DNA from: Burkholderia metallica
GTDB taxonomy: Bacteria > Pseudomonadota > Gammaproteobacteria > Burkholderiales > Burkholderiaceae
DNA length: 64,000 bases
Direction of reading: 5' to 3'
Assembly (NCBI RefSeq): GCF_902832845.1
Contig: NZ_CADFDB010000011.1
Span: 62,001 to 126,000, forward strand
The position numbers were made by a program, and so were the translations under genes. Of this stretch, positions 1 to 64,000 are shown piece by piece. Under the pieces are notes generated by a model. It worked only from the letters and a program-made list of their open reading frames with translations. It searched no databases and was not told the origin of the DNA. The first letter of the stretch is position 1; each line of letters opens with the position of its first letter.

Positions 1-297
1 GCCTGCCGCATACGGATTGGCGACCACCGGGCGGGCCGACGTCGCACCCGGGCGCGCGACGATGCCCGGCACCGCGGCGGCCGGCACGGAATCCGGCGCG
101 CGCGACGCGGCGATGCGCGGGCGTGCCGCAGCCGGCGGCGCCACGGCGGCCAGGTCCGAATCGGCGAGTGCGACGATTTCCACGCTGCCGTCATCGAGCG
201 TGCGGTTCGACAGCACGACCGCGTCGGCGCCGAGCGCCTCGCGCACGAGACGAAGTGCGTCGCGGCTCGTTGCGCCGGTGAATTTGCGAATGTTCAA
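1..297 (-). CDS. flhF: FlhF, flagellar biosynthesis SRP-like GTPase (N-terminal part only)
   Basis: This is the first 99 codons of FlhF; the gene continues past the left edge. The opening MNIRKFTGATSRDAL and the following RLVREALGADAVVLSNRTL are the typical FlhF start, a short alpha/beta segment before a low-complexity Ala/Pro-rich linker. The SRP-type GTPase domain lies outside the window. FlhF places and numbers polar flagella and acts at the inner membrane with FlhG. The start is a TTG whose last two bases sit inside the flhA stop (TTGA overlap, 294-297), so translation is probably coupled to flhA. It is the third gene of flhB-flhA-flhF. Identity is secure from the N-terminus and the context. 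Confidence 0.9.
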   Translation of the reverse strand, partial: MNIRKFTGATSRDALRLVREALGADAVVLSNRTLDDGSVEIVALADSDLAAVAPPAAARPRIAASRAPDSVPAAAVPGIVARPGATSARPVVANPYAAG

Positions 298-2396
298 GCG
301 GAACCCCCGATGACGTTAACGACCTTGATCGTGCGTGTGTCCGGCACTTCGGCATACGACAGCACTTTCAATTGCGGCAGGCTGCGGCGCAGGAAACGCG
401 CGAGCATCGCGCGCAGCGCGTGCTGCACGAGCAGCACGGGCGGCAGCCCGAGATTCTGTTGACGCAGCATCGCCTGTTGCGTGCCGGTCAGAAGGTTGTG
501 CGCGAGGCCGGGTTCGAGGCCCGGGTTCGCGCCGGTGGCGAGCGCCTGCGACAGCACGCGCTCCAGATTCGAGTCAAGGCCCATCACCTGCATTTCGCCG
601 GCGCCCGGATACCACTGCTGCGTGATCGCGCGGCCGAGCGCGAGACGCACCGCGGCCGTGATCTCGAACGCGTCGCCGCGGCCCGCATGCTCGGACACGG
701 CCTCGAGGATCGTGCGCATGTCGCGGATCGGCACGCCTTCCTCGAGCAGGTTCTGCAGCACCTTCTGCAGCGTCGTCAGCGAGATCGTCTTCGGCACGAG
801 GTCCTCGACGAGCGACGGCGCATCCTTGCCGGTGCGCTCGACGAGCGCCTGCACTTCCTGGCGGCCGAGCAGCTCGGCCGCGTGCTGGACGACCAGATGG
901 TTCAGGTGCGTCGCGACGACCGTGCTCGCGTCGACCACCGTGTAGCCGTACACCTGCGCCTGCTCGCGCATCGCGACGTCGATCCACACGGCCGGCAGCC
1001 CGAACGCCGGGTCCTGCGTGGCGGCGCCCGGCAGCGCGGCCGTCACCTGGCCAGGGTTGATCGCGAGCCACTGGCCGGGGAACACTTCGCCGACGCCGAT
1101 CTCGACGCCCTTCAGCGCGATCCGGTACGCGTTCGGCCGCAGTTCGAGGTTGTCGCGGATATGGATCACCGGCGGCAGGAAGCCGATTTCCTGCGCGAAT
1201 TTCTTGCGGATGCTCTTGATGCGCTTGAGCAGTTCGCCGTCGCTGTTCTTGTCGACCAGCGGGATCAGCCGGTAGCCGACTTCCAGCCCGAGCGGGTCGA
1301 TCAGCTGCACGTCGTCCCAGGTCGCCTCGTGGCTGTCCGACGGCAGCACGGCGGGCGGCGCGATGTCGGTCAGGTCGCCGGCCGCCTTGCGGGCCGCCGC
1401 GCGCCGCGTCTGCGTGCGCGCCAGCCAGATCGCGCCGGCGCCGAGCGCGAGGAACGCGAAGTGCGGCATCCCGGGGATCAGCCCCATCAGCACGATGATC
1501 GCGCCGGTGATGTTCAGCACGCGCGGGTTCGTGAACAGCTGGCCGGTGATCTGCGTGCCGATGTCCTCGTCGGTCGCGACGCGCGACACGATCACGCCGG
1601 CCGCGGTCGAGATCACGAGCGACGGGATCTGCGCGACGAGGCCGTCGCCGATCGTCAGCAGCGTGTAGTTCGTGCCGGCGGCGGCGAACGTCATGTCGTG
1701 CTGGACCATCCCGACGATCAGCCCGCCGATCACGTTGATCGCCATGATGATCAGGCCGGCGATCGCATCGCCGCGCACGAACTTCGACGCGCCGTCCATC
1801 GACCCGTAGAACTCGGCTTCCTGCGATACGGCGAGACGCCGCTTGCGCGCCTGTTCCTCGTTGATGAGGCCGGCGTTCAGGTCGGCGTCGATCGCCATCT
1901 GCTTGCCGGGCATCGCGTCGAGCGTGAAGCGCGCGGACACTTCGGCGATCCGCCCCGCGCCCTTCGTGATCACCATGAAGTTGATGATCATCAGGATCAC
2001 GAACACCACGATGCCGACCGCAAAGTTGCCGCCGACGAGGAAGTGGCCGAACGCCTCGATCACCTGGCCGGCCGCGTCCGGGCCCGTGTGGCCCTCGAGC
2101 AGCACGACACGCGTCGACGCGACGTTCAGCGACAGGCGCAGCAGCGTCGAGAACAGCAGCACGCTCGGGAACGCCGCGAAATCGAGCGGCTTCATCGTGT
2201 ACATGCTGACGAGCAGCACCATCACCGACAGCGCGATGTTGAACGTGAACAGCAGATCCAGCAGCAGCGGAGGCAGCGGCAGGATCATCATCCCCAGGAT
2301 CATGCAGATGAGGATCGGGCCCGCGAGCGCGCGCAGGTTGGTGCCCGCGAACGGGTTCGCGCGTTTGGCGAACAGGCCGGTGGTCGGGGTGCTCAT
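294..2396 (-). CDS. flhA: FlhA, flagellar type III export gate protein
   Basis: This 700-residue protein has the usual FlhA length. About eight membrane segments fill roughly the first 330 residues. The FHIPEP-type signature is visible (ITKGAGRIAEVSARF, then LDAMPGKQMAIDADLNAGLI), and a soluble cytoplasmic domain that docks chaperone-substrate complexes follows. With FlhB it forms the proton-driven export gate of the flagellar type III system. The ATG at 2394-2396 overlaps the flhB stop by 4 bases (ATGA), so the long open frame upstream of this ATG was not used. The end overlaps the flhF start. Nothing looks broken. Confidence 0.97.
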   Translation of the reverse strand: MSTPTTGLFAKRANPFAGTNLRALAGPILICMILGMMILPLPPLLLDLLFTFNIALSVMVLLVSMYTMKPLDFAAFPSVLLFSTLLRLSLNVASTRVVLLEGHTGPDAAGQVIEAFGHFLVGGNFAVGIVVFVILMIINFMVITKGAGRIAEVSARFTLDAMPGKQMAIDADLNAGLINEEQARKRRLAVSQEAEFYGSMDGASKFVRGDAIAGLIIMAINVIGGLIVGMVQHDMTFAAAGTNYTLLTIGDGLVAQIPSLVISTAAGVIVSRVATDEDIGTQITGQLFTNPRVLNITGAIIVLMGLIPGMPHFAFLALGAGAIWLARTQTRRAAARKAAGDLTDIAPPAVLPSDSHEATWDDVQLIDPLGLEVGYRLIPLVDKNSDGELLKRIKSIRKKFAQEIGFLPPVIHIRDNLELRPNAYRIALKGVEIGVGEVFPGQWLAINPGQVTAALPGAATQDPAFGLPAVWIDVAMREQAQVYGYTVVDASTVVATHLNHLVVQHAAELLGRQEVQALVERTGKDAPSLVEDLVPKTISLTTLQKVLQNLLEEGVPIRDMRTILEAVSEHAGRGDAFEITAAVRLALGRAITQQWYPGAGEMQVMGLDSNLERVLSQALATGANPGLEPGLAHNLLTGTQQAMLRQQNLGLPPVLLVQHALRAMLARFLRRSLPQLKVLSYAEVPDTRTIKVVNVIGGSA

Positions 2397-3592
2397 GCTG
2401 CGTTCCCCGGCTGGCCGAGCGTGTCGTCGGCTTCTTCGCGTTCGTCGGCGGCGGACACCGACGCGCCCTTGTCGAGTTCGGCCGGCACGTCGAGATCGAC
2501 CGGCACCGCCGGGAACGCGCCGCCTTCCGAACGGAAGCGCTTCAACTGGTAGACCCACGCGAGCACTTCGGCGACGGCCGAGTACAGCGAGCCGGGGATC
2601 TCGCGTTCGAGTTCGACGTTGTGATACAGCGCACGCGCGAGCGGCGGCGCTTCGAGCAGCGGCACGTTGTGTTCGGCCGCGAGTTCGCGGATGCGCGCGG
2701 CGACGAGGTTCACGCCTTTCGCGACGACCTTCGGCGCGCGCATCTCGCCGTCCGTGTACTGCAGCGCGACGGCGAAGTGCGTCGGGTTCGTGACGACCAC
2801 GTCGGCCTTCGGCACGGCCGCCATCATCCGGCGGCGCGCGATCGCGCGCTGCTGCTGGCGGATGCGCCCCTTCACGTGCGGATCGCCTTCGTTCTCGCGA
2901 TGCTCGCGCTTCACTTCTTCCTTCGTCATGCGCAACTTCTTGTTGTACTGCCAGATTTGGTAAGGCACGTCGAGCCCGGCGACCACCAGCATCCCGGCGA
3001 CCGTCGTACCGCAGCACACGGCGACCAGGTGCAGCGCATCGGGCAGCGCGACGCCGAGCGGCTGCGTCGCGAGGCCGAGCAGTTCGTCCTTGCTGCGCCA
3101 GATCGCGATGCCGCCGATCCCGCCGACCACCAGCGTCTTCGCGACCGACATCCCGAGCTGGATCGGCCCCTGGATCGAGAAGATCCGGCCGAGGCCCGAG
3201 ATCGGGTTGAGGCGGTCGAACTTCAGCTCGAACGTCTTCTGCGAGATCAGCCAGCCGCCGAGCGCCATCGGCGCGAGCAGCGCGGCGACGCCGGTGAGCG
3301 CGAGGATCGGCAGCAGCGCGGCGAAGCCTTCGAGGCTCGCGCTGCCGGCTGCCGACAGCATCCGGCGGGTGTCGAACGCGGTCGCGCGATCGAACGTGAA
3401 CGCGCCGCGCAGCATCGCCTGCAGATGCCCGCCCGACGGGCCCGCGAGCAGCCACGCACCGTAGAACCCGGCCGAGAGCAGCGCGAACGAAGCCAGTTCG
3501 CGCGAACGCGCGACCTGCCCCTCCTCGCGCGCCTTCTCGCGGCGCCTGGGAGTGGCGGCTTCGGTCTTGTCGAGATCGCTCTCGTCTGCCAC
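2393..3592 (-). CDS. flhB: FlhB, flagellar export switch protein
   Basis: FlhB is the inner-membrane partner of FlhA and switches export from rod/hook to filament substrates by autocleavage. The cleavage motif NPTH is visible in VVVTNPTHFAVAL. The N-terminus is rich in charged residues (ESDLDKTEAATPRRREKARE), followed by four hydrophobic segments. The acidic C-terminal tail (SAADEREEADDTLGQP) lies beyond the FlhB core. I chose the GTG at 3590-3592 because GGAGG lies four bases upstream and family members start near this point. The longer frame up to 3637 would add 15 residues that do not resemble FlhB. First gene of flhBAF. Confidence 0.95.
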   Translation of the reverse strand: MADESDLDKTEAATPRRREKAREEGQVARSRELASFALLSAGFYGAWLLAGPSGGHLQAMLRGAFTFDRATAFDTRRMLSAAGSASLEGFAALLPILALTGVAALLAPMALGGWLISQKTFELKFDRLNPISGLGRIFSIQGPIQLGMSVAKTLVVGGIGGIAIWRSKDELLGLATQPLGVALPDALHLVAVCCGTTVAGMLVVAGLDVPYQIWQYNKKLRMTKEEVKREHRENEGDPHVKGRIRQQQRAIARRRMMAAVPKADVVVTNPTHFAVALQYTDGEMRAPKVVAKGVNLVAARIRELAAEHNVPLLEAPPLARALYHNVELEREIPGSLYSAVAEVLAWVYQLKRFRSEGGAFPAVPVDLDVPAELDKGASVSAADEREEADDTLGQPGNAA

Positions 3593-4102
3593 GGGGCCTC
3601 CAGTCGGGTACGGCGGAATGCCGCTTTCCAGTGACACCGATTATTCATGGACGCGTCAAACGCCGATCGGTCGAGCAAAGCCGGGAAAGGGGGGTATTTC
3701 GGGGAATCGGGCGGGCCCGGTGCGAACCCGGCCGGACGGGGGATGCGGCCGCGTGCGGCGCGGCGGAAAGACGTGTCGCCGGAGGCGCCGGCGGGGGCCG
3801 GTTCCGGACGCGGCGGCGGCCAGTGAAGCGGGGAAAACGCGCGGAAACGGGGAATGGCGGGGCACGCCCGCGAGGCGGGGGGTATGCCGGTCGTCGAGAT
3901 CGAGTCGGTGGCGGTCGATGCCGCCGGCTGCGCCGGCCGACGCGATCCGGATCGAACACCGCGTACAGGGCCGCCCATCGCCTCCTCGACCCTCCGCGCG
4001 GTGCGCGAAGGCCGGCCACCGCTCCAGCGTCCGTACCCGCCGGTCACGGGCGCCCGCGGCGCCCGGAGCCCGTTCTCACACGCGGCAGCCGGCGCGCGCC
4101 CC
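3593..4102. other. Intergenic region upstream of flhB
   Basis: About 510 bases separate flhB from the end of the VOC gene, both on the minus strand. The flhB promoter must lie here, but I could not recognise a convincing sigma-28, sigma-54 or sigma-70 box. Open frames through this stretch have no protein-like character and come from the high GC content. No terminator with a T tract was seen for the VOC gene. Confidence 0.5.
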
Positions 4103-4600
4103 CTAGCCCGCCGCCGCTCGCCGCAGCACGCCGAGATCGAGCTTCTTCATCGTCATCACCTGCGCCATCACGCGCTCCGTGCGCGCCGGATCGCCCGTCA
4201 TCAGCTCGGTCATCTCGACCGGCACAACCTGCCACGACACGCCGAAGCGGTCGCGCAGCCAGCCGCACTGCTGCGCGCGTTCGTCGCCGCCTTCGGACAG
4301 GCGCGCCCAGTAGCGGTCGATTTCGTCCTGGTCGCGGCAGTTGACGACGAACGACACGGCCGGCGTGATCTGGAACGCGGGGCCGCCGTTCAGCGCGACG
4401 AACGCCTGTCCGTCGAGCTCGAACGCGACGGTCATCACCGCGCCCTCCGCGCTGCCGGACGCGTGCGCGCCGGCCTTGCCGTAGCGCGCGACGTGCACGA
4501 TGCGCGCGTGATCGAACACCGATACGTAGAAACCGGCGGCCGCCTCGGCGTCGCGGTCGAACCACAGGAATGGCGTGATGCGTTGTATGCGCGGGCTCAT
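4103..4600 (-). CDS. VOC-family (PhnB/3-demethylubiquinone methyltransferase-like) protein
   Basis: A 165-residue protein of the vicinal oxygen chelate fold. It has the typical opening RITPFLWFDRDAEAAAGFY, a middle segment FVALNGGPAFQITPAVSFVV, and CGWLRDRFGVSWQVVPVEM near the C-terminus, the hallmark of the PhnB-like subgroup (Pfam 3-dmu-9_3-mt type). Members of this subgroup are mostly of unknown function; the name refers to a Pfam label, not to proven ubiquinone methylation. The ATG at 4598-4600 has a perfect AGGAGG seven bases upstream, so the longer frame to 4630 is rejected. It stands alone between motility genes and the DUF3443 pair, with no evident functional link. Confidence 0.85.
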   Translation of the reverse strand: MSPRIQRITPFLWFDRDAEAAAGFYVSVFDHARIVHVARYGKAGAHASGSAEGAVMTVAFELDGQAFVALNGGPAFQITPAVSFVVNCRDQDEIDRYWARLSEGGDERAQQCGWLRDRFGVSWQVVPVEMTELMTGDPARTERVMAQVMTMKKLDLGVLRRAAAG

Positions 4601-4713
4601 GGCGCTGCCTCCTCGATGTCGTGCCGGCACGGGTGCCGGTATTACATCGTAGGCGCCAGGTCAGTACCCGGCAGCGCAACGGTCCGACCCGTCGTGCCGC
4701 ACGCGGCGCGCGC

Positions 4714-4743
4714 ATAAAAAAGGGGGCGATCGCTCGCCCCCTT
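4714..4743 (-). terminator. Intrinsic terminator of the DUF2844-DUF3443 operon
   Basis: A GC-rich stem (AGGGGGCGA pairing with TCGCCCCCT around a four-base TCGC loop) lies 30 bases past the DUF3443 stop. On the minus strand it is followed directly by a run of six T. Confidence 0.85.
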
Positions 4744-4772
4744 CATCCTGCATCCGGCCGCGCCGCGCCGCG

Positions 4773-6017
4773 TCAGAACGCGACGAAAGGCTGCGCGCCG
4801 CCGCTCGCGGTCTTGTCCATCCCGAAGTAGATCGTCTTGCCGTAGAAGTGCGGCATGCCGATGTCGAGCCAGCTGGACGAACCGAACGGGCCCGCGATGT
4901 CGTTGAACGCGAACGTCGACGGGTTCGCGAACAGCGAATCCGCGTTCGTGACGGGCATCGATACCGCGCCGGCTGCGCCGTTCTGTCCGCTCAGCGTCGC
5001 CGAATAGGTGGTGGCCGCCGCCGGGCAGTAGAACTGCGTGTTCTTCGAACAGACCGTCTGCGACGAATCGTTGAAGAAGTACGCGTTCGAACCGGTATCG
5101 AAGAACGCGGTCACGTTGCGCCCGAGGAACGACGCACTGACGTCGCCCGTCGTGGTGGACGTCAGTACGGTCTTCCCGCTCAGGTCGGGCAGGCCGAACG
5201 TCAGCGTCCCGGTCGCGCTGGCCTGCCCGCTGTTAGAAATGCTCGGCATCGTCACGCTCACCCCGTTGCTGTCGGCGAAACGATGCACCGGGTTGGCCAC
5301 CTGCTGCGCGATCGGCACGAGCGCGACCGTGCAACTCGCGTTGTCGCCGTTCGGGCACGCGTAGTAGTTGTTGTTCGTCGACGTCGACGTCGCGCAGGTG
5401 GTGCCGCAATCGACCGGCGCCGGCCCGATGCCGAGGATCCCGTTCGCGCCGAGCGCGCTCGCCGAATTGGCCGATGTGCCGCCGTTCGTGCACGAGCTGG
5501 GCACGTTCGTCGTGCCGAGATCGCCGATGATCTGTACGGGCAGCGAGCCCGCCTGCTCGGAGCCGATCGACAGGTCGACCGTGCGCACCGACCCCCACGT
5601 ATAGCTCGACACGAACTTGCCGCACTCGGCCACCGGTGCGCCGCCGCTCGTCACCTGCGGGAGACTGCCGAGCACGCCCGACACCGCGCTGCCGACGAGC
5701 CGCAGCCCGTAGGACGCGGTATCGACGAGCACGTTGTTGACCACCTGGCAGTTCGACGTGCCCGGCGCACAGACCTTCAGGCTGATGGTCGGGATGTTGA
5801 TCACGTTCGCGACACCGGTGTTGACGGTGATGACGGCCGTGTTGCCGGAATTGCCGTCGGAGCCGCCCGAACCGCCGTTGCCACCGTTGCCGCCGTTGCC
5901 CGCACTGCTGCCGCCGCCACCGCCGTCGCCGCCGCCGCACGCCGTCACGAGGACGGCCGTCGCCGCCGCGAGGCCCAGCACGCGCAGCCAGCGCTTGAAT
6001 GTACGAGGAATTCTCAA
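4773..6017 (-). CDS. DUF3443 secreted lipoprotein with pepsin-like sequence pattern
   Basis: A 414-residue predicted lipoprotein. A hydrophobic signal segment (residues 11-26) ends in the lipobox VTAC (Cys27), and a Gly/Ser/Asn-rich linker runs to about residue 60. I recognise the rest as DUF3443, a family common in Burkholderia and of unknown function. The order of motifs resembles a two-lobed pepsin-type aspartic protease: VDTAS (Asp99), SYTWGSVRTVDLSIGSE (138-154), GILGIG (193-198), LTFGLPD (272-278), FFDTGS (Asp307) and a final SSWLDIGMPHFYGKTIYFG. The first triad is DTA rather than DTG, so catalysis is uncertain. The start is TTG at 6017, with GGGAG about eight bases upstream. It lies 16 bases after the DUF2844 gene. 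Confidence 0.85.
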   Translation of the reverse strand: MRIPRTFKRWLRVLGLAAATAVLVTACGGGDGGGGGSSAGNGGNGGNGGSGGSDGNSGNTAVITVNTGVANVINIPTISLKVCAPGTSNCQVVNNVLVDTASYGLRLVGSAVSGVLGSLPQVTSGGAPVAECGKFVSSYTWGSVRTVDLSIGSEQAGSLPVQIIGDLGTTNVPSSCTNGGTSANSASALGANGILGIGPAPVDCGTTCATSTSTNNNYYACPNGDNASCTVALVPIAQQVANPVHRFADSNGVSVTMPSISNSGQASATGTLTFGLPDLSGKTVLTSTTTGDVSASFLGRNVTAFFDTGSNAYFFNDSSQTVCSKNTQFYCPAAATTYSATLSGQNGAAGAVSMPVTNADSLFANPSTFAFNDIAGPFGSSSWLDIGMPHFYGKTIYFGMDKTASGGAQPFVAF

Positions 6018-6033
6018 GATCGCTCTCCCGCTG

Positions 6034-6537
6034 TCACTGGATGTCGGTGCCGGCCAGGCCGGCAGGCAGCGCCGCCGGCAGCCATGCCTGGCCCGAGAAG
6101 GCGCCCATGTGGCCGCCGGTGCGGATCACGAGGCCGCTCGTGTCGACGGACACCGGCGCGCGCCAGCCGCGCGCCTTGTGCGCCGCCTGGACGCCGGCGG
6201 TGTACTGCGGGAAATAGCTGCCGAGCAGCGACGCGAGATCGGGCATCGTCGGCCCCTGCCACGCGAGGCCGAACACGCTGCCCGCGGCCGACGTGTATTC
6301 GTGGATGACGGTGCCCGATCCGAGCGTGATCTCGCGGACGGTATAGGCGGCCGTGCTCGTCTGCACGCCGTCTGCCGACCGCATCGCGCGCTGCAGCGCA
6401 CGCACGGTCGCGGCCTGATCGTCCGACGGCGGCGACATCGGCGCGCCGCCCAGTTCCGCGTGTGCGTGGACGCTCCACAGCACACCCACTGCAGCCGTCG
6501 CATGCGCGACGGTCCAGCCCAAACGTTTCAGCTTCAC
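6034..6537 (-). CDS. DUF2844 secreted protein
   Basis: A 167-residue protein with a clear Sec signal peptide (MKLKRLGWTVAHATAAVGVL, with cleavage likely after AHA near residue 27), so it is predicted periplasmic or exported. The mature part (ELGGAPMSPPSDDQAATVR at its start, then TLGSGTVIHEYTSAAGSVFG) matches my recollection of DUF2844, which usually sits directly upstream of DUF3443 in Burkholderia. Function is unknown. The pairing, the 16-base gap and a shared terminator suggest the two act together, perhaps as a small partner or pro-region-like protein for DUF3443; that is inference. The start is GTG at 6535-6537 with a run of seven G just upstream as the ribosome site. Confidence 0.8.
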   Translation of the reverse strand: MKLKRLGWTVAHATAAVGVLWSVHAHAELGGAPMSPPSDDQAATVRALQRAMRSADGVQTSTAAYTVREITLGSGTVIHEYTSAAGSVFGLAWQGPTMPDLASLLGSYFPQYTAGVQAAHKARGWRAPVSVDTSGLVIRTGGHMGAFSGQAWLPAALPAGLAGTDIQ

Positions 6538-6743
6538 GTTCCCCCCCAGGGACTGGCTTCGTAGCCGGCGGCACGGCCATCGGGCCCGCGCCGCCTGCCA
6601 ACATATGAAATCGTACGAATGACGCTCCGTTGCTGCTGACGCGTAGTATGCCTGCTGCGTGTGTCGAAGTGTCAATTTGACGCAGGACGCGCCGGGCTGC
6701 GCGGCACCGAGGGGGCGGGAACGCGGGGGCGGGGAACGCGGGG

Positions 6744-6790
6744 CGCATGCACCGGGCGGCGCCGCCGCAGGCGGCGCGCCGATGCATGCG
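6744..6790. repeat. Large inverted repeat just after cheZ
   Basis: CGCATGCA at 6744-6751 pairs with TGCATGCG at 6783-6790, and the GC-rich interior (GGCGGCGCC...GGCGCGCC) can pair further. It begins seven bases past the cheZ stop codon and probably ends or stabilises the mot-che transcript. No T tract follows on the minus strand, so it is not a standard intrinsic terminator. Confidence 0.5.
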
Positions 6791-6796
6791 GCCGGG

Positions 6797-7528
6797 TCAG
6801 AAGCCGAGGCTGGCGAGCAGGTCGTCCACCTGCCCCTGGTCCTGGACCACGTCGGATTTGCCTTCCGGCGCGATCTGCGGGCCGTTCAGCAGCGACTCGG
6901 GGCTGCCGGTCGAGCTCATCTGCTCGGCCGCGAACGCGGCCGCGGTGGCCGCGAACTGCTCGCGCCGCTCGGGCGCGATGTTCTCGACGAGCACGGTGAG
7001 GAGCTGCTGCTCGATCAGGTAGACCATGTCCATGATCTTCTTGATCACCTGCCCGGTCAGGTCCTGGAAATCCTGCGCGAGCATGATTTCGAGCAGTTGC
7101 GCGCGGGTCGCCGCCGTCGATTCGGGCAGCGTGCGCAGGAACGCGCGCGTATCGTCCATCAGCTCGCGCACTTCCGCGTGCTCGATCGGCGCCGCGTACC
7201 ACTGCGCCCAGCGTGTGTCGAGCGCCTCGGCCTCGTTCTGGATGCGCTCCTGCATCGGCTTCGCGACCTCGATCGCATTCAGCACGCGCTCGGCGGCCTG
7301 CTCGGTCATCGTCGCGACGTAGCGCAGCCGGTCGCGCGCGTCGGGCACGGCTTCCGCTGCCCGCTCGACGTGCTTGTCGAGCCCCAGCTCGCGCATCGAA
7401 TCGCGCAGCGTGCGTGTGACGTGGCCGATGCGCGCGAGGATGCGGTCGCTCGCGAAATCGGCGCCTTCGGCCTGGCCGTCGGCGCTGAACCCGGCGCCCG
7501 TCAGCGCGGCATGGATCGGCTCGTTCAC
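6797..7528 (-). CDS. cheZ: CheZ, CheY-P phosphatase
   Basis: A 243-residue CheZ that removes phosphate from CheY-P to reset the flagellar switch. The catalytic region [20 protein letters not shown] contains the conserved glutamine of the DLTGQVIKK motif. The C-terminal CheY-binding peptide is present ([11 protein letters not shown]). The long helical region between them fits the dimeric four-helix bundle. The start is GTG at 7528, one base after the cheY2 stop, with GGGAG upstream. It is the last gene of the mot-che series, followed by a large hairpin. Confidence 0.96.
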
Positions 7529-7529
7529 G

Positions 7530-7925
7530 TCAGCTCCCGGCCTTCGCCATCTTGTCGATGATCTTGTTCAGCTTCTCGTCGAGCGTCGCGGCCGTAAACG
7601 GTTTCACGACGTAGCCGCTCGCCCCCGCCTGCGCGGCCGCGATGATGTTCTCCTTCTTCGACTCGGCCGTGACCATCAGCACCGGCAGGTGCGTGAGCGT
7701 CGCGTCCGCGCGGATTTCCTTCAGCATCGCGAGACCGTCGAGGTTCGGCATGTTCCAGTCGGAAATCACGAAATCGAAACCGCCGCCGCGCAGCCGCGCG
7801 AGGCCGGCCGCACCGTCCTCGGCCTCGTCGACGTTCGAATAGCCCAGTTCCTTGAGCAGGTTGCGGACGATCCGGCGCATCGTCGGGAAATCGTCCACCA
7901 CCAGGATTTTCATGCTCTTGTCCAT
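7530..7925 (-). CDS. cheY: CheY, chemotaxis response regulator
   Basis: A 131-residue single-domain receiver. The acidic pair (VVDDF), the phosphoacceptor Asp in [14 protein letters not shown], the Thr in [11 protein letters not shown] and the Lys in [11 protein letters not shown] are all visible and are characteristic of enterobacterial-type CheY that binds FliM. It sits immediately before cheZ, which supports the role of main motor regulator. The ATG at 7923-7925 fits CheY length and has GGAA upstream; the frame extending to 8015 has no family similarity. A second receiver gene lies between motB and cheA, so this one is the likelier switch-binding CheY. Confidence 0.95.
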
Positions 7926-7992
7926 CGTCGTTCCTTTCCAGATTCGTTTCCGTCGGGACGCGTATCGTGGCACGCGCCCCGTGACATTCCAT

Positions 7993-9084
7993 TCAGACGC
8001 GCTGTACGCGCTCACCCATCGTCGCGAGACGCGCCATCACGCGGCGGCTCATCTCGGCGAGCGGCACGATCTCGTCCGCGCCGCCGAGCGCGATCGCCTC
8101 GCGCGGCATCCCGAACACGATGCAGCTGGCTTCGTCCTGCGCGAACGTGTGGGCGCCCGCGCGTTTCATCTCCAGCAGGCCGGCCGCGCCATCTCGGCCC
8201 ATCCCGGTCAGGATCACCCCGATCGCGTTCTTGCCCGCGTGCGTCGCCGCCGAGCGGAACAGCACGTCGACCGACGGGCGGTGCCGGTTCACCGGCGGCT
8301 CGTCCGACAGCTGCGCAATATAGTTCGCCCCGCTTCTCGCGAGCAACAGATGCGCGTGGCCCGGCGCGATATACGCGTGGCCCGGCAGCACGCGCTCGCC
8401 GTGCTCGGCTTCCTTCACCGCGATCCGGCACAGGCCGTTCAGCCGCTGCGCGAACGATTTCGTGAAGCCGGGCGGCATGTGCTGCGCGATCAGCACGGCC
8501 GGCGCATCCGGCGGCAGCGGCGTGAGCACTTCGCGAATCGCCTCGGTGCCGCCCGTCGACGCGCCGATGATGATCAGCTTCTCGGTACTGACGAGCGGGT
8601 TGTTGATCAGCGGCGCGGCCACCTGGCTGTCCGCCGCGCGTGCGACCGCCTGCGGCTGCGGCGCCTGGCGCACGCGCGCACGTGACGCCGCGCGGATCTT
8701 GTCGGCGAGCTTTTCCGCGTAGTCGAGCATCCCGTCGCGAATCCCGACGCGCGGCTTCGTGACGAAGTCGACCGCGCCGAGTTCGAGCGCGCGCAGCGTG
8801 ATCTCCGAGCCGCGCTCGGTCAGCGACGACACCATCACGACCGGCATCGGCCGCAGGCGCATCAGCTTCTCGAGGAAGTCGAGCCCGTCCATGCGCGGCA
8901 TTTCGACGTCGAGCGTGAGCACGTCCGGGTTGTGCTGCTTGATGAGCTCGCGCGCGACGAGCGGATCGGGCGCGGTCGCGCACACCGTCATGTCGGGCTG
9001 GCTGTTGATGATCTCGGTCATCAGGCTGCGGATCAGCGCCGAATCGTCGACGCACAATACTTTGATCTTCTGCACTGCGGTCAT
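7993..9084 (-). CDS. cheB: CheB, chemoreceptor glutamate methylesterase
   Basis: A 363-residue protein with an N-terminal receiver (phosphoacceptor Asp in [13 protein letters not shown]) joined to a C-terminal methylesterase/deamidase. The catalytic Ser (IGASTGGTE), His (AQHMPPGF) and Asp ([10 protein letters not shown]) are all present. It demethylates receptors opposite CheR, giving adaptation feedback through CheA phosphorylation. The ATG at 9082-9084 overlaps the cheD stop (ATGA), which sets the start and indicates translational coupling in cheR-cheD-cheB. The very long frame upstream of this ATG is an artefact. Confidence 0.97.
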
Positions 9085-9806
9085 GCCTCCTGCTTTCTTG
9101 ATAGGTTCGCCGCCCGCACGCCGCCGGCCGGCGCCGCGCCGCGCGCGCCGAACAGCTCGATGCGCGGCCGCGCCGGCTGCGGCGGAGCCGCACGCTTCGC
9201 CGCGAACAGCTCGACCTGCGGACGCGCCCGGGCCGCGCCGGCGCGCTCGGCCTCGCGGGCGAGCGCCGCTTCGCGCTCGGTCACGCCCGGCACCTGCAGC
9301 CGCAGCTTCTTCACCATCGCGCGCCCGTCGTGCGGCATGAACGCGACCTTGCGCGGATGGACGCCCTGCAGGTCTTCCGCCGTGATGCGGATGCGCTCCA
9401 GCGCCAGGTAGCGGCGCACGAAATCCGCGTTGCGGTCGCCGATGTTGATCGTCGTCATCCCGGCCAGCACGGCCGCCCCGCCGAACACCTTCGCCTCGAA
9501 GCGTTCGCGGCGCCCGCCGGCCTTGATCATCTCGTTGATCAGCACTTCCATCGCATACGCGCCGTAGCGCATCGATTCCGACGCGGCCGCGCCCGGATCG
9601 GCGCCGTCGTCCGGCAGCATGAAGTGGTTCATCCCGCCGATGCCCGCATACGGGTCGTGCAGGCACGCGGCGACGCACGAGCCGAGCACGGTCATCAGCA
9701 CCATGTCCTCGGACGTCGTGTAGAACTCGTTCGGCAGCAGCTTCACGCCGGGACGGCCGAAGTGGTTGTCGAAGTAGCGATTGGTCGCGATCGGCAGGGC
9801 GCTCAT
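9081..9806 (-). CDS. cheD: CheD, chemoreceptor glutamine deamidase
   Basis: A 241-residue CheD. The catalytic Cys lies in [13 protein letters not shown], and the characteristic GGMNHFMLP and [12 protein letters not shown] segments follow. It deamidates receptor glutamines and may interact with CheY-P phosphatases in other bacteria. The last 60 or so residues are an Ala/Arg/Pro-rich tail ([20 protein letters not shown] and beyond) longer than in the compact forms. Both ends overlap neighbours by 4 bases (cheR stop and cheB start), which fixes the start at 9806. Confidence 0.95.
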
Positions 9807-10783
9807 CCACGCGCTCCAGATGCCGCCGCGGCGCCGGCGGCAGCGCGCGCGGCGGACGGCATCGCCGGCGCCGGCGCGCCGCGCGAGCGCAGGCCCGGTG
9901 CGGCATCGCGGGTCAGTTCGTACACGGTCTGCCCGCGCAACCGGAACGCCTGCGTCACGTACGTGAAGTTTTCCGAATGGCCGGCGAACAGCAGCCCGCC
10001 CGGCTTCACGAGCGGCTCGAAGCGCGACAGCACCTGCCCCTGCGTCGGCTTGTCGAAATAGATCATCACGTTGCGGCAGAAGATCGCGTCGAACGGCTTC
10101 GCGATCCCGTAGTCCGCATCGGTCAGGTTCAACTGCTCGAAGCGGATCATCGCGCGCAGCTCCGGGCGCACCTTCACGCGGCCGGCCTGCGCGCCGGTGC
10201 CCTTCAGGAAGAAGCGCTTGAGCCGCTCGGGCGCCAGGTGCTTGACCTGGTCGTACGTATAGATGCCGGCCTCGGCCTTCGCGAGCACCTGCGTGTCGAG
10301 ATCGGTTGCGAGGATCGACGCGCCGCGCGCGGCCGATTCGCCGAGCGCCTCGATCAGCGTGATCGCGATCGAATAAGGCTCCTCGCCGGTCGACGCGGCC
10401 GAGCACCAGACCGATACCGGCGCCGGGCGCGACTTCACGAAATCCGACAGGATCGGGAAATGGTGCGCCTCGCGGAAGAACGCGGTCAGGTTCGTCGTCA
10501 GCGCATTGGTGAACGCTTCCCACTCGAGCGGATCGTCTTCCTGTTCGAGCAGGTCGAGGTAGTCGCGGAACGTGTCGAGGCCGCGCGCCCGCAAGCGCCG
10601 CGCGAGACGGCTGTACGCCATGTCGCGCTTGTGCTCGGACAGCGAGATCCCCGCGCGTTGGTGGATCAGCGCGCGAATGCGCGCGAAATCCGCGCCGGTG
10701 AACGCGAAGTCGCGCCCCGGCTCGCCCGCGCGAGGCGAGGCATCCGGTGCATCGGGTCGAAACGGCGCGCGCGCGTGCGGCAT
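9803..10783 (-). CDS. cheR: CheR, chemoreceptor methyltransferase
   Basis: A 326-residue SAM-dependent methyltransferase that methylates receptor glutamates. The N-terminal helical domain ([20 protein letters not shown]) is followed by the SAM-binding core ([43 protein letters not shown]). The beta-subdomain that binds a receptor C-terminal pentapeptide falls in the middle of the core, and the adjacent MCP ends in a matching tail. An Ala-rich C-terminal extension ([20 protein letters not shown]) is probably disordered. The ATG at 10783 is three bases past the MCP stop. Confidence 0.97.
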
Positions 10784-10786
10784 GGT

Positions 10787-12760
10787 TTAGAAGGTCTCCC
10801 AGTCGTCGTCGGACGCGCCGGCCGTGGCCGCCGCCGGCTTCTCGCCGTTCAGCGCCGGGCGCACGAGCGCGGGCTTCGCGGCCGGCTTGTCGGCCGGCGC
10901 GGCGGTTTTCGCGAGACGCGGCCCGTAGCCGCCCGCGGCCGTGCCGCCGGCACCCGGTGCATCCTTCTGCGCGTGCGCGCCGGCATCGGCCGCGCGCTTC
11001 GGTTCGCGACCCGCGCCCGCCGCGGCCGCAGCGGCGCCACGCGGCGCCGGCGCGGCGCGCCGTGCCGGTTGCGCGGCGCCCGACGGGGCCGGCAGCGCGG
11101 CGACCGGCGCCGCGTCGAAACGCGGCTCGGACGTGAGCGCCGACGCGGGCGCCGGTTCATGCGCGAGCGGCCGCGCAACGCCGCGCGACGGGGCGAGCAC
11201 GATGCCGCCCGACACGCGCCAGCCCGACACGATCGCCTTCATCTGGCGTGTCTGCTCCTCGAGCGACGCGGCCGCGGCCGCCGCCTGCTCGACGAGCGCC
11301 GCGTTCTGCTGCGTGACCGAATCCATCTGGCCCACCGCGCGGTTGACCTGCTCGATGCCGGTCGACTGCTCGTCCGACGCGGCGCTGATCTCGCCCATGA
11401 TGTCGGTCACGCGGCGCACGGCCTGCACGATCTCGTCCATCGTCGAGCCGGCGCGCGACACGAGCGCCGATCCGCTTTCGACCTTCTCGGCCGAATCGCC
11501 GATCAACTGCTTGATTTCCTTCGCCGCGCTCGCGCTGCGCTGCGCGAGCGAGCGCACCTCGCCCGCGACCACCGCGAAGCCGCGGCCCTGTTCGCCCGCG
11601 CGCGCGGCTTCGACCGCCGCGTTCAGCGCGAGGATGTTGGTCTGGAACGCGATGCCTTCGATCGTGCCGATGATGTCGACGACCTTGCCCGAGCTCGCCG
11701 CGATGTCCTGCATCGTCGCTACGACCTGGCCGACCACGTCACCGCCCCGCGTCGCGATGTCCGACGCGTTCACCGCGAGCTGGCTGGCCTGCCGCGCGTT
11801 CTCCGCGTTCTGGCGCACGGTGCCCGTCAGCTGCTCCATGCTCGACGCCGTTTCCTGCAGCGATGCGGCCTGCTCCTCGGTGCGCTGCGACAGGTCGGTG
11901 TTGCCGGTCGCGATCTCGCGCGCGCCGACGTCGATCGACTCGGTGCCGCGATGCACGGCCTGCACCATCGTCGTGACGGCGTCCTGCATCCGCTTGATGC
12001 CGCCGAACAGGCGCCCGATCTCGTTCGTGCTGAACACGTCGACCGGCTGCGTGAGGTCGCCGCCGGCGATGCGCTCGAAGTGCGCGATCGCGTCCTCGAG
12101 CGGCTTCACGATCAGCCCGCGCAGCGCGAAGCGGATCGCGATCACGACGACGAACGCGATCGCGATGCCGGCCGCGATCAGCCCGATCATCAGCGAGATC
12201 TGCGATTGCGTCGCGGCCTGGCGATCTTCCGCGCGCCGCTGCAGCGACGCGATCACGGCCGACGCGGCCTGGTCGTACGCGACGAACATCGGGCTGATCT
12301 TGGTATCGGCGACCGCGTGGTACGCGGCCATGTCGCCCGCGCGCGCGGCCGCGAATTCGGGCTCGACGCCTTCCTTCACGATCGTCGTGTAGCGCGCGGT
12401 CAGTTCGTCGACGAGCGCCTGCTCGACGCCGAGTTTCGGCGTCGACTGGAACGCCTGCCAGTTCTGGTTCGACTTCGCGTACAGCTCCTGCGCGCGGTCG
12501 AGCACCTTGGCCGCTTCGGCCGCGTTGCCGGCTTCCGTCAGCGACCGGAAGCGGTCGAGCGACACGCGCGCGCGCAGCAGGTACGACGACGTATCGTCGA
12601 GCGTGTGGATCGCCGGCAGGTCGACGTGCGCGATCTCGTCGAGCGAGCGGCTCGCGTGATTCAGCGCGTAGAGGCCGAGCCCGCCGACGGCGGCGGCCAG
12701 CGCCACGAGGATGAGTCCGACCGCCGTGAGCGTCGTGCGGATCGACCAGTTATGCAACAT
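10787..12760 (-). CDS. Methyl-accepting chemotaxis protein with CheR-binding tail
   Basis: A 657-residue transmembrane chemoreceptor. TM1 spans about residues 9-32 and a helical-bundle ligand-binding region about 33-185 (four-helix-bundle type). TM2 is near 189-211, HAMP about 213-265, and a long signalling hairpin follows with the conserved tip [20 protein letters not shown]. After the signalling domain comes an Ala/Pro-rich flexible linker of over 100 residues ending in DDWETF, equivalent to the NWETF/NWESF tail of E. coli Tar/Tsr that tethers CheR and CheB. Ligand unknown. It lies inside the che operon, between cheW and cheR, as Tar-like receptors often do. Confidence 0.95.
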
Positions 12761-12797
12761 TGCAGATTCTCCCGAAATTCCTGCGCGCGCGGCGCGC

Positions 12798-13331
12798 TTA
12801 CGCGCCGAGCGTCTCGATCAGTGCCATTTCACGGCTCGACATCAGCTTCTCGATGTCCATCAGGATCAGCATCCGGCCGTCGACCGTGCCGAGGCCCGTC
12901 AGGTACTCGGTCGTCAGCGTCGCGCCGAATTCCGGCGCCGGCATGATCTGGTCGGTCTGCAGCGTCAGCACGTCCGACACGCCGTCCACCACCATCCCGA
13001 CCACGCGATGCGCGACGTTCAGGATGATCACCACCGTCTGGTGGTCGTACTCGACGCGGCCCAGATGGAACTTGATCCGCATGTCGACGATCGGCACGAT
13101 GATCCCGCGCAGGTTGATCACGCCCTTGATGAACTCGGGCGCGTTCGCGATGCGCGTGACGCTGTCGTAGCCGCGGATTTCCTGCACCTTCAGGATGTCG
13201 ATCCCGTATTCCTCGTCGCCGAGCGTGAACACGAGGAATTCCTGGCCCGTCGCGTCGCCATGTTCCGCGTCGCGGCGGCTGGTTGCCGCGTTCGCCGCGG
13301 CCGGATTGATCATTTGGACTTCAGCAGACAC
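12798..13331 (-). CDS. cheW: CheW, receptor-kinase coupling protein
   Basis: A 177-residue CheW that links receptors to CheA in the polar signalling array. The segments [35 protein letters not shown] and [16 protein letters not shown] are strongly CheW-like. The first 30 or so residues are a variable leader. I chose GTG at 13329-13331 because a GGGGG run lies five bases upstream; a TTG four codons earlier would place that run inside the gene. It sits 33 bases after cheA, 37 before the MCP gene. Confidence 0.94.
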
Positions 13332-13364
13332 GTTTGCCCCCAATCGGTTGTATGGCGAGAGACA

Positions 13365-15605
13365 TCAGAACATCGCGAGCTCGGCGCCCGCGCGGGCGCC
13401 GTGCATCGCACGGGTTTCGCGGTTCAGCGCCGCGACGTCGACGATCAGCGCGACGCTGCCGTCGCCGAGGATGGTCGCCGCCGAGATGCCGTGCACCTTG
13501 CGGTAATTGGTTTCGAGGTTCTTCACGACCACCTGCTGCTGGCCGACCAGTTCGTCGATCAGCATCGCGAAGCGGCGCCCCTCGGTTTCCATGATCGTGA
13601 CGATCCCTTGCGTCGGATCGGTGCGCGCGTCCTCGACCGAGAACACCTCGTGCAGCGCGACGAGCGGCAGGTATTCGCCGCGCACGCGCACCACGCGCTC
13701 GCCGTTGCCGACCGTGTAGATGTCGTCGTTCGACGGCTGCAGCGACTCCATCACGAAGTTCAGCGGCAGGATGAAGATCTCGTTGCCGACCTTCACCGAC
13801 ATCCCGTCGAGGATCGCGAGCGTGAGCGGCAGCACGATCCGCGTGGTCGTGCCGCGGCCGGCCTGCGACGAGATCTCGACGTGGCCGCCCATCGACTGGA
13901 TGTTGCGTTTCACCACGTCCATCCCGACGCCGCGGCCCGACACGTCGGTCACCGTTTCGGCCGTCGAGAAGCCCGGCGCGAAGATCAGTTGCCAGACTTC
14001 GTCGTCGCTGATGTTGTCGGACACCTGCATGCCCTGCTTCGCGGCCTTCGCGAGAATCCGTTCGCGGTTCAGGCCCGCGCCGTCGTCGCTCACCTCGATC
14101 ACGATGTTGCCGCCGTGGTGCGCGGCCGACAGCACGAGCTGGCCGACCGCGTCCTTGCCGGCGGCGACGCGCTTGTCGACCGTCTCGATCCCGTGGTCGA
14201 GGCTGTTGCGCACGAGGTGCGTGAGCGGATCGATGATCCGTTCGATCAGGCTCTTGTCGAGTTCGGTCGCCTGGCCGAACGTGACCAGTTCGACCTGCTT
14301 GCCGAGCTTGCCGGCGAGGTCGCGCACGAGCCGCGGGAAGCGGCTGAACACGTAGTCCATCGGCATCATGCGGATCGACATCACGGCTTCCTGCAGGTCG
14401 CGCGCGTTGCGCTCGAGCTGCGCCATCCCGTTGAACAGGCGGTCGTGCAGCGCCGGATCGAACGCGCTCGCGGTTTCCGCGAGCATCGCCTGCGTGATCA
14501 CGAGCTCGCCGACGAGGTTGATCAGCTGGTCGACCTTCTCGACGCCGACGCGAATCGAGCTGCCTTCGGCGCCCGATGCGGCCGCGGCGGCCGGGCGCGC
14601 GCGCTTGTCGTCGTGATGCGCGGCGGCCTGCGACGCGGCGTCGGCATGGGCTGGCTGGGCCGGTTGCGGCGTCTGAGCCTGCGCTTGCGCGGCCGGCTCC
14701 GCGGCTGCCTGCGCCGGCGCCGGTGCGGCCGGTTGCGGGGCCGCGGCCGGCGGCGCGAACATCTCCACGCGCGCCGGTGACGCGGCGGCGGCCGGTTCCG
14801 CCCCCGGTGCCGCTACGTCCTGCGCGGCAGCCGGCGCGGCCGGCGCCGTACCGTGCCCGACGCGGATCTGGCTTTCGTCGATCACGAAGCAGCACACGGC
14901 GACGATGTCGTCGGACGGCACGTCCGATTCGACCCACAGCGTCAGGTCGGCGCCGGCTTCTTCACGGCCGACGATCCGGCCGAGATTGCCGAGTTCCTCG
15001 GTGAGCAGTTCGCGATCCTTCGCGTCGACGCCCACGAGCGTGATCTTCAGGTGCGGGCCGCTCTCGCCCGCTTCGGCGTCGGCCGCCGGATGCGCGGCCG
15101 CGACGGCCTGCTCGACCACGTGGTCGGGCGCGCGGTCGCCGCCGGCGGCCGGTTCCGCAATCGGCGCGGCGGGAGCGGCGGCGGCGACCGGTGCAGCAGC
15201 CGGCGCACCCGCGCCGCTTTCGGCCTGCAGGCGTTCGAGCTTCGCGCAGATCGCCGCGGCGGCGGCCGCGTCCGGTTCGGCGCTCGCGCGGTAGTCGACC
15301 AGCTGGTCGGACAGCACGTCCTTGGTCTCGAGGAACGCATCGACCATGTCCTTGGTCAGCGTCAGCTCGTGATTGCGCGCGCGGTCGAGCAGCGATTCGA
15401 GGATGTGCGTCGTATCGGTCAGCGCGGAAAAGCCGAACGTCGCCGCGCCGCCCTTGATCGAATGCGCGGCGCGGAAGATCGCGGCCAGATCCTCGGGGTC
15501 GGGCGCGCCGACGTCGAGGTTCAGCAGCAACTGCTCCATCTGCGCGAGCAGCTCGTCCGCTTCGTCGAAAAATGTCTGATAGAACTGAGTGATGTCGAGA
15601 GTCAT
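13365..15605 (-). CDS. cheA: CheA, chemotaxis histidine kinase
   Basis: A 746-residue kinase with the full P1-P5 layout. P1 carries the phosphorylated His in FRAAHSIKGGAATFGF (about residue 48). P2 docks CheY/CheB and is flanked by Ala/Pro-rich linkers that make the protein longer than the E. coli form. P3 dimerises (VEKVDQLINLVGELVITQAM). P4 binds ATP (RNSLDHGIET, SDDGAGLNRERI, GRGVGMDVV). P5 is CheW-like (VSLIV-type C-terminal beta barrel with LPLVALHEVF). It responds to the MCP through CheW and phosphorylates CheY and CheB. Confidence 0.97.
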   Translation of the reverse strand: MTLDITQFYQTFFDEADELLAQMEQLLLNLDVGAPDPEDLAAIFRAAHSIKGGAATFGFSALTDTTHILESLLDRARNHELTLTKDMVDAFLETKDVLSDQLVDYRASAEPDAAAAAAICAKLERLQAESGAGAPAAAPVAAAAPAAPIAEPAAGGDRAPDHVVEQAVAAAHPAADAEAGESGPHLKITLVGVDAKDRELLTEELGNLGRIVGREEAGADLTLWVESDVPSDDIVAVCCFVIDESQIRVGHGTAPAAPAAAQDVAAPGAEPAAAASPARVEMFAPPAAAPQPAAPAPAQAAAEPAAQAQAQTPQPAQPAHADAASQAAAHHDDKRARPAAAAASGAEGSSIRVGVEKVDQLINLVGELVITQAMLAETASAFDPALHDRLFNGMAQLERNARDLQEAVMSIRMMPMDYVFSRFPRLVRDLAGKLGKQVELVTFGQATELDKSLIERIIDPLTHLVRNSLDHGIETVDKRVAAGKDAVGQLVLSAAHHGGNIVIEVSDDGAGLNRERILAKAAKQGMQVSDNISDDEVWQLIFAPGFSTAETVTDVSGRGVGMDVVKRNIQSMGGHVEISSQAGRGTTTRIVLPLTLAILDGMSVKVGNEIFILPLNFVMESLQPSNDDIYTVGNGERVVRVRGEYLPLVALHEVFSVEDARTDPTQGIVTIMETEGRRFAMLIDELVGQQQVVVKNLETNYRKVHGISAATILGDGSVALIVDVAALNRETRAMHGARAGAELAMF

Positions 15606-15638
15606 GCCCGGTCCCGGGTTGAATGCGTCGCGTGAATG

Positions 15639-16016
15639 TCAGGAAGCGGCCGGTTCGGACAGCGTCGCGACCAGGTCGATCAGCACGGCGGGGTCGATCG
15701 GCTTCTCGATCCAGCCGGTCGCGCCCGCATCGCGTGCGGCGTCCTTGAACGCGTCGCTGCCTTCCGTCGTCAGCACGAGGATCGGCGTTTCCGTATAGGC
15801 GGTCAGCTTGCGCAGCGCGGCGATCACTTCGAGCCCGCTCTTGCGCGGCATGTTCTGGTCGGTCAGCACCAGGTCGTACGGCACGGTGGCCGCCAGGTCG
15901 AAGCCGGCCTCGCCGTCCGGCGCCACCGTCACGTCGTAGCCGGCCTGCGCCAGCGTCGCCTGGAGCAGCGCACGCATGGTCGCGGAGTCGTCGATGGCGA
16001 GAATGGTTCGGATCAT
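15639..16016 (-). CDS. CheY-like response regulator (first of two)
   Basis: A 125-residue single receiver domain with AIDDSATMRALL, phosphoacceptor Asp in LVLTDQNMPRKSGLEV, Thr in VLTTEGSD and Lys in WIEKPIDP. It is encoded between motB and cheA and is often called cheY1 in Burkholderia and relatives. It differs clearly from the CheY encoded next to cheZ, especially in the segment after the phosphorylated Asp. It could act as a phosphate sink for CheA rather than bind the motor; that is inference from having two receivers in one operon. Confidence 0.93.
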   Translation of the reverse strand: MIRTILAIDDSATMRALLQATLAQAGYDVTVAPDGEAGFDLAATVPYDLVLTDQNMPRKSGLEVIAALRKLTAYTETPILVLTTEGSDAFKDAARDAGATGWIEKPIDPAVLIDLVATLSEPAAS

Positions 16017-16040
16017 GTCTGTCTCGGAATCGTGTAAGCG

Positions 16041-17060
16041 TTATGGTTTCGGCACGGCGAGCGCGGACGCCGCGAGCGCCGGGCGCGCGGCCGGCGCCGC
16101 GCCGCCGAGCTGCTGCGCGAGCGCGTGCGAGCCGGCCGCATCGGCCGACAGCGTCGTGGTCGTCGCATCGTCGCGCATCAGCGCCTCTTCGGATTTGCGG
16201 TTCAGCACGATCACGCTGATCCGGCGGTTTTCCGGATCGAGCGGGTCGGCCTTGTTCAGGTTCTGCGTCGACGCGAGGCCGAGCACGCGCAGCACTTTCG
16301 CCTCGTCCATGCCGCCGGCGATCAGCTCGCGGCGCGACGCGTTCGCGCGGTCGGCCGACAGCTCCCAGTTGCTGTAGCCGCGCTCGCCGCCCGCGTACGG
16401 CACGGCGTCGGTGTGGCCCTGCACGATGATCCGGTTCGGCACGTCGTTCAGCGTCTTGCCGATCTCGCGCAGGATGTCGCGCATGTATGGCTCGACGTTA
16501 TCGCTCGACATCGCGAACATCGGCCGCTTCTGCGTATCGACGATCTCGATGCGCAGCCCCATCAGCGTCGAATCGATGCGGATCTGCTGCTTGAACTGGC
16601 GCAGCGTCGGATTGGCCTCGATCGCGGCCATCAGCTTGATCTGCAGGTCGTGCAGGCGCGCCTGCTCGAGCCGGTCCTGCGCGCCCTGCGCCTGCGACCG
16701 GGATTGCTCGTCGCCCAGCTTCGCGAAGCGTTCGGCGAGCTGCGTCGTGCCGTCGGTGCGGCGCAGCGTGCCGGCGTCGACGCTCGACAGGTCGCGGCCG
16801 CCGCCGTTGATGATGCTGGAATCCTGCGAGCTGCGATCGCCGCTGCCGAACAGCGCGGCCTTCAGCGGCGTGTTGAAGTATTCGGCGATCCCCTTCAGCT
16901 GCACCGGCGTGACCGAGCTCAGCAGCCACATCAGCAGGAAGAACGCCATCATCGCGGTCATGAAGTCCGCGTACGCGAGCTTCCAGGCGCCGCCGTGGTG
17001 GCCCTTCTTCGCCGGGGCCACCCGCTTGACGACGATTGCGCGATCCTTGCTCTTGCTCAT
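16041..17060 (-). CDS. motB: MotB, flagellar stator protein
   Basis: A 339-residue protein with one N-terminal transmembrane helix that carries the proton-conducting Asp (KLAYADFMTAMMAFFLLMWL). A plug/linker region follows, then a C-terminal OmpA-like peptidoglycan-binding domain (IIVQGHTDAVPYAGGERGYS, NWELSADRANASRRELIAGG). The C-terminal 40 residues are Ala-rich. With MotA it forms the proton-driven stator. It starts 13 bases after motA. Confidence 0.97.
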   Translation of the reverse strand: MSKSKDRAIVVKRVAPAKKGHHGGAWKLAYADFMTAMMAFFLLMWLLSSVTPVQLKGIAEYFNTPLKAALFGSGDRSSQDSSIINGGGRDLSSVDAGTLRRTDGTTQLAERFAKLGDEQSRSQAQGAQDRLEQARLHDLQIKLMAAIEANPTLRQFKQQIRIDSTLMGLRIEIVDTQKRPMFAMSSDNVEPYMRDILREIGKTLNDVPNRIIVQGHTDAVPYAGGERGYSNWELSADRANASRRELIAGGMDEAKVLRVLGLASTQNLNKADPLDPENRRISVIVLNRKSEEALMRDDATTTTLSADAAGSHALAQQLGGAAPAARPALAASALAVPKP

Positions 17061-17073
17061 CGGGCGCTCCGCG

Positions 17074-17934
17074 TCACTTCGCCTTCACGCGGCGCACGTG
17101 CTCTTCGAGCTCCGAGAACGACGGACGCTCGGTCGAGAACAGCACCTTGCGGCCGAACTCGACCGCAATCGCCGGCGCATAGCCGTTCAGCGTCGCGAGG
17201 ATCGTCACCTTGATGCACTGGAACATCTTGGTCGACTCGGCGACGCGCTGCTCCGCGAGGCTCGCGAGCGGCCCGATCAGCCCGTACGACAGCAGGATCC
17301 CGAGGAACGTGCCGACCAGCGCCTGCGCGATCATCGCGCCGAGCACCGCGGGCGGCTTGTCGGCCGACGCCATCGTATGCACGACGCCCATCACGGCCGC
17401 GACGATGCCGAACGCCGGCATCGCGTCGCCGACGCGCATCAGCGCGTGCGCCGGGCCTTCGCCTTCCGCGTGGTGCGTCTCGATCTCCTCGTCCATCAGG
17501 CTCTCGATCTCGAACGCGTTCATGTTGCCGCCCACCATCAGGCGCAGGTAGTCGGTCAGGAACTCGACGATGTGACGATCGGCGAGGATCTTCGGGTATT
17601 GCGTGAAGATCGGGCTCTTTTCCGGATCGTCGATGTCGGCCTCGAGCGTGAGCGTGCCTTCCTTGCGTGCCTTCGCGAGCAGCACGTAGAGCAGCGCCAT
17701 CAGCTCCATGTAGACGTCTTTCGTGTATTTCGAGCCCTTGAAGAGCGTCGGCAGCACGCGCAGCGTGGCCTTGATGGTCTTGCCGCCGTTGCCGAGGATG
17801 AACGCGCCGACGCCCGCGCCCGCGATCATCAGGATCTCGACGGGCTGGATCAATGCGCCCAGATGCCCGCCTGCCAGCGCATAACCGCCGAAGACGGACA
17901 ACAGCGTCACGAGTGTTCCCACGATAATCAGCAC
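17074..17934 (-). CDS. motA: MotA, flagellar stator proton channel
   Basis: A 286-residue membrane protein with four helices: an N-terminal pair beginning LIIVGTLVTLLSVFGGYALA, and the later pair around AFGIVAAVMGVVHTMASADK and LVGTFLGILLSYGLIGPLAS. A cytoplasmic loop between them contacts FliG. The start codon lies about 48 bases after a strong sigma-28 promoter, so motA heads the long mot-che transcript and is a late (class 3) gene. Confidence 0.97.
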   Translation of the reverse strand: MLIIVGTLVTLLSVFGGYALAGGHLGALIQPVEILMIAGAGVGAFILGNGGKTIKATLRVLPTLFKGSKYTKDVYMELMALLYVLLAKARKEGTLTLEADIDDPEKSPIFTQYPKILADRHIVEFLTDYLRLMVGGNMNAFEIESLMDEEIETHHAEGEGPAHALMRVGDAMPAFGIVAAVMGVVHTMASADKPPAVLGAMIAQALVGTFLGILLSYGLIGPLASLAEQRVAESTKMFQCIKVTILATLNGYAPAIAVEFGRKVLFSTERPSFSELEEHVRRVKAK

Positions 17935-17981
17935 TGCCTGTCCCTCACGAATGACCGGCGGGGAGACCGCCGTTAAACAGG

Positions 17982-18008
17982 TTTACGGCAGTCGGCAGGA
18001 AAACTTTC
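17982..18008 (-). promoter_or_regulatory. Sigma-28 (FliA) promoter of motA
   Basis: On the minus strand, GAAAGTTT (18001-18008), an 11-base spacer and GCCGTAAA (17982-17989). The consensus is TAAAGTTT-N11-GCCGATAA, so spacing is exact and most positions match. Transcription should begin about 40 bases before the motA ATG. Confidence 0.85.
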
Positions 18009-18114
18009 GCGGCCGCCCGGCGGCGGCCCGACGGTGTTTACCAGCAATTCGCGGACGCTTCGCAGGCGATTCGCGCCGCCCGTTGCGGCCCGAGCGCCCC
18101 GCCCGGCCCGGCGC

Positions 18115-18669
18115 TCAGGCCGCGGCGGCGGCCATCTCGGCGCGTGCGGCGGCGGCCTTGCGGGTCTTGCCCGCGCGCGACGGCGGCTGGCAGAGGCCGC
18201 AGACGAAACCTTGATGCGGATCATGCGCATGCGCGACGAAATGGCCGCCGCAGCGCGTGCACGGGGTCATCTGCAGCATCCCCGAATCGAAGAAGCGCAC
18301 GAGCGTCCATGCGCGCGTGAGGCTCAGCACGGCTTCGTCGCCGGACAGGTTCACGTGCTCCTGATAGAGCCGGTACGCCTTCACGATCGACTGGATCGGC
18401 TCGCAGCGGCCGTGGTCCTGCATGAACCGGTAGATGTTGTAGAACAGCGACGAGTGGATGTTCGGCTGCCACGTCATGAACCAGTCGGTCGAGAACGGCA
18501 GCATCCCCTTCGGCGGCGACACGCCCTTCAGTTCCTTGTACAGCTTGATCAGACGGTCCCGCGACAGGCTCGTCTCCGCTTCCAGCAGTTGCAGCCGGGC
18601 GCCCAGTTCGATCAGTTCGATGGCGAGGGTGATTTCCTTCACCTCGATCACGACGCTTTTGCTTGCCAT
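18115..18669 (-). CDS. flhC: FlhC, flagellar master regulator subunit
   Basis: A 184-residue FlhC. The helical core (ELIELGARLQLLEAETSLSR, LYKELKGVSPPKGMLPFSTD) is followed by the zinc-binding C-terminal part, with Cys pairs in TPCTRCGGHF and GFVCGLCQPP. With FlhD it forms the D4C2 activator that switches on class 2 flagellar genes. The last 20 or so residues are Lys/Ala-rich (RKAAAARAEMAAAAA) and look like a lineage-specific tail. It is 91 bases downstream of flhD. Confidence 0.96.
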   Translation of the reverse strand: MASKSVVIEVKEITLAIELIELGARLQLLEAETSLSRDRLIKLYKELKGVSPPKGMLPFSTDWFMTWQPNIHSSLFYNIYRFMQDHGRCEPIQSIVKAYRLYQEHVNLSGDEAVLSLTRAWTLVRFFDSGMLQMTPCTRCGGHFVAHAHDPHQGFVCGLCQPPSRAGKTRKAAAARAEMAAAAA

Positions 18670-18760
18670 GGTGATAACCGTCCGCTTGACGTTATTCGAT
18701 GGATGGCCAATACGCTGCCCGCCGGCGCGGCGCGCCGGGACATACGCAAGGCGGGATGGA

Positions 18761-19081
18761 TCAGCGGACGCCTTCGACCTGCTGCCCGGCCATCAGGATG
18801 GCCGAGTGGGCGTGCGCGACGACGTCGCTGCGGCCCTTGTCGGCGAGCGACGACAGCAGCGCGTGATCATCGAAGCGGAAGCGGCACAGCATCTGGTTCG
18901 ACGCGGCGAGCTTCACGGTCTGGGCGAGCGTGAGGTTCGCGAGCACGTCGGCGAGTTCCTGGGAAATGCCCATGCGGAACATGCCCATCGCTTTATCTTC
19001 CCGCAGCAGGCGTTGCGCGAGGAGGAGGTACGACAGATTGACCTCTTTGATCTCACTGAGCATTTCGCTGGTAGCGCTCAT
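18761..19081 (-). CDS. flhD: FlhD, flagellar master regulator subunit
   Basis: A 106-residue FlhD, helical throughout, with the typical SEIKEVNLSYLLLAQRLLRE and ISQELADVLANLTLAQTVKL. It partners FlhC at the top of the flagellar cascade. I chose the ATG at 19079-19081, with GGGGG four bases upstream; an ATG 11 codons earlier lacks a ribosome site and adds non-family residues. The gene is preceded by a 669-base, AT-richer regulatory region. Confidence 0.95.
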   Translation of the reverse strand: MSATSEMLSEIKEVNLSYLLLAQRLLREDKAMGMFRMGISQELADVLANLTLAQTVKLAASNQMLCRFRFDDHALLSSLADKGRSDVVAHAHSAILMAGQQVEGVR

Positions 19082-19750
19082 GATTCCCCCGTTAAAGAGC
19101 TTTGCTTTGGCCATTTCGTGTTATGAAAACGTTTGCTCGATCAGAGCGCTCTTGGCGCGCAGTCGGCTCGTTTATAGTCTTACAGGCCGAATTTTGGCCA
19201 AACGGCATTTATGTCGGTATCAGCGAAGTGGCGTATGCCATGCAGGATTTGTCTGTAAACCGTGTAGGAATTTTTCCGACAAGGCGAATTGAAAGGCGCA
19301 ATCGGGAAAACGGGCGGCAGCGCAAATTGGGCTGCGATGGGAGGCCGACGGCCGCCGCATGGCGCGGAAGGCTTGCCGGCAGGGCTGCCGGCAATCGGAT
19401 CGGTAAAAATTATAGTGCTTTTTCACGCCAGTGCAACAATAGATGCATCTATCTCCATTCCTGATTCCGTGCCCTTTTTATCGGGGTTTTCGCGTATTTC
19501 AGCGTGTAACAAGCCTTAAGTGTTTGAAAAAACACTCGAACCCCTCGGAGCGATATCGATAATGGACTCCAATGGGCTGCGGCGCGAGCCGTGCCGGCCC
19601 GCCCCGCAGCTTGCCGTCCGGCGCCCCGCACACCCCGCCCAGGGCACGGCCACGTACCGCCAACCGCGTGCGTCGGCAAGTTCCGCAACCCTCGTACGGG
19701 GTCCGTACCGGCGCCGAAGCGCCCACGCGGATCGACACAGGAGAACATCC
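19082..19750. promoter_or_regulatory. flhDC upstream regulatory region
   Basis: A 669-base gap between divergent flhD and the GT4 gene, clearly richer in A/T than its surroundings. It contains several palindromes: AGTGTTT-GAAA-AAACACT at 19519-19536, TATCGATA near 19553, and TTTGGCCAAA near 19194. Multiple regulators commonly act upstream of flhDC in other bacteria. A minus-strand TATAAA (19171-19176), about 90 bases before flhD, is a possible -10, but no convincing -35 goes with it. No protein-like open frame was seen. Confidence 0.5.
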
Positions 19751-20815
19751 ATGCGAATTGCCCAGATCGCGCCGCTTTACGAAGCCGTTCCGCCGAAACT
19801 CTACGGCGGCACCGAGCGCGTCGTGTCCTACCTCACCGAGGCGCTCGTCGAACTCGGCCATGACGTGACGCTGTTCGCCAGCGGCGACTCCGTCACGTCG
19901 GCCCGCCTCGAACCGGCCTGGCCGCGCGCGCTGCGACTCGATCCGTCGATCCGCGATTCGATGGCACCCCATATGCGCCTGATCGAACAGGTCGCGCGGG
20001 TCGCGCACGAATTCGACGTGCTGCACTTTCACCTCGACTACCTGCCGTTCGCGCTGATGTCGCGCCTCGACACGCCGTACGTGACGACGCTGCACGGCCG
20101 TCTCGACCTGCCGGAACTGCAGCCGGTGTTCGACGCGTTCCCCGATTCGCCGGTCGTGTCGATCTCGAACAACCAGCGCAAGCCGCTGCCGCAGGCCGCG
20201 TGGGCCGGCACCGTATATCACGGGCTGCCGGACACGCTGCTCACGCCGCAGCCGGGCGTGAAGCCCGAATACCTCGCGTTCCTCGGCCGGATCTGTCCGG
20301 AAAAGCGCGTCGACACCGCGATCCGGATCGCCGCGCAAAGCGGGCTGCCGCTGAAGATCGCCGCGAAGGTCGACAAGGCCGACGCCGACTATTTCAAGGA
20401 AGTGATCGAGCCGCTGCTCGACCAGGCGCACGTCGAATTCATCGGCGAGATCAACGAGGCGCAGAAGCCGGCGTTCCTGTCCGGCGCGAAGGCGCTACTG
20501 TTCCCGATCGACTGGCCGGAGCCGTTCGGCCTGGTGATGATCGAGGCGATGGCCTGCGGCACGCCGGTCGTCGCGTTCAACCGCGGCTCGGTGCCGGAAG
20601 TGATCGAGGACGGCGTAACGGGCTTCATCGTCGAGGACGTACAAGGCGCGGTCGGCGCGCTGCACCGGATCGACAGCCTGTCGCGCACCGCCATTCGCGA
20701 ACGTTTCGACACGCGTTTCAGCTCGAAGGCGATGGCGCAGCGTTATGTCGAAACTTACGAATCGCTTTGCACGGGCACCCGTCACCCGGCATTGCGCCGC
20801 GTCGCCGGCGCCTGA
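19751..20815 (+). CDS. GT4-family glycosyltransferase
   Basis: A 354-residue retaining glycosyltransferase of the GT-B, GT4 type. The N-terminal Rossmann domain starts MRIAQIAPLYEAVPPKLYGG with the donor/acceptor loop YGGTERVVSYL. The C-terminal domain has the nucleotide-sugar motif region LFPIDWPEPFGLVMIEAMAC, containing the E-x7-E pattern (EPFGLVMIE), then GTPVVAFNRGSVPEVIEDGV. The substrate is unknown; genes like this are often near sugar or stress loci. A GGAGA ribosome site lies seven bases before the ATG, and a bidirectional terminator follows. It stands alone, divergent from flhDC. Confidence 0.88.
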   Translation: MRIAQIAPLYEAVPPKLYGGTERVVSYLTEALVELGHDVTLFASGDSVTSARLEPAWPRALRLDPSIRDSMAPHMRLIEQVARVAHEFDVLHFHLDYLPFALMSRLDTPYVTTLHGRLDLPELQPVFDAFPDSPVVSISNNQRKPLPQAAWAGTVYHGLPDTLLTPQPGVKPEYLAFLGRICPEKRVDTAIRIAAQSGLPLKIAAKVDKADADYFKEVIEPLLDQAHVEFIGEINEAQKPAFLSGAKALLFPIDWPEPFGLVMIEAMACGTPVVAFNRGSVPEVIEDGVTGFIVEDVQGAVGALHRIDSLSRTAIRERFDTRFSSKAMAQRYVETYESLCTGTRHPALRRVAGA

Positions 20816-20870
20816 CACGGAAATCCGCGAGGAAATATTCCGTAATCCAATCCGCGCCGAAATCGGCGCG

Positions 20871-20912
20871 CCAAACAAAAGAGCCGCATCTCGATGCGGC
20901 TTTTTTGTTTGG
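20871..20912. terminator. Bidirectional intrinsic terminator
   Basis: A 42-base near-perfect palindrome between two converging genes. The core AGCCGCATC-TC-GATGCGGCT is flanked by CCAAACAAAAG on one side and TTTTTTGTTTGG on the other, giving a T tract in each direction. It serves the GT4 gene (plus) and the H-NS gene (minus). Confidence 0.95.
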
Positions 20913-20920
20913 ACTTTCGG

Positions 20921-21217
20921 TCATTCGATCAGGAAACGATCGCGGTTTTTACCGACGATCCAATTCGGCGGCTTGCCGCGCCCGCTCCACGTCGCGCCCG
21001 ACTTCGGATCGCGGTATTTCGGGGGCAGCGGCGCCTTTTTCGGCGGACGCCCGCGCTTCGCTCGCTCCGCGAAGCCCAGATCCTGGGCGGTCAGCCCGTA
21101 TTCGGCAATCTTTTGCTGGACTTCGGCAATCACCGCCGCCACTTCCTGGCGGCGCACATCGTCCGCCTGCGCCTGCAGATCCGCGATCTGCGCCTTGAGT
21201 TTCGCGTATTGAGACAT
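20921..21217 (-). CDS. H-NS family histone-like nucleoid protein
   Basis: A 98-residue H-NS-like protein. An N-terminal coiled-coil oligomerisation region (KLKAQIADLQAQADDVRRQE, VAAVIAEVQQKIAEYGL) is joined to a C-terminal DNA-binding domain containing the AT-hook-like PKYRDPKSGATWSGRGKPPN. The RGRPPKKAP stretch just before it is a minor-groove-binding AT-hook. It silences AT-rich DNA and binds flagellar and other promoters in related bacteria. The ATG at 21215-21217 has GGGAG eight bases upstream; the longer frame was rejected. Confidence 0.93.
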   Translation of the reverse strand: MSQYAKLKAQIADLQAQADDVRRQEVAAVIAEVQQKIAEYGLTAQDLGFAERAKRGRPPKKAPLPPKYRDPKSGATWSGRGKPPNWIVGKNRDRFLIE

Positions 21218-21516
21218 TTTTCGACTCCCTTTTCGATGATGCGGCCCCGGCGAATCCGGCCGGGACACCAACATCCGTTACGCCATCCGCACTGCCGCCC
21301 TACCCCTTCGAAATTAATGCTGCCATCTTTAACCGATTCGGCTATATCGAGAATGCGGACTTATTCTAATAAAGGCATTCGTCAGCCATTCAAATTTAAC
21401 AATCGTTGACCCTCCAACGCCCGATTCATTTCCTATAATCCAGACCAATTCCGGATGACGGTTTAAATCTGTCGAGTCGTCCGGTTGTAGTCAATCCACT
21501 TGAACGAGGTCCTTAC
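21218..21516. promoter_or_regulatory. Divergent promoter region of the H-NS gene and aqpZ
   Basis: A 299-base AT-rich spacer between divergent genes. A perfect TATAAT at 21434-21439 lies about 78 bases before aqpZ. TTGACC at 21406-21411 would be its -35 only with a 22-base spacer, so the promoter is uncertain. Confidence 0.4.
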
Positions 21517-22260
21517 ATGAATCTTTCTCAGCGTCTCGCTGCAGAGGTATTCGGCACGTTCTGGCTGGTGCTCGGCGGGTGCGGAAGCGCCGTGCTGGCC
21601 GCCGCCTTTCCGGGCCTCGGCATCGGCTTTGCCGGCGTCGCACTTGCCTTCGGCCTGACCGTGCTGACGATGGCATTCGCAATCGGCCATATTTCGGGCT
21701 GCCACCTGAACCCGGCGGTGAGCGTCGGCCTGACGGTCGCCGGCCGCTTCCCGGCGCGCGATCTCGTGCCGTACATCGTCGCGCAGGTTGTCGGCGCGAC
21801 GCTCGGCGCGTTCGTGCTGTACCTGATCGCGACCGGCAAGCCGGGCTTCGACGTGGTCGGCAGCGGCTTTGCGACGAACGGCTTCGGCGAGCGCTCGCCC
21901 GGCCACTACTCGCTCACCGCGTCGTTCATCTGCGAAGTCGTGATGACGGGCTTCTTCCTGTTCGTGATCCTCGGCGCGACCGACAAGCGCGGCGTGCCGG
22001 CCGGCTTCGCGCCGATCGCGATCGGGCTGTGCCTGACGCTGATTCACCTGATCTCGATCCCGGTCACCAACACGTCGGTGAACCCGGCGCGCTCGACCGG
22101 CCCGGCGCTGTTCGTGGGCGGGGACGCGATCGGCCAGCTGTGGCTGTTCTGGGTCGCACCGCTGATCGGTGCGGCGCTCGCAGGGATCATCTACCCGCTG
22201 GTCGCCGGGCGTGACGACGCCGTCGACCTGCTGCCGGCATCCGCTCGCACAAGCGAATAA
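21517..22260 (+). CDS. aqpZ: Aquaporin Z
   Basis: A 247-residue major intrinsic protein with six membrane helices and two half-helices bearing the NPA boxes ([13 protein letters not shown] and [14 protein letters not shown]). His, Arg and small residues at the expected selectivity positions ([13 protein letters not shown]) favour a water channel rather than a glycerol facilitator, so AqpZ is preferred over GlpF. The start has GAGG upstream, and a terminator at 22332 ends the unit. Confidence 0.95.
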
Positions 22261-22331
22261 AACACTACGGGGTCAAGCGAGCAGAGCAGCGAGCCTCACG
22301 CTGTCGAAGAACATCGAGGCAGGCAATTTCG

Positions 22332-22357
22332 ACGGGCGCCCCTGGCGCCCGTTTTTC
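22332..22357 (+). terminator. Intrinsic terminator after aqpZ
   Basis: ACGGGCGCC-CCT-GGCGCCCGT stem followed by TTTTC, about 70 bases past the aqpZ stop. Confidence 0.85.
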
Positions 22358-22390
22358 ATTTCCGCGCGGCGATACCGCCCGGAAACACGC

Positions 22391-23215
22391 TCAGGAGGCG
22401 GGGACGTCGCTTTCCAGCGAGAACAGCGTGCGCAGGTGGCGGGCGACGCCCGCGTCGAAGTTGTTGCCGATGCGCGGGATGTGCGGCAGGCGCGCGATCA
22501 GGTCGGGATTCGCGTTGTTCATCATGAACGCGTGACCGGCGGTTTCGAGCAGGTCGATGTCGTTCATGTTGTCGCCGAACGCGATGCAGTGGCCGGTGTC
22601 GACGCCGAGCCGCGCGAGCACCGAGCGCAGCGCGCGGCCCTTCGACACGTTCGCGGTCATCACTTCGAGGCAGTCGGGCAGCGAGTACGTGACGTACAGC
22701 GCATCGCCGTAGCGCACGCGCATCTGTTCGGCGACGACTGCCAGATCGGCCGGCTCGCCGATGTACAGCACCTTCGCGATATCCGCGCCGTCGTGCGCGA
22801 CCATGTCGATCACGTCGTAGCGAAAGCCCGAATCCTGGTGGAATTCGAGCAGGTGCGGCGCATCGCGGTCGATCAGCCAGCCCTGGTCGGTGAACAGGTT
22901 GACGATCACGCGGCCGTGCGCGCCGACGACGTCCGGCTGCACGAGGCCGCGGACGATCGCCGGATCGATGTCCTGCGCGTGGATCGTCGTGTCGTCCGGC
23001 GCGTGTACGCGCGCCCCGTTCGACGTGATCAGGTACGGCCGGATGCCCAGCACGTCGCGAATGCCGGCGACGTCCGCATAATGGCGCCCGGTGGCGATCA
23101 CGAACTGCAGGCCGTCGCGATCGAGCCGGCGGACGGTGTCGATCGTATACGGATCGAGCTGGTGGTCGCTGTTCAGCAGGGTGCCGTCGAGATCGGTGGC
23201 GATGACTTTGTACAT
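22391..23215 (-). CDS. Cof-type HAD-superfamily phosphatase
   Basis: A 274-residue HAD hydrolase of the Cof/IIB subfamily. Motif I is DLDGTLLNSD (nucleophile Asp8, acid/base Asp10), motif II is in FVIATGRHYADV, motif III around KGRALRSVLARL, and motif IV is GDNMNDIDLLETAG. The cap lies between motifs II and III. Such enzymes dephosphorylate sugar phosphates, nucleotides or cofactor precursors; the substrate cannot be told from sequence. It lies next to a sugar kinase on the same strand, separated by about 150 bases. Confidence 0.92.
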   Translation of the reverse strand: MYKVIATDLDGTLLNSDHQLDPYTIDTVRRLDRDGLQFVIATGRHYADVAGIRDVLGIRPYLITSNGARVHAPDDTTIHAQDIDPAIVRGLVQPDVVGAHGRVIVNLFTDQGWLIDRDAPHLLEFHQDSGFRYDVIDMVAHDGADIAKVLYIGEPADLAVVAEQMRVRYGDALYVTYSLPDCLEVMTANVSKGRALRSVLARLGVDTGHCIAFGDNMNDIDLLETAGHAFMMNNANPDLIARLPHIPRIGNNFDAGVARHLRTLFSLESDVPAS

Positions 23216-23367
23216 GGGGCGGAAGAATGGCGCTCAGGGCTCTGCGGAACGGCCATTTTAACGTCGCGCCCGGTTGGCCGCCGGACGGTTCGACGCGAGC
23301 CGCCGCCGCCGACCCGACTTCGACGTGCGCTCGACCACCGCTTGCCGGTGTTCGCCGTCACACGCGC

Positions 23368-24249
23368 TCAGCCGCCTTCCGCCGCCCGCAGCGCCTGCAG
23401 CGCGAGCCGCAGCGCGCCATGCGCCGAATCGTCGAGCGGCGCGCGCAGCCGCGCGGCGTGGCGCGCCGGCACGGCGGGCGCGAGCGCGTCGGCCAGCCCG
23501 CCGCACAGCGCGACCGGCAGCGCCTGCTGCGGATCGAGCGCGTCGATCATCTTGCCGATCTCGTCGCCCGCCTGCGCGATCAGCGCGAGCGCGACCGGAT
23601 GCGAACGGTGCGCGAACACGATAGGCGCGAGCCGCGCGTAGATCGTCTGATTCGCATCGCACGACCACTGGACGAGCGCGTCGCGATCCTGCGCGCCCGT
23701 TTCCGCGAGCAGCGCGTCGGCGAACGCGTCGCGCGGCACGCGGCCGTCGAGCGCCTGCTGCGCATATGCGAGCGCGCGCACGCCGAGCCATGCGCCGCTC
23801 GCCTCGTCGCCGGACGGAAAGCCGAAACCGCCCGCGATCCGGCACACGCCGCCCGCATCGAGCGCCGCCGCGATGCTGCCGGTGCCGAGCGCGACGATCA
23901 GCCCCGGCGCGCCGCCGTGCGCGCCGACGACGGTCGTATATGCGTCGCTCTCGACCGCGAGCGCGCCGAGCGGCGCTTGCGCGCGAAATGCGGCGAGCCA
24001 CGCCGCGTTGTTGACGCCCGCGAGCCCGCAGCCGAGTGCGCACTGCGACCAGTCGAACGCGAAGCCGGCCTGCGTGAACGCGCTCGCGCAGGCCGCGCCG
24101 ATCGACGCCCATGCCTGCTCGATGCCGAGCCCGAGCCCCGACGGGCCGCCGCGCCCCTGCGCGAGCTCGCGCCCGTGCCGATCGGCCAGCACCGCGCGTG
24201 TGCCGGTGCCGCCGCCGTCGATGCCGATCGCAAAAAGTAATGCCGCCAT
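23368..24249 (-). CDS. BadF/BadG/BcrA-type ATPase, probable N-acetylglucosamine-type sugar kinase
   Basis: A 293-residue ASKHA-fold kinase. The phosphate-1 motif is AIGIDGGGTGTRAVLAD and a second phosphate motif is LIVALGTGSIAAAL. The adenosine region is near PVALCGGLADALAP. The pattern matches bacterial GlcNAc kinase-like members of the BadF/BcrA family, rather than benzoyl-CoA reductase activators, which carry cysteines for an Fe-S cluster that I do not see here. It may salvage amino sugars from peptidoglycan or chitin; that is inference. Confidence 0.85.
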   Translation of the reverse strand: MAALLFAIGIDGGGTGTRAVLADRHGRELAQGRGGPSGLGLGIEQAWASIGAACASAFTQAGFAFDWSQCALGCGLAGVNNAAWLAAFRAQAPLGALAVESDAYTTVVGAHGGAPGLIVALGTGSIAAALDAGGVCRIAGGFGFPSGDEASGAWLGVRALAYAQQALDGRVPRDAFADALLAETGAQDRDALVQWSCDANQTIYARLAPIVFAHRSHPVALALIAQAGDEIGKMIDALDPQQALPVALCGGLADALAPAVPARHAARLRAPLDDSAHGALRLALQALRAAEGG

Positions 24250-24391
24250 GCCTTCATCCCGCTGATTCGAACAGGCGCCAAGCTTAACCGGATCGGCGCC
24301 GCGCGCCCATCTACCGTTCGGCCGGCTGTTCCGCGAAAACGGCTTCCGCTATGCTGGCGCGATCGAATCGATACGGAAAGCGAGGCAGACG

Positions 24392-24994
24392 ATGTCGCAG
24401 CGGTGCAACTGGGTGAAGACGGAAGCGGATGCTCACTATCACGATACCGAGTGGGGCGTGCCGTCGCACGACGATCGCCACCTGTTCGAAATGCTGATCC
24501 TGGAAGGCGCGCAGGCCGGGCTGTCGTGGTCGACGATCCTGAACAAGCGTGCGGGCTACCGCGAAGCCTTCGCCGATTTCGACGTCGATGCGGTCGCGCG
24601 CTTCACGCCGACGCGCATCGAGAAGCTGCTGGAGAATCCCGACATCGTGCGCAACCGGGCGAAGGTCGAATCGGCGGTCACCAATGCGCGGGCCGTGCAG
24701 CGCATCCGCGACGAGCATGGGTCGCTCGCCGCGTTCATGTGGTCGTTCGTGGGCAACACGCCGGTCCAGAACGCGTGGCAGTCGTATCGCGACGCCCCCG
24801 CGTCGACCGAACAGTCCGACGCGCTCAGCAAGGCGCTGAAGGCGTACGGCTGCAAGTTCGTCGGTTCGACGATCTGCTATGCGCTGATGCAGGCCACCGG
24901 GATGGTCAACGATCACGAGGTCGGCTGCCCGTGCCACGCGCAATGCAAGGCGCTCGCCGGCAAGCAGCCGGCTCGCCGGCGCAACGCGGGCTGA
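24392..24994 (+). CDS. tag: DNA-3-methyladenine glycosylase I
   Basis: A 200-residue Tag glycosylase that excises 3-methyladenine in base-excision repair. The family signatures RCNWVKTEADAHYHDTEWG and LFEMLILEGAQAGLSWSTIL (with the catalytic-pocket Glu) are clear. The zinc-site residues are near the N-terminal Cys/His (RCNW, YHDTEWG) and in the C-terminal MVNDHEVGCPCHAQC. It is transcribed divergently from the sugar kinase, with a 142-base spacer between them. Confidence 0.96.
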   Translation: MSQRCNWVKTEADAHYHDTEWGVPSHDDRHLFEMLILEGAQAGLSWSTILNKRAGYREAFADFDVDAVARFTPTRIEKLLENPDIVRNRAKVESAVTNARAVQRIRDEHGSLAAFMWSFVGNTPVQNAWQSYRDAPASTEQSDALSKALKAYGCKFVGSTICYALMQATGMVNDHEVGCPCHAQCKALAGKQPARRRNAG

Positions 24995-25051
24995 CGGCGC
25001 GCCAGCGCGCCGCAACCGCGGCGGCCCCGGGGTTTTCCCGGGCCCAAAAGC

Positions 25052-25092
25052 AAAACGGCGAAGCGGCTTCTTTCGAAGCACGCTCCGCCGTT
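25052..25092 (-). terminator. Probable terminator of rpsU
   Basis: AAACGGCG at 25052 pairs with CGCCGTTT at 25085-25092, with an inner GCTTC-TTTC-GAAGC stem. On the minus strand the stem is followed by TTGCTTTTGG, a broken T tract. It lies 24 bases past the rpsU stop. It may also block read-through from tag. Confidence 0.65.
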
Positions 25093-25115
25093 TCGCGGCG
25101 AACCGTCAGACGCTC

Positions 25116-25328
25116 TTAGTGGAGCTTCTTCGGCAGCATCTGGCTGCGCAGACGCTTGTGCAGGCGCTTGACGGCTGCTGCCTTCTTGCGCTTGCGGACT
25201 GCGGTCGGCTTTTCGTAGGACTGGCGTTCGCGCAGTTCAGCGATCAGGCCATTTTTTTCGATAGCACGGCGAAAGCGGCGAATCGCCACTTCGAACGGCT
25301 CGTTTTCTTTCAGAAGAATCGTCGTCAT
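25116..25328 (-). CDS. rpsU: 30S ribosomal protein S21
   Basis: A 70-residue, very basic S21 with the conserved [20 protein letters not shown] and the Lys/Arg-rich end ([20 protein letters not shown]). S21 binds the 30S platform near the anti-Shine-Dalgarno region. In many proteobacteria it precedes dnaG and rpoD, but here it is separate, with Tag on one side and fliC on the other. The long leader (over 200 bases to the possible promoter) is notable. Confidence 0.97.
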
Positions 25329-25562
25329 GTCGTTCCTAAATTGCTTAAACGGTCAAAAACGTAGCGGCCAAGCGCCACGCACCGGCCAACCGAGCGTCCC
25401 CACGAACAGGCGAAACGAGCGGAAATACGGCCTCGGAGGCCGGAAAAGAGAGGCGGAAAGCACCGCGAGTACGCTTCACAACCGCGTGCAGCGCCGCGTT
25501 TGACTGCCAGCAGACATGCCGAAAACGGCAGAGGCGTGACAGAAATCTCAATTCAGCCCGCC

Positions 25563-25571
25563 ATCATAGCA
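25563..25571 (-). promoter_or_regulatory. Possible extended -10 promoter of rpsU
   Basis: On the minus strand TGCTATGAT, an extended -10 (TGnTATnnT). The hexamer 17 bases upstream, TAGTTT, is a poor -35. If used, the rpsU leader is about 230 bases. Confidence 0.35.
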
Positions 25572-25750
25572 GGGAATCACAGATAAAACTACCCTTTTGC
25601 GTCCCCCGGTTCGTCGCGCCGCGTGACGCGGCCGATCGCCCCGTCGAACGGGGCCGGGTGCCGCGCCTGCCCGCGGCCCGGCCGGCCAAGCCGGGCGTGC
25701 CTTTCGGCCGACAACCACCCTTCCGTCCCGAATTTACCCAAACATCCCTC

Positions 25751-25778
25751 TAAAGTTTTCGCCGGGTGTCGCCGTCAA
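25751..25778 (+). promoter_or_regulatory. Sigma-28 (FliA) promoter of fliC
   Basis: A perfect -35 box TAAAGTTT (25751-25758), a 12-base spacer and GCCGTCAA (25771-25778; consensus GCCGATAA). The spacer is one base longer than the usual 11. The leader is about 85 bases. The rest of the 543-base gap between rpsU and fliC (25329-25871) shows no other recognisable feature. Confidence 0.88.
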
Positions 25779-25871
25779 CCAGGAAAGGCGGGCAGCGCCA
25801 GTCGCGATAAAGCGCAACGCCGAAATCAGAACCTGTCTGTATCCCAGGCATTTTCCAAAACGAGGAAGCAA

Positions 25872-26690
25872 ATGCTGAACATCAACACCAACATCCTTTC
25901 GCTGACGACGCAGACGAATCTGTCGGGCTCGCAAAGCGCACTGTCGCAAGCAATCAACCGCCTGTCGTCGGGCAAGCGCATCAACACCGCTGCTGACGAT
26001 GCAGCAGGCCTCGCGATCTCGACGTCGCAAACGGCGGCAATCAATGCGCTGACGCAAGGTGTTGCAAACGCGAACAACGGCATCTCGATGATCCAGACCG
26101 CCAACGGCGCGCTGCAATCGACGGTCGACAACCTGCAGCGTATCCGTACGCTGGCGCAACAAGCGGGCGACGGCTCGCTGGATTCGAGCGCTCGCGCGAA
26201 CCTGCAAGCTGAAGTGACGACGCGTCTCGGCGAAATCGACCGTGTCGCATCGCAAACGACGTTCAACAGCCAGACCATCCTGGGCGGCGCCGGCAGCGTC
26301 ACGTTCCAGATCGGCGCAGCAGCGAACCAGGTCGTTACCGTCGACTTCGGCACGGCGACCTGGAGCAGCACGGGCATGAGCGTGAACTCACTGAGCGTCG
26401 CCACCCAGTCGGGCGCGCAATCGGCGATCACGGCGATCGACGCGGCACTGAAGCAAGTCAACACGTTCCAGGCAACGCTGGGCGCAGCACAGAACACGTT
26501 CCAGGCTGCGATCTCGACGACGCAAACCCAGGCAACCAACATGACCGCCGCTCGCTCGCAGATCACCGACGCGGACTTCGCGACGGAAACGGCGAACCTG
26601 AGCAAGGCGCAAGTGCTGCAACAAGCTGGTATCTCGGTTCTGGCGCAAGCGAACTCGCTGCCGCAGCAAGTCCTGAAGCTCCTCGGCTAA
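25872..26690 (+). CDS. fliC: Flagellin
   Basis: A 272-residue flagellin, the filament subunit. The N-terminal D0/D1 (NINTNILSLTTQTNLSGSQS, SSGKRINTAADDAAGLAIS, TQGVANANNGISMIQTANGA) and C-terminal D1/D0 (QITDADFATETANLSKAQVL, QQAGISVLAQANSLPQQVL) are fully conserved. The variable domain between them is very short (about 90 residues), so this is a small flagellin. It is Ser/Thr-rich, offering many possible O-glycosylation sites. The ATG at 25872 follows GAGGAAG; the long frame upstream is not part of the protein. Base use is less GC-skewed than in neighbours, as in highly expressed genes. Confidence 0.97.
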   Translation: MLNINTNILSLTTQTNLSGSQSALSQAINRLSSGKRINTAADDAAGLAISTSQTAAINALTQGVANANNGISMIQTANGALQSTVDNLQRIRTLAQQAGDGSLDSSARANLQAEVTTRLGEIDRVASQTTFNSQTILGGAGSVTFQIGAAANQVVTVDFGTATWSSTGMSVNSLSVATQSGAQSAITAIDAALKQVNTFQATLGAAQNTFQAAISTTQTQATNMTAARSQITDADFATETANLSKAQVLQQAGISVLAQANSLPQQVLKLLG

Positions 26691-26797
26691 TCGAGCAGCA
26701 CCCGCGGCGGGCCACGCGCCCGCCCGCCTCCGGGCCCGGCGGCGTCACCATGCGACGCATCGCGACGCCGCCGAACCCGCCCGGATCAGAATTCTCC

Positions 26798-26820
26798 AGG
26801 GAGGCACGCCTCCCTCTTTG
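26798..26820 (+). terminator. Probable terminator between fliC and fliD
   Basis: A perfect AGGGAGGC-AC-GCCTCCCT inverted repeat followed by CTTTG, about 107 bases past fliC. The T tract is short, so partial read-through to fliD is possible. Confidence 0.55.
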
Positions 26821-26883
26821 CATTGAACCGCGGCGCCCCGCCGCATCGCGCACGTTGATTGCGCGGACGACCGGAGCAACGGC

Positions 26884-28302
26884 ATGGCCACCACGACCCC
26901 CGTCAGCAGCACAGACATCAGCACCCTCCTGTCGCAGGCCGGACAGTCGATCATCAGCGGCGCGACCAATTCGTCGCTCGACGTCAATACGCTCGTCACG
27001 ACGCTGGTGAACGCGAAGACGGCCGGGCAATTGCAGACCCTGCAGACCCGCCAGACGAACGACAATACGCAGCTGTCCGCGATCGGCCAGTTGAAGGGTG
27101 CGCTGTCCGCGCTGCAGACCGCGCTCACCGGCCTCTCGAACGGCACCACGCTCGGCAGCCTGGCCGCGACGGCGAGCGGCAGCGGCATCGCGACGACGGT
27201 CACGAGCGGCAGCGGCGCGGTGGCCGGTTCGTATTCGGTCAATGTCACGCAACTCGCGACCGCCAACAAGCTGTCGTCGGCCGGCGTGACGTCGGCGGAC
27301 ACGATCTCGGCCGGCTCGCTGAGCATCACCTTCGGCAGCAACCCCGCGTTCAACGTCAGCGTGGCGGCCGGCGCGTCGCTGTCCGACATCGCGTCGTCGA
27401 TCAATTCGGCATCCGGCAATGCCGGCGTCACCGCATCGGTCATCACCGGTTCGGACGGCCAGCATCTCGTGATGCAGTCGAACGCCACCGGCGCGGCCAA
27501 CACGATTTCGATCACGGGTACGGGCGTCAATTCGAAACTGACGTCGGGGTACACGACGGTCACGCCGGCCGCCGACGCGAAGCTGACGATCGACGGCACG
27601 CCGGTGTCGAGCGCGTCGAACAACGTGTCGGGCGCGCTGACGGGCGTCACGCTGGCGCTGTCGCAGGCCGCCGTCGGCACGACGCAAACCGTCACGCTGT
27701 CGCAGGACACGGCCGCGGCGACGACCGCGATCAACAATTTCGCGACCGCATACAGCAACTTCGTGAGCACGGCGAAATCGCTGTCGTCCTACGACCCGAC
27801 GGCGAAGACCGCCGGCCCGCTGCTCGGCGACGCGATGCTGAACACCATCAGGAACACGCTCGCGACGACGCTCAGCAGCGGCGTCACGACGGGCGGCACG
27901 ACCTATGCGCTCGGCAGCATCGGCATCAACGTGGACTCGACCGGCGCGATGTCGGTCGACACCGCCGCGCTGACCACCGCGCTCAAGTCGAACGGTTCCG
28001 CGGTGGCGGCGATCTTCAACCAGACGAACGGCATCGCCCAGGCGCTCAATGCGAACATCAACTCGTACACGCAGACGTCCGGCCTGATCGACCAGCGCAA
28101 CACCGCGATCAATGCCGATCTGACGAGCGTGCAGAATCAGGCCACGCAACTGCAGACCTACTCGAACCAGCTGACCACGCAATACACCGCGCAGTTCACC
28201 GCGCTGAACACGCTGATGGCGCAGATGGCGAACAACACCCGCTACCTGACCCAGCTGTTCGGCGGCCAGAACAGCGCGGGCGCGATGGCCACCAACAAGT
28301 AA
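26884..28302 (+). CDS. fliD: FliD, flagellar filament cap
   Basis: A 472-residue cap protein that assembles as an oligomer on the filament tip and folds incoming flagellin. It has the FliD N-terminal domain (LDVNTLVTTLVNAKTAGQLQ), a central domain with repeated G/S/T-rich strands, and a C-terminal coiled region (QTSGLIDQRNTAINADLTSV, then YTAQFTALNTLMAQMANNTR). It lies 194 bases after fliC and before a FliT-like gene. No fliS lies between them, unlike the common fliD-fliS-fliT order. Confidence 0.96.
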   Translation: MATTTPVSSTDISTLLSQAGQSIISGATNSSLDVNTLVTTLVNAKTAGQLQTLQTRQTNDNTQLSAIGQLKGALSALQTALTGLSNGTTLGSLAATASGSGIATTVTSGSGAVAGSYSVNVTQLATANKLSSAGVTSADTISAGSLSITFGSNPAFNVSVAAGASLSDIASSINSASGNAGVTASVITGSDGQHLVMQSNATGAANTISITGTGVNSKLTSGYTTVTPAADAKLTIDGTPVSSASNNVSGALTGVTLALSQAAVGTTQTVTLSQDTAAATTAINNFATAYSNFVSTAKSLSSYDPTAKTAGPLLGDAMLNTIRNTLATTLSSGVTTGGTTYALGSIGINVDSTGAMSVDTAALTTALKSNGSAVAAIFNQTNGIAQALNANINSYTQTSGLIDQRNTAINADLTSVQNQATQLQTYSNQLTTQYTAQFTALNTLMAQMANNTRYLTQLFGGQNSAGAMATNK

Positions 28303-28330
28303 GTCGCAACCGCACCGAACGGACCTGACC

Positions 28331-28627
28331 ATGACGAACGACACCCTGTCCCGCGCCTTCGACCTGACCCGCGCGATGCAGTCGGCAGCCGACGCACGCG
28401 ACTGGGTGCGCGTCGCGGCCCTCGTCGACGAACGCTCGCCGCTGCTGATGAACCTGTCCGGCGAGCAGACGCCAGACGCGCTGGACCAGGTGCGGCAGAT
28501 CATGGCGATCGACGCGTCGATCACGGAGCATGCGCAGACCGACCGTGACCGCCTGGCTGCGGAATTTGCGCAGTCCCAGGAGCGGATCAAGGCCGCGAGC
28601 CAGTACCAGAAGGCCGGCATGCTGTGA
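28331..28627 (+). CDS. fliT: FliT-like flagellar chaperone
   Basis: A 98-residue, mostly helical acidic protein (RAFDLTRAMQSAADARDWVR, LVDERSPLLMNLSGEQTPDA, RLAAEFAQSQERIKAASQYQ). Position directly after fliD and its length fit FliT, the FliD export chaperone that can also antagonise FlhDC in enterobacteria. The sequence is only weakly like enterobacterial FliT, so the name rests on context and general pattern. It is 28 bases after fliD and ends at a strong terminator. Confidence 0.8.
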   Translation: MTNDTLSRAFDLTRAMQSAADARDWVRVAALVDERSPLLMNLSGEQTPDALDQVRQIMAIDASITEHAQTDRDRLAAEFAQSQERIKAASQYQKAGML

Positions 28628-28707
28628 CCGGCCGGGCGTCTCGCCCGCCGCGCATTTCGAATTAAAAGACGCCGCCAGTCGAGCGGTCCGTTGTCGCCGT
28701 ACCGTCG

Positions 28708-28732
28708 AGCCGCTTCCATGCGGCTTTTTTTT
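28708..28732 (+). terminator. Intrinsic terminator after fliT
   Basis: AGCCGC-TTCCAT-GCGGCT stem followed by eight T, ending the fliD-fliT transcript. Confidence 0.92.
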
Positions 28733-28868
28733 CGCCTGCAGGCGGGAGCGCGAGCCGGATCGCGCCGGCTACGCCCGCGTCGCCCGCTCGACGGCCGCCC
28801 CGATCATCTCGGGCGGCCGGCCCGACGATGCCCGAGCGCGGCTTCCAGCCGTGGCGCGATCCCGCTCG

Positions 28869-31355
28869 TCACGCGTCCCGGGTCGCCGTCTCACCGGCCG
28901 CGTAGCGGGTCCACATGCCGTGCAGCGCGTCCTCGAGGTTGCGTGCGAAGCGCGACGCATCGCACAGCGGCGACGCCAGCGCGCGCTCGCGCAGCGTTGC
29001 ACGCAGCGTCGCCAGCCCGTCGCGGTCGCGCGCGAACGCGACGGCCTTCGCGAGGTACGCCGCCTCGTCTTCCGCGATCCATTCGCCCATGCCGGCCGCG
29101 TGCAGCAGGCTCTCGCAAATGTGCGTGACGAACCGGCTGCCCTTCATCCCGAGCACCGGCACGCCCATCCACAGCGCTTCGGCGGTAGTCGTGCCACCCG
29201 GGTACGGGAACGGGCTCAGCGCGATGTCGATGCGGTTATACGCGGCGAAGTACTCCGCACGCGGCGAACCGCCTTCGAGAATCAGCCGATCCGCGCCGAT
29301 GCCGTGCCGCGCGAAGCGCTCGAGCGTCGCGTGGTTCACGTCGCCGGCGCCGAGCTCATGGGCCTTCAGCAGCAGGCGCGCGTCCGGCAGCGCGTGCAAG
29401 ATGCGCGACCACAGCGCGACGACCTCGTCGCTGATCTTGATCAGCTTGCCGAAGCAGCCGAACGTGACGCCGCCATGAGTCGCCATCGGCAGCGGGCCGA
29501 CCGCGACATCGTACGGCGGCGGCGTGAAGCACAGGTAGCTGTCCGGCAGTCGCCACGGCCGTTCGGTGAAGTGATGCGCCTCGTCGGCCGGTAGCGTATA
29601 GGCATCGCCGATGAAATAGTCGATCGCGCGGCAACCGGTCGTTGCGAAGAATCCGAGCCAGCTCGCCTGCACCGGCGCGGGCTTGTGCCCGAAGATCGGC
29701 AGGCCGCTCCAGTTGGTATGGCCCGCCATATCGATCAGGATGTCGATGCCGTCGTCGCGAATCAGTTGCGCGGCCTCCTCGCGACCCAGGCTGACCACCT
29801 TCTTCCAGCTCGCGAAGTTCGGCCTGAGCCGCGTGGTCACGTCGTCCTCGCCGACGAACGTCACATAGGCGTGCGGCTCGATGCGCGACCGGTCGATCCG
29901 CGCGAGCACGCTTTCAAGGAAGATGCCGACCGGGTGCTGCCGCAGGTCGCCCGACACGAAGCCGACGCGCAGTGGCCGCCCCTGCGCCTGCGCGACGCGC
30001 TGCGCGCGGTCGTGCTCGAACGGATGCGCGTCGCGCTCGAGATGCTCGCCGTAGCGGCGCGCTTCAGCGACCCACTCCTGCGGTTCGAACGCGGGCGAGC
30101 TCGACATGTTGAACAGCATCCGCGAGTACGCGCGATGCAGGTCGTGCCGGATCGCCGAGCGGAACGCATCCAGCGCGCCGGCGAGATCCCCTTTCGCCCA
30201 CAGGATGTCGCCGAGCGTCATCTGGACCTTCAGCGGATCGATGCCGAGCTCCCGCGCGATCTCGGTGTGCTTCATCGCCTCGTCGAGCTTCTCGAGCCGA
30301 AACAGCGCGGCGGCAAGGTTGTGATGCGCGTCGGCATCGTCCGGGTTCAGGTCGATCGCATGCCGGTGGCTCAACTCCGCGGCGGCCAGCAAGTTGAGGT
30401 TGTGATACGCGAAGCCAAGGAAGTTGTATGCGTCGGCCAGTTCGGGATCAAGCTCGATCGCACGCCGGCACACTTGCACCGCCTCCCCGTATTCGCCCTG
30501 CTGGTTGCGCAAATCGCCGAGCCACGCCCATGCCTGTGCATGCGCGGGGTCGATCGCGACCGCCTGCTCGAGCAGTTCGAGCGCCTTGTCGAAATCGCCG
30601 ATACGCTGCAGCAGCCTTGCCAGTACGCAGTGCGCGTCCGCGTCGCCTGGATCGAGTCCCTCGCGCGCATGGTCGACCGCACCCCGCAGATCACCTGCCG
30701 CGCGCAGCGTCTCGCTCAGCCCCTGGTGCGCGACACGGAAGCCCGGTTGCAGCGAGATGGCGCGACGATAGGCATCCGCAGCATCGTCGAATTTCTCCTG
30801 CGCATGCAGCGCGTTGCCGAGATTGCAGTACGCATCCGCGTATTGCGGCTGGTGCGCGACCGCCTTGGCGTAGCTCGCCGCCGCCGCCTCGTGCTCGCCC
30901 AGATCCCGCAGCGCGTTGCCGAGGTTGTTGTACGCCTGCGCATAGCCGGGCCGCAGCTCGATCGCGCGCGCGCAGCTCTCCATCGCAGCCGCCGGCTCGC
31001 GCGCGTCGCGCAGCGCGTTGCCGAGGTTGTTGTGCGCTTCCGGATAGTCCGGCCGCAGCGCCACCGCGCGCCGGTAGTGCGCGATCGCGTCGTCGAGCCG
31101 GCCGCTTTCGCGCAGCATGTTGCCCAGGTTGTTGAAGTACGACGCGTCCGGCCGCTCGACGAGCGATTGCTCCATCAGTGCGAGCCCCGCGTCGTACTGC
31201 TTCAGCTGGCACGCGAGCAGCCCGAGGAAATGCAGCGCATCCGGCTGGCCCGGCTGCGCGGCGAGGATCGCGTCGTACAGCGTCTTCGCTTCCGCGAGAC
31301 GCCCCGCCTGATGATGCGCCAGCGCGGACTGCAGCGTGTCGTGGATATCGTTCAT
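28869..31355 (-). CDS. TPR and GT41 (SPINDLY/OGT-like) glycosyltransferase, copy 1
   Basis: An 828-residue protein. Residues 1-415 hold about eleven TPR units (for example EAHNNLGNALRDAREPAAA, AQAYNNLGNALRDLGEHEAA). Residues 460-820 form a GT41 catalytic domain like eukaryotic O-GlcNAc transferase: RPLRVGFVSGDLRQHPVG, DILIDMAGHTNWSGLPIFG, FGCFGKLIKISDEVVALWS with the likely diphosphate-binding Lys, and SPFPYPGGTTTAEALWMG. Such enzymes add a sugar to Ser/Thr. Position next to fliC-fliD-fliT points to flagellin as acceptor; a glycosyltransferase linked to the flagellin cluster in B. cenocepacia does this. The ATG at 31353-31355 overlaps the stop of copy 2. It is the last gene of a three-paralogue set. 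Confidence 0.9.
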   Translation of the reverse strand: MNDIHDTLQSALAHHQAGRLAEAKTLYDAILAAQPGQPDALHFLGLLACQLKQYDAGLALMEQSLVERPDASYFNNLGNMLRESGRLDDAIAHYRRAVALRPDYPEAHNNLGNALRDAREPAAAMESCARAIELRPGYAQAYNNLGNALRDLGEHEAAAASYAKAVAHQPQYADAYCNLGNALHAQEKFDDAADAYRRAISLQPGFRVAHQGLSETLRAAGDLRGAVDHAREGLDPGDADAHCVLARLLQRIGDFDKALELLEQAVAIDPAHAQAWAWLGDLRNQQGEYGEAVQVCRRAIELDPELADAYNFLGFAYHNLNLLAAAELSHRHAIDLNPDDADAHHNLAAALFRLEKLDEAMKHTEIARELGIDPLKVQMTLGDILWAKGDLAGALDAFRSAIRHDLHRAYSRMLFNMSSSPAFEPQEWVAEARRYGEHLERDAHPFEHDRAQRVAQAQGRPLRVGFVSGDLRQHPVGIFLESVLARIDRSRIEPHAYVTFVGEDDVTTRLRPNFASWKKVVSLGREEAAQLIRDDGIDILIDMAGHTNWSGLPIFGHKPAPVQASWLGFFATTGCRAIDYFIGDAYTLPADEAHHFTERPWRLPDSYLCFTPPPYDVAVGPLPMATHGGVTFGCFGKLIKISDEVVALWSRILHALPDARLLLKAHELGAGDVNHATLERFARHGIGADRLILEGGSPRAEYFAAYNRIDIALSPFPYPGGTTTAEALWMGVPVLGMKGSRFVTHICESLLHAAGMGEWIAEDEAAYLAKAVAFARDRDGLATLRATLRERALASPLCDASRFARNLEDALHGMWTRYAAGETATRDA
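30916..31312. repeat. Near-identical 397-base tract shared with GT41 copy 2
   Basis: Aligns without gaps to 33111-33507 (offset 2195) with about 10 mismatches by eye, roughly 97.5% identity. It covers the second to fifth TPR units near the N-terminus. Flanking parts of the two genes are much more diverged. Suggests recent duplication or gene conversion. Confidence 0.9.
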
Positions 31356-33550
31356 GCTTCCTGCTCCAAGTTCGTATAGCGTTGCCACATGGCGAGGAAC
31401 GCCGCTTCGAGATGCGCGGCGAACCGGCGCGCGTCGCACAACGGCGATGCGAGCAGCTGCGCGCGCAGCCCGGCGCGCAGCGCCGCGAGCTGCTCGCGAT
31501 CGCGCACCGCCGCGATCGCCTTCGCGACATAGGTGTCCTCGCCGTCAGCGACCCATTCGCCCATGCCCGCCGCGTGCAGCACGCTTTCGCAAATGTGCGT
31601 GACGAACCGGCTGCCCTTCATCCCGAGCACCGGCACGCCCATCCACAGCGCTTCGGCCGTGGTCGTGCCGCCCGGGTACGGAAACGGACTCAGCGCGACG
31701 TCGATGCGGTGATACGCGGCAAAGTATTCCGCGCGCGGCGAACCGCCCTCGAGGATCAGCCGGTCCGCGTCGATGCCATGCCGCGCGAAGCGCGCGGCGG
31801 TCGCGTCGCGCACGCCCTCGCGGCCGAGTTCATGCGCCTTGAGCAGCAGGCGCGCGTCCGGCAGTGTGTGCAGGATGCGCGACCACGCGCGCACGACGTC
31901 GTCGCCGATCTTCACGAGCTGGCCGAAGCAACCGAAGGTCGGATGGCCGCTCGCCGCCATCGGCAGCGGGCCGACCTCGACGTCGCAGGCCGGCGGCGTG
32001 AAGCACAGGAAGCTGTCGGGCAGCCGCCACGGCTTCTCGACGAAGTGATGCGCTTCGGCGTCCGGCAGCGTGTAGCGGTCGCCGATGAAGTAGTCGATCG
32101 CGTCGCAGCCGGTCGACGCGAAGAAGCCGAGCCAGCTCGCCTGCACCGGCGCGGGTTTCCAGCCGAACACGGGAAGCCCGCTCGACTGCGTATGGCCCGC
32201 GAGGTCGACGAGGACGTCGATTTCGTCGTCGTGAATCATTCGCGCGGCCGCCTCCGGACCCAGCGCGGCGATCGAGCGCCAGCCGTTCGCGTGCGGCTTC
32301 AGTTTCTCGGTGATCGCGTCCTCCTCGTCCGTGGTCGCGTACACGCGCAGGTCGATGCGCGTGCGCTCGAGGTGCGCCAGCACGCTTTCCAGGAAGATGC
32401 CGACCGGATGCAGGCGCAGGTCGCCGGACACGAAGCCGACGCGCAGCGGCCGCCCTTGTGCGCGCGCGTCCCGCTCGCGCGGGTCGTGCGCATAGCGCGT
32501 CGAACGCGCGGCCAGGTGCCGGCCGTAGCGCCGCGCGTCGGCCAGGTAGTCGGCGGGGTTCACGCAAGCGGACGCCGCCGCGCTGAACAGCAGCCGGTTC
32601 AGCACGGTCGCCGCGACGTCGTCGGCGTCGTCGCGCACCAGCGCCAGCGCATCGCGATACGCGTGGACCGCGGCATCGACGTTGCCCTGCGCGCGCAGGA
32701 TGTCGCCGAGATTGACGTGCATCAACACGGCCGGCGGGCCGGCCTGCAACGCCTGCCGGCAATACACGAGCGCCTCGTCGAGCCGCTGCAGCTTCAGCAG
32801 CACGACGGACAGGTTGTGGCACGCGCCGGCGTCCGCCGGATTCAGCGTGACAGCCGTGCGATGGCTGGCCTGCGCCGCGTCGAGCCGGTCCAGTCCGTGA
32901 TACGCGTTGCCCGCGTGGTTGTGCGCTTCGGCGAGGTTCGGCGCGAGCCGGATCGCGTCCTGCGCATGCGCGAGCGCCTCCGCGCAGCGCAGCTGCCGGT
33001 GACGCACGGCGCTCAAGTTCGCGTGGGCCATCGCCATCGACGGGTCCAGCTCGATCGCGCGACCGTAGTGCGACGCGGCGCGATCAAGGTCGCCCAGATC
33101 CTGCAACGCGTTGCCGAGGTTGTTGTACGCCTGCGCATAGCCGGGGCGCAGCTCGATCGCCCGCGCGCAGCTCTCCATCGCGGCCACCGGCTCGCGCGCG
33201 TCGCGCAGCGCGTTGCCGAGGTTGTTGTGCGCTTCCGGATAGTCCGGCCGCAGCGCCACCGCGCGCCGATAGTGCGCGATCGCGTCGTCGAGCCGGCCGC
33301 TTTCGCGCAGCATGTTGCCCAGGTTGTTGAAGTACGACGCGTCCGGCCGCTCGACGAGCGATTGCTCCATCAGCGCGAGTCCCGCGTCGTACTGCTTCAG
33401 CTGGCACGCCAGCAGCCCGAGAAAATGCAGCGCATCCGGCTGGCCCGGCTGCGCGGTGAGGATCGCGTCGTACAGCGTCTTCGCTTCCGCGAGACGCCCC
33501 GCCTGATGATGCTCGAGCGCCGCCTGCAATGCCTGTCCTGTTCCGTCCAT
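31352..33550 (-). CDS. TPR and GT41 (SPINDLY/OGT-like) glycosyltransferase, copy 2
   Basis: A 732-residue paralogue of the neighbouring gene. It has about eight TPR units in residues 1-285 and a GT41 catalytic domain from about 365 (RPLRVGFVSGDLRLHPVGIF, DVLVDLAGHTQSSGLPVFG, FGCFGQLVKIGDDVVRAWS, SPFPYPGGTTTAEALWMG). The Lys of the FGxLxKI motif is kept. The first 140 residues are almost identical to copy 1, the rest is diverged, and it has fewer TPRs. I chose ATG at 33548-33550 (GAG a few bases upstream) over a TTG six codons earlier. The stop overlaps the start of copy 1 (ATGA). Confidence 0.9.
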   Translation of the reverse strand: MDGTGQALQAALEHHQAGRLAEAKTLYDAILTAQPGQPDALHFLGLLACQLKQYDAGLALMEQSLVERPDASYFNNLGNMLRESGRLDDAIAHYRRAVALRPDYPEAHNNLGNALRDAREPVAAMESCARAIELRPGYAQAYNNLGNALQDLGDLDRAASHYGRAIELDPSMAMAHANLSAVRHRQLRCAEALAHAQDAIRLAPNLAEAHNHAGNAYHGLDRLDAAQASHRTAVTLNPADAGACHNLSVVLLKLQRLDEALVYCRQALQAGPPAVLMHVNLGDILRAQGNVDAAVHAYRDALALVRDDADDVAATVLNRLLFSAAASACVNPADYLADARRYGRHLAARSTRYAHDPRERDARAQGRPLRVGFVSGDLRLHPVGIFLESVLAHLERTRIDLRVYATTDEEDAITEKLKPHANGWRSIAALGPEAAARMIHDDEIDVLVDLAGHTQSSGLPVFGWKPAPVQASWLGFFASTGCDAIDYFIGDRYTLPDAEAHHFVEKPWRLPDSFLCFTPPACDVEVGPLPMAASGHPTFGCFGQLVKIGDDVVRAWSRILHTLPDARLLLKAHELGREGVRDATAARFARHGIDADRLILEGGSPRAEYFAAYHRIDVALSPFPYPGGTTTAEALWMGVPVLGMKGSRFVTHICESVLHAAGMGEWVADGEDTYVAKAIAAVRDREQLAALRAGLRAQLLASPLCDARRFAAHLEAAFLAMWQRYTNLEQEA
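33111..33507. repeat. Near-identical 397-base tract shared with GT41 copy 1
   Basis: Partner of the tract at 30916-31312; same strand, same frame in both genes, about 97.5% identical by eye. Confidence 0.9.
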
Positions 33551-33564
33551 CTCGTGTGCTCTGC

Positions 33565-33791
33565 TCAATAGGGATGCGGTTCGCGTCCGGAGTCGATCAG
33601 CCTGCCGCCGTGCCCGATCATCACGGTCGACGCCGCAATCCCATCGCGTGCCATCCCGACTACGGTGTCGCGCACGCGCGACCGGTCGGAACGACGATCA
33701 CGTCGGCCGGCGAGGTGTTCGGCGCGAGGAGCGCCATGTTCCGCTTGCCGCTGGCGTGGAAATGCCCACGCACGTCACGTCGCGAGCGGCC
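33565..33791 (-). pseudogene. Possible broken gene remnant between GT41 copies 3 and 2
   Basis: The spacer translates in two minus-strand frames into protein-like sequence. From the stop of copy 3: GHFHASGKRNMALLAPNTSP then ADVIVVPTG. After a frame change near 33670-33685: RVRDTVVGMARDGIAASTVM then IGHGGRLIDSGREPHPY, ending at a TGA at 33565, 14 bases before the ATG of copy 2. This looks like the C-terminal end of a lost, frameshifted gene of the same operon. I cannot name the family. The reading is by eye and could be chance in high-GC DNA, but the residue composition is unlike the usual Arg/Ala-rich shadows. Confidence 0.4.
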
Positions 33792-35579
33792 TCACACGGA
33801 TGCGCCCGGCGCGGCTTCGACGTGCTGCGCCCACATGCCGTGCAGTGCGTCCTCGAAGTGGCGCGCGAAGCGGGGCGCGTCGCACAGCGGCGACGCGAGC
33901 ACCTGTGCGCGCAGCGTCGTGCGCAGCGCCGCCAGCCCGGCGGGCGAGCCGACCTGCGCGACGGCCTTCGCGACATACGCGTCGTCGTCGTCCGCGATCC
34001 ACTCGGGCAGCCGCGCCGAATGCAGCAGGCTCTCGGCGATGTGCGACAGGAAGCGCTCGCCGCGCCGGCACAGAACGGGCACACCCATCCACAGCGCTTC
34101 GGCGGTCGTCGTGCCGCCCGGATACGGGAACGGGCTCAGCATCAGGTCGACGCGCCGGTACGCGGCCAGGTATTCGGCGCGCGGCGAGCGGCCTTCGAGG
34201 ATCAGGCGCTGCGCGTCGATGCCGTGCGCCGCGAAGCGCGCGGCAAGCGCCTGCTGCTCGCGCGGATCGTCGAGATGCTCCGCCTTCACGAACAGCTTCG
34301 CGCCCGCGACCGATTGCAGCACGCGCGACCAGACCGCGACGACGCGATCGGTGATCTTCGCGAGCTTGCCGAAATAGCCGAAGGTCGGATGGCCGTTCGC
34401 GAGCATCGGCAGCGCGCCGACGTCGACAGGCTCGGCCGGCGGCGTGAAGCACAGATAGCTGTCAGGCAGATGCCACGGCCGCTCGGTGAAATGCGCGGCC
34501 TCGGCGGGCGGCAGCACATGACGGTCGCCGATCACGTAGTCGATCGCGCGCACGCCGGTGCTCGCGAAATAACCGGGCCAGCTCGCCTGCAGCGGCGCGG
34601 GCTTCCACGCGAACAGCGGCAGGCGGTTGTAGACCGTGTGGCCCGCCGCGTCGAGCAGCACGTCGATGCGGTCCGCGCGGACACGCGCGGCGGCCGCTTC
34701 GTCGCTCAGACCGGCAATGCAGGTCCACGTCGCGAAGGCCGGCTTGATGCGGGCGGTCACGTCGTCCTCGACGTCGCGCGTCGGGTACGCATGCATCTCG
34801 ATCCGGTTCGCGTCGAGATGCTTCAGCATGCTCTCGATGAAATAGCCGACCGGATGCGCTTTCAGGTCGCCCGACACGATGCCGACCTTGAGCGGCCGCC
34901 CGGCGCGGGCGGTCAGGTCGACGAGCCAGTCCGTCCACGGCGTCGCGCACCGCGTGACGACTTCGTCGTAGCGCGCGGCCTCGGCGAGATAGGCGTCGTG
35001 GTCGAACGCTTCGCTGCAGTGGCTCGCGAACAGCAGGTTGCTGCGCGGCTCCGGCAGTTCGGGGCGCAGCGCGACTGCGTGCCGGTAAGCCTCGAGCGCG
35101 GCCGGAATCTCGTTCAGGTCGAAGAGCGCATTCGCAAGGTTGTTGTAGGCCTGGCCGTTGTCCGGCTTCAGCGCGATGGCCTGGCAGAACGCATCGACGG
35201 CCGCACGGGCGTCGCCGGCGAGCCGAAGCGCGTTGCCGAGGTTGTTGTACGCATCGACGTAGTCGGGTCGCAGCTCGATTGCGAGACGGAAGCATTCGGC
35301 GGCGGCGGCGTGACGGTTGTCCGCCTGCATCACGTTGCCGAGGTTGTAGTAGTACATCGCGTCCGGCCTGATCTCGATCGCCGCCATGATCAGGTCGGAT
35401 GCCTCCTGATAGCGCCCGTACTGATGGCCGACCAGGCCGAGGAGGTGAAGCGCGTCCGCGTGCCGGGGATCGCTGTCGAGGATCTGCCGGTACAGCGTCT
35501 CGGCCTCTTCCAGCCGGTCGGCCTGATGGTGCGCCAGCGCCTGTTCGATCGTGGCGGCGGCGGGGGAGGTGGGCATCAT
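33792..35579 (-). CDS. TPR and GT41 (SPINDLY/OGT-like) glycosyltransferase, copy 3
   Basis: A 595-residue paralogue, the shortest and most diverged of the three. About five TPR units lie in residues 1-190 (AYNNLGNALRLAGDARAAVD, AYNNLANALFDLNEIPAAL). The GT41 domain runs from about 228 to the end (RPLKVGIVSGDLKAHPVGYF, DVLLDAAGHTVYNRLPLFAW, FGYFGKLAKITDRVVAVWS, SPFPYPGGTTTAEALWMG). The catalytic-site pattern is intact. It is the first gene of the minus-strand set and may have its own acceptor or donor sugar. The promoter should lie in the 444-base gap upstream, shared with the divergent cassette. Confidence 0.9.
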   Translation of the reverse strand: MMPTSPAAATIEQALAHHQADRLEEAETLYRQILDSDPRHADALHLLGLVGHQYGRYQEASDLIMAAIEIRPDAMYYYNLGNVMQADNRHAAAAECFRLAIELRPDYVDAYNNLGNALRLAGDARAAVDAFCQAIALKPDNGQAYNNLANALFDLNEIPAALEAYRHAVALRPELPEPRSNLLFASHCSEAFDHDAYLAEAARYDEVVTRCATPWTDWLVDLTARAGRPLKVGIVSGDLKAHPVGYFIESMLKHLDANRIEMHAYPTRDVEDDVTARIKPAFATWTCIAGLSDEAAAARVRADRIDVLLDAAGHTVYNRLPLFAWKPAPLQASWPGYFASTGVRAIDYVIGDRHVLPPAEAAHFTERPWHLPDSYLCFTPPAEPVDVGALPMLANGHPTFGYFGKLAKITDRVVAVWSRVLQSVAGAKLFVKAEHLDDPREQQALAARFAAHGIDAQRLILEGRSPRAEYLAAYRRVDLMLSPFPYPGGTTTAEALWMGVPVLCRRGERFLSHIAESLLHSARLPEWIADDDDAYVAKAVAQVGSPAGLAALRTTLRAQVLASPLCDAPRFARHFEDALHGMWAQHVEAAPGASV

Positions 35580-36023
35580 GAGCTAAGTCGTCCTGGTAGC
35601 CAATACGGGATTCGAATCGCGGCCGGCTCCGCTGCGTCGGCGCACGCCTTCGCCTGCGGACGCACGCACCGACGGTCTCCGACGTGTCCGAATTCTCCTC
35701 GCGCACGCCGCGTTCCAATTTGGCGAGCAGGTGCTGGAATTGGTCGCTATTCCCGCTACTGCAAGCCGCACCCGCGGGTGCCCCGAATTCGCACCGGACC
35801 ACCCGCGAATCCATCGAAATGCGGGGTGAAACCACCCGCTAATCCGACATTCGATCCTGGCGGCGCTCGCTAGACTCGATTCCGAAAGATGACCGGATTG
35901 CACCGTGCGGACAGCCGCGACGCGTGCGGGCCCGGTTGCCGCACCGGATGCCGGCCGCGCACGCGCCCCCGGTCCGCCACGGCACTTCGTTCGGTATCAC
36001 TCATAGTCCCTGGAGCCTTTTGT
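35580..36023. other. Divergent promoter region between the GT41 set and the sugar cassette
   Basis: A 444-base spacer between oppositely transcribed units. No coding sequence is evident; repeated ACCCGC-containing motifs lie in the middle (see 35768-35844). A possible plus-strand -10 (TAGACT near 35872) has no good -35. Confidence 0.45.
35768..35844. promoter_or_regulatory. Clustered ACCCGC repeats, possible operator
   Basis: A perfect 14-base palindrome GCACCCGCGGGTGC (35768-35781) is followed by ACCACCCGCGAATCC (35797-35811) and ACCACCCGCTAATCC (35830-35844). The last two match at 14 of 15 positions and start 33 bases apart, about three helical turns. This would suit cooperative binding by one regulator of both divergent units. 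The protein is unknown. Confidence 0.4.
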
Positions 36024-36806
36024 ATGCACGAGTCATCCATCATCACCAACTCGAACGACGACCAGCTCGCCGCGCGCCGCGAACTGTTCGACCTGCTGCA
36101 CGCGTATCCCGCGACCCCCGAGGAACTGGAACGCTCGCTCGGCCTGTTCGTGCGCGGTTCGCTGCTCGCGCGGTTCCTGGCGACCTTCGAGGTGTATCAG
36201 AAGATCGTGCCGCTACCGGGCTCGATCCTCGATCTCGGCACATGGCGCGGGCAGACCGCGGTGCTGTGCGAGAACTTCCGCGCGATCCTCGAGCCGCTGA
36301 ACTTCCAGCGCCGCATTCACGCGTTCGATACGTTCACCGGCTACGCAGGCTTCTCCGAGGACGACTCGCGCGACCGCAAGCTGTTCTCCGACGGCACCTA
36401 TTCGGTGGCGAGCGGCTACGCGGACCTGCTGCGCAAGCTGCTGTCGCTGCACGAGCGCAACAACGCGATGGGCCACGTGAATGGCAAGCACCGCGTATGG
36501 GAAGGCGACTGCCGCGACACGTTGGCGGCGTTCGACGAAGCGCACCCGGGCGAGACGATCGCGCTTGCATGGTTCGACCTGAACGTGCCGGGCCCGACGG
36601 AGCAGGCGTTCGAAGCGGTGCTCCAGCGCCTGGTGCCGGGCGGCGTGGTCGCGGTGTGGCAACTGATGCGCGGCCATCAGGCCCCTGCGGAAGGCATGCA
36701 CTACCTGCACAAGGTGCTCGGCAAGTACCCCCACCAGATTCACCGGACGCAGGCGTATCCGTCGCTCTGCTACATGACGTTCCCCGAAGGCGGACAGGGG
36801 CGCTAA
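36024..36806 (+). CDS. TylF/MycF-like SAM-dependent methyltransferase
   Basis: A 260-residue class I methyltransferase. The SAM motif is ILDLGTWRGQTAVLCENF (68-85) and the acidic FDTFTGYAGFSEDDS at 101-115 is typical of macrocin-O-methyltransferase (TylF)-like enzymes that methylate sugar hydroxyls. A later LAWFDLNVPGPTEQAF and LVPGGVVAVWQL complete the fold. It probably methylates the sugar made by this cassette. The ATG at 36024 fits the family start; the stop overlaps the next ATG by one base (TAATG), indicating coupling. Confidence 0.78.
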   Translation: MHESSIITNSNDDQLAARRELFDLLHAYPATPEELERSLGLFVRGSLLARFLATFEVYQKIVPLPGSILDLGTWRGQTAVLCENFRAILEPLNFQRRIHAFDTFTGYAGFSEDDSRDRKLFSDGTYSVASGYADLLRKLLSLHERNNAMGHVNGKHRVWEGDCRDTLAAFDEAHPGETIALAWFDLNVPGPTEQAFEAVLQRLVPGGVVAVWQLMRGHQAPAEGMHYLHKVLGKYPHQIHRTQAYPSLCYMTFPEGGQGR

Positions 36807-38191
36807 TGAAGATCGCGATCCTCGGCAACGGCATTCTCGGGCTGATGACGGCCCGGGCATGGCAACGCGCGGACCCGACTGTCGAACTCGTGATCGTCGG
36901 CCCGGCACTGCGCCCGGGCTCGGCGACGCGCGCGGCGGCGGCGATGCTCAACTCATTCACCGAACTCGAAGGCGACTCGCTCGGCACGCCGCTCGACCGC
37001 TTCAAGTTCGAGCTGAGCCGCGCGGCGACCGCGGCCTGGCCGGGCGTATTTGCCGAGATCTGCACGCCGGCGCGCGAGGTCGCCCACGGGTTCGGCACGT
37101 ACGTGCTCAACAACGCGGCGACCGACGCGCTCGACGACGAGAACTTCGCGGCTGTGAAGCGCTTCTGTCGTGAATTCGAGGAACCCTGCGAGGCGGTCGA
37201 TCCGTCAAGCATCCCGAACTATCACCCCGACCCGCGCTATCGCGCGTTGAACGCGCTCTACCTGAAGCGTGAGGGCTGGGTCAACCCGAAGCAGTTTCTC
37301 GACGCGCTGACGGCATCCGTCGCGCAGACGGGCAACACGACGCTCGTCGACGCCCAGGTCGAGCGGCTCGACATCGCCGGCGGGCGCGTCGTCGCGGCGC
37401 GGCTCTCCGACGGCAGCACGCTCGACGCGGACCGCTTCGTCCTGTGCAATGGCGCGAACCTCGGCCAGCTGCTGCGCGCGAGCGCGCCCGAGCTGCCGGT
37501 ACAGCGGCTGTTCTACGGCATCGGCATTTCGATCGAGCTGCAGAGCGCGGAAAACGTGCACACGCACTGCATCCGCACCACCAACCGCGGCCTCGCATGC
37601 GGCGTCTATTCGGCGCCGTACGGGCCGGACCGCACGCTGATCGGCGCCAGCAACTACATCAGCCCGGTGCCGATCGATCACGGCCACGTCGGCAGCGCGT
37701 ACTCGCTGCTGAAAGCGGCAATGGACCAGATCAACAGCAAGTTCTACCGCGCGAACCTCGTCAACGTGAACGTCGGCTGGCGGCCCATGACGTCCGACCT
37801 GTATCCGCTGTTCGGCGAAACCAGCGTGCGGGACCTGTGGATCCTCGGCGGCACCAAGCGGGACGGCTTCCACCTGTCGCCGGTGCTGTGCCGCGACCTC
37901 GTCGCCGCGATGCGCGGCGAGCCGATCGACCCGCGTTACGCGGCGCTTGCGCCCGAGCGGCCGCTGATCCGCAACATGTCGCGCGAGGCCGCGATCGCGA
38001 AGACCGTGCGGCACCAGCTCAACGCTGCGTACCAGCACGACTTCGAGCCGGCGAGGAACCGCATGGTCGAGCAGTTGCAGCGCTCGATGCGCACGGACCT
38101 CGAAGCGCTGCACGACCGGATCGGCGCGACCGACTGGGGCATTCCGCCCGAGCTGGTCGACATGTACCGGTACGGCCACATCCCGGCATGA
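36806..38191 (+). CDS. DAO-type FAD-dependent oxidoreductase
   Basis: A 461-residue protein. The N-terminal dinucleotide motif MKIAILGNGILGLMTARAW binds FAD. Later segments (DRFVLCNGANLGQLL, then WRPMTSDLYPLFGETSVRDL and WILGGTKRDGFHLSPVLCRD) follow the D-amino-acid-oxidase/glycine oxidase fold. The GGTKRDGFHLSP segment corresponds to the FAD-contacting C-terminal motif. It may oxidise an amine or amino-sugar intermediate; substrate unknown. It is coupled to both neighbours (TAATG before, ATGA after), so it belongs to the same operon. Confidence 0.82.
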   Translation: MKIAILGNGILGLMTARAWQRADPTVELVIVGPALRPGSATRAAAAMLNSFTELEGDSLGTPLDRFKFELSRAATAAWPGVFAEICTPAREVAHGFGTYVLNNAATDALDDENFAAVKRFCREFEEPCEAVDPSSIPNYHPDPRYRALNALYLKREGWVNPKQFLDALTASVAQTGNTTLVDAQVERLDIAGGRVVAARLSDGSTLDADRFVLCNGANLGQLLRASAPELPVQRLFYGIGISIELQSAENVHTHCIRTTNRGLACGVYSAPYGPDRTLIGASNYISPVPIDHGHVGSAYSLLKAAMDQINSKFYRANLVNVNVGWRPMTSDLYPLFGETSVRDLWILGGTKRDGFHLSPVLCRDLVAAMRGEPIDPRYAALAPERPLIRNMSREAAIAKTVRHQLNAAYQHDFEPARNRMVEQLQRSMRTDLEALHDRIGATDWGIPPELVDMYRYGHIPA

Positions 38192-38910
38192 GCGGCACGC
38201 CCATGGAAGCGGTTGCGAAGCGGGTGGCGATCGTCCAGTCGAACTACATCCCGTGGAAGGGCTATTTCGACCTGATCGCCGCCAGCGACGAATTCATCCT
38301 GTACGACGACGCGCAGTACACGCGCCGCGACTGGCGCAACCGCAACCAGATCAAGACGCCGCAGGGCGTGCAATGGCTGAGCGTGCCGGTGAAGGTGAAG
38401 GGCAAGTATCTCCAGACGATTCGCGAAACCGAGATCGACGGCGACGACTGGGCGCCGCAGCACTGGAAGCGGCTGCAGCAGAACTACGCGCGCGCGCCGC
38501 ACTTCGCGGGCTATGCGGACGCGCTTGAAGCGCTCTATCTCGGCCGCCGCTACGACACGCTCAGCGAGCTGAACCGCGCGCTGCTGATGTGGATCAACCA
38601 GCAGTTGGGAATCGACACGCGCATCTCGTCGTCGTCGGACTACACGCTGAACGGCGACCGCACCGAGAAGCTGTTGAACCTGTGCATGCAGGCGGGCGCG
38701 ACCGAGTACCTGTCCGGCCCGTCCGCCCGCTGCTACCTGGACGAGAACCTGTTCGCGGACGCGAACATCGCGGTGCGCTGGTTCGACTACCCCGCCTATC
38801 CCGAGTACCCGCAGCAGTGGGGCGACTTCGTGCATGGCGTCACCGTGCTCGACGTGTTGTTCAACTGCGGCCCCGACGCTCGCGAGTACGCGCTCTGTCG
38901 GGGCGCGTGA
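38188..38910 (+). CDS. WbqC family protein
   Basis: A 240-residue member of the WbqC family, common in O-antigen and surface sugar gene clusters. It opens VAIVQSNYIPWKGYFDLIAA and continues DEFILYDDAQYTRRDWRNRN, IKTPQGVQWLSVPV, and ends around FVHGVTVLDVLFNCGPDA. Biochemical function is not established for most members; some are proposed to act in amino-sugar modification. It starts inside the oxidoreductase stop (ATGA). A 140-base gap to the next gene holds only a doubtful 25-codon frame. Confidence 0.88.
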   Translation: MSGTPMEAVAKRVAIVQSNYIPWKGYFDLIAASDEFILYDDAQYTRRDWRNRNQIKTPQGVQWLSVPVKVKGKYLQTIRETEIDGDDWAPQHWKRLQQNYARAPHFAGYADALEALYLGRRYDTLSELNRALLMWINQQLGIDTRISSSSDYTLNGDRTEKLLNLCMQAGATEYLSGPSARCYLDENLFADANIAVRWFDYPAYPEYPQQWGDFVHGVTVLDVLFNCGPDAREYALCRGA

Positions 38911-39050
38911 CATGTGCCGATGAACGCATCCCGTCACGCAAGCCTGCACGACGACGGCCCTGCGCGCTCGCGCGGCGCCGTCCGGCAGGACGCCTGAACG
39001 GCGCCGCGCCCGCGCCGCCGATCGTCCGTCACTTTACGAGGAGCCTGACC

Positions 39051-40208
39051 ATGTTCGGCCCACCCAACCTCGACTGCATTCCGTTCGGCCGCCCGTTCGT
39101 GGTCGGCAAGGAGCTCTACTACATCGCGAAAGCGGTCGAGCAGGGCGGCCTGGCCGGCGACCAGGCGTTTACGAAGCTCTGCCACCGCTGGCTGGAAGCG
39201 CGCATCGGCTGTCAGCGCGCGCTGCTCACGCACTCGTGCACGGCCGCGCTCGAGATGGCCGCGATCCTCGCCGACGTGCAGCCCGGCGACGAAGTGATCA
39301 TGCCGTCCTACACGTTCGTGTCGACCGCCAACGCGTTCGTGCTGCGCGGCGCGACGCCGGTGTTCGTCGACATCCGCCGCGACACGCTGAATCTTGACGA
39401 GATGCAGATCGCCGCCGCGATCACCAAGCGCACGCGCGCGATCGTGCCGGTGCACTACGCGGGCGTCGCCTGCGACATGGACGTGATCGGGCAGCTCGCG
39501 GCGGACCACGACCTGTGGGTGATCGAGGACGCCGCCCAGGCGCTGCAGTCGACGTGGAACGGCAAGCCGCTCGGCAGCTTCGGCCACCTCGCGTGCCTCA
39601 GCTTCCACGAGACCAAGAACGTGATCTCGGGCGAAGGCGGCGCGCTGCTGGTCAACGACCCGCGCCTCGTCGAGCGCGCGGAGATCATCCGCGAGAAGGG
39701 CACCAACCGCAGTCAGTTCTTCCGCGGGCAGGTGGACAAGTACACCTGGGTCGACGTCGGCTCGTCGTTCCTGCCGGGCGAGCTGATCGCCGCGTTCCTG
39801 TACGCGCAGTTCGAACATGCGGACGTGATCACCGCGCAGCGGCGCGCGACCGTGCAGCGCTACCAGGACGCGCTGCAGCCGCTGCACGCGGACCAGCTGA
39901 TCGAGCTGCCAGCGATTTCGCTCGCCGAGCGCGGCAACGGCCACATGTTCTATTTCCTCGCACGCGACCTCGCCGAACGCACCGAGCTGCTGCAGCAGAT
40001 CCGCGCAGTGGGCGTGAACGCGGTGTTCCACTACGTGCCGCTGCACAGTTCGCCGGCCGGCCAGCGCTACGGGCGCTGCGGGTCCGACATGGCGGTGACG
40101 GACCTCGTCGCCGACCGGCTCGTCCGGCTGCCGCTGTACCACGACATGACCGAAGCCGAACAGGATCGCATCCTCGACGTGGTCTTCGATTTCTACCGCA
40201 CCCGATAA
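39051..40208 (+). CDS. DegT/WecE-type sugar aminotransferase
   Basis: A 385-residue PLP-dependent aminotransferase of the DegT/DnrJ/EryC1/StrS family. It closely resembles WecE (dTDP-4-amino-4,6-dideoxygalactose transaminase): GKELYYIAKAVEQGGLAGDQ near the start, LLTHSCTAALEMAAILADV, WVIEDAAQAL with the PLP-binding Asp160, and the Schiff-base Lys189 in SFHETKNVISGEGGALL. It should convert a dTDP-4-keto-6-deoxy sugar to a 4-amino-4,6-dideoxy sugar. That agrees with the 4-amino-4,6-dideoxyglucose reported on B. cenocepacia flagellin, although the epimer cannot be told here. GAGGAG lies seven bases before the ATG. Confidence 0.9.
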   Translation: MFGPPNLDCIPFGRPFVVGKELYYIAKAVEQGGLAGDQAFTKLCHRWLEARIGCQRALLTHSCTAALEMAAILADVQPGDEVIMPSYTFVSTANAFVLRGATPVFVDIRRDTLNLDEMQIAAAITKRTRAIVPVHYAGVACDMDVIGQLAADHDLWVIEDAAQALQSTWNGKPLGSFGHLACLSFHETKNVISGEGGALLVNDPRLVERAEIIREKGTNRSQFFRGQVDKYTWVDVGSSFLPGELIAAFLYAQFEHADVITAQRRATVQRYQDALQPLHADQLIELPAISLAERGNGHMFYFLARDLAERTELLQQIRAVGVNAVFHYVPLHSSPAGQRYGRCGSDMAVTDLVADRLVRLPLYHDMTEAEQDRILDVVFDFYRTR

Positions 40209-40210
40209 CG

Positions 40211-43200
40211 ATGACGATTCCCAAACCTGGCCTGGCGCACGGCGGTTCGCGCATCTTTACGCGACTCGACCACCCGTACTACATATTCGCGCCGAATTTC
40301 CGGCAAACCTCCGGCGGGATCCGCGCGATGCACTACCTGTGCCACGCGCTGAACCTGCTCGGCCACGAAGCGTACGTCTACACGCAGGTCGTGCATCCCG
40401 ACCTGCGCACGCCGCCGCTGACCAACGACATCGTGCAGGCGCACGCCCGCGCGAATCGCAGCCCGATCGTCGTCTACCCGGACGTCGTCACCGGCAATCC
40501 GTTCAACGCGCGCTGCGTCGTGCGCTACCTGCTGGCCGAGCCCGGCCGCATCAACGGCGAACCGATCACCCTGCAGCCGGACGACCTCATCTTCACGTTC
40601 GGGCCGTCGCTGGTGCCCGAAGAATGGAAGGCGGACATGTTGCGCATGCCGCTGGTCGACACGCGCATCTTCAACAGCGACGGTGTCGACGACGCCCGCC
40701 GCAACGGCACGGCCGTCTTCATCAATCGCCATCTGCGGCGCGGCGGCACGCTGCATCCGGTCACCGCCGATTCGATCGAAATCTCGACCCGCGTGCCGGA
40801 ACGCTCGGCGCAGGAACTCGCGGCGCTGTTCCGACAGGTCGAGTGCGTGTACACGTACGAATGGTCCACCGCCGTGTTCGAAGCGCTGCTGTGCGGCTGC
40901 CCGGTCGTGTGCATCATGAATGACGCGTCGCTGCCGGAGCCGTTCCGGTGGGTGATGGACGGCAAGGGCATTGCGTGGGGGCTCGACGAACACGAGATCG
41001 CCCACGCGAAGGCCACCGTTCACGAAGCGCGCAGCGTCTACCTGAAGGAAGAGGAGACGTTCTGGCAGCAGTTGCGGAACTTCGTCGAGCGGACTCAGGC
41101 CCACGCGGACAAGCTGGATGCGCAGGCTGTCGCGACGGGCGCCGCCGCCCAGGGACAGCCCGCGTCCGCGCCGCGCTCGTGCATCGCGGTCGTCACCGCC
41201 GAACCGGCCGGCCACGCGCGTGCCAGCCTGCGCTTCGCGCAGCCGTTCGCGCGGCTGGACCGCGAATGGGCGCTGACTTTCCCTGTCACGCCAGCCGGTA
41301 TCGATCCCGACGCGCTGCAGCGCGCGGACCTGATCGTGCTGCAGGGCGACACGCCGGGCCTGCTGTCCGCCGCCACGCTGGAGCACCTGTTCTCGCTCGG
41401 CAAGCCGGTCGTCCTCGACATCGACGTGCCGCTCGACACGCTGCTCGCCGACCTCCCCGGCGCGGCCGACAACGCGCGCCGCAAGGCGGGCATCCGCAGC
41501 GCCGTGCAGCGCGCGCATGCGCTCGTCGTGCCGTCGGAAGCGCTGGTGCGGCAGTACCGTCATGTCAACGCAGCGGTCCACGTGCTGCCGACCGGCGTCG
41601 ATCTCGAGCGTCTGCACCGCACGGCCCCCGGCGTGCGCGACCACGTGAACCTCGCGGTTTCCGGCACCGGTCTCGACGGCGCGCGTCTCGAGCAGGTCCG
41701 CCACGCGCTGGCCGAGCTCCGCCGCCGGTTTCCGGGGAAGCTCCGGGTGTCGTTCGTCGGCGCGGCGCTGCCGGCCGGCTGGGACCGCGAACCGGACGTC
41801 ACGCTGATCGCGCAGCCTGCCCCTTACGACAGCTACGCCGACGCGCTGAAGCGCGCGGACCTCGACATCGCGCTGGTCGCGGCACCGGTCACGTTGCACG
41901 ACGATGCGCCGCCGCGCACATGGCTCGAATGCTCGGCGGCCGGCGCGGCCACGGTGCTCGTCGCCACGCCGGCGGAAGGCTGCTCGGTCGTCCACGGCCT
42001 CACGGGCTGGCTCGTCGCCGACGCCGCCGACGCGTGGGTCGACGCGATCGCGCACCTGATCGAGCATCCGCAAACCCGCGCGCAACTCGCCGCGGCCGCG
42101 CAGGATGCGATCCGCGCGCAGCACGACATCGGCCGCAACGCCGCGCGCCACGGTGCGCTGTACGCGCGGCTGCTGGCGGAGAACCGGACGCTGGCGCCCG
42201 TCGCCGCGACTGCGGACACCGCACCGCGCCGCAAGCGCCTGATCGTGTATTCGATCGATCCGGACGCATGCGCGTCGTCGCGAATTCGCCTCACGCTGCC
42301 CTTCGGTCTGCTGAACGACGAATGGGAACTCGTCCCGGGCATCCGGGACGGCCAGATCGACAGCAGCGTGCTGGCCACGGCCGACGCCATCCTGCTGCAC
42401 CGGCTGACGCCCGGCCTGCTGACGGGCAACGACCTGTACACGATCTTCAAGCATGAAAAGCCGGTGATCTACGAGACCGACGACCTGCTGACCGACCTGC
42501 CGCCCGCACATCCGCTCGCCGCGCAAGGCGGGATGGCCCGCGCGGGGATCGAGCTCATGCTGCGCAACGCAGACGCCGTGATCGTATCCACGCCGTTCAT
42601 CGCCAGCCGCTACCGGCTGTCGCACCCGCGCGTTCACGTGCTGCCCGACAGCGTGGACTTCGACCGGTTCTACCGCCCCGTGACGGCGCGCGGCGGCGAC
42701 TGCGTGACGATCGGCATCGCCGGCGCGTCGCTGCGCGCCGACAACTTCGCGCTCGTCGACGCGGCGCTGCAGGCGATCTGCGCGCGCCATCCCGGCAAGG
42801 TCAGGGTGAGTTTCGTCGGCGCGGACGTCCCGCCGGGCTGGGCCGGCCATCCGGCCGCCGGGTGCGAGCCCGAGCTTCACGACTACGACGCGCACGCACA
42901 ACGCCTGCCGGAACGGCGCTGGGACATCGCGCTGCTGCCGCTCGCCGACCACGACTACAACGCCGGCACGAGCACGATCCAGTGGCAGGAATACGCGGCG
43001 GCCGGCATCCCCTCGATCGTCAGCGACCGGCCAGCCTATCGCTTCGCGCTGCACGACGGCTGCGACGGCCTGCTGGTCCCGGATGCGCCGCAGGCCTGGG
43101 TCGACGCGCTCGACCGGCTGATCGCGAACCCGGCGCTGCGCCGCGGGCTCGCGCGCACGGCGCAGGCGAAGGTCCGCAAGCATCACGCGCTGCAGCAGGC

Positions 43201-43579
43201 GCTGCCGCGCTATCGCCATGTGTATCAGCAGTGCATCGACAAAGGCGCTGTCGGCAACCAGCCCGGCCGGCCGGATGCGCCGATCCCCGGCGCGCTGATC
43301 CTGGACGCCGAGGGCGACCTCGACAAGGTCCGGCTGAGCCTGCAGGAAATCGCAAGGCGGCCGGAACAGGATCTGCTGGCGGTCGTGCTGACCACGTCGC
43401 AGGCACCGCTGCCCGAATGGACCGACACGGTGCGCTACCTGCACGCGCCCGCTCACGAGTACACGGCCACCGTCGAGCAGCTCTGCGCACTGCCGGCGTT
43501 CGACTGGACGCTGATCGTCGAGGCGGGCGACGGGCGTGCTGCGCAGGCACGAACGCCCGCCGATGCCGCGATCGCGTAG
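40211..43579 (+). CDS. Multi-module glycosyltransferase (1122 residues)
   Basis: A 1122-residue protein made of three glycosyltransferase-like parts. Part 1 (about 1-310) begins HPYYIFAPNFRQTSGGIRAM and includes the acidic TYEWSTAVFEALLCGCPVV. Parts 2 (about 322-660) and 3 (about 674-1015) are clearly related: both carry a TPGLL-x-LF/IF-KPV segment, VHVLP before a VD, GK(L/V)RVSFVGA and WVDA at the end. Part 3 keeps a GT-B-like donor region (STIQWQEYAAAGIPSIVSDR), whereas part 2 is weaker there and may be inactive. About 100 residues follow. It starts two bases after the aminotransferase. Probably it builds the surface or flagellar glycan; exact linkage unknown. Confidence 0.85.
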   Translation: MTIPKPGLAHGGSRIFTRLDHPYYIFAPNFRQTSGGIRAMHYLCHALNLLGHEAYVYTQVVHPDLRTPPLTNDIVQAHARANRSPIVVYPDVVTGNPFNARCVVRYLLAEPGRINGEPITLQPDDLIFTFGPSLVPEEWKADMLRMPLVDTRIFNSDGVDDARRNGTAVFINRHLRRGGTLHPVTADSIEISTRVPERSAQELAALFRQVECVYTYEWSTAVFEALLCGCPVVCIMNDASLPEPFRWVMDGKGIAWGLDEHEIAHAKATVHEARSVYLKEEETFWQQLRNFVERTQAHADKLDAQAVATGAAAQGQPASAPRSCIAVVTAEPAGHARASLRFAQPFARLDREWALTFPVTPAGIDPDALQRADLIVLQGDTPGLLSAATLEHLFSLGKPVVLDIDVPLDTLLADLPGAADNARRKAGIRSAVQRAHALVVPSEALVRQYRHVNAAVHVLPTGVDLERLHRTAPGVRDHVNLAVSGTGLDGARLEQVRHALAELRRRFPGKLRVSFVGAALPAGWDREPDVTLIAQPAPYDSYADALKRADLDIALVAAPVTLHDDAPPRTWLECSAAGAATVLVATPAEGCSVVHGLTGWLVADAADAWVDAIAHLIEHPQTRAQLAAAAQDAIRAQHDIGRNAARHGALYARLLAENRTLAPVAATADTAPRRKRLIVYSIDPDACASSRIRLTLPFGLLNDEWELVPGIRDGQIDSSVLATADAILLHRLTPGLLTGNDLYTIFKHEKPVIYETDDLLTDLPPAHPLAAQGGMARAGIELMLRNADAVIVSTPFIASRYRLSHPRVHVLPDSVDFDRFYRPVTARGGDCVTIGIAGASLRADNFALVDAALQAICARHPGKVRVSFVGADVPPGWAGHPAAGCEPELHDYDAHAQRLPERRWDIALLPLADHDYNAGTSTIQWQEYAAAGIPSIVSDRPAYRFALHDGCDGLLVPDAPQAWVDALDRLIANPALRRGLARTAQAKVRKHHALQQALPRYRHVYQQCIDKGAVGNQPGRPDAPIPGALILDAEGDLDKVRLSLQEIARRPEQDLLAVVLTTSQAPLPEWTDTVRYLHAPAHEYTATVEQLCALPAFDWTLIVEAGDGRAAQARTPADAAIA

Positions 43580-43648
43580 TTCGGCGCGCGCCGTGCCGCT
43601 TGCCTGACGCTGGCGGCCGGCGCGCTATCCTGGCAGCGCGCCCTTTGC

Positions 43649-45220
43649 TCAGTTGCTCGAACAGCCGCCGCAACTGCTCGAGCTGCATGAGCTCGACGAA
43701 CTGCACGAACTCGACGCTCCGCACGAACTCGAACTGCTGCTGTCCCCGGCGCCCGAGTCGGACGAACCGCTCGACCCGCCGGTTTTCACGGCGACGGGCG
43801 GCGGCGCCATCAGCACTGTCGAATGCGCGGCCCACACGGTGCCGGCGAGCGCGCCGGCGCCGAACAGCGCGGCCGTCCACAAGAGCCCGTCCGGAGTCGC
43901 GCACTCGCCCCGGCGTTCGTCGCGGTGCGCGCCGAGCGCCGCCTCGCCGCCGCGCGTCATGCCGCCGCGCCCCAAGCCGGGCAGGCGTCCGACCATGAAG
44001 TGGTACGCGACCATGAACGCCGTCATGAAAATCATCAGCAGCAGCACCGGCCGGCCGCGGGACAGGCCGACCGCGAGCTTCGCCGCGCCCGCGCCGAGCA
44101 CGAGCAGCAGGATTGCGCGCGCGGCCATCCGCGTCGCCCGCATTTCGCCCGGCGCCCAGAGCCAGCCTTTGCGCTGCAACGCTGCGGCACAGTCGGCTTC
44201 GCGCCACGCGAGACGCTGACGAAACGCGTGGCAGCTCGTCTCGCCGCCGGGTTGCCTCTTCAGCCATTCCCAATCGGCGCCATAAGCGCCTGCGTGTCGC
44301 GGATCGTCGATCCGCACCCGCGCGCCGTGAACCTTGCTCATCCGCAGCTCGATCGCACCGGCATGCGCGAGCGACAGCATCGCGACCTGCGCCATGCGCG
44401 CACCGCCGCCCGCGAGATACGCCGCTTCCTCCGCGCTCAGGTCGGGCGACGATTCGGGGGCGCGCGCTCCCCACGTGCGGTGGCGGTATTCGATCCACTG
44501 CAGGCCGGCGATCAGCAGCAGCGCGGCGATGCAGAGCGGCACGTAGAACAACCCGAGAAAGTCAGGCCCCGAGAAGTCCAGCACGTTGAAATCGCTCGCG
44601 CTCGCGCAGGTCGCCGCGACGCTGATCGCCACCGTCGGCCACGCGAACTTCGCGAAGCGCCGCCAGCGTCGCGGGCGCGCGGCGGGCTCGCTCGACGGGC
44701 CGTCGCGCAGTTCTGCGCGCTGCATCGGGGCGTCGGCGGGCACGGCCGGCTCGGCCACGGGGCGCGGCCAGATCGCTTCGGGCGGCTCGCAGCCGAACAG
44801 CCTGCGGTAGCTGTCGAGCGTCTGCCGGTAGTGCCGCGCGTACTGCGCGGCCTCGTCGGGCGCGCCCGCGCCCGGCACGTGATGCAGCGGCGCGCGCAGC
44901 ACGTCGGCGCAGAACACGTCCCAGTATTCGCGCGTGTATTGCAGGTGCAGGTGCCAGGCGGCATCGACCGCGACCGACGGCGTGACCGGGTGCCCGGCCG
45001 CCTGCGCGAGAAACGCGAAGCGCTTGTATTCGTCGATCACCGCCAGCGCGTGCACATGCGACCAGCCTTCGGCTTCGGCAAGGCGCCGGCTGTACGGCAG
45101 CGGCGCGTTCGGGTCGTCGGGGGAATACGCGTGCAGACGCGCGAGCAGCGCCTGCCGCGCATCGTTATCGTTCGGCGCGCGGACATCGACCGCGGTCGAC
45201 GTAGACGGAATGGCAGCCAT
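43649..45220 (-). CDS. TIGR04222 domain membrane protein with GRDP-like N-terminus
   Basis: A 523-residue membrane protein that matches the TIGR04222 pattern. Residues about 20-150 resemble the GRDP-like domain (VTPSVAVDAAWHLHLQYTRE, YWDVFCADVLRAPLHHVPG). After several membrane segments and the ARMAQVAMLSLAHAGAIELR region the chain ends in a remarkable Ser/Cys/Gly tail of about 40 residues (SSSSSSCGASSSCSSSSSC and on). Function unknown; the tail could bind metal or form disulphides. The start at 45220 fits the family; the ribosome site is weak, so the N-terminus is less certain. Confidence 0.75.
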   Translation of the reverse strand: MAAIPSTSTAVDVRAPNDNDARQALLARLHAYSPDDPNAPLPYSRRLAEAEGWSHVHALAVIDEYKRFAFLAQAAGHPVTPSVAVDAAWHLHLQYTREYWDVFCADVLRAPLHHVPGAGAPDEAAQYARHYRQTLDSYRRLFGCEPPEAIWPRPVAEPAVPADAPMQRAELRDGPSSEPAARPRRWRRFAKFAWPTVAISVAATCASASDFNVLDFSGPDFLGLFYVPLCIAALLLIAGLQWIEYRHRTWGARAPESSPDLSAEEAAYLAGGGARMAQVAMLSLAHAGAIELRMSKVHGARVRIDDPRHAGAYGADWEWLKRQPGGETSCHAFRQRLAWREADCAAALQRKGWLWAPGEMRATRMAARAILLLVLGAGAAKLAVGLSRGRPVLLLMIFMTAFMVAYHFMVGRLPGLGRGGMTRGGEAALGAHRDERRGECATPDGLLWTAALFGAGALAGTVWAAHSTVLMAPPPVAVKTGGSSGSSDSGAGDSSSSSSCGASSSCSSSSSCSSSSCGGCSSN

Positions 45221-45430
45221 CGGGAGTCGGCGCGATGCGCGGACGGTCGCCGCGATCGTCGCTTGGAGTTGTCGTTGCGGGCGATTCTCGCATAACGGCG
45301 ACGGCACCGGCACGTCCGGTCCGCGCCGCCGCGCGGCAGCGACACCGGCTTTCCCCGGACGCAAAAATCCCGCAACGCCTTATCCAGCGTGGCTTTTCAG
45401 GATTTCAGGGGATTATCGCGGAAATAGGCT

Positions 45431-45506
45431 TGGCGCGCCCGGCTGGGATCGAACCAGCAACCCCTGCCTTCGGAGGGCAGTACTCTATCCATTGAGCTAC
45501 GGGCGC
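45431..45506 (-). tRNA. tRNA-Arg (anticodon CCG)
   Basis: A 76-base tRNA: acceptor GCGCCCG paired with CGGGCGC, D-arm GCTCAATGGATAGAGT, anticodon stem-loop CTGCC-CTCCGAA-GGCAG giving anticodon CCG (reads CGG, Arg), T-arm with GGTTCGATCC. The 3' CCA is encoded (tgg on the plus strand, 45431-45433). It lies at the boundary after the sugar and TIGR04222 genes, but no integrase or direct repeat is near. Confidence 0.97.
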
Positions 45507-45757
45507 GTGAGACAGTGAAGCGACCCCAATATACAGGCCGCCCACAATTGGCAAGACGGCAAGGATACCCGGTTTCCCATGACGCGTCCACCTTGCCCGA
45601 CGAATCCCCGCCGGGCCACGCTGCGTGCGGGTAAACACGCGCCTTCGCGCCGCTCGCCGTGATGTAAACGTTCCGTCTATAATCGACCGGGCTTCATTGG
45701 ACTGCCATTTGCCGTTGCACCGCGCTCACAATTCCTAATCACGGAGACGAGGCAAGC

Positions 45758-46642
45758 ATGAGCGAAGCACCCCACGAATCTCCCGTCAAAACCCCCGGGC
45801 AGCTGATTGCCGTCATCATCGCGTCGTTCGCGATACCGATCATCCTGATCGTCCTGTTCGCCAACTACGCGAACCATGCGTTCCGTTCCGGCGCCGGCAC
45901 GGACGCGCTATCCGACGAACAGGTCGCCGCGCGTATCGCGCCACTTGCGCAGGTCGACGTGAAGGACGCCAACGCGCCCCGCACGTACAAGACCGGCGAG
46001 GAAGTCTACAAGGCCGTCTGCGTGACCTGCCACGGCACGGGCGCCGCCGGCGCGCCGAAGTTCGGCAACAAGGACGATTGGGCGCCGCGCATCTCGCAAG
46101 GCTTCGACACGCTGCTGAAGACGGCTCTCGCCGGCAAGGGCGCGATGCCGCCGCGCGGCGGCACGAGCCCCGACGACGTCAGCGACTATGAAATCGCCCG
46201 TGCGATCGTCTACATGGCGAACAACGACGGCGCGAACTTCCCCGAACCGGCCGCACCGGCCGCCAACGCGGCGCAGCCCGCCAGCGGCGCGGCCGCATCG
46301 GGCGCCGACGCGTCGAACGCGCAGGCCGCCGCCGCGATGGCGGCGATCGCCGCGATCCCGAAGGCTGGCGAAAAGCCCGCAGCCGCGGCTGCCCCGGCCG
46401 GCGCCGACGCCGGCAAGGCGCTGTACACGTCGACCTGCCAGGCCTGCCACGCGGCGGGCGTGCTCGGCGCACCGAAGTTCGGCAGCAAGGAAGACTGGGC
46501 GCCGCGCCTGAAGGACTCGATGGATACGGTCTACAACTACGCGTTGCACGGCAAGGGCGCGATGCCGCCGAAGGGCGGGGCGAACGCGTCGGATGCCGAT
46601 GTGAAGGCCGCCGTCGACTACATGGTCAACTCCGCGAAGTAA
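45758..46642 (+). CDS. Dihaem cytochrome c5-type protein
   Basis: A 294-residue c-type cytochrome with an N-terminal membrane anchor (about residues 15-37, LIAVIIASFAIPIILIVLF). Two class I haem domains carry CVTCH (88-92) and CQACH (227-231), with axial Met in GKGAMPPRGG and GKGAMPPKGG. The domains are duplicated with an Ala/Pro-rich linker between them. It faces the periplasm and passes electrons in respiration; partner unknown. TATAAT at 45678-45683 is a likely -10 without a good -35. A strong terminator follows. Confidence 0.93.
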   Translation: MSEAPHESPVKTPGQLIAVIIASFAIPIILIVLFANYANHAFRSGAGTDALSDEQVAARIAPLAQVDVKDANAPRTYKTGEEVYKAVCVTCHGTGAAGAPKFGNKDDWAPRISQGFDTLLKTALAGKGAMPPRGGTSPDDVSDYEIARAIVYMANNDGANFPEPAAPAANAAQPASGAAASGADASNAQAAAAMAAIAAIPKAGEKPAAAAAPAGADAGKALYTSTCQACHAAGVLGAPKFGSKEDWAPRLKDSMDTVYNYALHGKGAMPPKGGANASDADVKAAVDYMVNSAK

Positions 46643-46662
46643 CCTCGCCCGGCCGTCAGTAA

Positions 46663-46698
46663 AAAACCCCCGCGACGCACACGCATCGCGGGGGTTTT
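46663..46698. terminator. Bidirectional intrinsic terminator between the cytochrome gene and rep
   Basis: AAAACCCCCGCGA pairs with TCGCGGGGGTTTT, giving a GC-rich 9-pair core flanked by A and T tracts on both sides, between converging genes. Confidence 0.93.
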
Positions 46699-46762
46699 GT
46701 TTTGCCGGCGGCCCTCGGGATCGCCGGGCCGCAGAAAGCGCCGCGCACCCGGCGCCGCCACG

Positions 46763-48850
46763 TCACTTCTGCAGCAGCGCCTTCAGGCTCGCGAGCCGGT
46801 CCTTCGGCGACATCGGCGCCTCTTCCGGCGTGGGCGGCGGCGCTTCGTCGAGCCCCATCTCCGGGATGAACCGCGACGGTTCGCACACGACCGTCTCGCG
46901 CGCCCGCTTGCGCTTCTTGCACCAGTTCAGGTGCAGGCTGCGCTGCGCGCGCGTGATCGCGACGTACATCAGCCGGCGCTCCTCCTCGATCCGCTCGTTG
47001 TCGATCGGGCCGTCGTCGTCGCTGCCGCCGCGGTGCGGCATGATGCCTTCCTCGACGCCGACCAGGAACACGTGCGGATACTCGAGCCCCTTCGACGCAT
47101 GGACGGTCGACAGCCGCACGGCGTCCGGATCTTCGTCCTTGCCTTCGAGCATCGACATCAGCGCGACGGTCTGGATCAGGCCGAGCAGGTTCTTGCCCGT
47201 ATCGGCGAGCCCGTCCGCGTTGTGGAAGCCTTCCGCCTCGCCGTCGACGGCCTCCGTTTCGGGCTTCGTGCCCTTGCGCTTCAGCCATTCGAGGAATTCG
47301 AGCACGTTCTGCCACTTCGACTGCGCCTGCCGCTCGTCGAACGCGTCGTACAGGTACGCCTCGTAGTGGATCGCCTCCATCATGTCGTCGAGCACGACGG
47401 CCGCGGGCTCCTTGTCCGCACGATCGGTCAGGCGCTGGATGAAGTCGCAGAACATCCGCAGCGGCTCGACCTGCCGCGCGGACAGCCGCGCCTCGATCCC
47501 GCCCATGTACACGGCCTCGAACAGCGACACCTTCGCCTGCCCCGCGAACGAACCGAGCGCTTCGAGCGTCGTATTGCCGATCCCGCGGCGCGGCGTCGTG
47601 ACCGCGCGGATGAACGCGGGATCGTCGTCGGCGTTCGCGATCAGCCGCAGGTACGCGCACAGATCCTTGATCTCGGCCTTGTCGAAGAACGACTGGCCGC
47701 CCGACAGCACATACGGAATCCGCTCGCGCCGCAGCACCTGCTCGAAGATGCGCGCCTGGAAGTTGCCGCGGTACAGGATCGCGTAGTCGCGAAACTGCGC
47801 GCGCCGCTCGAACTTGTGCGCGGACAGCCGGAACACGACCGATTCGGCCTCGTGCTCCTCGTCGTTGCAAGCGGTGACGGTGATCGAATCGCCCATCCCG
47901 TGCTCGGACCACAGCTTCTTCTCGAACAGTTTCGGATTGTTCGCGATCACGTTGTTCGCGGCGGTGAGGATGCGCACCGTCGACCGGTAGTTCTGCTCGA
48001 GCTTGATCACGTGCAGCTTCGGGAAATCCTTGCCGAGCTGCGCGAGGTTCTCGAGCGTCGCACCGCGCCAGCCGTAGATCGCCTGGTCGTCGTCGCCGAC
48101 CGCCGTGAAGGCGGCGCGCGGGCCCGCGAGCAGCTTCAGCAGCTCGTACTGGCACGCGTTGGTGTCCTGGTACTCGTCGATCAGCAGGTAGCGCAGCTTG
48201 TTCTGCCAGCGGTCGCGCACCTGCTCGTTCTTCGCGAACAGCTCGGCGGGCAGGCGGATCAGGTCGTCGAAGTCGACCGCCTGGTACGCATGCAGCGTCG
48301 CGACGTAGTTGCGGTAGACCAGCGCGGCCTGATGCTCGTCCTCGTTGGCCGCGATCGCCATCGCCTCGTCGGGCATGATCAGGCCGTTCTTCCACAGCGA
48401 GATGATGCTCTGGATCTTGCGGATCAGCCCCTTGTCGGTCGTGCCGAGCTGCTCCTGGATCATCCCGAAGCAGTCGTCCGAATCCATGATCGAGAACTGC
48501 GGCTTCAACCCGACGTGCTCGGCCTCCTGGCGCAGGATCTGCACGCCCAGCGAGTGGAACGTGCAGACGGTGAGCTGGTTGACGGGCACCTTGCGGCCTT
48601 CCTTCCCGGGCGTGGTGAGCGTCTTGCCCTCGAGCAGCTTCGACACGCGCTCGCGCATTTCGGCGGCCGCCTTGTTCGTGAACGTGACGGCGGCGATGTG
48701 GCGCGGCTCGAAGCCTTTCGCTTCGATCAGGTGCGCGATCTTCTGCGTGATCACGCGGGTCTTGCCGCTGCCCGCGCCGGCGAGCACGAGACAGGGACCG
48801 TCGAGGTAGCGCACCGCTTCGTTCTGGGCGGGATTGAGGCCTGCGGACAT
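46763..48850 (-). CDS. rep: Rep-type ATP-dependent DNA helicase
   Basis: A 695-residue SF1A helicase of the Rep/UvrD group. It shows the Q motif (LNPAQNEAVRYLDGP), Walker A (LAGAGSGKTR), motif Ia (AAVTFTNKAAAEMRER), motif II (LLIDEYQDTNACQ), motif III (AVGDDDQAIYGWRGA), motif IV (KLEQNYRSTVRIL), motif V (LSTVHASKGLEY) and motif VI (RLMYVAITRAQRSLHLNW). Length and the NNPKLFEKKLWSE segment favour Rep over UvrD (which is usually longer with another C-terminal tail). It helps replication forks restart and clears proteins ahead. The ATG at 48848-48850 follows the family start. Confidence 0.92.
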   Translation of the reverse strand: MSAGLNPAQNEAVRYLDGPCLVLAGAGSGKTRVITQKIAHLIEAKGFEPRHIAAVTFTNKAAAEMRERVSKLLEGKTLTTPGKEGRKVPVNQLTVCTFHSLGVQILRQEAEHVGLKPQFSIMDSDDCFGMIQEQLGTTDKGLIRKIQSIISLWKNGLIMPDEAMAIAANEDEHQAALVYRNYVATLHAYQAVDFDDLIRLPAELFAKNEQVRDRWQNKLRYLLIDEYQDTNACQYELLKLLAGPRAAFTAVGDDDQAIYGWRGATLENLAQLGKDFPKLHVIKLEQNYRSTVRILTAANNVIANNPKLFEKKLWSEHGMGDSITVTACNDEEHEAESVVFRLSAHKFERRAQFRDYAILYRGNFQARIFEQVLRRERIPYVLSGGQSFFDKAEIKDLCAYLRLIANADDDPAFIRAVTTPRRGIGNTTLEALGSFAGQAKVSLFEAVYMGGIEARLSARQVEPLRMFCDFIQRLTDRADKEPAAVVLDDMMEAIHYEAYLYDAFDERQAQSKWQNVLEFLEWLKRKGTKPETEAVDGEAEGFHNADGLADTGKNLLGLIQTVALMSMLEGKDEDPDAVRLSTVHASKGLEYPHVFLVGVEEGIMPHRGGSDDDGPIDNERIEEERRLMYVAITRAQRSLHLNWCKKRKRARETVVCEPSRFIPEMGLDEAPPPTPEEAPMSPKDRLASLKALLQK

Positions 48851-49147
48851 GATGGCGGATGGTGTTGCGGTTGACGGCGGAACGCCGGGAGGATGCCGTG
48901 CGCGGCAGGCTGGCGAAGCAGGCGGACACGCGGGCAGGACGCGCATGTTAACACGTCGGCGGCGCGCTTTTTAGGGCGCGCCGCCGGACGGGGCCGCGCG
49001 GGCCGACCGGCCGGGCGCGCGCTGTCCGTTCGGCCAATCCGGCCCCGTTCGCGCGTCGATCGGCCACACTATGCGTACGCTGGCGCCGGCGCTGCGCCGG
49101 GCCGCCTGAATCGCCAAAATCACCTGAATCGCCACCGGATCGACATC

Positions 49148-49855
49148 ATGGGATACCCGTTCGCCACCGCCACCCTCGGCCCGCTGCTGTTCGCGCAGGG
49201 GTGCTACGTGCGCCGCGTCACGCCGCGGCTGCCCGAGGCGGCCGGCCCGCGCGACGGCGTCGCGGGCGACGGCCCGCCGCTGCGGGTGCTGGTGGTCGGC
49301 GATTCGGCCGCCGCTGGCGTCGGCGTCGCGACGCAGCGCGACGCGCTGTCCGGGCAACTGGCGAACGCGCTCGCGGCCACGCACCGCGTGAGCTGGAAGC
49401 TGCTCGCGCGCACGGGCCTGACCACGCGGGAGCTGGTCGACTGGCTCGCCGCCGAGCCGGCCGAGCCGTTCGACGTGGCCGTCACGTCGCTCGGCGTCAA
49501 CGACGTGACGGGCGGCGTGCCGCCGGAGCGCTGGCAGGCGCAGCAGGCCGAGCTCGTCCGGCTGCTCGCCGCGCGCTTTCAGGTCGGGCACACGATTCTG
49601 TCGGCGGTGCCGCCGATGGAGCGCTTTCCGGCGCTGCCGCAACCGCTCGCGTGGTATCTCGGGCTGCGCGCGAAGCGGCTGAACACGGCGCTCGCCGGGT
49701 GGGCTGCCACGCAGCCGCACTGCACGTTCCTGCGGGTCGAGTTGCCGCTCGAGCGCCACCTGATGGCCGCCGACGGCTTTCACCCCGGCGCAACCGCGTG
49801 CGCCGTGTGGGCCGCGCAGGTCGCCGCCGCCGTGCAGCGGCGCGTCGTTGCATGA
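49148..49855 (+). CDS. SGNH/GDSL-type hydrolase
   Basis: A 235-residue SGNH hydrolase. Block I VLVVGDSAAAGVGV carries the nucleophile Ser, block III TSLGVNDVTGGVPPE the Gly/Asn, and block V DGFHPGA the Asp and His. The N-terminal MGYPFATATLGPLLFAQG is hydrophobic but lacks a typical signal cleavage site. Related proteins act as lysophospholipase/thioesterase or acyl-esterases; the substrate is unknown. It is divergent from rep, with a 297-base spacer. Confidence 0.86.
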   Translation: MGYPFATATLGPLLFAQGCYVRRVTPRLPEAAGPRDGVAGDGPPLRVLVVGDSAAAGVGVATQRDALSGQLANALAATHRVSWKLLARTGLTTRELVDWLAAEPAEPFDVAVTSLGVNDVTGGVPPERWQAQQAELVRLLAARFQVGHTILSAVPPMERFPALPQPLAWYLGLRAKRLNTALAGWAATQPHCTFLRVELPLERHLMAADGFHPGATACAVWAAQVAAAVQRRVVA

Positions 49856-50110
49856 CGCGGCACGGCGCCCGCGCGCCTGCCGTTCATTGCGGCAGGCGGC
49901 CGGCCGGCAATCCGGTGCGGGCGGCATCGGGGGCTCGCGCAAATCGGGGCGCGCGCAAAATGCCGGCTTTCCTTGCGCAAGCGCCGCATCCCGTCGCGCG
50001 TCTGGCCCGAACGCGTCTGTGCAAGCGGCGGCGCCATGCCAAAATAGCCGGTCGTCTTCGCGCCGTCCCGGCGCGCCATCCTTTAGTTTCCTTCGCAGCC
50101 AGGAATTGCC

Positions 50111-51163
50111 ATGTCGTCATTGCTCAGGATTGGTTTGATGGGTTTCGGTTTCGCCGGCGCGACGTTTCACGCGCCGGTGATCGCCACGAGCGGCCGCACT
50201 GAAGTCGCCGCGATCGCGACGGGTCAGCCCGATCGCGCGCAGGCCGCGTATCCGGGCGCACGGGTCGTCCCCGATCTCGACACGCTGCTGGCCCTCGACG
50301 ACATCGAGTGCGTGGTGATCGCCACGCCGAACGACACGCACTTCGCGCTCGCGCGCCAGGTACTCGAAGCCGGCCGCCACGTGGTCGTCGACAAGCCCGT
50401 CACGCTCACCGCCGACGAGGCGCTCGCGCTCGCGCGGCTCGCGAACGCGCGCAGCCGGCTGTTCGCGCCGTTCCACAACCGCCGCTGGGACGGCGATTTC
50501 CTCACCGTGCGCGACATCGTCAAGTCGGGCGAGCTCGGCCGCCTCACGTACTTCGCGTCGCACTTCGACCGCTTCCGGCCGACGCCGCGCACGCGCTGGC
50601 GCGAGGAGCCCGCCCGCGGCGGCGGCCTGCTGCTCGATCTCGGCCCGCACCTGATCGACCAGGCACTCGCGCTGTTCGGCCTGCCGCAAACGGTGAGCGC
50701 GACCGTCAAGACGCGCCGCGACAACGGCACGGCGCCCGATTTCGTGCATCTACTGCTCGGCTATCCGGACAAGGACGTCGCGCTGCACGCGAGCGCGCTG
50801 TCGGCGATCGAACCCGCGCGCTTCACGCTGCACGGCACGCGCGGCAGCTATCAGAAGTTCGGGCTCGACACGCAGGAGGACCAGCTCAAGGCCGGCCTCA
50901 CCGCGGACGACGTCGAATTCGGCGGCGGCAACCCGCCCGGGCTGTTGCGCGTGCTCGACGGCGAGATCGAGGTCGAGCGCCCGGTGCCGACGCTCGACGG
51001 CCAGTACGCGGAGTTCTACCGCGCGCTCGCCGCATCGATCCGCGACGGCGCGCCGTTCCCCGTCACCGCGCAGGACGCCGTCGACGTGATGACGATCATC
51101 GAGCTTGCCGCGCAAAGCGAGCACGACGGCCGCCGGCTGCCGTTCATCCGCCGCACGATCTGA
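50111..51163 (+). CDS. Gfo/Idh/MocA-family oxidoreductase
   Basis: A 350-residue NAD(P)-dependent dehydrogenase. The Rossmann domain begins RIGLMGFGFAGATFHAPVIA, and the dinucleotide-domain signature CVVIATPNDTHFALARQVLE leads to the catalytic-lysine motif HVVVDKPVTLTADEALAL. The C-terminal domain includes RGGGLLLDLGPHLIDQALAL, with a conserved Asp/His. It resembles YdgJ-type enzymes that act on sugars or inositols. The substrate is unknown. A strong hairpin follows its stop codon. Confidence 0.92.
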   Translation: MSSLLRIGLMGFGFAGATFHAPVIATSGRTEVAAIATGQPDRAQAAYPGARVVPDLDTLLALDDIECVVIATPNDTHFALARQVLEAGRHVVVDKPVTLTADEALALARLANARSRLFAPFHNRRWDGDFLTVRDIVKSGELGRLTYFASHFDRFRPTPRTRWREEPARGGGLLLDLGPHLIDQALALFGLPQTVSATVKTRRDNGTAPDFVHLLLGYPDKDVALHASALSAIEPARFTLHGTRGSYQKFGLDTQEDQLKAGLTADDVEFGGGNPPGLLRVLDGEIEVERPVPTLDGQYAEFYRALAASIRDGAPFPVTAQDAVDVMTIIELAAQSEHDGRRLPFIRRTI

Positions 51164-51167
51164 CACC

Positions 51168-51199
51168 GTGCGGGGGCCGGCGCTGGCCGGCCCCCGCAC
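51168..51199 (+). terminator. Strong hairpin after the Gfo/Idh gene
   Basis: A perfect 14-base stem GTGCGGGGGCCGGC with a GCTG loop, five bases after the stop codon. No T tract follows, so termination may need Rho or the stem may only protect the mRNA. Confidence 0.5.
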
Positions 51200-51320
51200 G
51201 CGCATCCCGCTCAGCCGGAACATTCGGTTACAAATGCCGGGGGAACGAAAGTCAGCGTTCGACCGGTCTGACGCGTTTCTCAAAAAAGTCGATCCGACAC
51301 CAATCCGTCTGGAGAATGTG

Positions 51321-51689
51321 ATGCAACGGTTGATTCGCGCAGCGGCATGCTGCGTCCTGGTTTCCTCGCTCGCGGCCTGTATCGTGCAGCCGCAGCGGCC
51401 GGTCCGACAGGCGCCCCCGCCCCCGGCGCGACCGAATCCGCAGGTCGTCGCGAACGACCGCATGCAGGAGGTCCAGGGGCGGATCGACAACCTGCACCGC
51501 CGCATCGATGCGCGCGTGAACGGCGGCTACTACCCGCCGCCGTACGGCGCGCAGCTTCACCACCGCCTCGACGTGATCCGCCAGGAATCGAACGACATGG
51601 CCGCGCAGCACGGCGGCGGCCTGTCCGGGGACGAGCAGCGCGTGCTGAACCAGGAACTCGACACGGCCGCGCGCGCGATCGGCGAGTAA
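51321..51689 (+). CDS. Small predicted lipoprotein
   Basis: A 122-residue protein with a signal peptide ending in the lipobox LAAC (MQRLIRAAACCVLVSSLAAC). A Pro-rich linker (RQAPPPPARPNP) follows, then a helical, charged segment with MQEVQGRIDNLHRRIDARVN and a YYPPPYG element. It is probably a periplasmic or outer-membrane lipoprotein of unknown function. GGAG lies six bases upstream of the ATG at 51321; the longer frame is not supported. It is separate from the glycine cleavage unit that follows. Confidence 0.78.
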   Translation: MQRLIRAAACCVLVSSLAACIVQPQRPVRQAPPPPARPNPQVVANDRMQEVQGRIDNLHRRIDARVNGGYYPPPYGAQLHHRLDVIRQESNDMAAQHGGGLSGDEQRVLNQELDTAARAIGE

Positions 51690-51781
51690 CGCGCCGGCAC
51701 CCCGGCGCGGGGAAAAGCGGCGGCGTCGGGGTTGTCGGCACGTGCCGCCGCTTGTCGCGAAGCGACATTCTTTTGCTCAAA

Positions 51782-51810
51782 TTGACAAGGCCCACCCGCT
51801 CGCGTACAGT
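51782..51810 (+). promoter_or_regulatory. Sigma-70 promoter of the gcv leader
   Basis: TTGACA (51782-51787), a 17-base spacer and TACAGT (51805-51810). Transcription would begin near 51817, at the very start of the glycine riboswitch. Confidence 0.85.
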
Positions 51811-51819
51811 CGCCCGCAC

Positions 51820-52078
51820 GCGTCGGGAGAGCGTGTAACCGTGCTGATTCAGCCCGGTTGCGCCGCCGAAGGGGCACACCCGCAAACTCTCAGGCAAAAG
51901 GACCGACCGCGTCGGGGAATCCCGTCCGCGCATCGCGCGGGCCGCACTCTCCCCGCACTCTGGAGAGCGGCAGTAGCCCGCAGCGCCTAGGCTGCGCGGG
52001 CAGGCTGCCCACCGAAGGGGCGCGCGTTCGCCAGGCTTCGCCGGCAGCGCAATCTCTCAGGTATCGAGGACAGAGGGG
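51820..52078 (+). promoter_or_regulatory. Tandem glycine riboswitch
   Basis: Two glycine aptamers in the leader of gcvT. Aptamer 1 (about 51820-51913) has GGGAGAGCG, GCCGAAGGGGCACACC and CTCTCAGGCAAAAGGACCGA. Aptamer 2 (about 51956-52078) has CTGGAGAGCGG, CCACCGAAGGGGCGCG and AATCTCTCAGGTATCGAGGA. These are the hallmark cores of the glycine riboswitch. Binding of glycine normally raises expression of the downstream glycine cleavage genes. A 42-base linker joins them, and about 89 bases with the expression platform lead to gcvT. Confidence 0.96.
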
Positions 52079-52167
52079 CATGTACCGGATCGCTCGCAGG
52101 CCGTCGGCCGCGGTGGTCGGCACATGGCCGTTCTGATCCGCGCGCAAGCGCCTTGCCTGAGGCCTCG

Positions 52168-53286
52168 ATGACTGCACTGAATCACACCCCGCTCAACGCC
52201 GCGCACCGCGCGCTCAATGCCCGCATGGTCGATTTCGGCGGCTGGGACATGCCCGTCAACTACGGCTCGCAGATCGAAGAACACGAAGCCGTGCGCACCG
52301 ACGCCGGCATGTTCGACGTATCGCACATGTGCGTCGTCGATTTCACCGGCAGCCGCGTGCGCGCGTTCTTCGAGCACGCGATCGCGAACAACGTCGGCAA
52401 GCTCAAGACGCCCGGCAAGGCCCTCTACTCGTGCCTGCTCAATCCGCAGGGCGGCGTCATCGACGACCTGATCGTCTACTACTTCACCGAAGAATTCTTC
52501 CGCGTCGTCGTCAACGCCGGCACGGCCGAGAAAGACATCGCATGGTTCAACCAGCTGAACGAGCAAGGCGGCTTCGGCGTCACGATCGCGCCGCGCCGCG
52601 ATTTCGCGATCGTCGCCGTACAGGGCCCGAACGCCCGCGAAAAAACCTGGACGACCGTGCCCGCCGCGCGCGCCGCGACGAGCGAGCTGAAGCCGTTCAA
52701 TGCCGCGCAAGTCGCCGGCACGCCGTTCGGCGACCTCACCATCGCGCGCACCGGCTATACCGGTGAAGACGGTTTCGAAGTGATCGTCCCGGCCGTGCAC
52801 GTCGAAGCGCTGTGGAACGCGCTGCAGCAAAACGGCGTGCGCCCGTGCGGGCTCGGCGCGCGCGACACGCTGCGCCTCGAGGCCGGCATGAACCTGTACG
52901 GCCAGGACATGGACGACACCGTGTCGCCGCTCGACGCGGGCCTCGCGTGGACGGTCGACCTCACCGCGCCGCGCGACTTCGTCGGCCGCGCCGCGCTGGA
53001 AGCCAACGGCACCCGCGCCGCGTTCGTCGGCCTGATCCTGCAGAAGGAAAACGGCAAGGCCGGCGGCGTGCTGCGTGCGCACCAGAAGGTCGTCACGCCG
53101 CACGGCGAAGGCGAGATCACGAGCGGCACGTTCTCGCCGTCGATGCAGGAATCGATCGCGTTCGCGCGCGTGCCGCCGGCCGTCCAGATCGGCGACCTGG
53201 TCCACGTGCAAATTCGAGACAAGAATCTTCCCGCGCGCGTGGTAAAACTGCCGTTCGTGCGCAACGGCAAGGTCCTCGCTGCGTAA
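52168..53286 (+). CDS. gcvT: GcvT, glycine cleavage system aminomethyltransferase
   Basis: A 372-residue T protein. It accepts the aminomethyl group from the H protein, passes the methylene to tetrahydrofolate and releases ammonia. Family segments are [44 protein letters not shown] (folate-site region) and [20 protein letters not shown]. The ATG at 52168 fits the family start, and GAGG lies a few bases upstream; the frame 15 bases longer is less likely. First gene of gcvTHP, directly under the glycine riboswitch. Confidence 0.97.
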
Positions 53287-53404
53287 CGGCCGGGAGGCGC
53301 GCCTCCCGGGAAGCCGGGAGATGGCGCCCGGCGCAAACCACATCCGGCGCGCCCCGGCGGCGCGCCAGCAGAACGAATCACACCCTTTTATCCAGGAGCA
53401 TCCG

Positions 53405-53785
53405 ATGAGCAACGTCCCGGCCGATCTGAAATACACCGACGAACACGAGTGGATCCGCACCGAGGCAGACGGCACGCTGACGGTCGGCATCACCGATCAC
53501 GCGCAGAGCACGCTCGGCGACATCGTCTTCCTCGAACTGCCGGAAGTCGGCAAGTCGGTGGCGGCGGGCGACGCCGTCGGCGTCGTCGAATCGGTGAAGG
53601 CGGCATCCGACATCTACTCGCCGGTGTCCGGCGAGATCGTCGAAGTCAACGGCGCGATCGTCGACGCGCCGGATCAGGTCAACAGCGACGCGTACGCAAG
53701 CTGGCTCTTCAAGATCAAGCTCGCGGCCGGCGCATCGACCGACAAGCTGATCGACGCTGACGCCTACTCCAAGCTGATCGACTAA
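53405..53785 (+). CDS. gcvH: GcvH, glycine cleavage system lipoyl carrier
   Basis: A 126-residue H protein that shuttles the aminomethyl group on a lipoyl arm. The lipoylated Lys65 lies in [20 protein letters not shown]. The TDEHEWI opening and [14 protein letters not shown] are typical. The ATG at 53405 follows CAGGAG. It lies 118 bases after gcvT and 65 before gcvP. Confidence 0.98.
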
Positions 53786-53850
53786 TTTCCCTACCCGAAC
53801 CGCGCGGGGCCGGCGAGCCGCCCCGTCCCGCGCGGGACCAGAGTCACGCC

Positions 53851-56778
<2,928 letters not shown>

Positions 56779-56814
56779 CGCGCACGAGGCCAGGAGCCGT
56801 CCGATGGTGACCGC

Positions 56815-56848
56815 ACCGCACGCAACCCGGGGGTTGCGTGCGGTTTTT
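56815..56848 (+). terminator. Intrinsic terminator of gcvTHP
   Basis: ACCGCACGCAACCC pairs with GGGTTGCGTGCGGT across a two-base loop, followed by TTTTC, about 36 bases past gcvP. Confidence 0.93.
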
Positions 56849-56929
56849 CGTTCGCCGCCCGATCCGGTTCACGTTCATCCGCCAATCCGGCTAACATCAC
56901 ACGCGATCCAGCCAATGAAGGAGTTCCGC

Positions 56930-58066
56930 ATGGTGCGTCCGATGTTTCCGGGCCATGGTGCAATGCAAGGGCGGCCGCACGCGCGCCGCTTCGTGCCGAT
57001 GCTCGTCGCATCGCTGTCGTTGGCCGCCGCCGGCCTCGGGGTGTCCGGCAGCGCGCGCGCGGCGATGAATTTCTGCGCGGCGCCGGCGCTGCAGGCGAGC
57101 GAGACGACCCAGGCCGAGCCGGGCGTCCAGGCGCTGATTCGCAGCGTCGATGCACGCATCGGCGAGCAGCCGAAGGCGATGGCGCGCGTGCACACCGAAG
57201 GCACGCTGCCGCACGAAGGTATCTACGACCAGAGCGTCGACGCGCTGAAGGACATGGACCTGATGCGCGACGCGGCGCTCGCGTGGCGCGTGACGAACGC
57301 GCCGCGCTACCTGCAGCTCGTCGACCGCTTCCTGTCCGCGTGGGTGTCGACCTACCAGCCGAGCTTCAACCCGATCGACGAGACGCGCTTCGACAGCCTG
57401 ATCGTCGCGTACGACATGACCGCAAGCGCGCTGCCGGTGAAGACCCGCAACGCGACGGCCGCGTTCATCGCGAAGCTCGGCGCCGGCTATGTCGCGCAGA
57501 TCGACGCGCAGAAGCGCCCGCTTGCCGGCACGTGGCGCAACAACTGGCAGAGCCACCGGATCAAGCTGATCGCGCTGTCCGCGTTCACGCTCGGCGATCG
57601 CAAGATGATGAACGCCGCCCAGCGGCTGTTCGTCGAGCATCTCGCCGACAACGTCGGCCCGGACGGCAAGACCTGGGACTTCGAGGAACGCGATGCGCTG
57701 CACTACGCGGTCTACGATCTGCAGCCGCTGGTGACGGCCGCGCTCGCCGCGCGCCGCTTCAACCGCAACTGGCTGCGCGAGCGCGGCGCGAACGGCGCGA
57801 CGCTCGCGGCCGCGCTCGACTGGCTCGTGCCGTACGCGCTCGGCGAAAAAACGCACGAGGAATTCGTGAATTCGCCGGTGCCGTTCGACGCGAAGCGCCG
57901 CGAGGCCGGCTTACCGGGCTACACGGGGCAGTGGGACCCGAAAAACGCCACCGAACTCTTTCATCTGGCCGCGCGGCTCGACGGGCGCTACGCCCGCGTC
58001 GCGCAGCAGCTTTCCCCAACGCCGCCCGCATGGCTCGCCGCGTGCCTGCCATTGCAGGCGCGCTAG
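56930..58066 (+). CDS. Secreted alginate-lyase-like protein
   Basis: A 378-residue protein with a long signal region (basic stretch, then FVPMLVASLSLAAAGLGVSG, cleavage likely after ARA near residue 44). The mature part resembles the alginate lyase superfamily (AlgL/PL5-like alpha/alpha toroid), with YLQLVDRFLSAWVSTYQPSF and the conserved TWRNNWQSHRIKLIALSAFT, where the NNWQSH segment matches the catalytic Asn/His region. It could cleave an acidic polysaccharide in the periplasm; alginate itself is not proven. I chose ATG at 56930 because AGGAG lies seven bases upstream; an ATG five codons earlier is possible. Located between gcvP and sdaA. Confidence 0.8.
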   Translation: MVRPMFPGHGAMQGRPHARRFVPMLVASLSLAAAGLGVSGSARAAMNFCAAPALQASETTQAEPGVQALIRSVDARIGEQPKAMARVHTEGTLPHEGIYDQSVDALKDMDLMRDAALAWRVTNAPRYLQLVDRFLSAWVSTYQPSFNPIDETRFDSLIVAYDMTASALPVKTRNATAAFIAKLGAGYVAQIDAQKRPLAGTWRNNWQSHRIKLIALSAFTLGDRKMMNAAQRLFVEHLADNVGPDGKTWDFEERDALHYAVYDLQPLVTAALAARRFNRNWLRERGANGATLAAALDWLVPYALGEKTHEEFVNSPVPFDAKRREAGLPGYTGQWDPKNATELFHLAARLDGRYARVAQQLSPTPPAWLAACLPLQAR

Positions 58067-58096
58067 CATTACTCTCATCGCAAGGCAGGAATCAAC

Positions 58097-59485
58097 ATGG
58101 CAGTCAGCGTCTTTGACCTCTTCAAGATCGGTATCGGCCCGTCCAGTTCGCATACGGTCGGACCGATGCGCGCGGCGCTGATGTTCGTCCAGGGCCTCGA
58201 GCGCGACGGGCTGCTCGCGGCCACGGCTCACGTGAAGGTCGAGCTGTACGGCTCGCTCGGCGCGACCGGCAAGGGCCACGGCACCGACCGCGGCGTGATG
58301 CTCGGCCTGCTCGGCGATGCGCCCGACACCGTCGATCCCGACACGATCGACGCGCGGCTGGAAGACGTCCGCAAATCGAAACAGCTCGCGCTGCTCGGCA
58401 CGCATCCGGTGCCGTTCGTGCTGAAGGAGAACATCGCGTTCTACCGGCAGGCGCTGCCCGAGCATCCGAACGGGATGAAATTGCGCGCGAGCGACGCGAA
58501 CGGCGACGTGCTGGTCGAGCGCACCTACCTGTCGGTCGGCGGCGGCTTCGTCGTGACGGCCGGCGCGCCGAACACCAAGGTGCTGAGCGCGGCCGAGCAG
58601 ATGACGCACCCGTTCCGCACCGGCGCCGAGCTGCTCGCGCTGACCGAGTCGACCAGCAAGTCGATCGCGCAGCTGATGTGGGAAAACGAGCGCGCGTGGC
58701 ACACCGAGGAAGAGACGCGCGACGGCCTGCTGAAGATCTGGGCCGTGATGCAGTCGTGCGTGTCGCGCGGCTGCGGGATCGGCAACCCGGAGGCCGACGG
58801 CAACCTGCCCGGCCCGTTCCAGGTCAAGCGCCGCGCGCCGCAGCTGTACCGCACGCTGACGGGCAGCCCGGAGCGGGCGCTGCAGGACCCGCTGTCGATG
58901 ATCGACTGGATCAACCTGTACGCGATCGCGGTCAACGAGGAAAACGCGGCGGGCGGCCGCGTCGTCACCGCGCCGACCAACGGCGCGGCCGGCATCATCC
59001 CGGCGGTGCTGCACTACTACACGCGCTTCACCCCCGGTGCGAACGAACAGGGCGTGATCGACTTCCTGCTGACGGCCGCCGCGATCGGCATTCTTTACAA
59101 GCTCAACGCGTCGATCTCCGGCGCGGAAGTCGGCTGCCAGGGCGAAGTGGGCGTCGCGTGCTCGATGGCGGCCGGTGCGCTCGCGGCCGTGCTCGGCGGC
59201 ACCCCGCAGCAGGTCGAGAACGCGGCCGAGATCGGGATGGAGCACAACCTCGGCCTGACCTGCGACCCGGTGGGCGGGATGGTGCAGATCCCGTGCATCG
59301 AGCGCAATGCGATGGCGTCGGTGAAGGCCGTCAACGCGGCGCGCATGGCGCTGCGCGGCGACGGCTCGCACTACGTGTCGCTCGACTCCGTGATCAAGAC
59401 GATGCGCGAGACGGGTGCCGACATGAAGACCAAGTACAAGGAAACGTCGCGCGGCGGGCTGGCGGTGAATATCGTCGAGTGTTGA
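58097..59485 (+). CDS. sdaA: L-serine ammonia-lyase (dehydratase), single-chain Fe-S type
   Basis: A 462-residue iron-sulphur L-serine deaminase converting serine to pyruvate and ammonia. The N-terminal beta domain begins [20 protein letters not shown], and the C-terminal alpha domain holds the 4Fe-4S cysteines ([35 protein letters not shown]) and [18 protein letters not shown]. It sits after the glycine cleavage operon: glycine plus one-carbon units can be made into serine, which this enzyme degrades. It has its own ribosome site (AGGA) and lies 30 bases after the lyase-like gene. Confidence 0.97.
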
Positions 59486-59600
59486 ACGCCCCCGGGCCCA
59501 TCGCTTCGCGTCAGGCCCCCGAGGGGCCTATTCCCCGAAGGGCCTCACTTCGAGGCCGAAAACCTGGAGCGCCCCCGCTTTTTCTTGAGAGCGCCGCGCA

Positions 59601-59885
59601 TCACGGCCACTGCCGCCGCGCATGCAAGACGCGGAGAATCTCCACGATGTTGTCGGCCGGCCGGATCCGATATACGAGCACGTAGTTCGGTGCGACCACC
59701 AGCTCGCGCGTGCCCGCCACGCGCCCTTGCCGATACAGTTCGGCGCGCGCGGGCAACGCCGCGGCGCGCTCCTCCAGCCGCTCGTCCAGCTCGAGCGCGG
59801 CCAGCGGGTCATGCCGGCCGATGTAGTCCATGATCGCGGCGCGATCCTCGCACGCCTTCGGATGCCAATGCAGCGCGAGGGTCAA
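59601..59885 (-). CDS. ParE/RelE-family toxin
   Basis: A 94-residue protein of the ParE/RelE fold. It has HPKACEDRAAIMDYIGRHDP, LDERLEERAAALPARAELYR, GTRELVVAPNYVLVYRIRPA and the C-terminal VEILRVLHARRQWP, all characteristic of ParE-type toxins. ParE toxins target DNA gyrase, while RelE cleave ribosomal mRNA; the RELVV-NYVLVYR pattern favours ParE. The start is TTG at 59885, overlapping the antitoxin stop (TTGA), as expected for a toxin-antitoxin pair. Confidence 0.9.
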   Translation of the reverse strand: MTLALHWHPKACEDRAAIMDYIGRHDPLAALELDERLEERAAALPARAELYRQGRVAGTRELVVAPNYVLVYRIRPADNIVEILRVLHARRQWP

Positions 59886-60343
59886 ACAGCATTACCCCGC
59901 TTGCCCGCGATCCGTTGACGCAGCGCGGCACGGCGCGACGCAAACTCTGCGCTGACCTCGGCATCGGGAATCGACGGGCGCGGATCGTCCAGCGCCTGCT
60001 GCACCTGCTCGCGAAACCAGCGGTCGTGGACAGCCGCTTCATGGGCCGCCTTCAGCGCGGCCGCGCGATCGGGCCGGGTCGCCCGGCCGGCTGCATCCGG
60101 GTCGAAATCCGACGTGTCAACATCGAACCGGCTGATGCCGATCTCGCGCAGAAACCCGACCAGCGTTTCAAAACGACGGAACACGCGCACGTCGCCGCGC
60201 TTGGCCGAAAGGAGCCGTTCGCTTGCGCCGCAACGGGCCGACACGGCCCAGCCGTTGCCGCAGCCGATCACCCGCGCGGCGCGCACCGCACCGGCCTCGA
60301 CGAGCTGGACGAGGGTCTTTTGATCAATCGTTTCGGTTGCCAT
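59882..60343 (-). CDS. PaaA2-like antitoxin with N-terminal extension
   Basis: A 153-residue protein directly upstream of the toxin. The last 60 residues (AAVHDRWFREQVQQALDDPR, PSIPDAEVSAEFASRRAALR) match the PaaA2-type ParE antitoxin. The first 80 residues (RAARVIGCGNGWAVSARCG, GDVRVFRRFETLVGFLREIG) form a separate small domain that I have seen in such antitoxins; its role is unknown, perhaps DNA binding or regulation. Translational coupling to the toxin and an upstream palindrome support autoregulation. It is longer than the minimal PaaA2 antitoxins. Confidence 0.82.
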   Translation of the reverse strand: MATETIDQKTLVQLVEAGAVRAARVIGCGNGWAVSARCGASERLLSAKRGDVRVFRRFETLVGFLREIGISRFDVDTSDFDPDAAGRATRPDRAAALKAAHEAAVHDRWFREQVQQALDDPRPSIPDAEVSAEFASRRAALRQRIAGKRGNAV

Positions 60344-60388
60344 GACGGATCCTCGATCCCGTTAGTCATTCCGGGAAATTTTACTATT

Positions 60389-60404
60389 AAACGGGCTTCC
60401 GTTT
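60389..60404. promoter_or_regulatory. Palindrome upstream of the toxin-antitoxin pair
   Basis: AAACGG-GCTT-CCGTTT, 46 bases before the antitoxin start, with further partial symmetry outside. It is a candidate operator for TA autorepression. A/T-rich flanks suit a promoter; the exact boxes are not clear. Confidence 0.4.
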
Positions 60405-60634
60405 TATTATTATTTGGGAGGCACGACATCGATAATCGAGACCCGTATTCGTCTCGACATCCGTAGCCCTCAATTCTCCCCGTCGAGCGATCACGCACAA
60501 GCTGGCCTTTCGGCCAACCGCAACCAGCGAACGGGGGCGATGCACCGTCCGAATCACTCCGCGTTCCGACACTTTTCAGCGCCCCGCCAACGGGCGTAAG
60601 CTGTACGTCCCGCTACCCAGGGAGACGGCAGCCC

Positions 60635-62338
60635 ATGTCGCATTCCAAGGATCTCGAGCAGCCCGCCACCACCGGCGCGCGCCTGCTCGTCGATGCGTTG
60701 CTCGCCAATCACGTCGAACGCGCGTTCTGCGTGCCGGGCGAGAGCTTCCTCGCCGTACTCGATGCGCTGGCGGACGACACCGCGCGCATCCAGACGGTCG
60801 TCTGCCGCCACGAGGCGGCCGCCGCGAACATGGCCGAAGCGGTCGGCAAGCTGACCGGCCGCCCCGGCATCGCATTCGTCACGCGCGGGCCCGGCGCGAC
60901 CCATGCGTCGATCGGCGTGCACACCGCGTTCCAGGATTCGACGCCGATGATCCTGTTCGTCGGCCAGTGCGCGCGCGAGCACCTCGACCGCGAAGCCTTC
61001 CAGGAAATCGACTACCGGCGGATGTTCGGCCAGATGGCCAAATGGGTCGCGCAGATCGACGATCCGCGCCGCATTCCCGAATACCTGAGCCATGCGTTCC
61101 ACGTCGCGACGTCCGGCCGGCCCGGCCCGGTCGTGCTCGCGCTGCCGGAGGACGTGCTGTCCGACGCGTGCGCGCCGCAGCCCGTCGTGCCGGCCGCGAA
61201 GCGCATCGCGGCCGCGCCGTCGGCCGCGCAACTCGACGAGCTGCGCGAGCGGCTCGCGCGCGCGGAACGGCCGTTCGCGATCGTCGGCGGCAGCGGCTGG
61301 ACGCCGGACGCGTGCGCGAACCTGCGCACCTTCATCGAGCGCTGGCAGTTGCCGGTGGCGTGCGCATTCCGCTACCAGGACACGATCGACAACGCGCACC
61401 CGAACTACGCGGGCGACGTCGGGCTCGGGATCAATCCCGCGCTCGCGAAGCGCATCCGCGACGCCGACCTCCTGCTCGTGATCGGGCCGCGCCTCGGCGA
61501 AGCGACGACCGGCGGCTACACGCTGCTCGACATCCCGAAGACGCGCCAGACGCTGATTCACGTGCACCAGGGCGCGGACGAGCTCGGCCGTGTGTATGCA
61601 GCCGACCTGCCGATCGTGTCGGGCATGCCCGAGATCGCCGCGCCGCTCGCCGCGCTCGAACCGCCGGCGCGCCCCGCGTGGGCCGGCACGGCCGCCGACG
61701 CGCATCGCGCGTATCGCGAATGGCATGCGCCGCTGCCGATGCCCGGCGACGTCCAGCTCGGCGACGTGATGGTGCAGTTGCGCGAGCGCCTGCCGCACGA
61801 CGCGATCCTCACCAACGGCGCCGGCAACTATGCGATCTGGCTGCATCGCCACTTTGCGTACCGGCACTTCCGCTCGCAGCTCGCGCCGACGAGCGGCGCG
61901 ATGGGCTACGGCGTGCCCGCCGCGCTTGCCGCGAAGTCGCTGTATCCGTCGCGCGCGGTCGTCGCGCTCGCGGGCGACGGCTGCTTCATGATGGCCGGCA
62001 ACGAGCTCGCGACCGCGATGCAATACGGGCTGAACATCATCGTGATCGTCGTCAACAACGGGCATTTCGGCACGATCCGCATGCATCAGGAGCGCAACTA
62101 TCCGGGGCGTGTGCATGGCACCGGGCTCACGAATCCCGATTTCGCCGCGTATGCACGCGCATTCGGAGCGCATGGCGAGACGGTCCGACGCACCGACGAA
62201 TTCGCGCCCGCGCTCGAACGCGCGCTGACCTGCGGGCTGCCCGCGCTGATCGAGATCCGCATCCCGCAGGACGCCAGCACGCCGGCCGCGACGCTCGAGC
62301 AGATCCGCGAACAGGGCCGCCGCGCGCGCGGCGGATGA
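60635..62338 (+). CDS. ThDP-binding enzyme (acetolactate synthase-like)
   Basis: A 567-residue thiamine diphosphate enzyme of the acetolactate synthase/benzoylformate decarboxylase class. The catalytic Glu60 is in VVCRHEAAAANMAEAV, the central domain has FAIVGGSGW, and the ThDP/Mg motif is GDGCFMMAGNELATAMQYGL, ending near IVVNN. TSGAMGYGVPAALAAKSLYP is typical of the catalytic large subunit. It lacks a nearby small (regulatory) subunit, so it is probably not the biosynthetic IlvB and has an unknown 2-keto acid substrate. The next gene starts inside its stop codon. Confidence 0.86.
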   Translation: MSHSKDLEQPATTGARLLVDALLANHVERAFCVPGESFLAVLDALADDTARIQTVVCRHEAAAANMAEAVGKLTGRPGIAFVTRGPGATHASIGVHTAFQDSTPMILFVGQCAREHLDREAFQEIDYRRMFGQMAKWVAQIDDPRRIPEYLSHAFHVATSGRPGPVVLALPEDVLSDACAPQPVVPAAKRIAAAPSAAQLDELRERLARAERPFAIVGGSGWTPDACANLRTFIERWQLPVACAFRYQDTIDNAHPNYAGDVGLGINPALAKRIRDADLLLVIGPRLGEATTGGYTLLDIPKTRQTLIHVHQGADELGRVYAADLPIVSGMPEIAAPLAALEPPARPAWAGTAADAHRAYREWHAPLPMPGDVQLGDVMVQLRERLPHDAILTNGAGNYAIWLHRHFAYRHFRSQLAPTSGAMGYGVPAALAAKSLYPSRAVVALAGDGCFMMAGNELATAMQYGLNIIVIVVNNGHFGTIRMHQERNYPGRVHGTGLTNPDFAAYARAFGAHGETVRRTDEFAPALERALTCGLPALIEIRIPQDASTPAATLEQIREQGRRARGG

Positions 62339-63432
62339 CGGTGAACCCGCACGCCGCACCGCGCGCCGCCGCACTGTCGCACGACGACGCGCTCGCACTC
62401 CCCGGCACGCTGCTCGCCCCGGACGGCACGCTCGTCGCGCCTTACGACCTCGAGCACGGCGGCGCGCGTGCCATCGGCCACGTGCCGGCCGCGCCCGCAC
62501 GCGGCCTGCTGCACGCCGCGCACCGGCCGTTCCGGCTCGACTACGACCGCGCCCGGCATGTGCACGTGATCAACGGGATGGGCGTCACGCTCGGCGATTC
62601 GGTGATCGGGCTCGCCGCGCTCGCCGCACTGCGCGCCGCCCACCCAGGCCTGTGCTTCACGCTGTACCGGCCGGCCCGCGCGCCACGCTACGTCGACGCG
62701 CTGTATGCGCTCGCGGCCGACATCGTCGCGCCGTCTCGCGCGCTGCCGTACTCCGCCGACGCGCTGCCGGCACACGCGCCGTGCATCGACGTCGGCAATC
62801 ACCTGTACTGGCCTGCGTTCGCGCAGTTGCCGATGATCGATTTCTTCCTCGATGCGCTCGGCGCGGACCCCGCGTCGGTGCCGCCGTCGGCCAAGCGCAA
62901 CCGCTGGCTCGCGAAGCTGCCGCTGCCGGCGTTGCCCGCACAGTGGCAACGCCCGTACGTGCTGTTCTGCCCGAGCGCGAGCACCGCATTGCGCGGCGTG
63001 CCGCCCGCGCTGCACGCCATGTTCGTCGAGCAGCTCGCGCAGCGCTACGGCTTGCCGGTGGCCGGGTTCGGGCCCGTCGCGCATCCCGCGTACGTCGACG
63101 TGAGCGCCGACGCGGCCGGCGATACGGCCCGGTTCATCGCGTGGGTCAAGGGCGCCAGCCTGCTGTTTGCACCCGACACGGCCGCGCTGCATCTCGCCGA
63201 CGGTTTCGACGTACCGACGCTCGCGTGCTTCACGACGATCGGGCCGGCGCTGCGCGTGCGCGACTATCCGCATTGCGTGCCGGTCGCGCTCGACGTGCCC
63301 GCCGAATTGCATGGACTGCACCGCAGCGAGCGGCCTGACGATCTTGCGGCCGTTGAGGCCGCCTATCGCGCGTTCGACTGGGATGCGCTCGCGTGGCCCG
63401 CGCCGCGCGAAGCGGCGGCGACGGCCGAATAG
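62335..63432 (+). CDS. GT9-like (heptosyltransferase-fold) protein
   Basis: A 365-residue protein resembling family GT9 (ADP-heptose:LPS heptosyltransferase) in the GMGVTLGDSVIGLAALAALR, FCPSASTALRGVPPALHAMF and LLFAPDTAALHLADGFDVP segments. The last one is the donor-binding region with Asp-Thr-Ala-Ala-x-His. The N-terminal 80 residues (MTVNPHAAPRAAALSHDDAL and on) are not typical. It is coupled to the ThDP enzyme (ATGA overlap), an odd pairing. Its acceptor is unknown; LPS core assembly is one option. Confidence 0.72.
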   Translation: MTVNPHAAPRAAALSHDDALALPGTLLAPDGTLVAPYDLEHGGARAIGHVPAAPARGLLHAAHRPFRLDYDRARHVHVINGMGVTLGDSVIGLAALAALRAAHPGLCFTLYRPARAPRYVDALYALAADIVAPSRALPYSADALPAHAPCIDVGNHLYWPAFAQLPMIDFFLDALGADPASVPPSAKRNRWLAKLPLPALPAQWQRPYVLFCPSASTALRGVPPALHAMFVEQLAQRYGLPVAGFGPVAHPAYVDVSADAAGDTARFIAWVKGASLLFAPDTAALHLADGFDVPTLACFTTIGPALRVRDYPHCVPVALDVPAELHGLHRSERPDDLAAVEAAYRAFDWDALAWPAPREAAATAE

Positions 63433-63534
63433 GGAAACCGGGTGCGGCAGTGCGCTGCGAAGCCGGGAGCGAGGCTGCATGGACGCGCCGCCGGAGCGTG
63501 AGCCTGAACCGCTTCGACGCCTGCTGCCCCGCAC

Positions 63535-64000
63535 TCAACCTGCCGCCACCCTCACCGCGCGATCGCGCAGCGTCTCCGACGGCCGCTTGCCGAACAGCCG
63601 GCGGTAGTCGGTCGCGAACTGGCTGAGATGCCAGAAACCCCACGCCTCCGCGACGTCCTGCACCGAACCGGCCGCGCGCCCGCACAGATCGCGCCGCGCG
63701 CCGTTCAGCCGCAGCGTGCGCAGGTAGGTCGCGGGCGCCATGCCGAGCACGTCCTGGAAGCAGTACTGCAGCGTGCGGCGGCTCACGTGCAACTGCTCGC
63801 ACAGCTCCGGCACGCCGACCGGGCGCGTGCGGTGCGCGAGCACGTAGTCGCGCGCCTGCTCGACGATCCAGCGACGCATCGACGGCGCGCGGCCGGCATC
63901 GTCGTCGGCCGGTTGCGCGCACACGTCGAACAGCGCGGCCAGCACCTCGGCCTGCAGGTCGTCGCGCTGGGCATCGGGCAGCGGGCCGGCCATCGCCACC
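63535..64000 (-). CDS. AraC-family transcriptional regulator (C-terminal part only)
   Basis: The gene runs off the right edge; about 155 C-terminal residues are visible. They hold the two helix-turn-helix motifs of AraC/XylS regulators: VPELCEQLHVSRRTLQYCFQ and SVQDVAEAWGFWHLSQFATD, followed by YRRLFGKRPSETLRDR. The first 30 visible residues belong to a linker. This style of HTH (RRTLQYCFQDVLGMAPATYL) is seen in EutR-like AraC proteins, but the ligand-binding part lies outside the window. It is oriented toward the ThDP/GT9 unit from the right. Confidence 0.9.
   Translation of the reverse strand, partial: VAMAGPLPDAQRDDLQAEVLAALFDVCAQPADDDAGRAPSMRRWIVEQARDYVLAHRTRPVGVPELCEQLHVSRRTLQYCFQDVLGMAPATYLRTLRLNGARRDLCGRAAGSVQDVAEAWGFWHLSQFATDYRRLFGKRPSETLRDRAVRVAAG

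What the first reader, a model, noticed from the sequence alone, without database searches (positions are those of the whole stretch)
28869..43579. Expanded flagellin-linked glycosylation locus: three GT41 paralogues facing an amino-sugar cassette
Directly after fliC-fliD-fliT lie three TPR plus O-GlcNAc-transferase-like genes, and divergent to them a coupled cassette: methyltransferase, FAD oxidoreductase, WbqC, WecE-like aminotransferase and a 1122-residue glycosyltransferase. B. cenocepacia flagellin is known to carry a 4-amino-4,6-dideoxyglucose derivative added by a glycosyltransferase linked to the flagellin cluster. The set here has three OGT-like enzymes and a methylating/oxidising cassette, so it could make a different or mixed glycan, or glycosylate more than flagellin. 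This is the best candidate in the window for an undescribed system.
Basis: partly seen in the sequence, partly recalled or inferred. Interest (0 to 1): 0.78.

Follow-up and report, generated by a model that had tools for sequence, protein, structure and literature searches.

The report
Swappable flagellin glycosylation locus in Burkholderia
A Burkholderia species carries, next to its unusually short flagellin gene, three look-alike protein sugar-attaching enzymes and a gene set for a rare methylated amino sugar, and this whole block seems to be traded between species like a flagellar serotype.

Summary
It is not the B. cenocepacia locus: that genome has 384-aa FliC, one GT41 gene, a 31% identical aminotransferase and no MT1. 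Here FliC has 272 aa, about 45 of them between the terminal domains. Of 65 Burkholderia species, 26 have short FliC; 24 of these have six or more GT41 matches (about three genes; 0 of the other 39) and 21 carry MT1 (0 of 39). FliC class changes 22 times on a gyrB tree between flanking genes that stay recognisable, so flagellin and glycosylation genes seem to be exchanged together. WecE is an equivalog match (dTDP-Fuc4N, not Qui4N); MT1 matches CalS11 (dTDP-deoxysugar 3-O-methyltransferase); the FAD enzyme's closest solved relative is Orf1/N-formimidoyl fortimicin synthase, which uses glycine to put an amidine on aminoglycoside amines. Its N-O-S cysteine is conserved, but a glutamate needed for transfer is glutamine in the window and 20 of 20 other carriers. 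Best prediction: a methylated Fuc4N cap with a glycine-derived N-substituent on flagellin. No glycan was measured.

The parts
25751..25778 (+). sigma-28 (FliA)-like promoter site upstream of fliC; the only match to the strict pattern in the window, so none before the GT41 genes or the cassette
   Evidence: 1 match, mean 0.12 in shuffles, 12 of 100 shuffles with a match; consensus recalled
25872..26690 (+). fliC, 272 aa, 27.7 kDa predicted; flagellin N and C domains about 45 residues apart
   Evidence: (PF00669, PF00700)
26884..28302 (+). fliD, 472 aa
   Evidence: FliD_N, FliD_C
28331..28627 (+). fliT-like small ORF, 98 aa
   Evidence: named by its position after fliD; no family search was run on it
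28869..31355 (-).
31352..33550 (-). OGT2: TPR + GT41, 732 aa; stop overlaps the OGT1 start by 4 nt; TPR residues 31-150 93-100% identical to OGT1 per 30-residue block
33792..35579 (-). OGT3: TPR + GT41, 595 aa
35580..36023 (.). divergent intergenic region between OGT3 and the cassette
36024..36806 (+). MT1: sugar O-methyltransferase-like, 260 aa; best solved relative CalS11 (TDP-rhamnose 3'-O-methyltransferase), E 2e-29
36806..38191 (+). FAD enzyme, 461 aa; best solved relatives are N-formimidoyl fortimicin A synthase / Orf1 (E 8e-55, residues 3-414); Cys265 = Orf1 C281
38188..38910 (+). WbqC family protein, 240 aa; no convincing solved relative
38911..39050 (.). place of a second methyltransferase (MT2, about 218 aa) present in 17 of the 20 other carriers; absent from the window, G018, G048 and G059
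39051..40208 (+). WecE: dTDP-4-amino-4,6-dideoxygalactose (Fuc4N) transaminase, 385 aa
   Evidence: NF008687, 609.6 bits, cut-off 375; entries 6blg/4piw, E about 1e-137
40211..43579 (+). large glycosyltransferase, 1122 aa, with at least two GT4-type domains; no solved relative at E<=1e-4
45758..46642 (+). cytochrome c gene, right flank of the swapped segment; found within the stretches held in 31 of 64 other species

Best explanation
This is an exchangeable flagellin-type locus. A segment between a left flank (an S21-like ribosomal protein gene) and a right flank (cytochrome c) carries a short flagellin, its cap protein, cytosolic TPR-GT41 enzymes and a sugar cassette, and these tend to move together. 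Proposed mechanism: the TPR domains of OGT1-3 bind FliC in the cytoplasm and the GT41 domains O-glycosylate Ser/Thr before export. The cassette makes a dTDP-activated cap sugar: RmlB (encoded elsewhere) gives dTDP-4-keto-6-deoxyglucose, WecE gives dTDP-Fuc4N, MT1 O-methylates it (3-O by analogy with CalS11), and the Orf1-like FAD enzyme, perhaps with WbqC, puts a glycine-derived group on the 4-amine (N-formimidoyl or related, possibly on a glycyl spacer). The 1122-aa GT adds this sugar to the glycan, as VioT does in Pseudomonas syringae. Shown by computation: genes, motifs, family matches, co-occurrence, exchange. Inferred: acceptor, order of steps, position of the methyl, nature of the N-substituent, role of WbqC, donor of the OGTs.
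For: Short FliC and six or more PF13844 pieces (about three or more GT41 genes): 24 of 26 against 0 of 39 species; MT1: 21 of 26 against 0 of 39 (one of the 39, G050, has FliC undetermined). On a gyrB tree of 64 species FliC class changes 22 times and the cassette 16 times; in 8 independent pairs on well-supported branches GT41 number follows FliC class in 6.9 on average and goes against it in 0, the cassette in 6.4 and 0. MT1 is CalS11-like. WecE passes the equivalog cut-off and B. cenocepacia's aminotransferase does not. The FAD enzyme scores 190 bits with Orf1 but at most 21 bits with the 25 other DAO loci taken from its own genome. Orf1 C281, R342, R368 and H419 are kept in 20 of 20 other carriers (residue roles from PMC10156733, passages). 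The viosamine island parallel (vioA, vioM, 1173-aa VioT) is from PMC3927599, passages. Two RmlB matches pass the cut-off in the genome.
Against: No glycan or protein was measured. Orf1's E426 is Gln in the window and in 20 of 20 other carriers; in Orf1 the E426Q mutant kept glycine oxidation but lost product formation, so the chemistry may differ. Orf1's H284, Y294, E312, F316 and A278 are also changed. The subfamily model TIGR02379, which the window's WecE also passes, is described as a D-glucose (Qui4N) transaminase, against NF008687's galactose; the galacto product of E. coli WecE is established knowledge, not tested here. No FliA-type site was found before the OGTs or the cassette. WbqC has no known function here. 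G012 has short FliC and six GT41 pieces with the cytochrome c flank close behind and no MT1, so the GT41 array does not need the cassette. Two species with short FliC (G009, G016) have one GT41 gene, and two Caballeronia loci with 274-aa FliC show none in the flank held. The tree is one gene with SH-aLRT support only.
Confidence: 0.6

Rival explanations
1. Same general locus, but the N-substituent is an ordinary acyl group and the FAD enzyme has another role, such as supplying an oxidised precursor or oxidising the sugar or its N-acyl group.
For: E426 of Orf1, needed for transfer, is Gln in 20 of 20 other carriers; P. syringae flagellin carries an N-(3-hydroxy-1-oxobutyl) amino sugar, B. cenocepacia's a similar one (recalled).
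Against: No family match in the cassette points to an acyltransferase, acyl carrier or ketoacyl gene, unlike the viosamine island; WbqC is the one unassigned gene. The FAD protein is far closer to Orf1 than to other DAO enzymes.
Confidence: 0.25
2. The cassette serves O-antigen or capsule and only sits beside the flagellar genes.
For: WecE is an enterobacterial common antigen type enzyme and WbqC is named after O-antigen work (recalled); no FliA site before the cassette.
Against: MT1 is in the fliD region in 20 of 21 carriers, the 21st being split by contig ends, and in 0 of 39 species with another or undetermined FliC class; it changes together with FliC across the species tree.
Confidence: 0.08
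3. It is a minor allele of the characterised B. cenocepacia flagellin system and makes the same Qui4N derivative.
For: Same position after fliC-fliD-fliT; both have TPR-GT41 and DegT-family aminotransferase genes.
Against: Aminotransferases 31% identical and in different families (WecE equivalog against DesI-like below its cut-off); GT41 about 32-34%; B. cenocepacia G007 has no MT1 match in its genome and no FAD, WbqC or large GT match in the flank held; FliC 272 against 384 aa.
Confidence: 0.05
4. OGT1-3 each modify different proteins, so the locus is a wider protein glycosylation system.
For: Three diverged GT domains; TPR arrays differ outside the shared stretch.
Against: OGT1 and OGT2 share a nearly identical TPR stretch; GT41 number and short FliC change together.
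Confidence: 0.08

Closest known systems
FlmG of Caulobacter (TPR + GT-B flagellin glycosyltransferase; PMC7591256, passages read)
   Same: TPR domain binds flagellin and a GT-B domain glycosylates it; 596 aa, like OGT3 (595 aa).
   Different: FlmG modifies flagellins with pseudaminic acid; here three to four GT41 genes stand beside a dTDP-deoxyamino sugar cassette. FlmG's own sequence was not compared.
Flagellin glycosylation locus of B. cenocepacia (Hanuszkiewicz 2014; paper not held, glycan recalled; locus seen as L151)
   Same: TPR-GT41 gene after fliT, DegT-family aminotransferase, same flanking site in the related G030.
   Different: 384-aa FliC, one GT41 gene, DesI-like rather than WecE-type aminotransferase, no MT1; no FAD, WbqC or large GT match in the flank held.
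Viosamine island of Pseudomonas syringae (PMC3927599, passages read)
   Same: Aminotransferase + methyltransferase + a large transferase (VioT 1173 aa; here 1122 aa) that caps flagellin glycans with a methylated 4-amino-4,6-dideoxy sugar.
   Different: N-substituent made there by acyl genes (vioS, vioB, vioR, acp); here FAD enzyme + WbqC; viosamine (Qui4N) there, Fuc4N predicted here. Sequences not compared.
Orf1 / N-formimidoyl fortimicin A synthase (PMC10156733, abstract and passages read)
   Same: 190-bit match over residues 3-414; 461 aa, longer than glycine oxidases as Orf1 is; N-O-S cysteine and glycine-binding arginines conserved.
   Different: E426 is Gln and several acceptor- and active-site residues are changed; antibiotic biosynthesis there, flagellin locus here.

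Membership tests
TPR-GT41 flagellin O-glycosyltransferase (FlmG-like) | N-terminal TPR + C-terminal GT41/GT-B domain | tested here: met
   all three over the Pfam cut-off
TPR-GT41 flagellin O-glycosyltransferase (FlmG-like) | intact GT41 active-site motifs | tested here: met
   alignment with SPINDLY and human OGT (OGT1 only); which residues are catalytic is recalled
TPR-GT41 flagellin O-glycosyltransferase (FlmG-like) | binds and glycosylates flagellin | not testable with these tools
   only co-occurrence with short FliC
B. cenocepacia flagellin glycosylation locus | orthologous FliC, TPR-GT41 and aminotransferase | tested here: not met
   FliC 272 against 384 aa, aminotransferase 31%, GT41 32-34%
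WecE (dTDP-Fuc4N transaminase) | score above the curated cut-off | tested here: met
   609.6 against 375 bits (NF008687, equivalog), 576.7 against 434.85 (TIGR02379, subfamily; its description says D-glucose)
WecE (dTDP-Fuc4N transaminase) | makes the galacto product | not testable with these tools
   needs an enzyme assay
Orf1 / N-formimidoyl synthase | overall homology, closer than to generic glycine oxidases | tested here: met
   E 8e-55 against 5e-11 for a glycine oxidase
Orf1 / N-formimidoyl synthase | N-O-S forming cysteine C281 | tested here: met
   Cys265 in the window and the same in 20 of 20 other carriers
Orf1 / N-formimidoyl synthase | glycine-binding R342 and R368 | tested here: met
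   20 of 20
Orf1 / N-formimidoyl synthase | E426, needed for group transfer | tested here: not met
   Gln in 20 of 20 and the window; so it is called Orf1-like, not a member
CalS11-type dTDP-deoxysugar O-methyltransferase | full-length homology to CalS11 | tested here: met
   E 2e-29, residues 13-250 of 260
P. syringae-type viosamine island | N-acylation genes vioS, vioB, vioR, acp | tested here: not met
   no such family match among the cassette genes

The most novel reading that the evidence does not exclude
A bacterial flagellin carries an amidine-bearing sugar: 3-O-methyl-4-(N-formimidoyl)amino-4,6-dideoxygalactose, or its formimidoyl-glycyl form. It would be made by an antibiotic-type, glycine-consuming FAD enzyme working through a cysteine N-O-S adduct, and inherited in a serotype-like block that swaps flagellin and glycan together across Burkholderia. 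The ten searches of the held papers listed no title or abstract beginning that describes this; most subscription papers are not held.
Probability: 0.3. Interest if true: 0.78.

Novelty: new variant of a known kind. Interest (0 to 1): 0.58.

Why it matters
It turns a vague 'amino-sugar cassette' into a testable pathway with predicted masses. It suggests that flagellin length class, the number of GT41 enzymes and the sugar chemistry are inherited as one exchangeable unit in Burkholderia, a flagellar counterpart of O-antigen serotypes. It also suggests that chemistry known from aminoglycoside antibiotics was borrowed for a protein glycan. Because species with the GT41 array but no MT1 (G012) and carriers with one or two methyltransferases exist, natural diversity already supplies comparison strains.

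Tried and rejected
Same locus as B. cenocepacia: rejected by class, identity and gene content. Cassette widespread outside the genus: not seen. In a 299-genome family sample MT1 matches outside Burkholderia occur in 8 genomes, the best at E 4.9e-36 (32% identity; shorter, weaker hits up to 37%), and the four of those loci that I fetched hold none of the other cassette genes. FAD at E<=1e-40 in 1 of 398 phylum genomes and at E<=1e-14 in 1 of 300 order genomes, the window's own in both; these samples are sparse and the tool scored only up to four or five candidates a genome, so a rarer relative could be missed. Broken or decayed GT41 copies: rejected. MT2 moved elsewhere in the genome: only weak hits; in the 64 fetched regions one species without the cassette (G033, L061) also gives an MT2 match at E<=1e-5. 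Sigma-28 control of the cassette: no site by the strict pattern. The first gyrB tree had 20 rows on the wrong strand and was thrown away; one search replaces it. A first tblastn with fliC and fliT in the wrong frame was redone; only its other rows are used. Literature searches for WbqC gave nothing on function in their listings, and WbqC matched no solved structure (two chance-level hits). The B. dolosa paper gave no flagellin size. My note counted 21 of 64 other MT1 carriers; the right count is 20 (corrected).
Full report
Observation. FliC is short: 272 aa, with the N- and C-terminal flagellin domains about 45 residues apart, so there is little room for outer domains. The three TPR proteins score 147, 140 and 116 bits with GT41 (cut-off 25) and keep the histidine, GHT, lysine and GGTTTAEAL motifs. 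PF13844 gives six pieces in the whole genome, two for each of these three genes. OGT1 is best read from the ATG at 31355; the GTG start runs into OGT2 on the same strand. OGT1 and OGT2 are 93-100% identical in TPR residues 31-150, third codon positions 87-100%; the next seven blocks (OGT1 residues 151-460) are 30-57% identical and the GT domains vary from 33 to 93%. That looks like recent gene conversion or duplication of a binding module.

Which class of locus. I fetched the fliC-fliD region of 64 other species. FliC falls into three length classes: 272-283, 384-389 and 472-529 aa (G050 undetermined there). Of 65 species including the window, 26 are short. Six or more PF13844 pieces (about three or more GT41 genes) are found in 24 of these 26 and in 0 of the other 39. 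MT1 is found in 21 of 65, all with 272-274 aa FliC; a 22nd weak hit (G035, E 5.8e-4) is not a carrier. MT1 lies in the fliD region in 20 of the 21; in G045 fliD and MT1 are on two contigs, with GT41 genes on both. FAD, WbqC, WecE and the large GT are beside MT1 in 20 of 20 other carriers; in nine of them only the first about 450 residues of the GT align well (66-67%). B. cenocepacia NCTC13227 (L151, G007) has a 384-aa FliC, a 780-aa TPR-GT41 protein, an aminotransferase 31% identical and no MT1 match.

Exchange. On a gyrB tree (64 species, 2433 columns, SH-aLRT only) FliC class changes 22 times, short FliC 17 times and the cassette 16 times. In 8 independent pairs on starred branches the GT41 number follows FliC class in 6.9 on average, against it in 0 (median p 0.016); the cassette follows in 6.4, against in 0 (median p 0.031). 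The S21-like gene was found in 60 of 64 regions and the cytochrome c gene in 31 of 64, 9 of them carriers; most other stretches end before it could come, and in carrier G043 it was not met in the 12 kb further read. Inside the locus there is a second level of exchange. MT1, FAD and WbqC of G011, G036, G039, G043 and G053 are 84-89% identical to the window at DNA level, although the neighbours OGT3 and WecE are 97-98%. In G048 and G059 fliD is 83-84% and MT1 and FAD are 93-96%. The window, G018, G048 and G059 lack MT2, which 17 of the 20 other carriers have. MT2 has no close copy elsewhere in the window's genome.

Chemistry. WecE passes the curated equivalog cut-off (609.6 against 375 bits) and matches solved WecE-type entries at E about 1e-137; E. 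coli WecE makes the galacto sugar Fuc4N (established knowledge), although the subfamily model TIGR02379, also passed, is labelled D-glucose. The B. cenocepacia enzyme scores best with DesI, below its cut-off, which fits its recalled gluco product. MT1's best solved relative is CalS11, a TDP-rhamnose 3'-O-methyltransferase (E 2e-29, residues 13-250). The FAD protein's best solved relatives are the N-formimidoyl fortimicin A synthase / Orf1 entries (190 bits; a glycine oxidase gets 45 bits). As a control, of 65 DAO places in the window's genome I took the 26 best loci, one of them the cassette gene: the best of the other 25 gets 21 bits with it. Orf1 uses glycine, FAD and a Cys281 N-O-S adduct to put an N-formimidoyl or N-iminoacetyl group on aminoglycoside amines (PMC10156733, abstract and passages). 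C281, R342, R368 and H419 are kept and E426 is Gln, Y294 Leu, in 20 of 20 other carriers; H284 is Tyr, E312 Gly and F316 Ser or Thr in 19 of 19 read; A278 is Gly in the window. C281A/S and E426Q mutants of Orf1 made no product, while C281A and E426Q still oxidised glycine. I therefore call the enzyme Orf1-like and not an N-formimidoyl synthase. In the BD-12 pathway a Fem-like transferase first adds glycine to the amine; whether WbqC plays such a part is a guess. No family match in the cassette points to N-acylation. MT2's match to solved methyltransferases is weak.

Nearest working analogue and what is known in the genus. The viosamine island of P. syringae has an aminotransferase, a methyltransferase, a 1173-aa transferase VioT and acyl genes, and caps flagellin glycans with a methylated N-acyl 4-amino sugar (PMC3927599, passages). 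The present cassette has the same logic with another N-modification module and another predicted stereochemistry. FlmG (PMC7591256, passages) is the nearest analogue of the GT41 enzymes. For OGT1, SPINDLY and then human OGT score best among solved structures, so the donor of the OGTs is open. Flagellin glycosylation in Burkholderia is itself known: a review lists glycans of 2 x 291 Da for B. pseudomallei and 342 Da for B. thailandensis flagellin (PMC3958885, passages), and B. cenocepacia flagellin is said to be glycosylated (PMC4905959, PMC5987112, passages); the primary papers are not held.

Wider distribution. Among the named loci, 14 records outside the Burkholderia set that I compared have FliC of 272-276 aa (Paraburkholderia, Trinickia, Caballeronia and one titled Burkholderia sp. 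E7m39); 12 of the 14 hold a GT41 gene at least 42% identical to OGT1, and the two without are Caballeronia (flanks of 10 kb only). None of the 14 shows MT1 or FAD in those flanks; L122 has a partial WecE-like match (45%) and L120 a WbqC-like one (28%). G012 has short FliC and six GT41 pieces, the cytochrome c flank close behind and no MT1. So short flagellin with GT41 genes is wider than the cassette.

Verdict. A real, bounded, exchangeable flagellin glycosylation locus; a new variant of a known kind, with one element (the Orf1-like enzyme) that would be surprising if it does what its homology suggests. Nothing here was measured on protein or glycan.

Noticed in passing
L092 (G064) 12376-17467: A species with 92% identical FliD and six GT41 pieces has, before the cytochrome c flank, a different set of genes: a class I methyltransferase, a small DXD glycosyltransferase and an M78 peptidase-like gene among them.
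   Followed up: partly
window 31352-33550 and 28869-31355: OGT1 and OGT2 share a nearly identical TPR stretch (residues 31-150), also at third codon positions, which points to gene conversion between the paralogues.
   Followed up: partly
L121, L123 (Caballeronia): 274-aa flagellin beginning MLNINTNTLS without a match to OGT1-3 in the 10 kb flanks held.
   Followed up: no
L151 15709-19901 (B. cenocepacia): Beyond the aminotransferase lie a 657-aa TPR protein with a weak GT9-like end and a 670-aa protein with a TIGR04222 membrane domain.
   Followed up: no
PMC5773237, discussion passage: The paper says that B. dolosa fliC mutants did not differ from wild type in cytokine production; B. dolosa LMG 18943 carries this locus type (G013).
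   Followed up: no
G001 C63 and G057 C60: PF13844 matches of about 142 bits in a 1271-aa open frame on contigs other than the fliD contig, a different kind of GT41 protein.
   Followed up: no
L283, L285, L286, L288-L291, L293: In eight or more carriers the large GT aligns with the window's only over its first about 450 residues, so its C-terminal GT domain differs between sub-types of the cassette.
   Followed up: no
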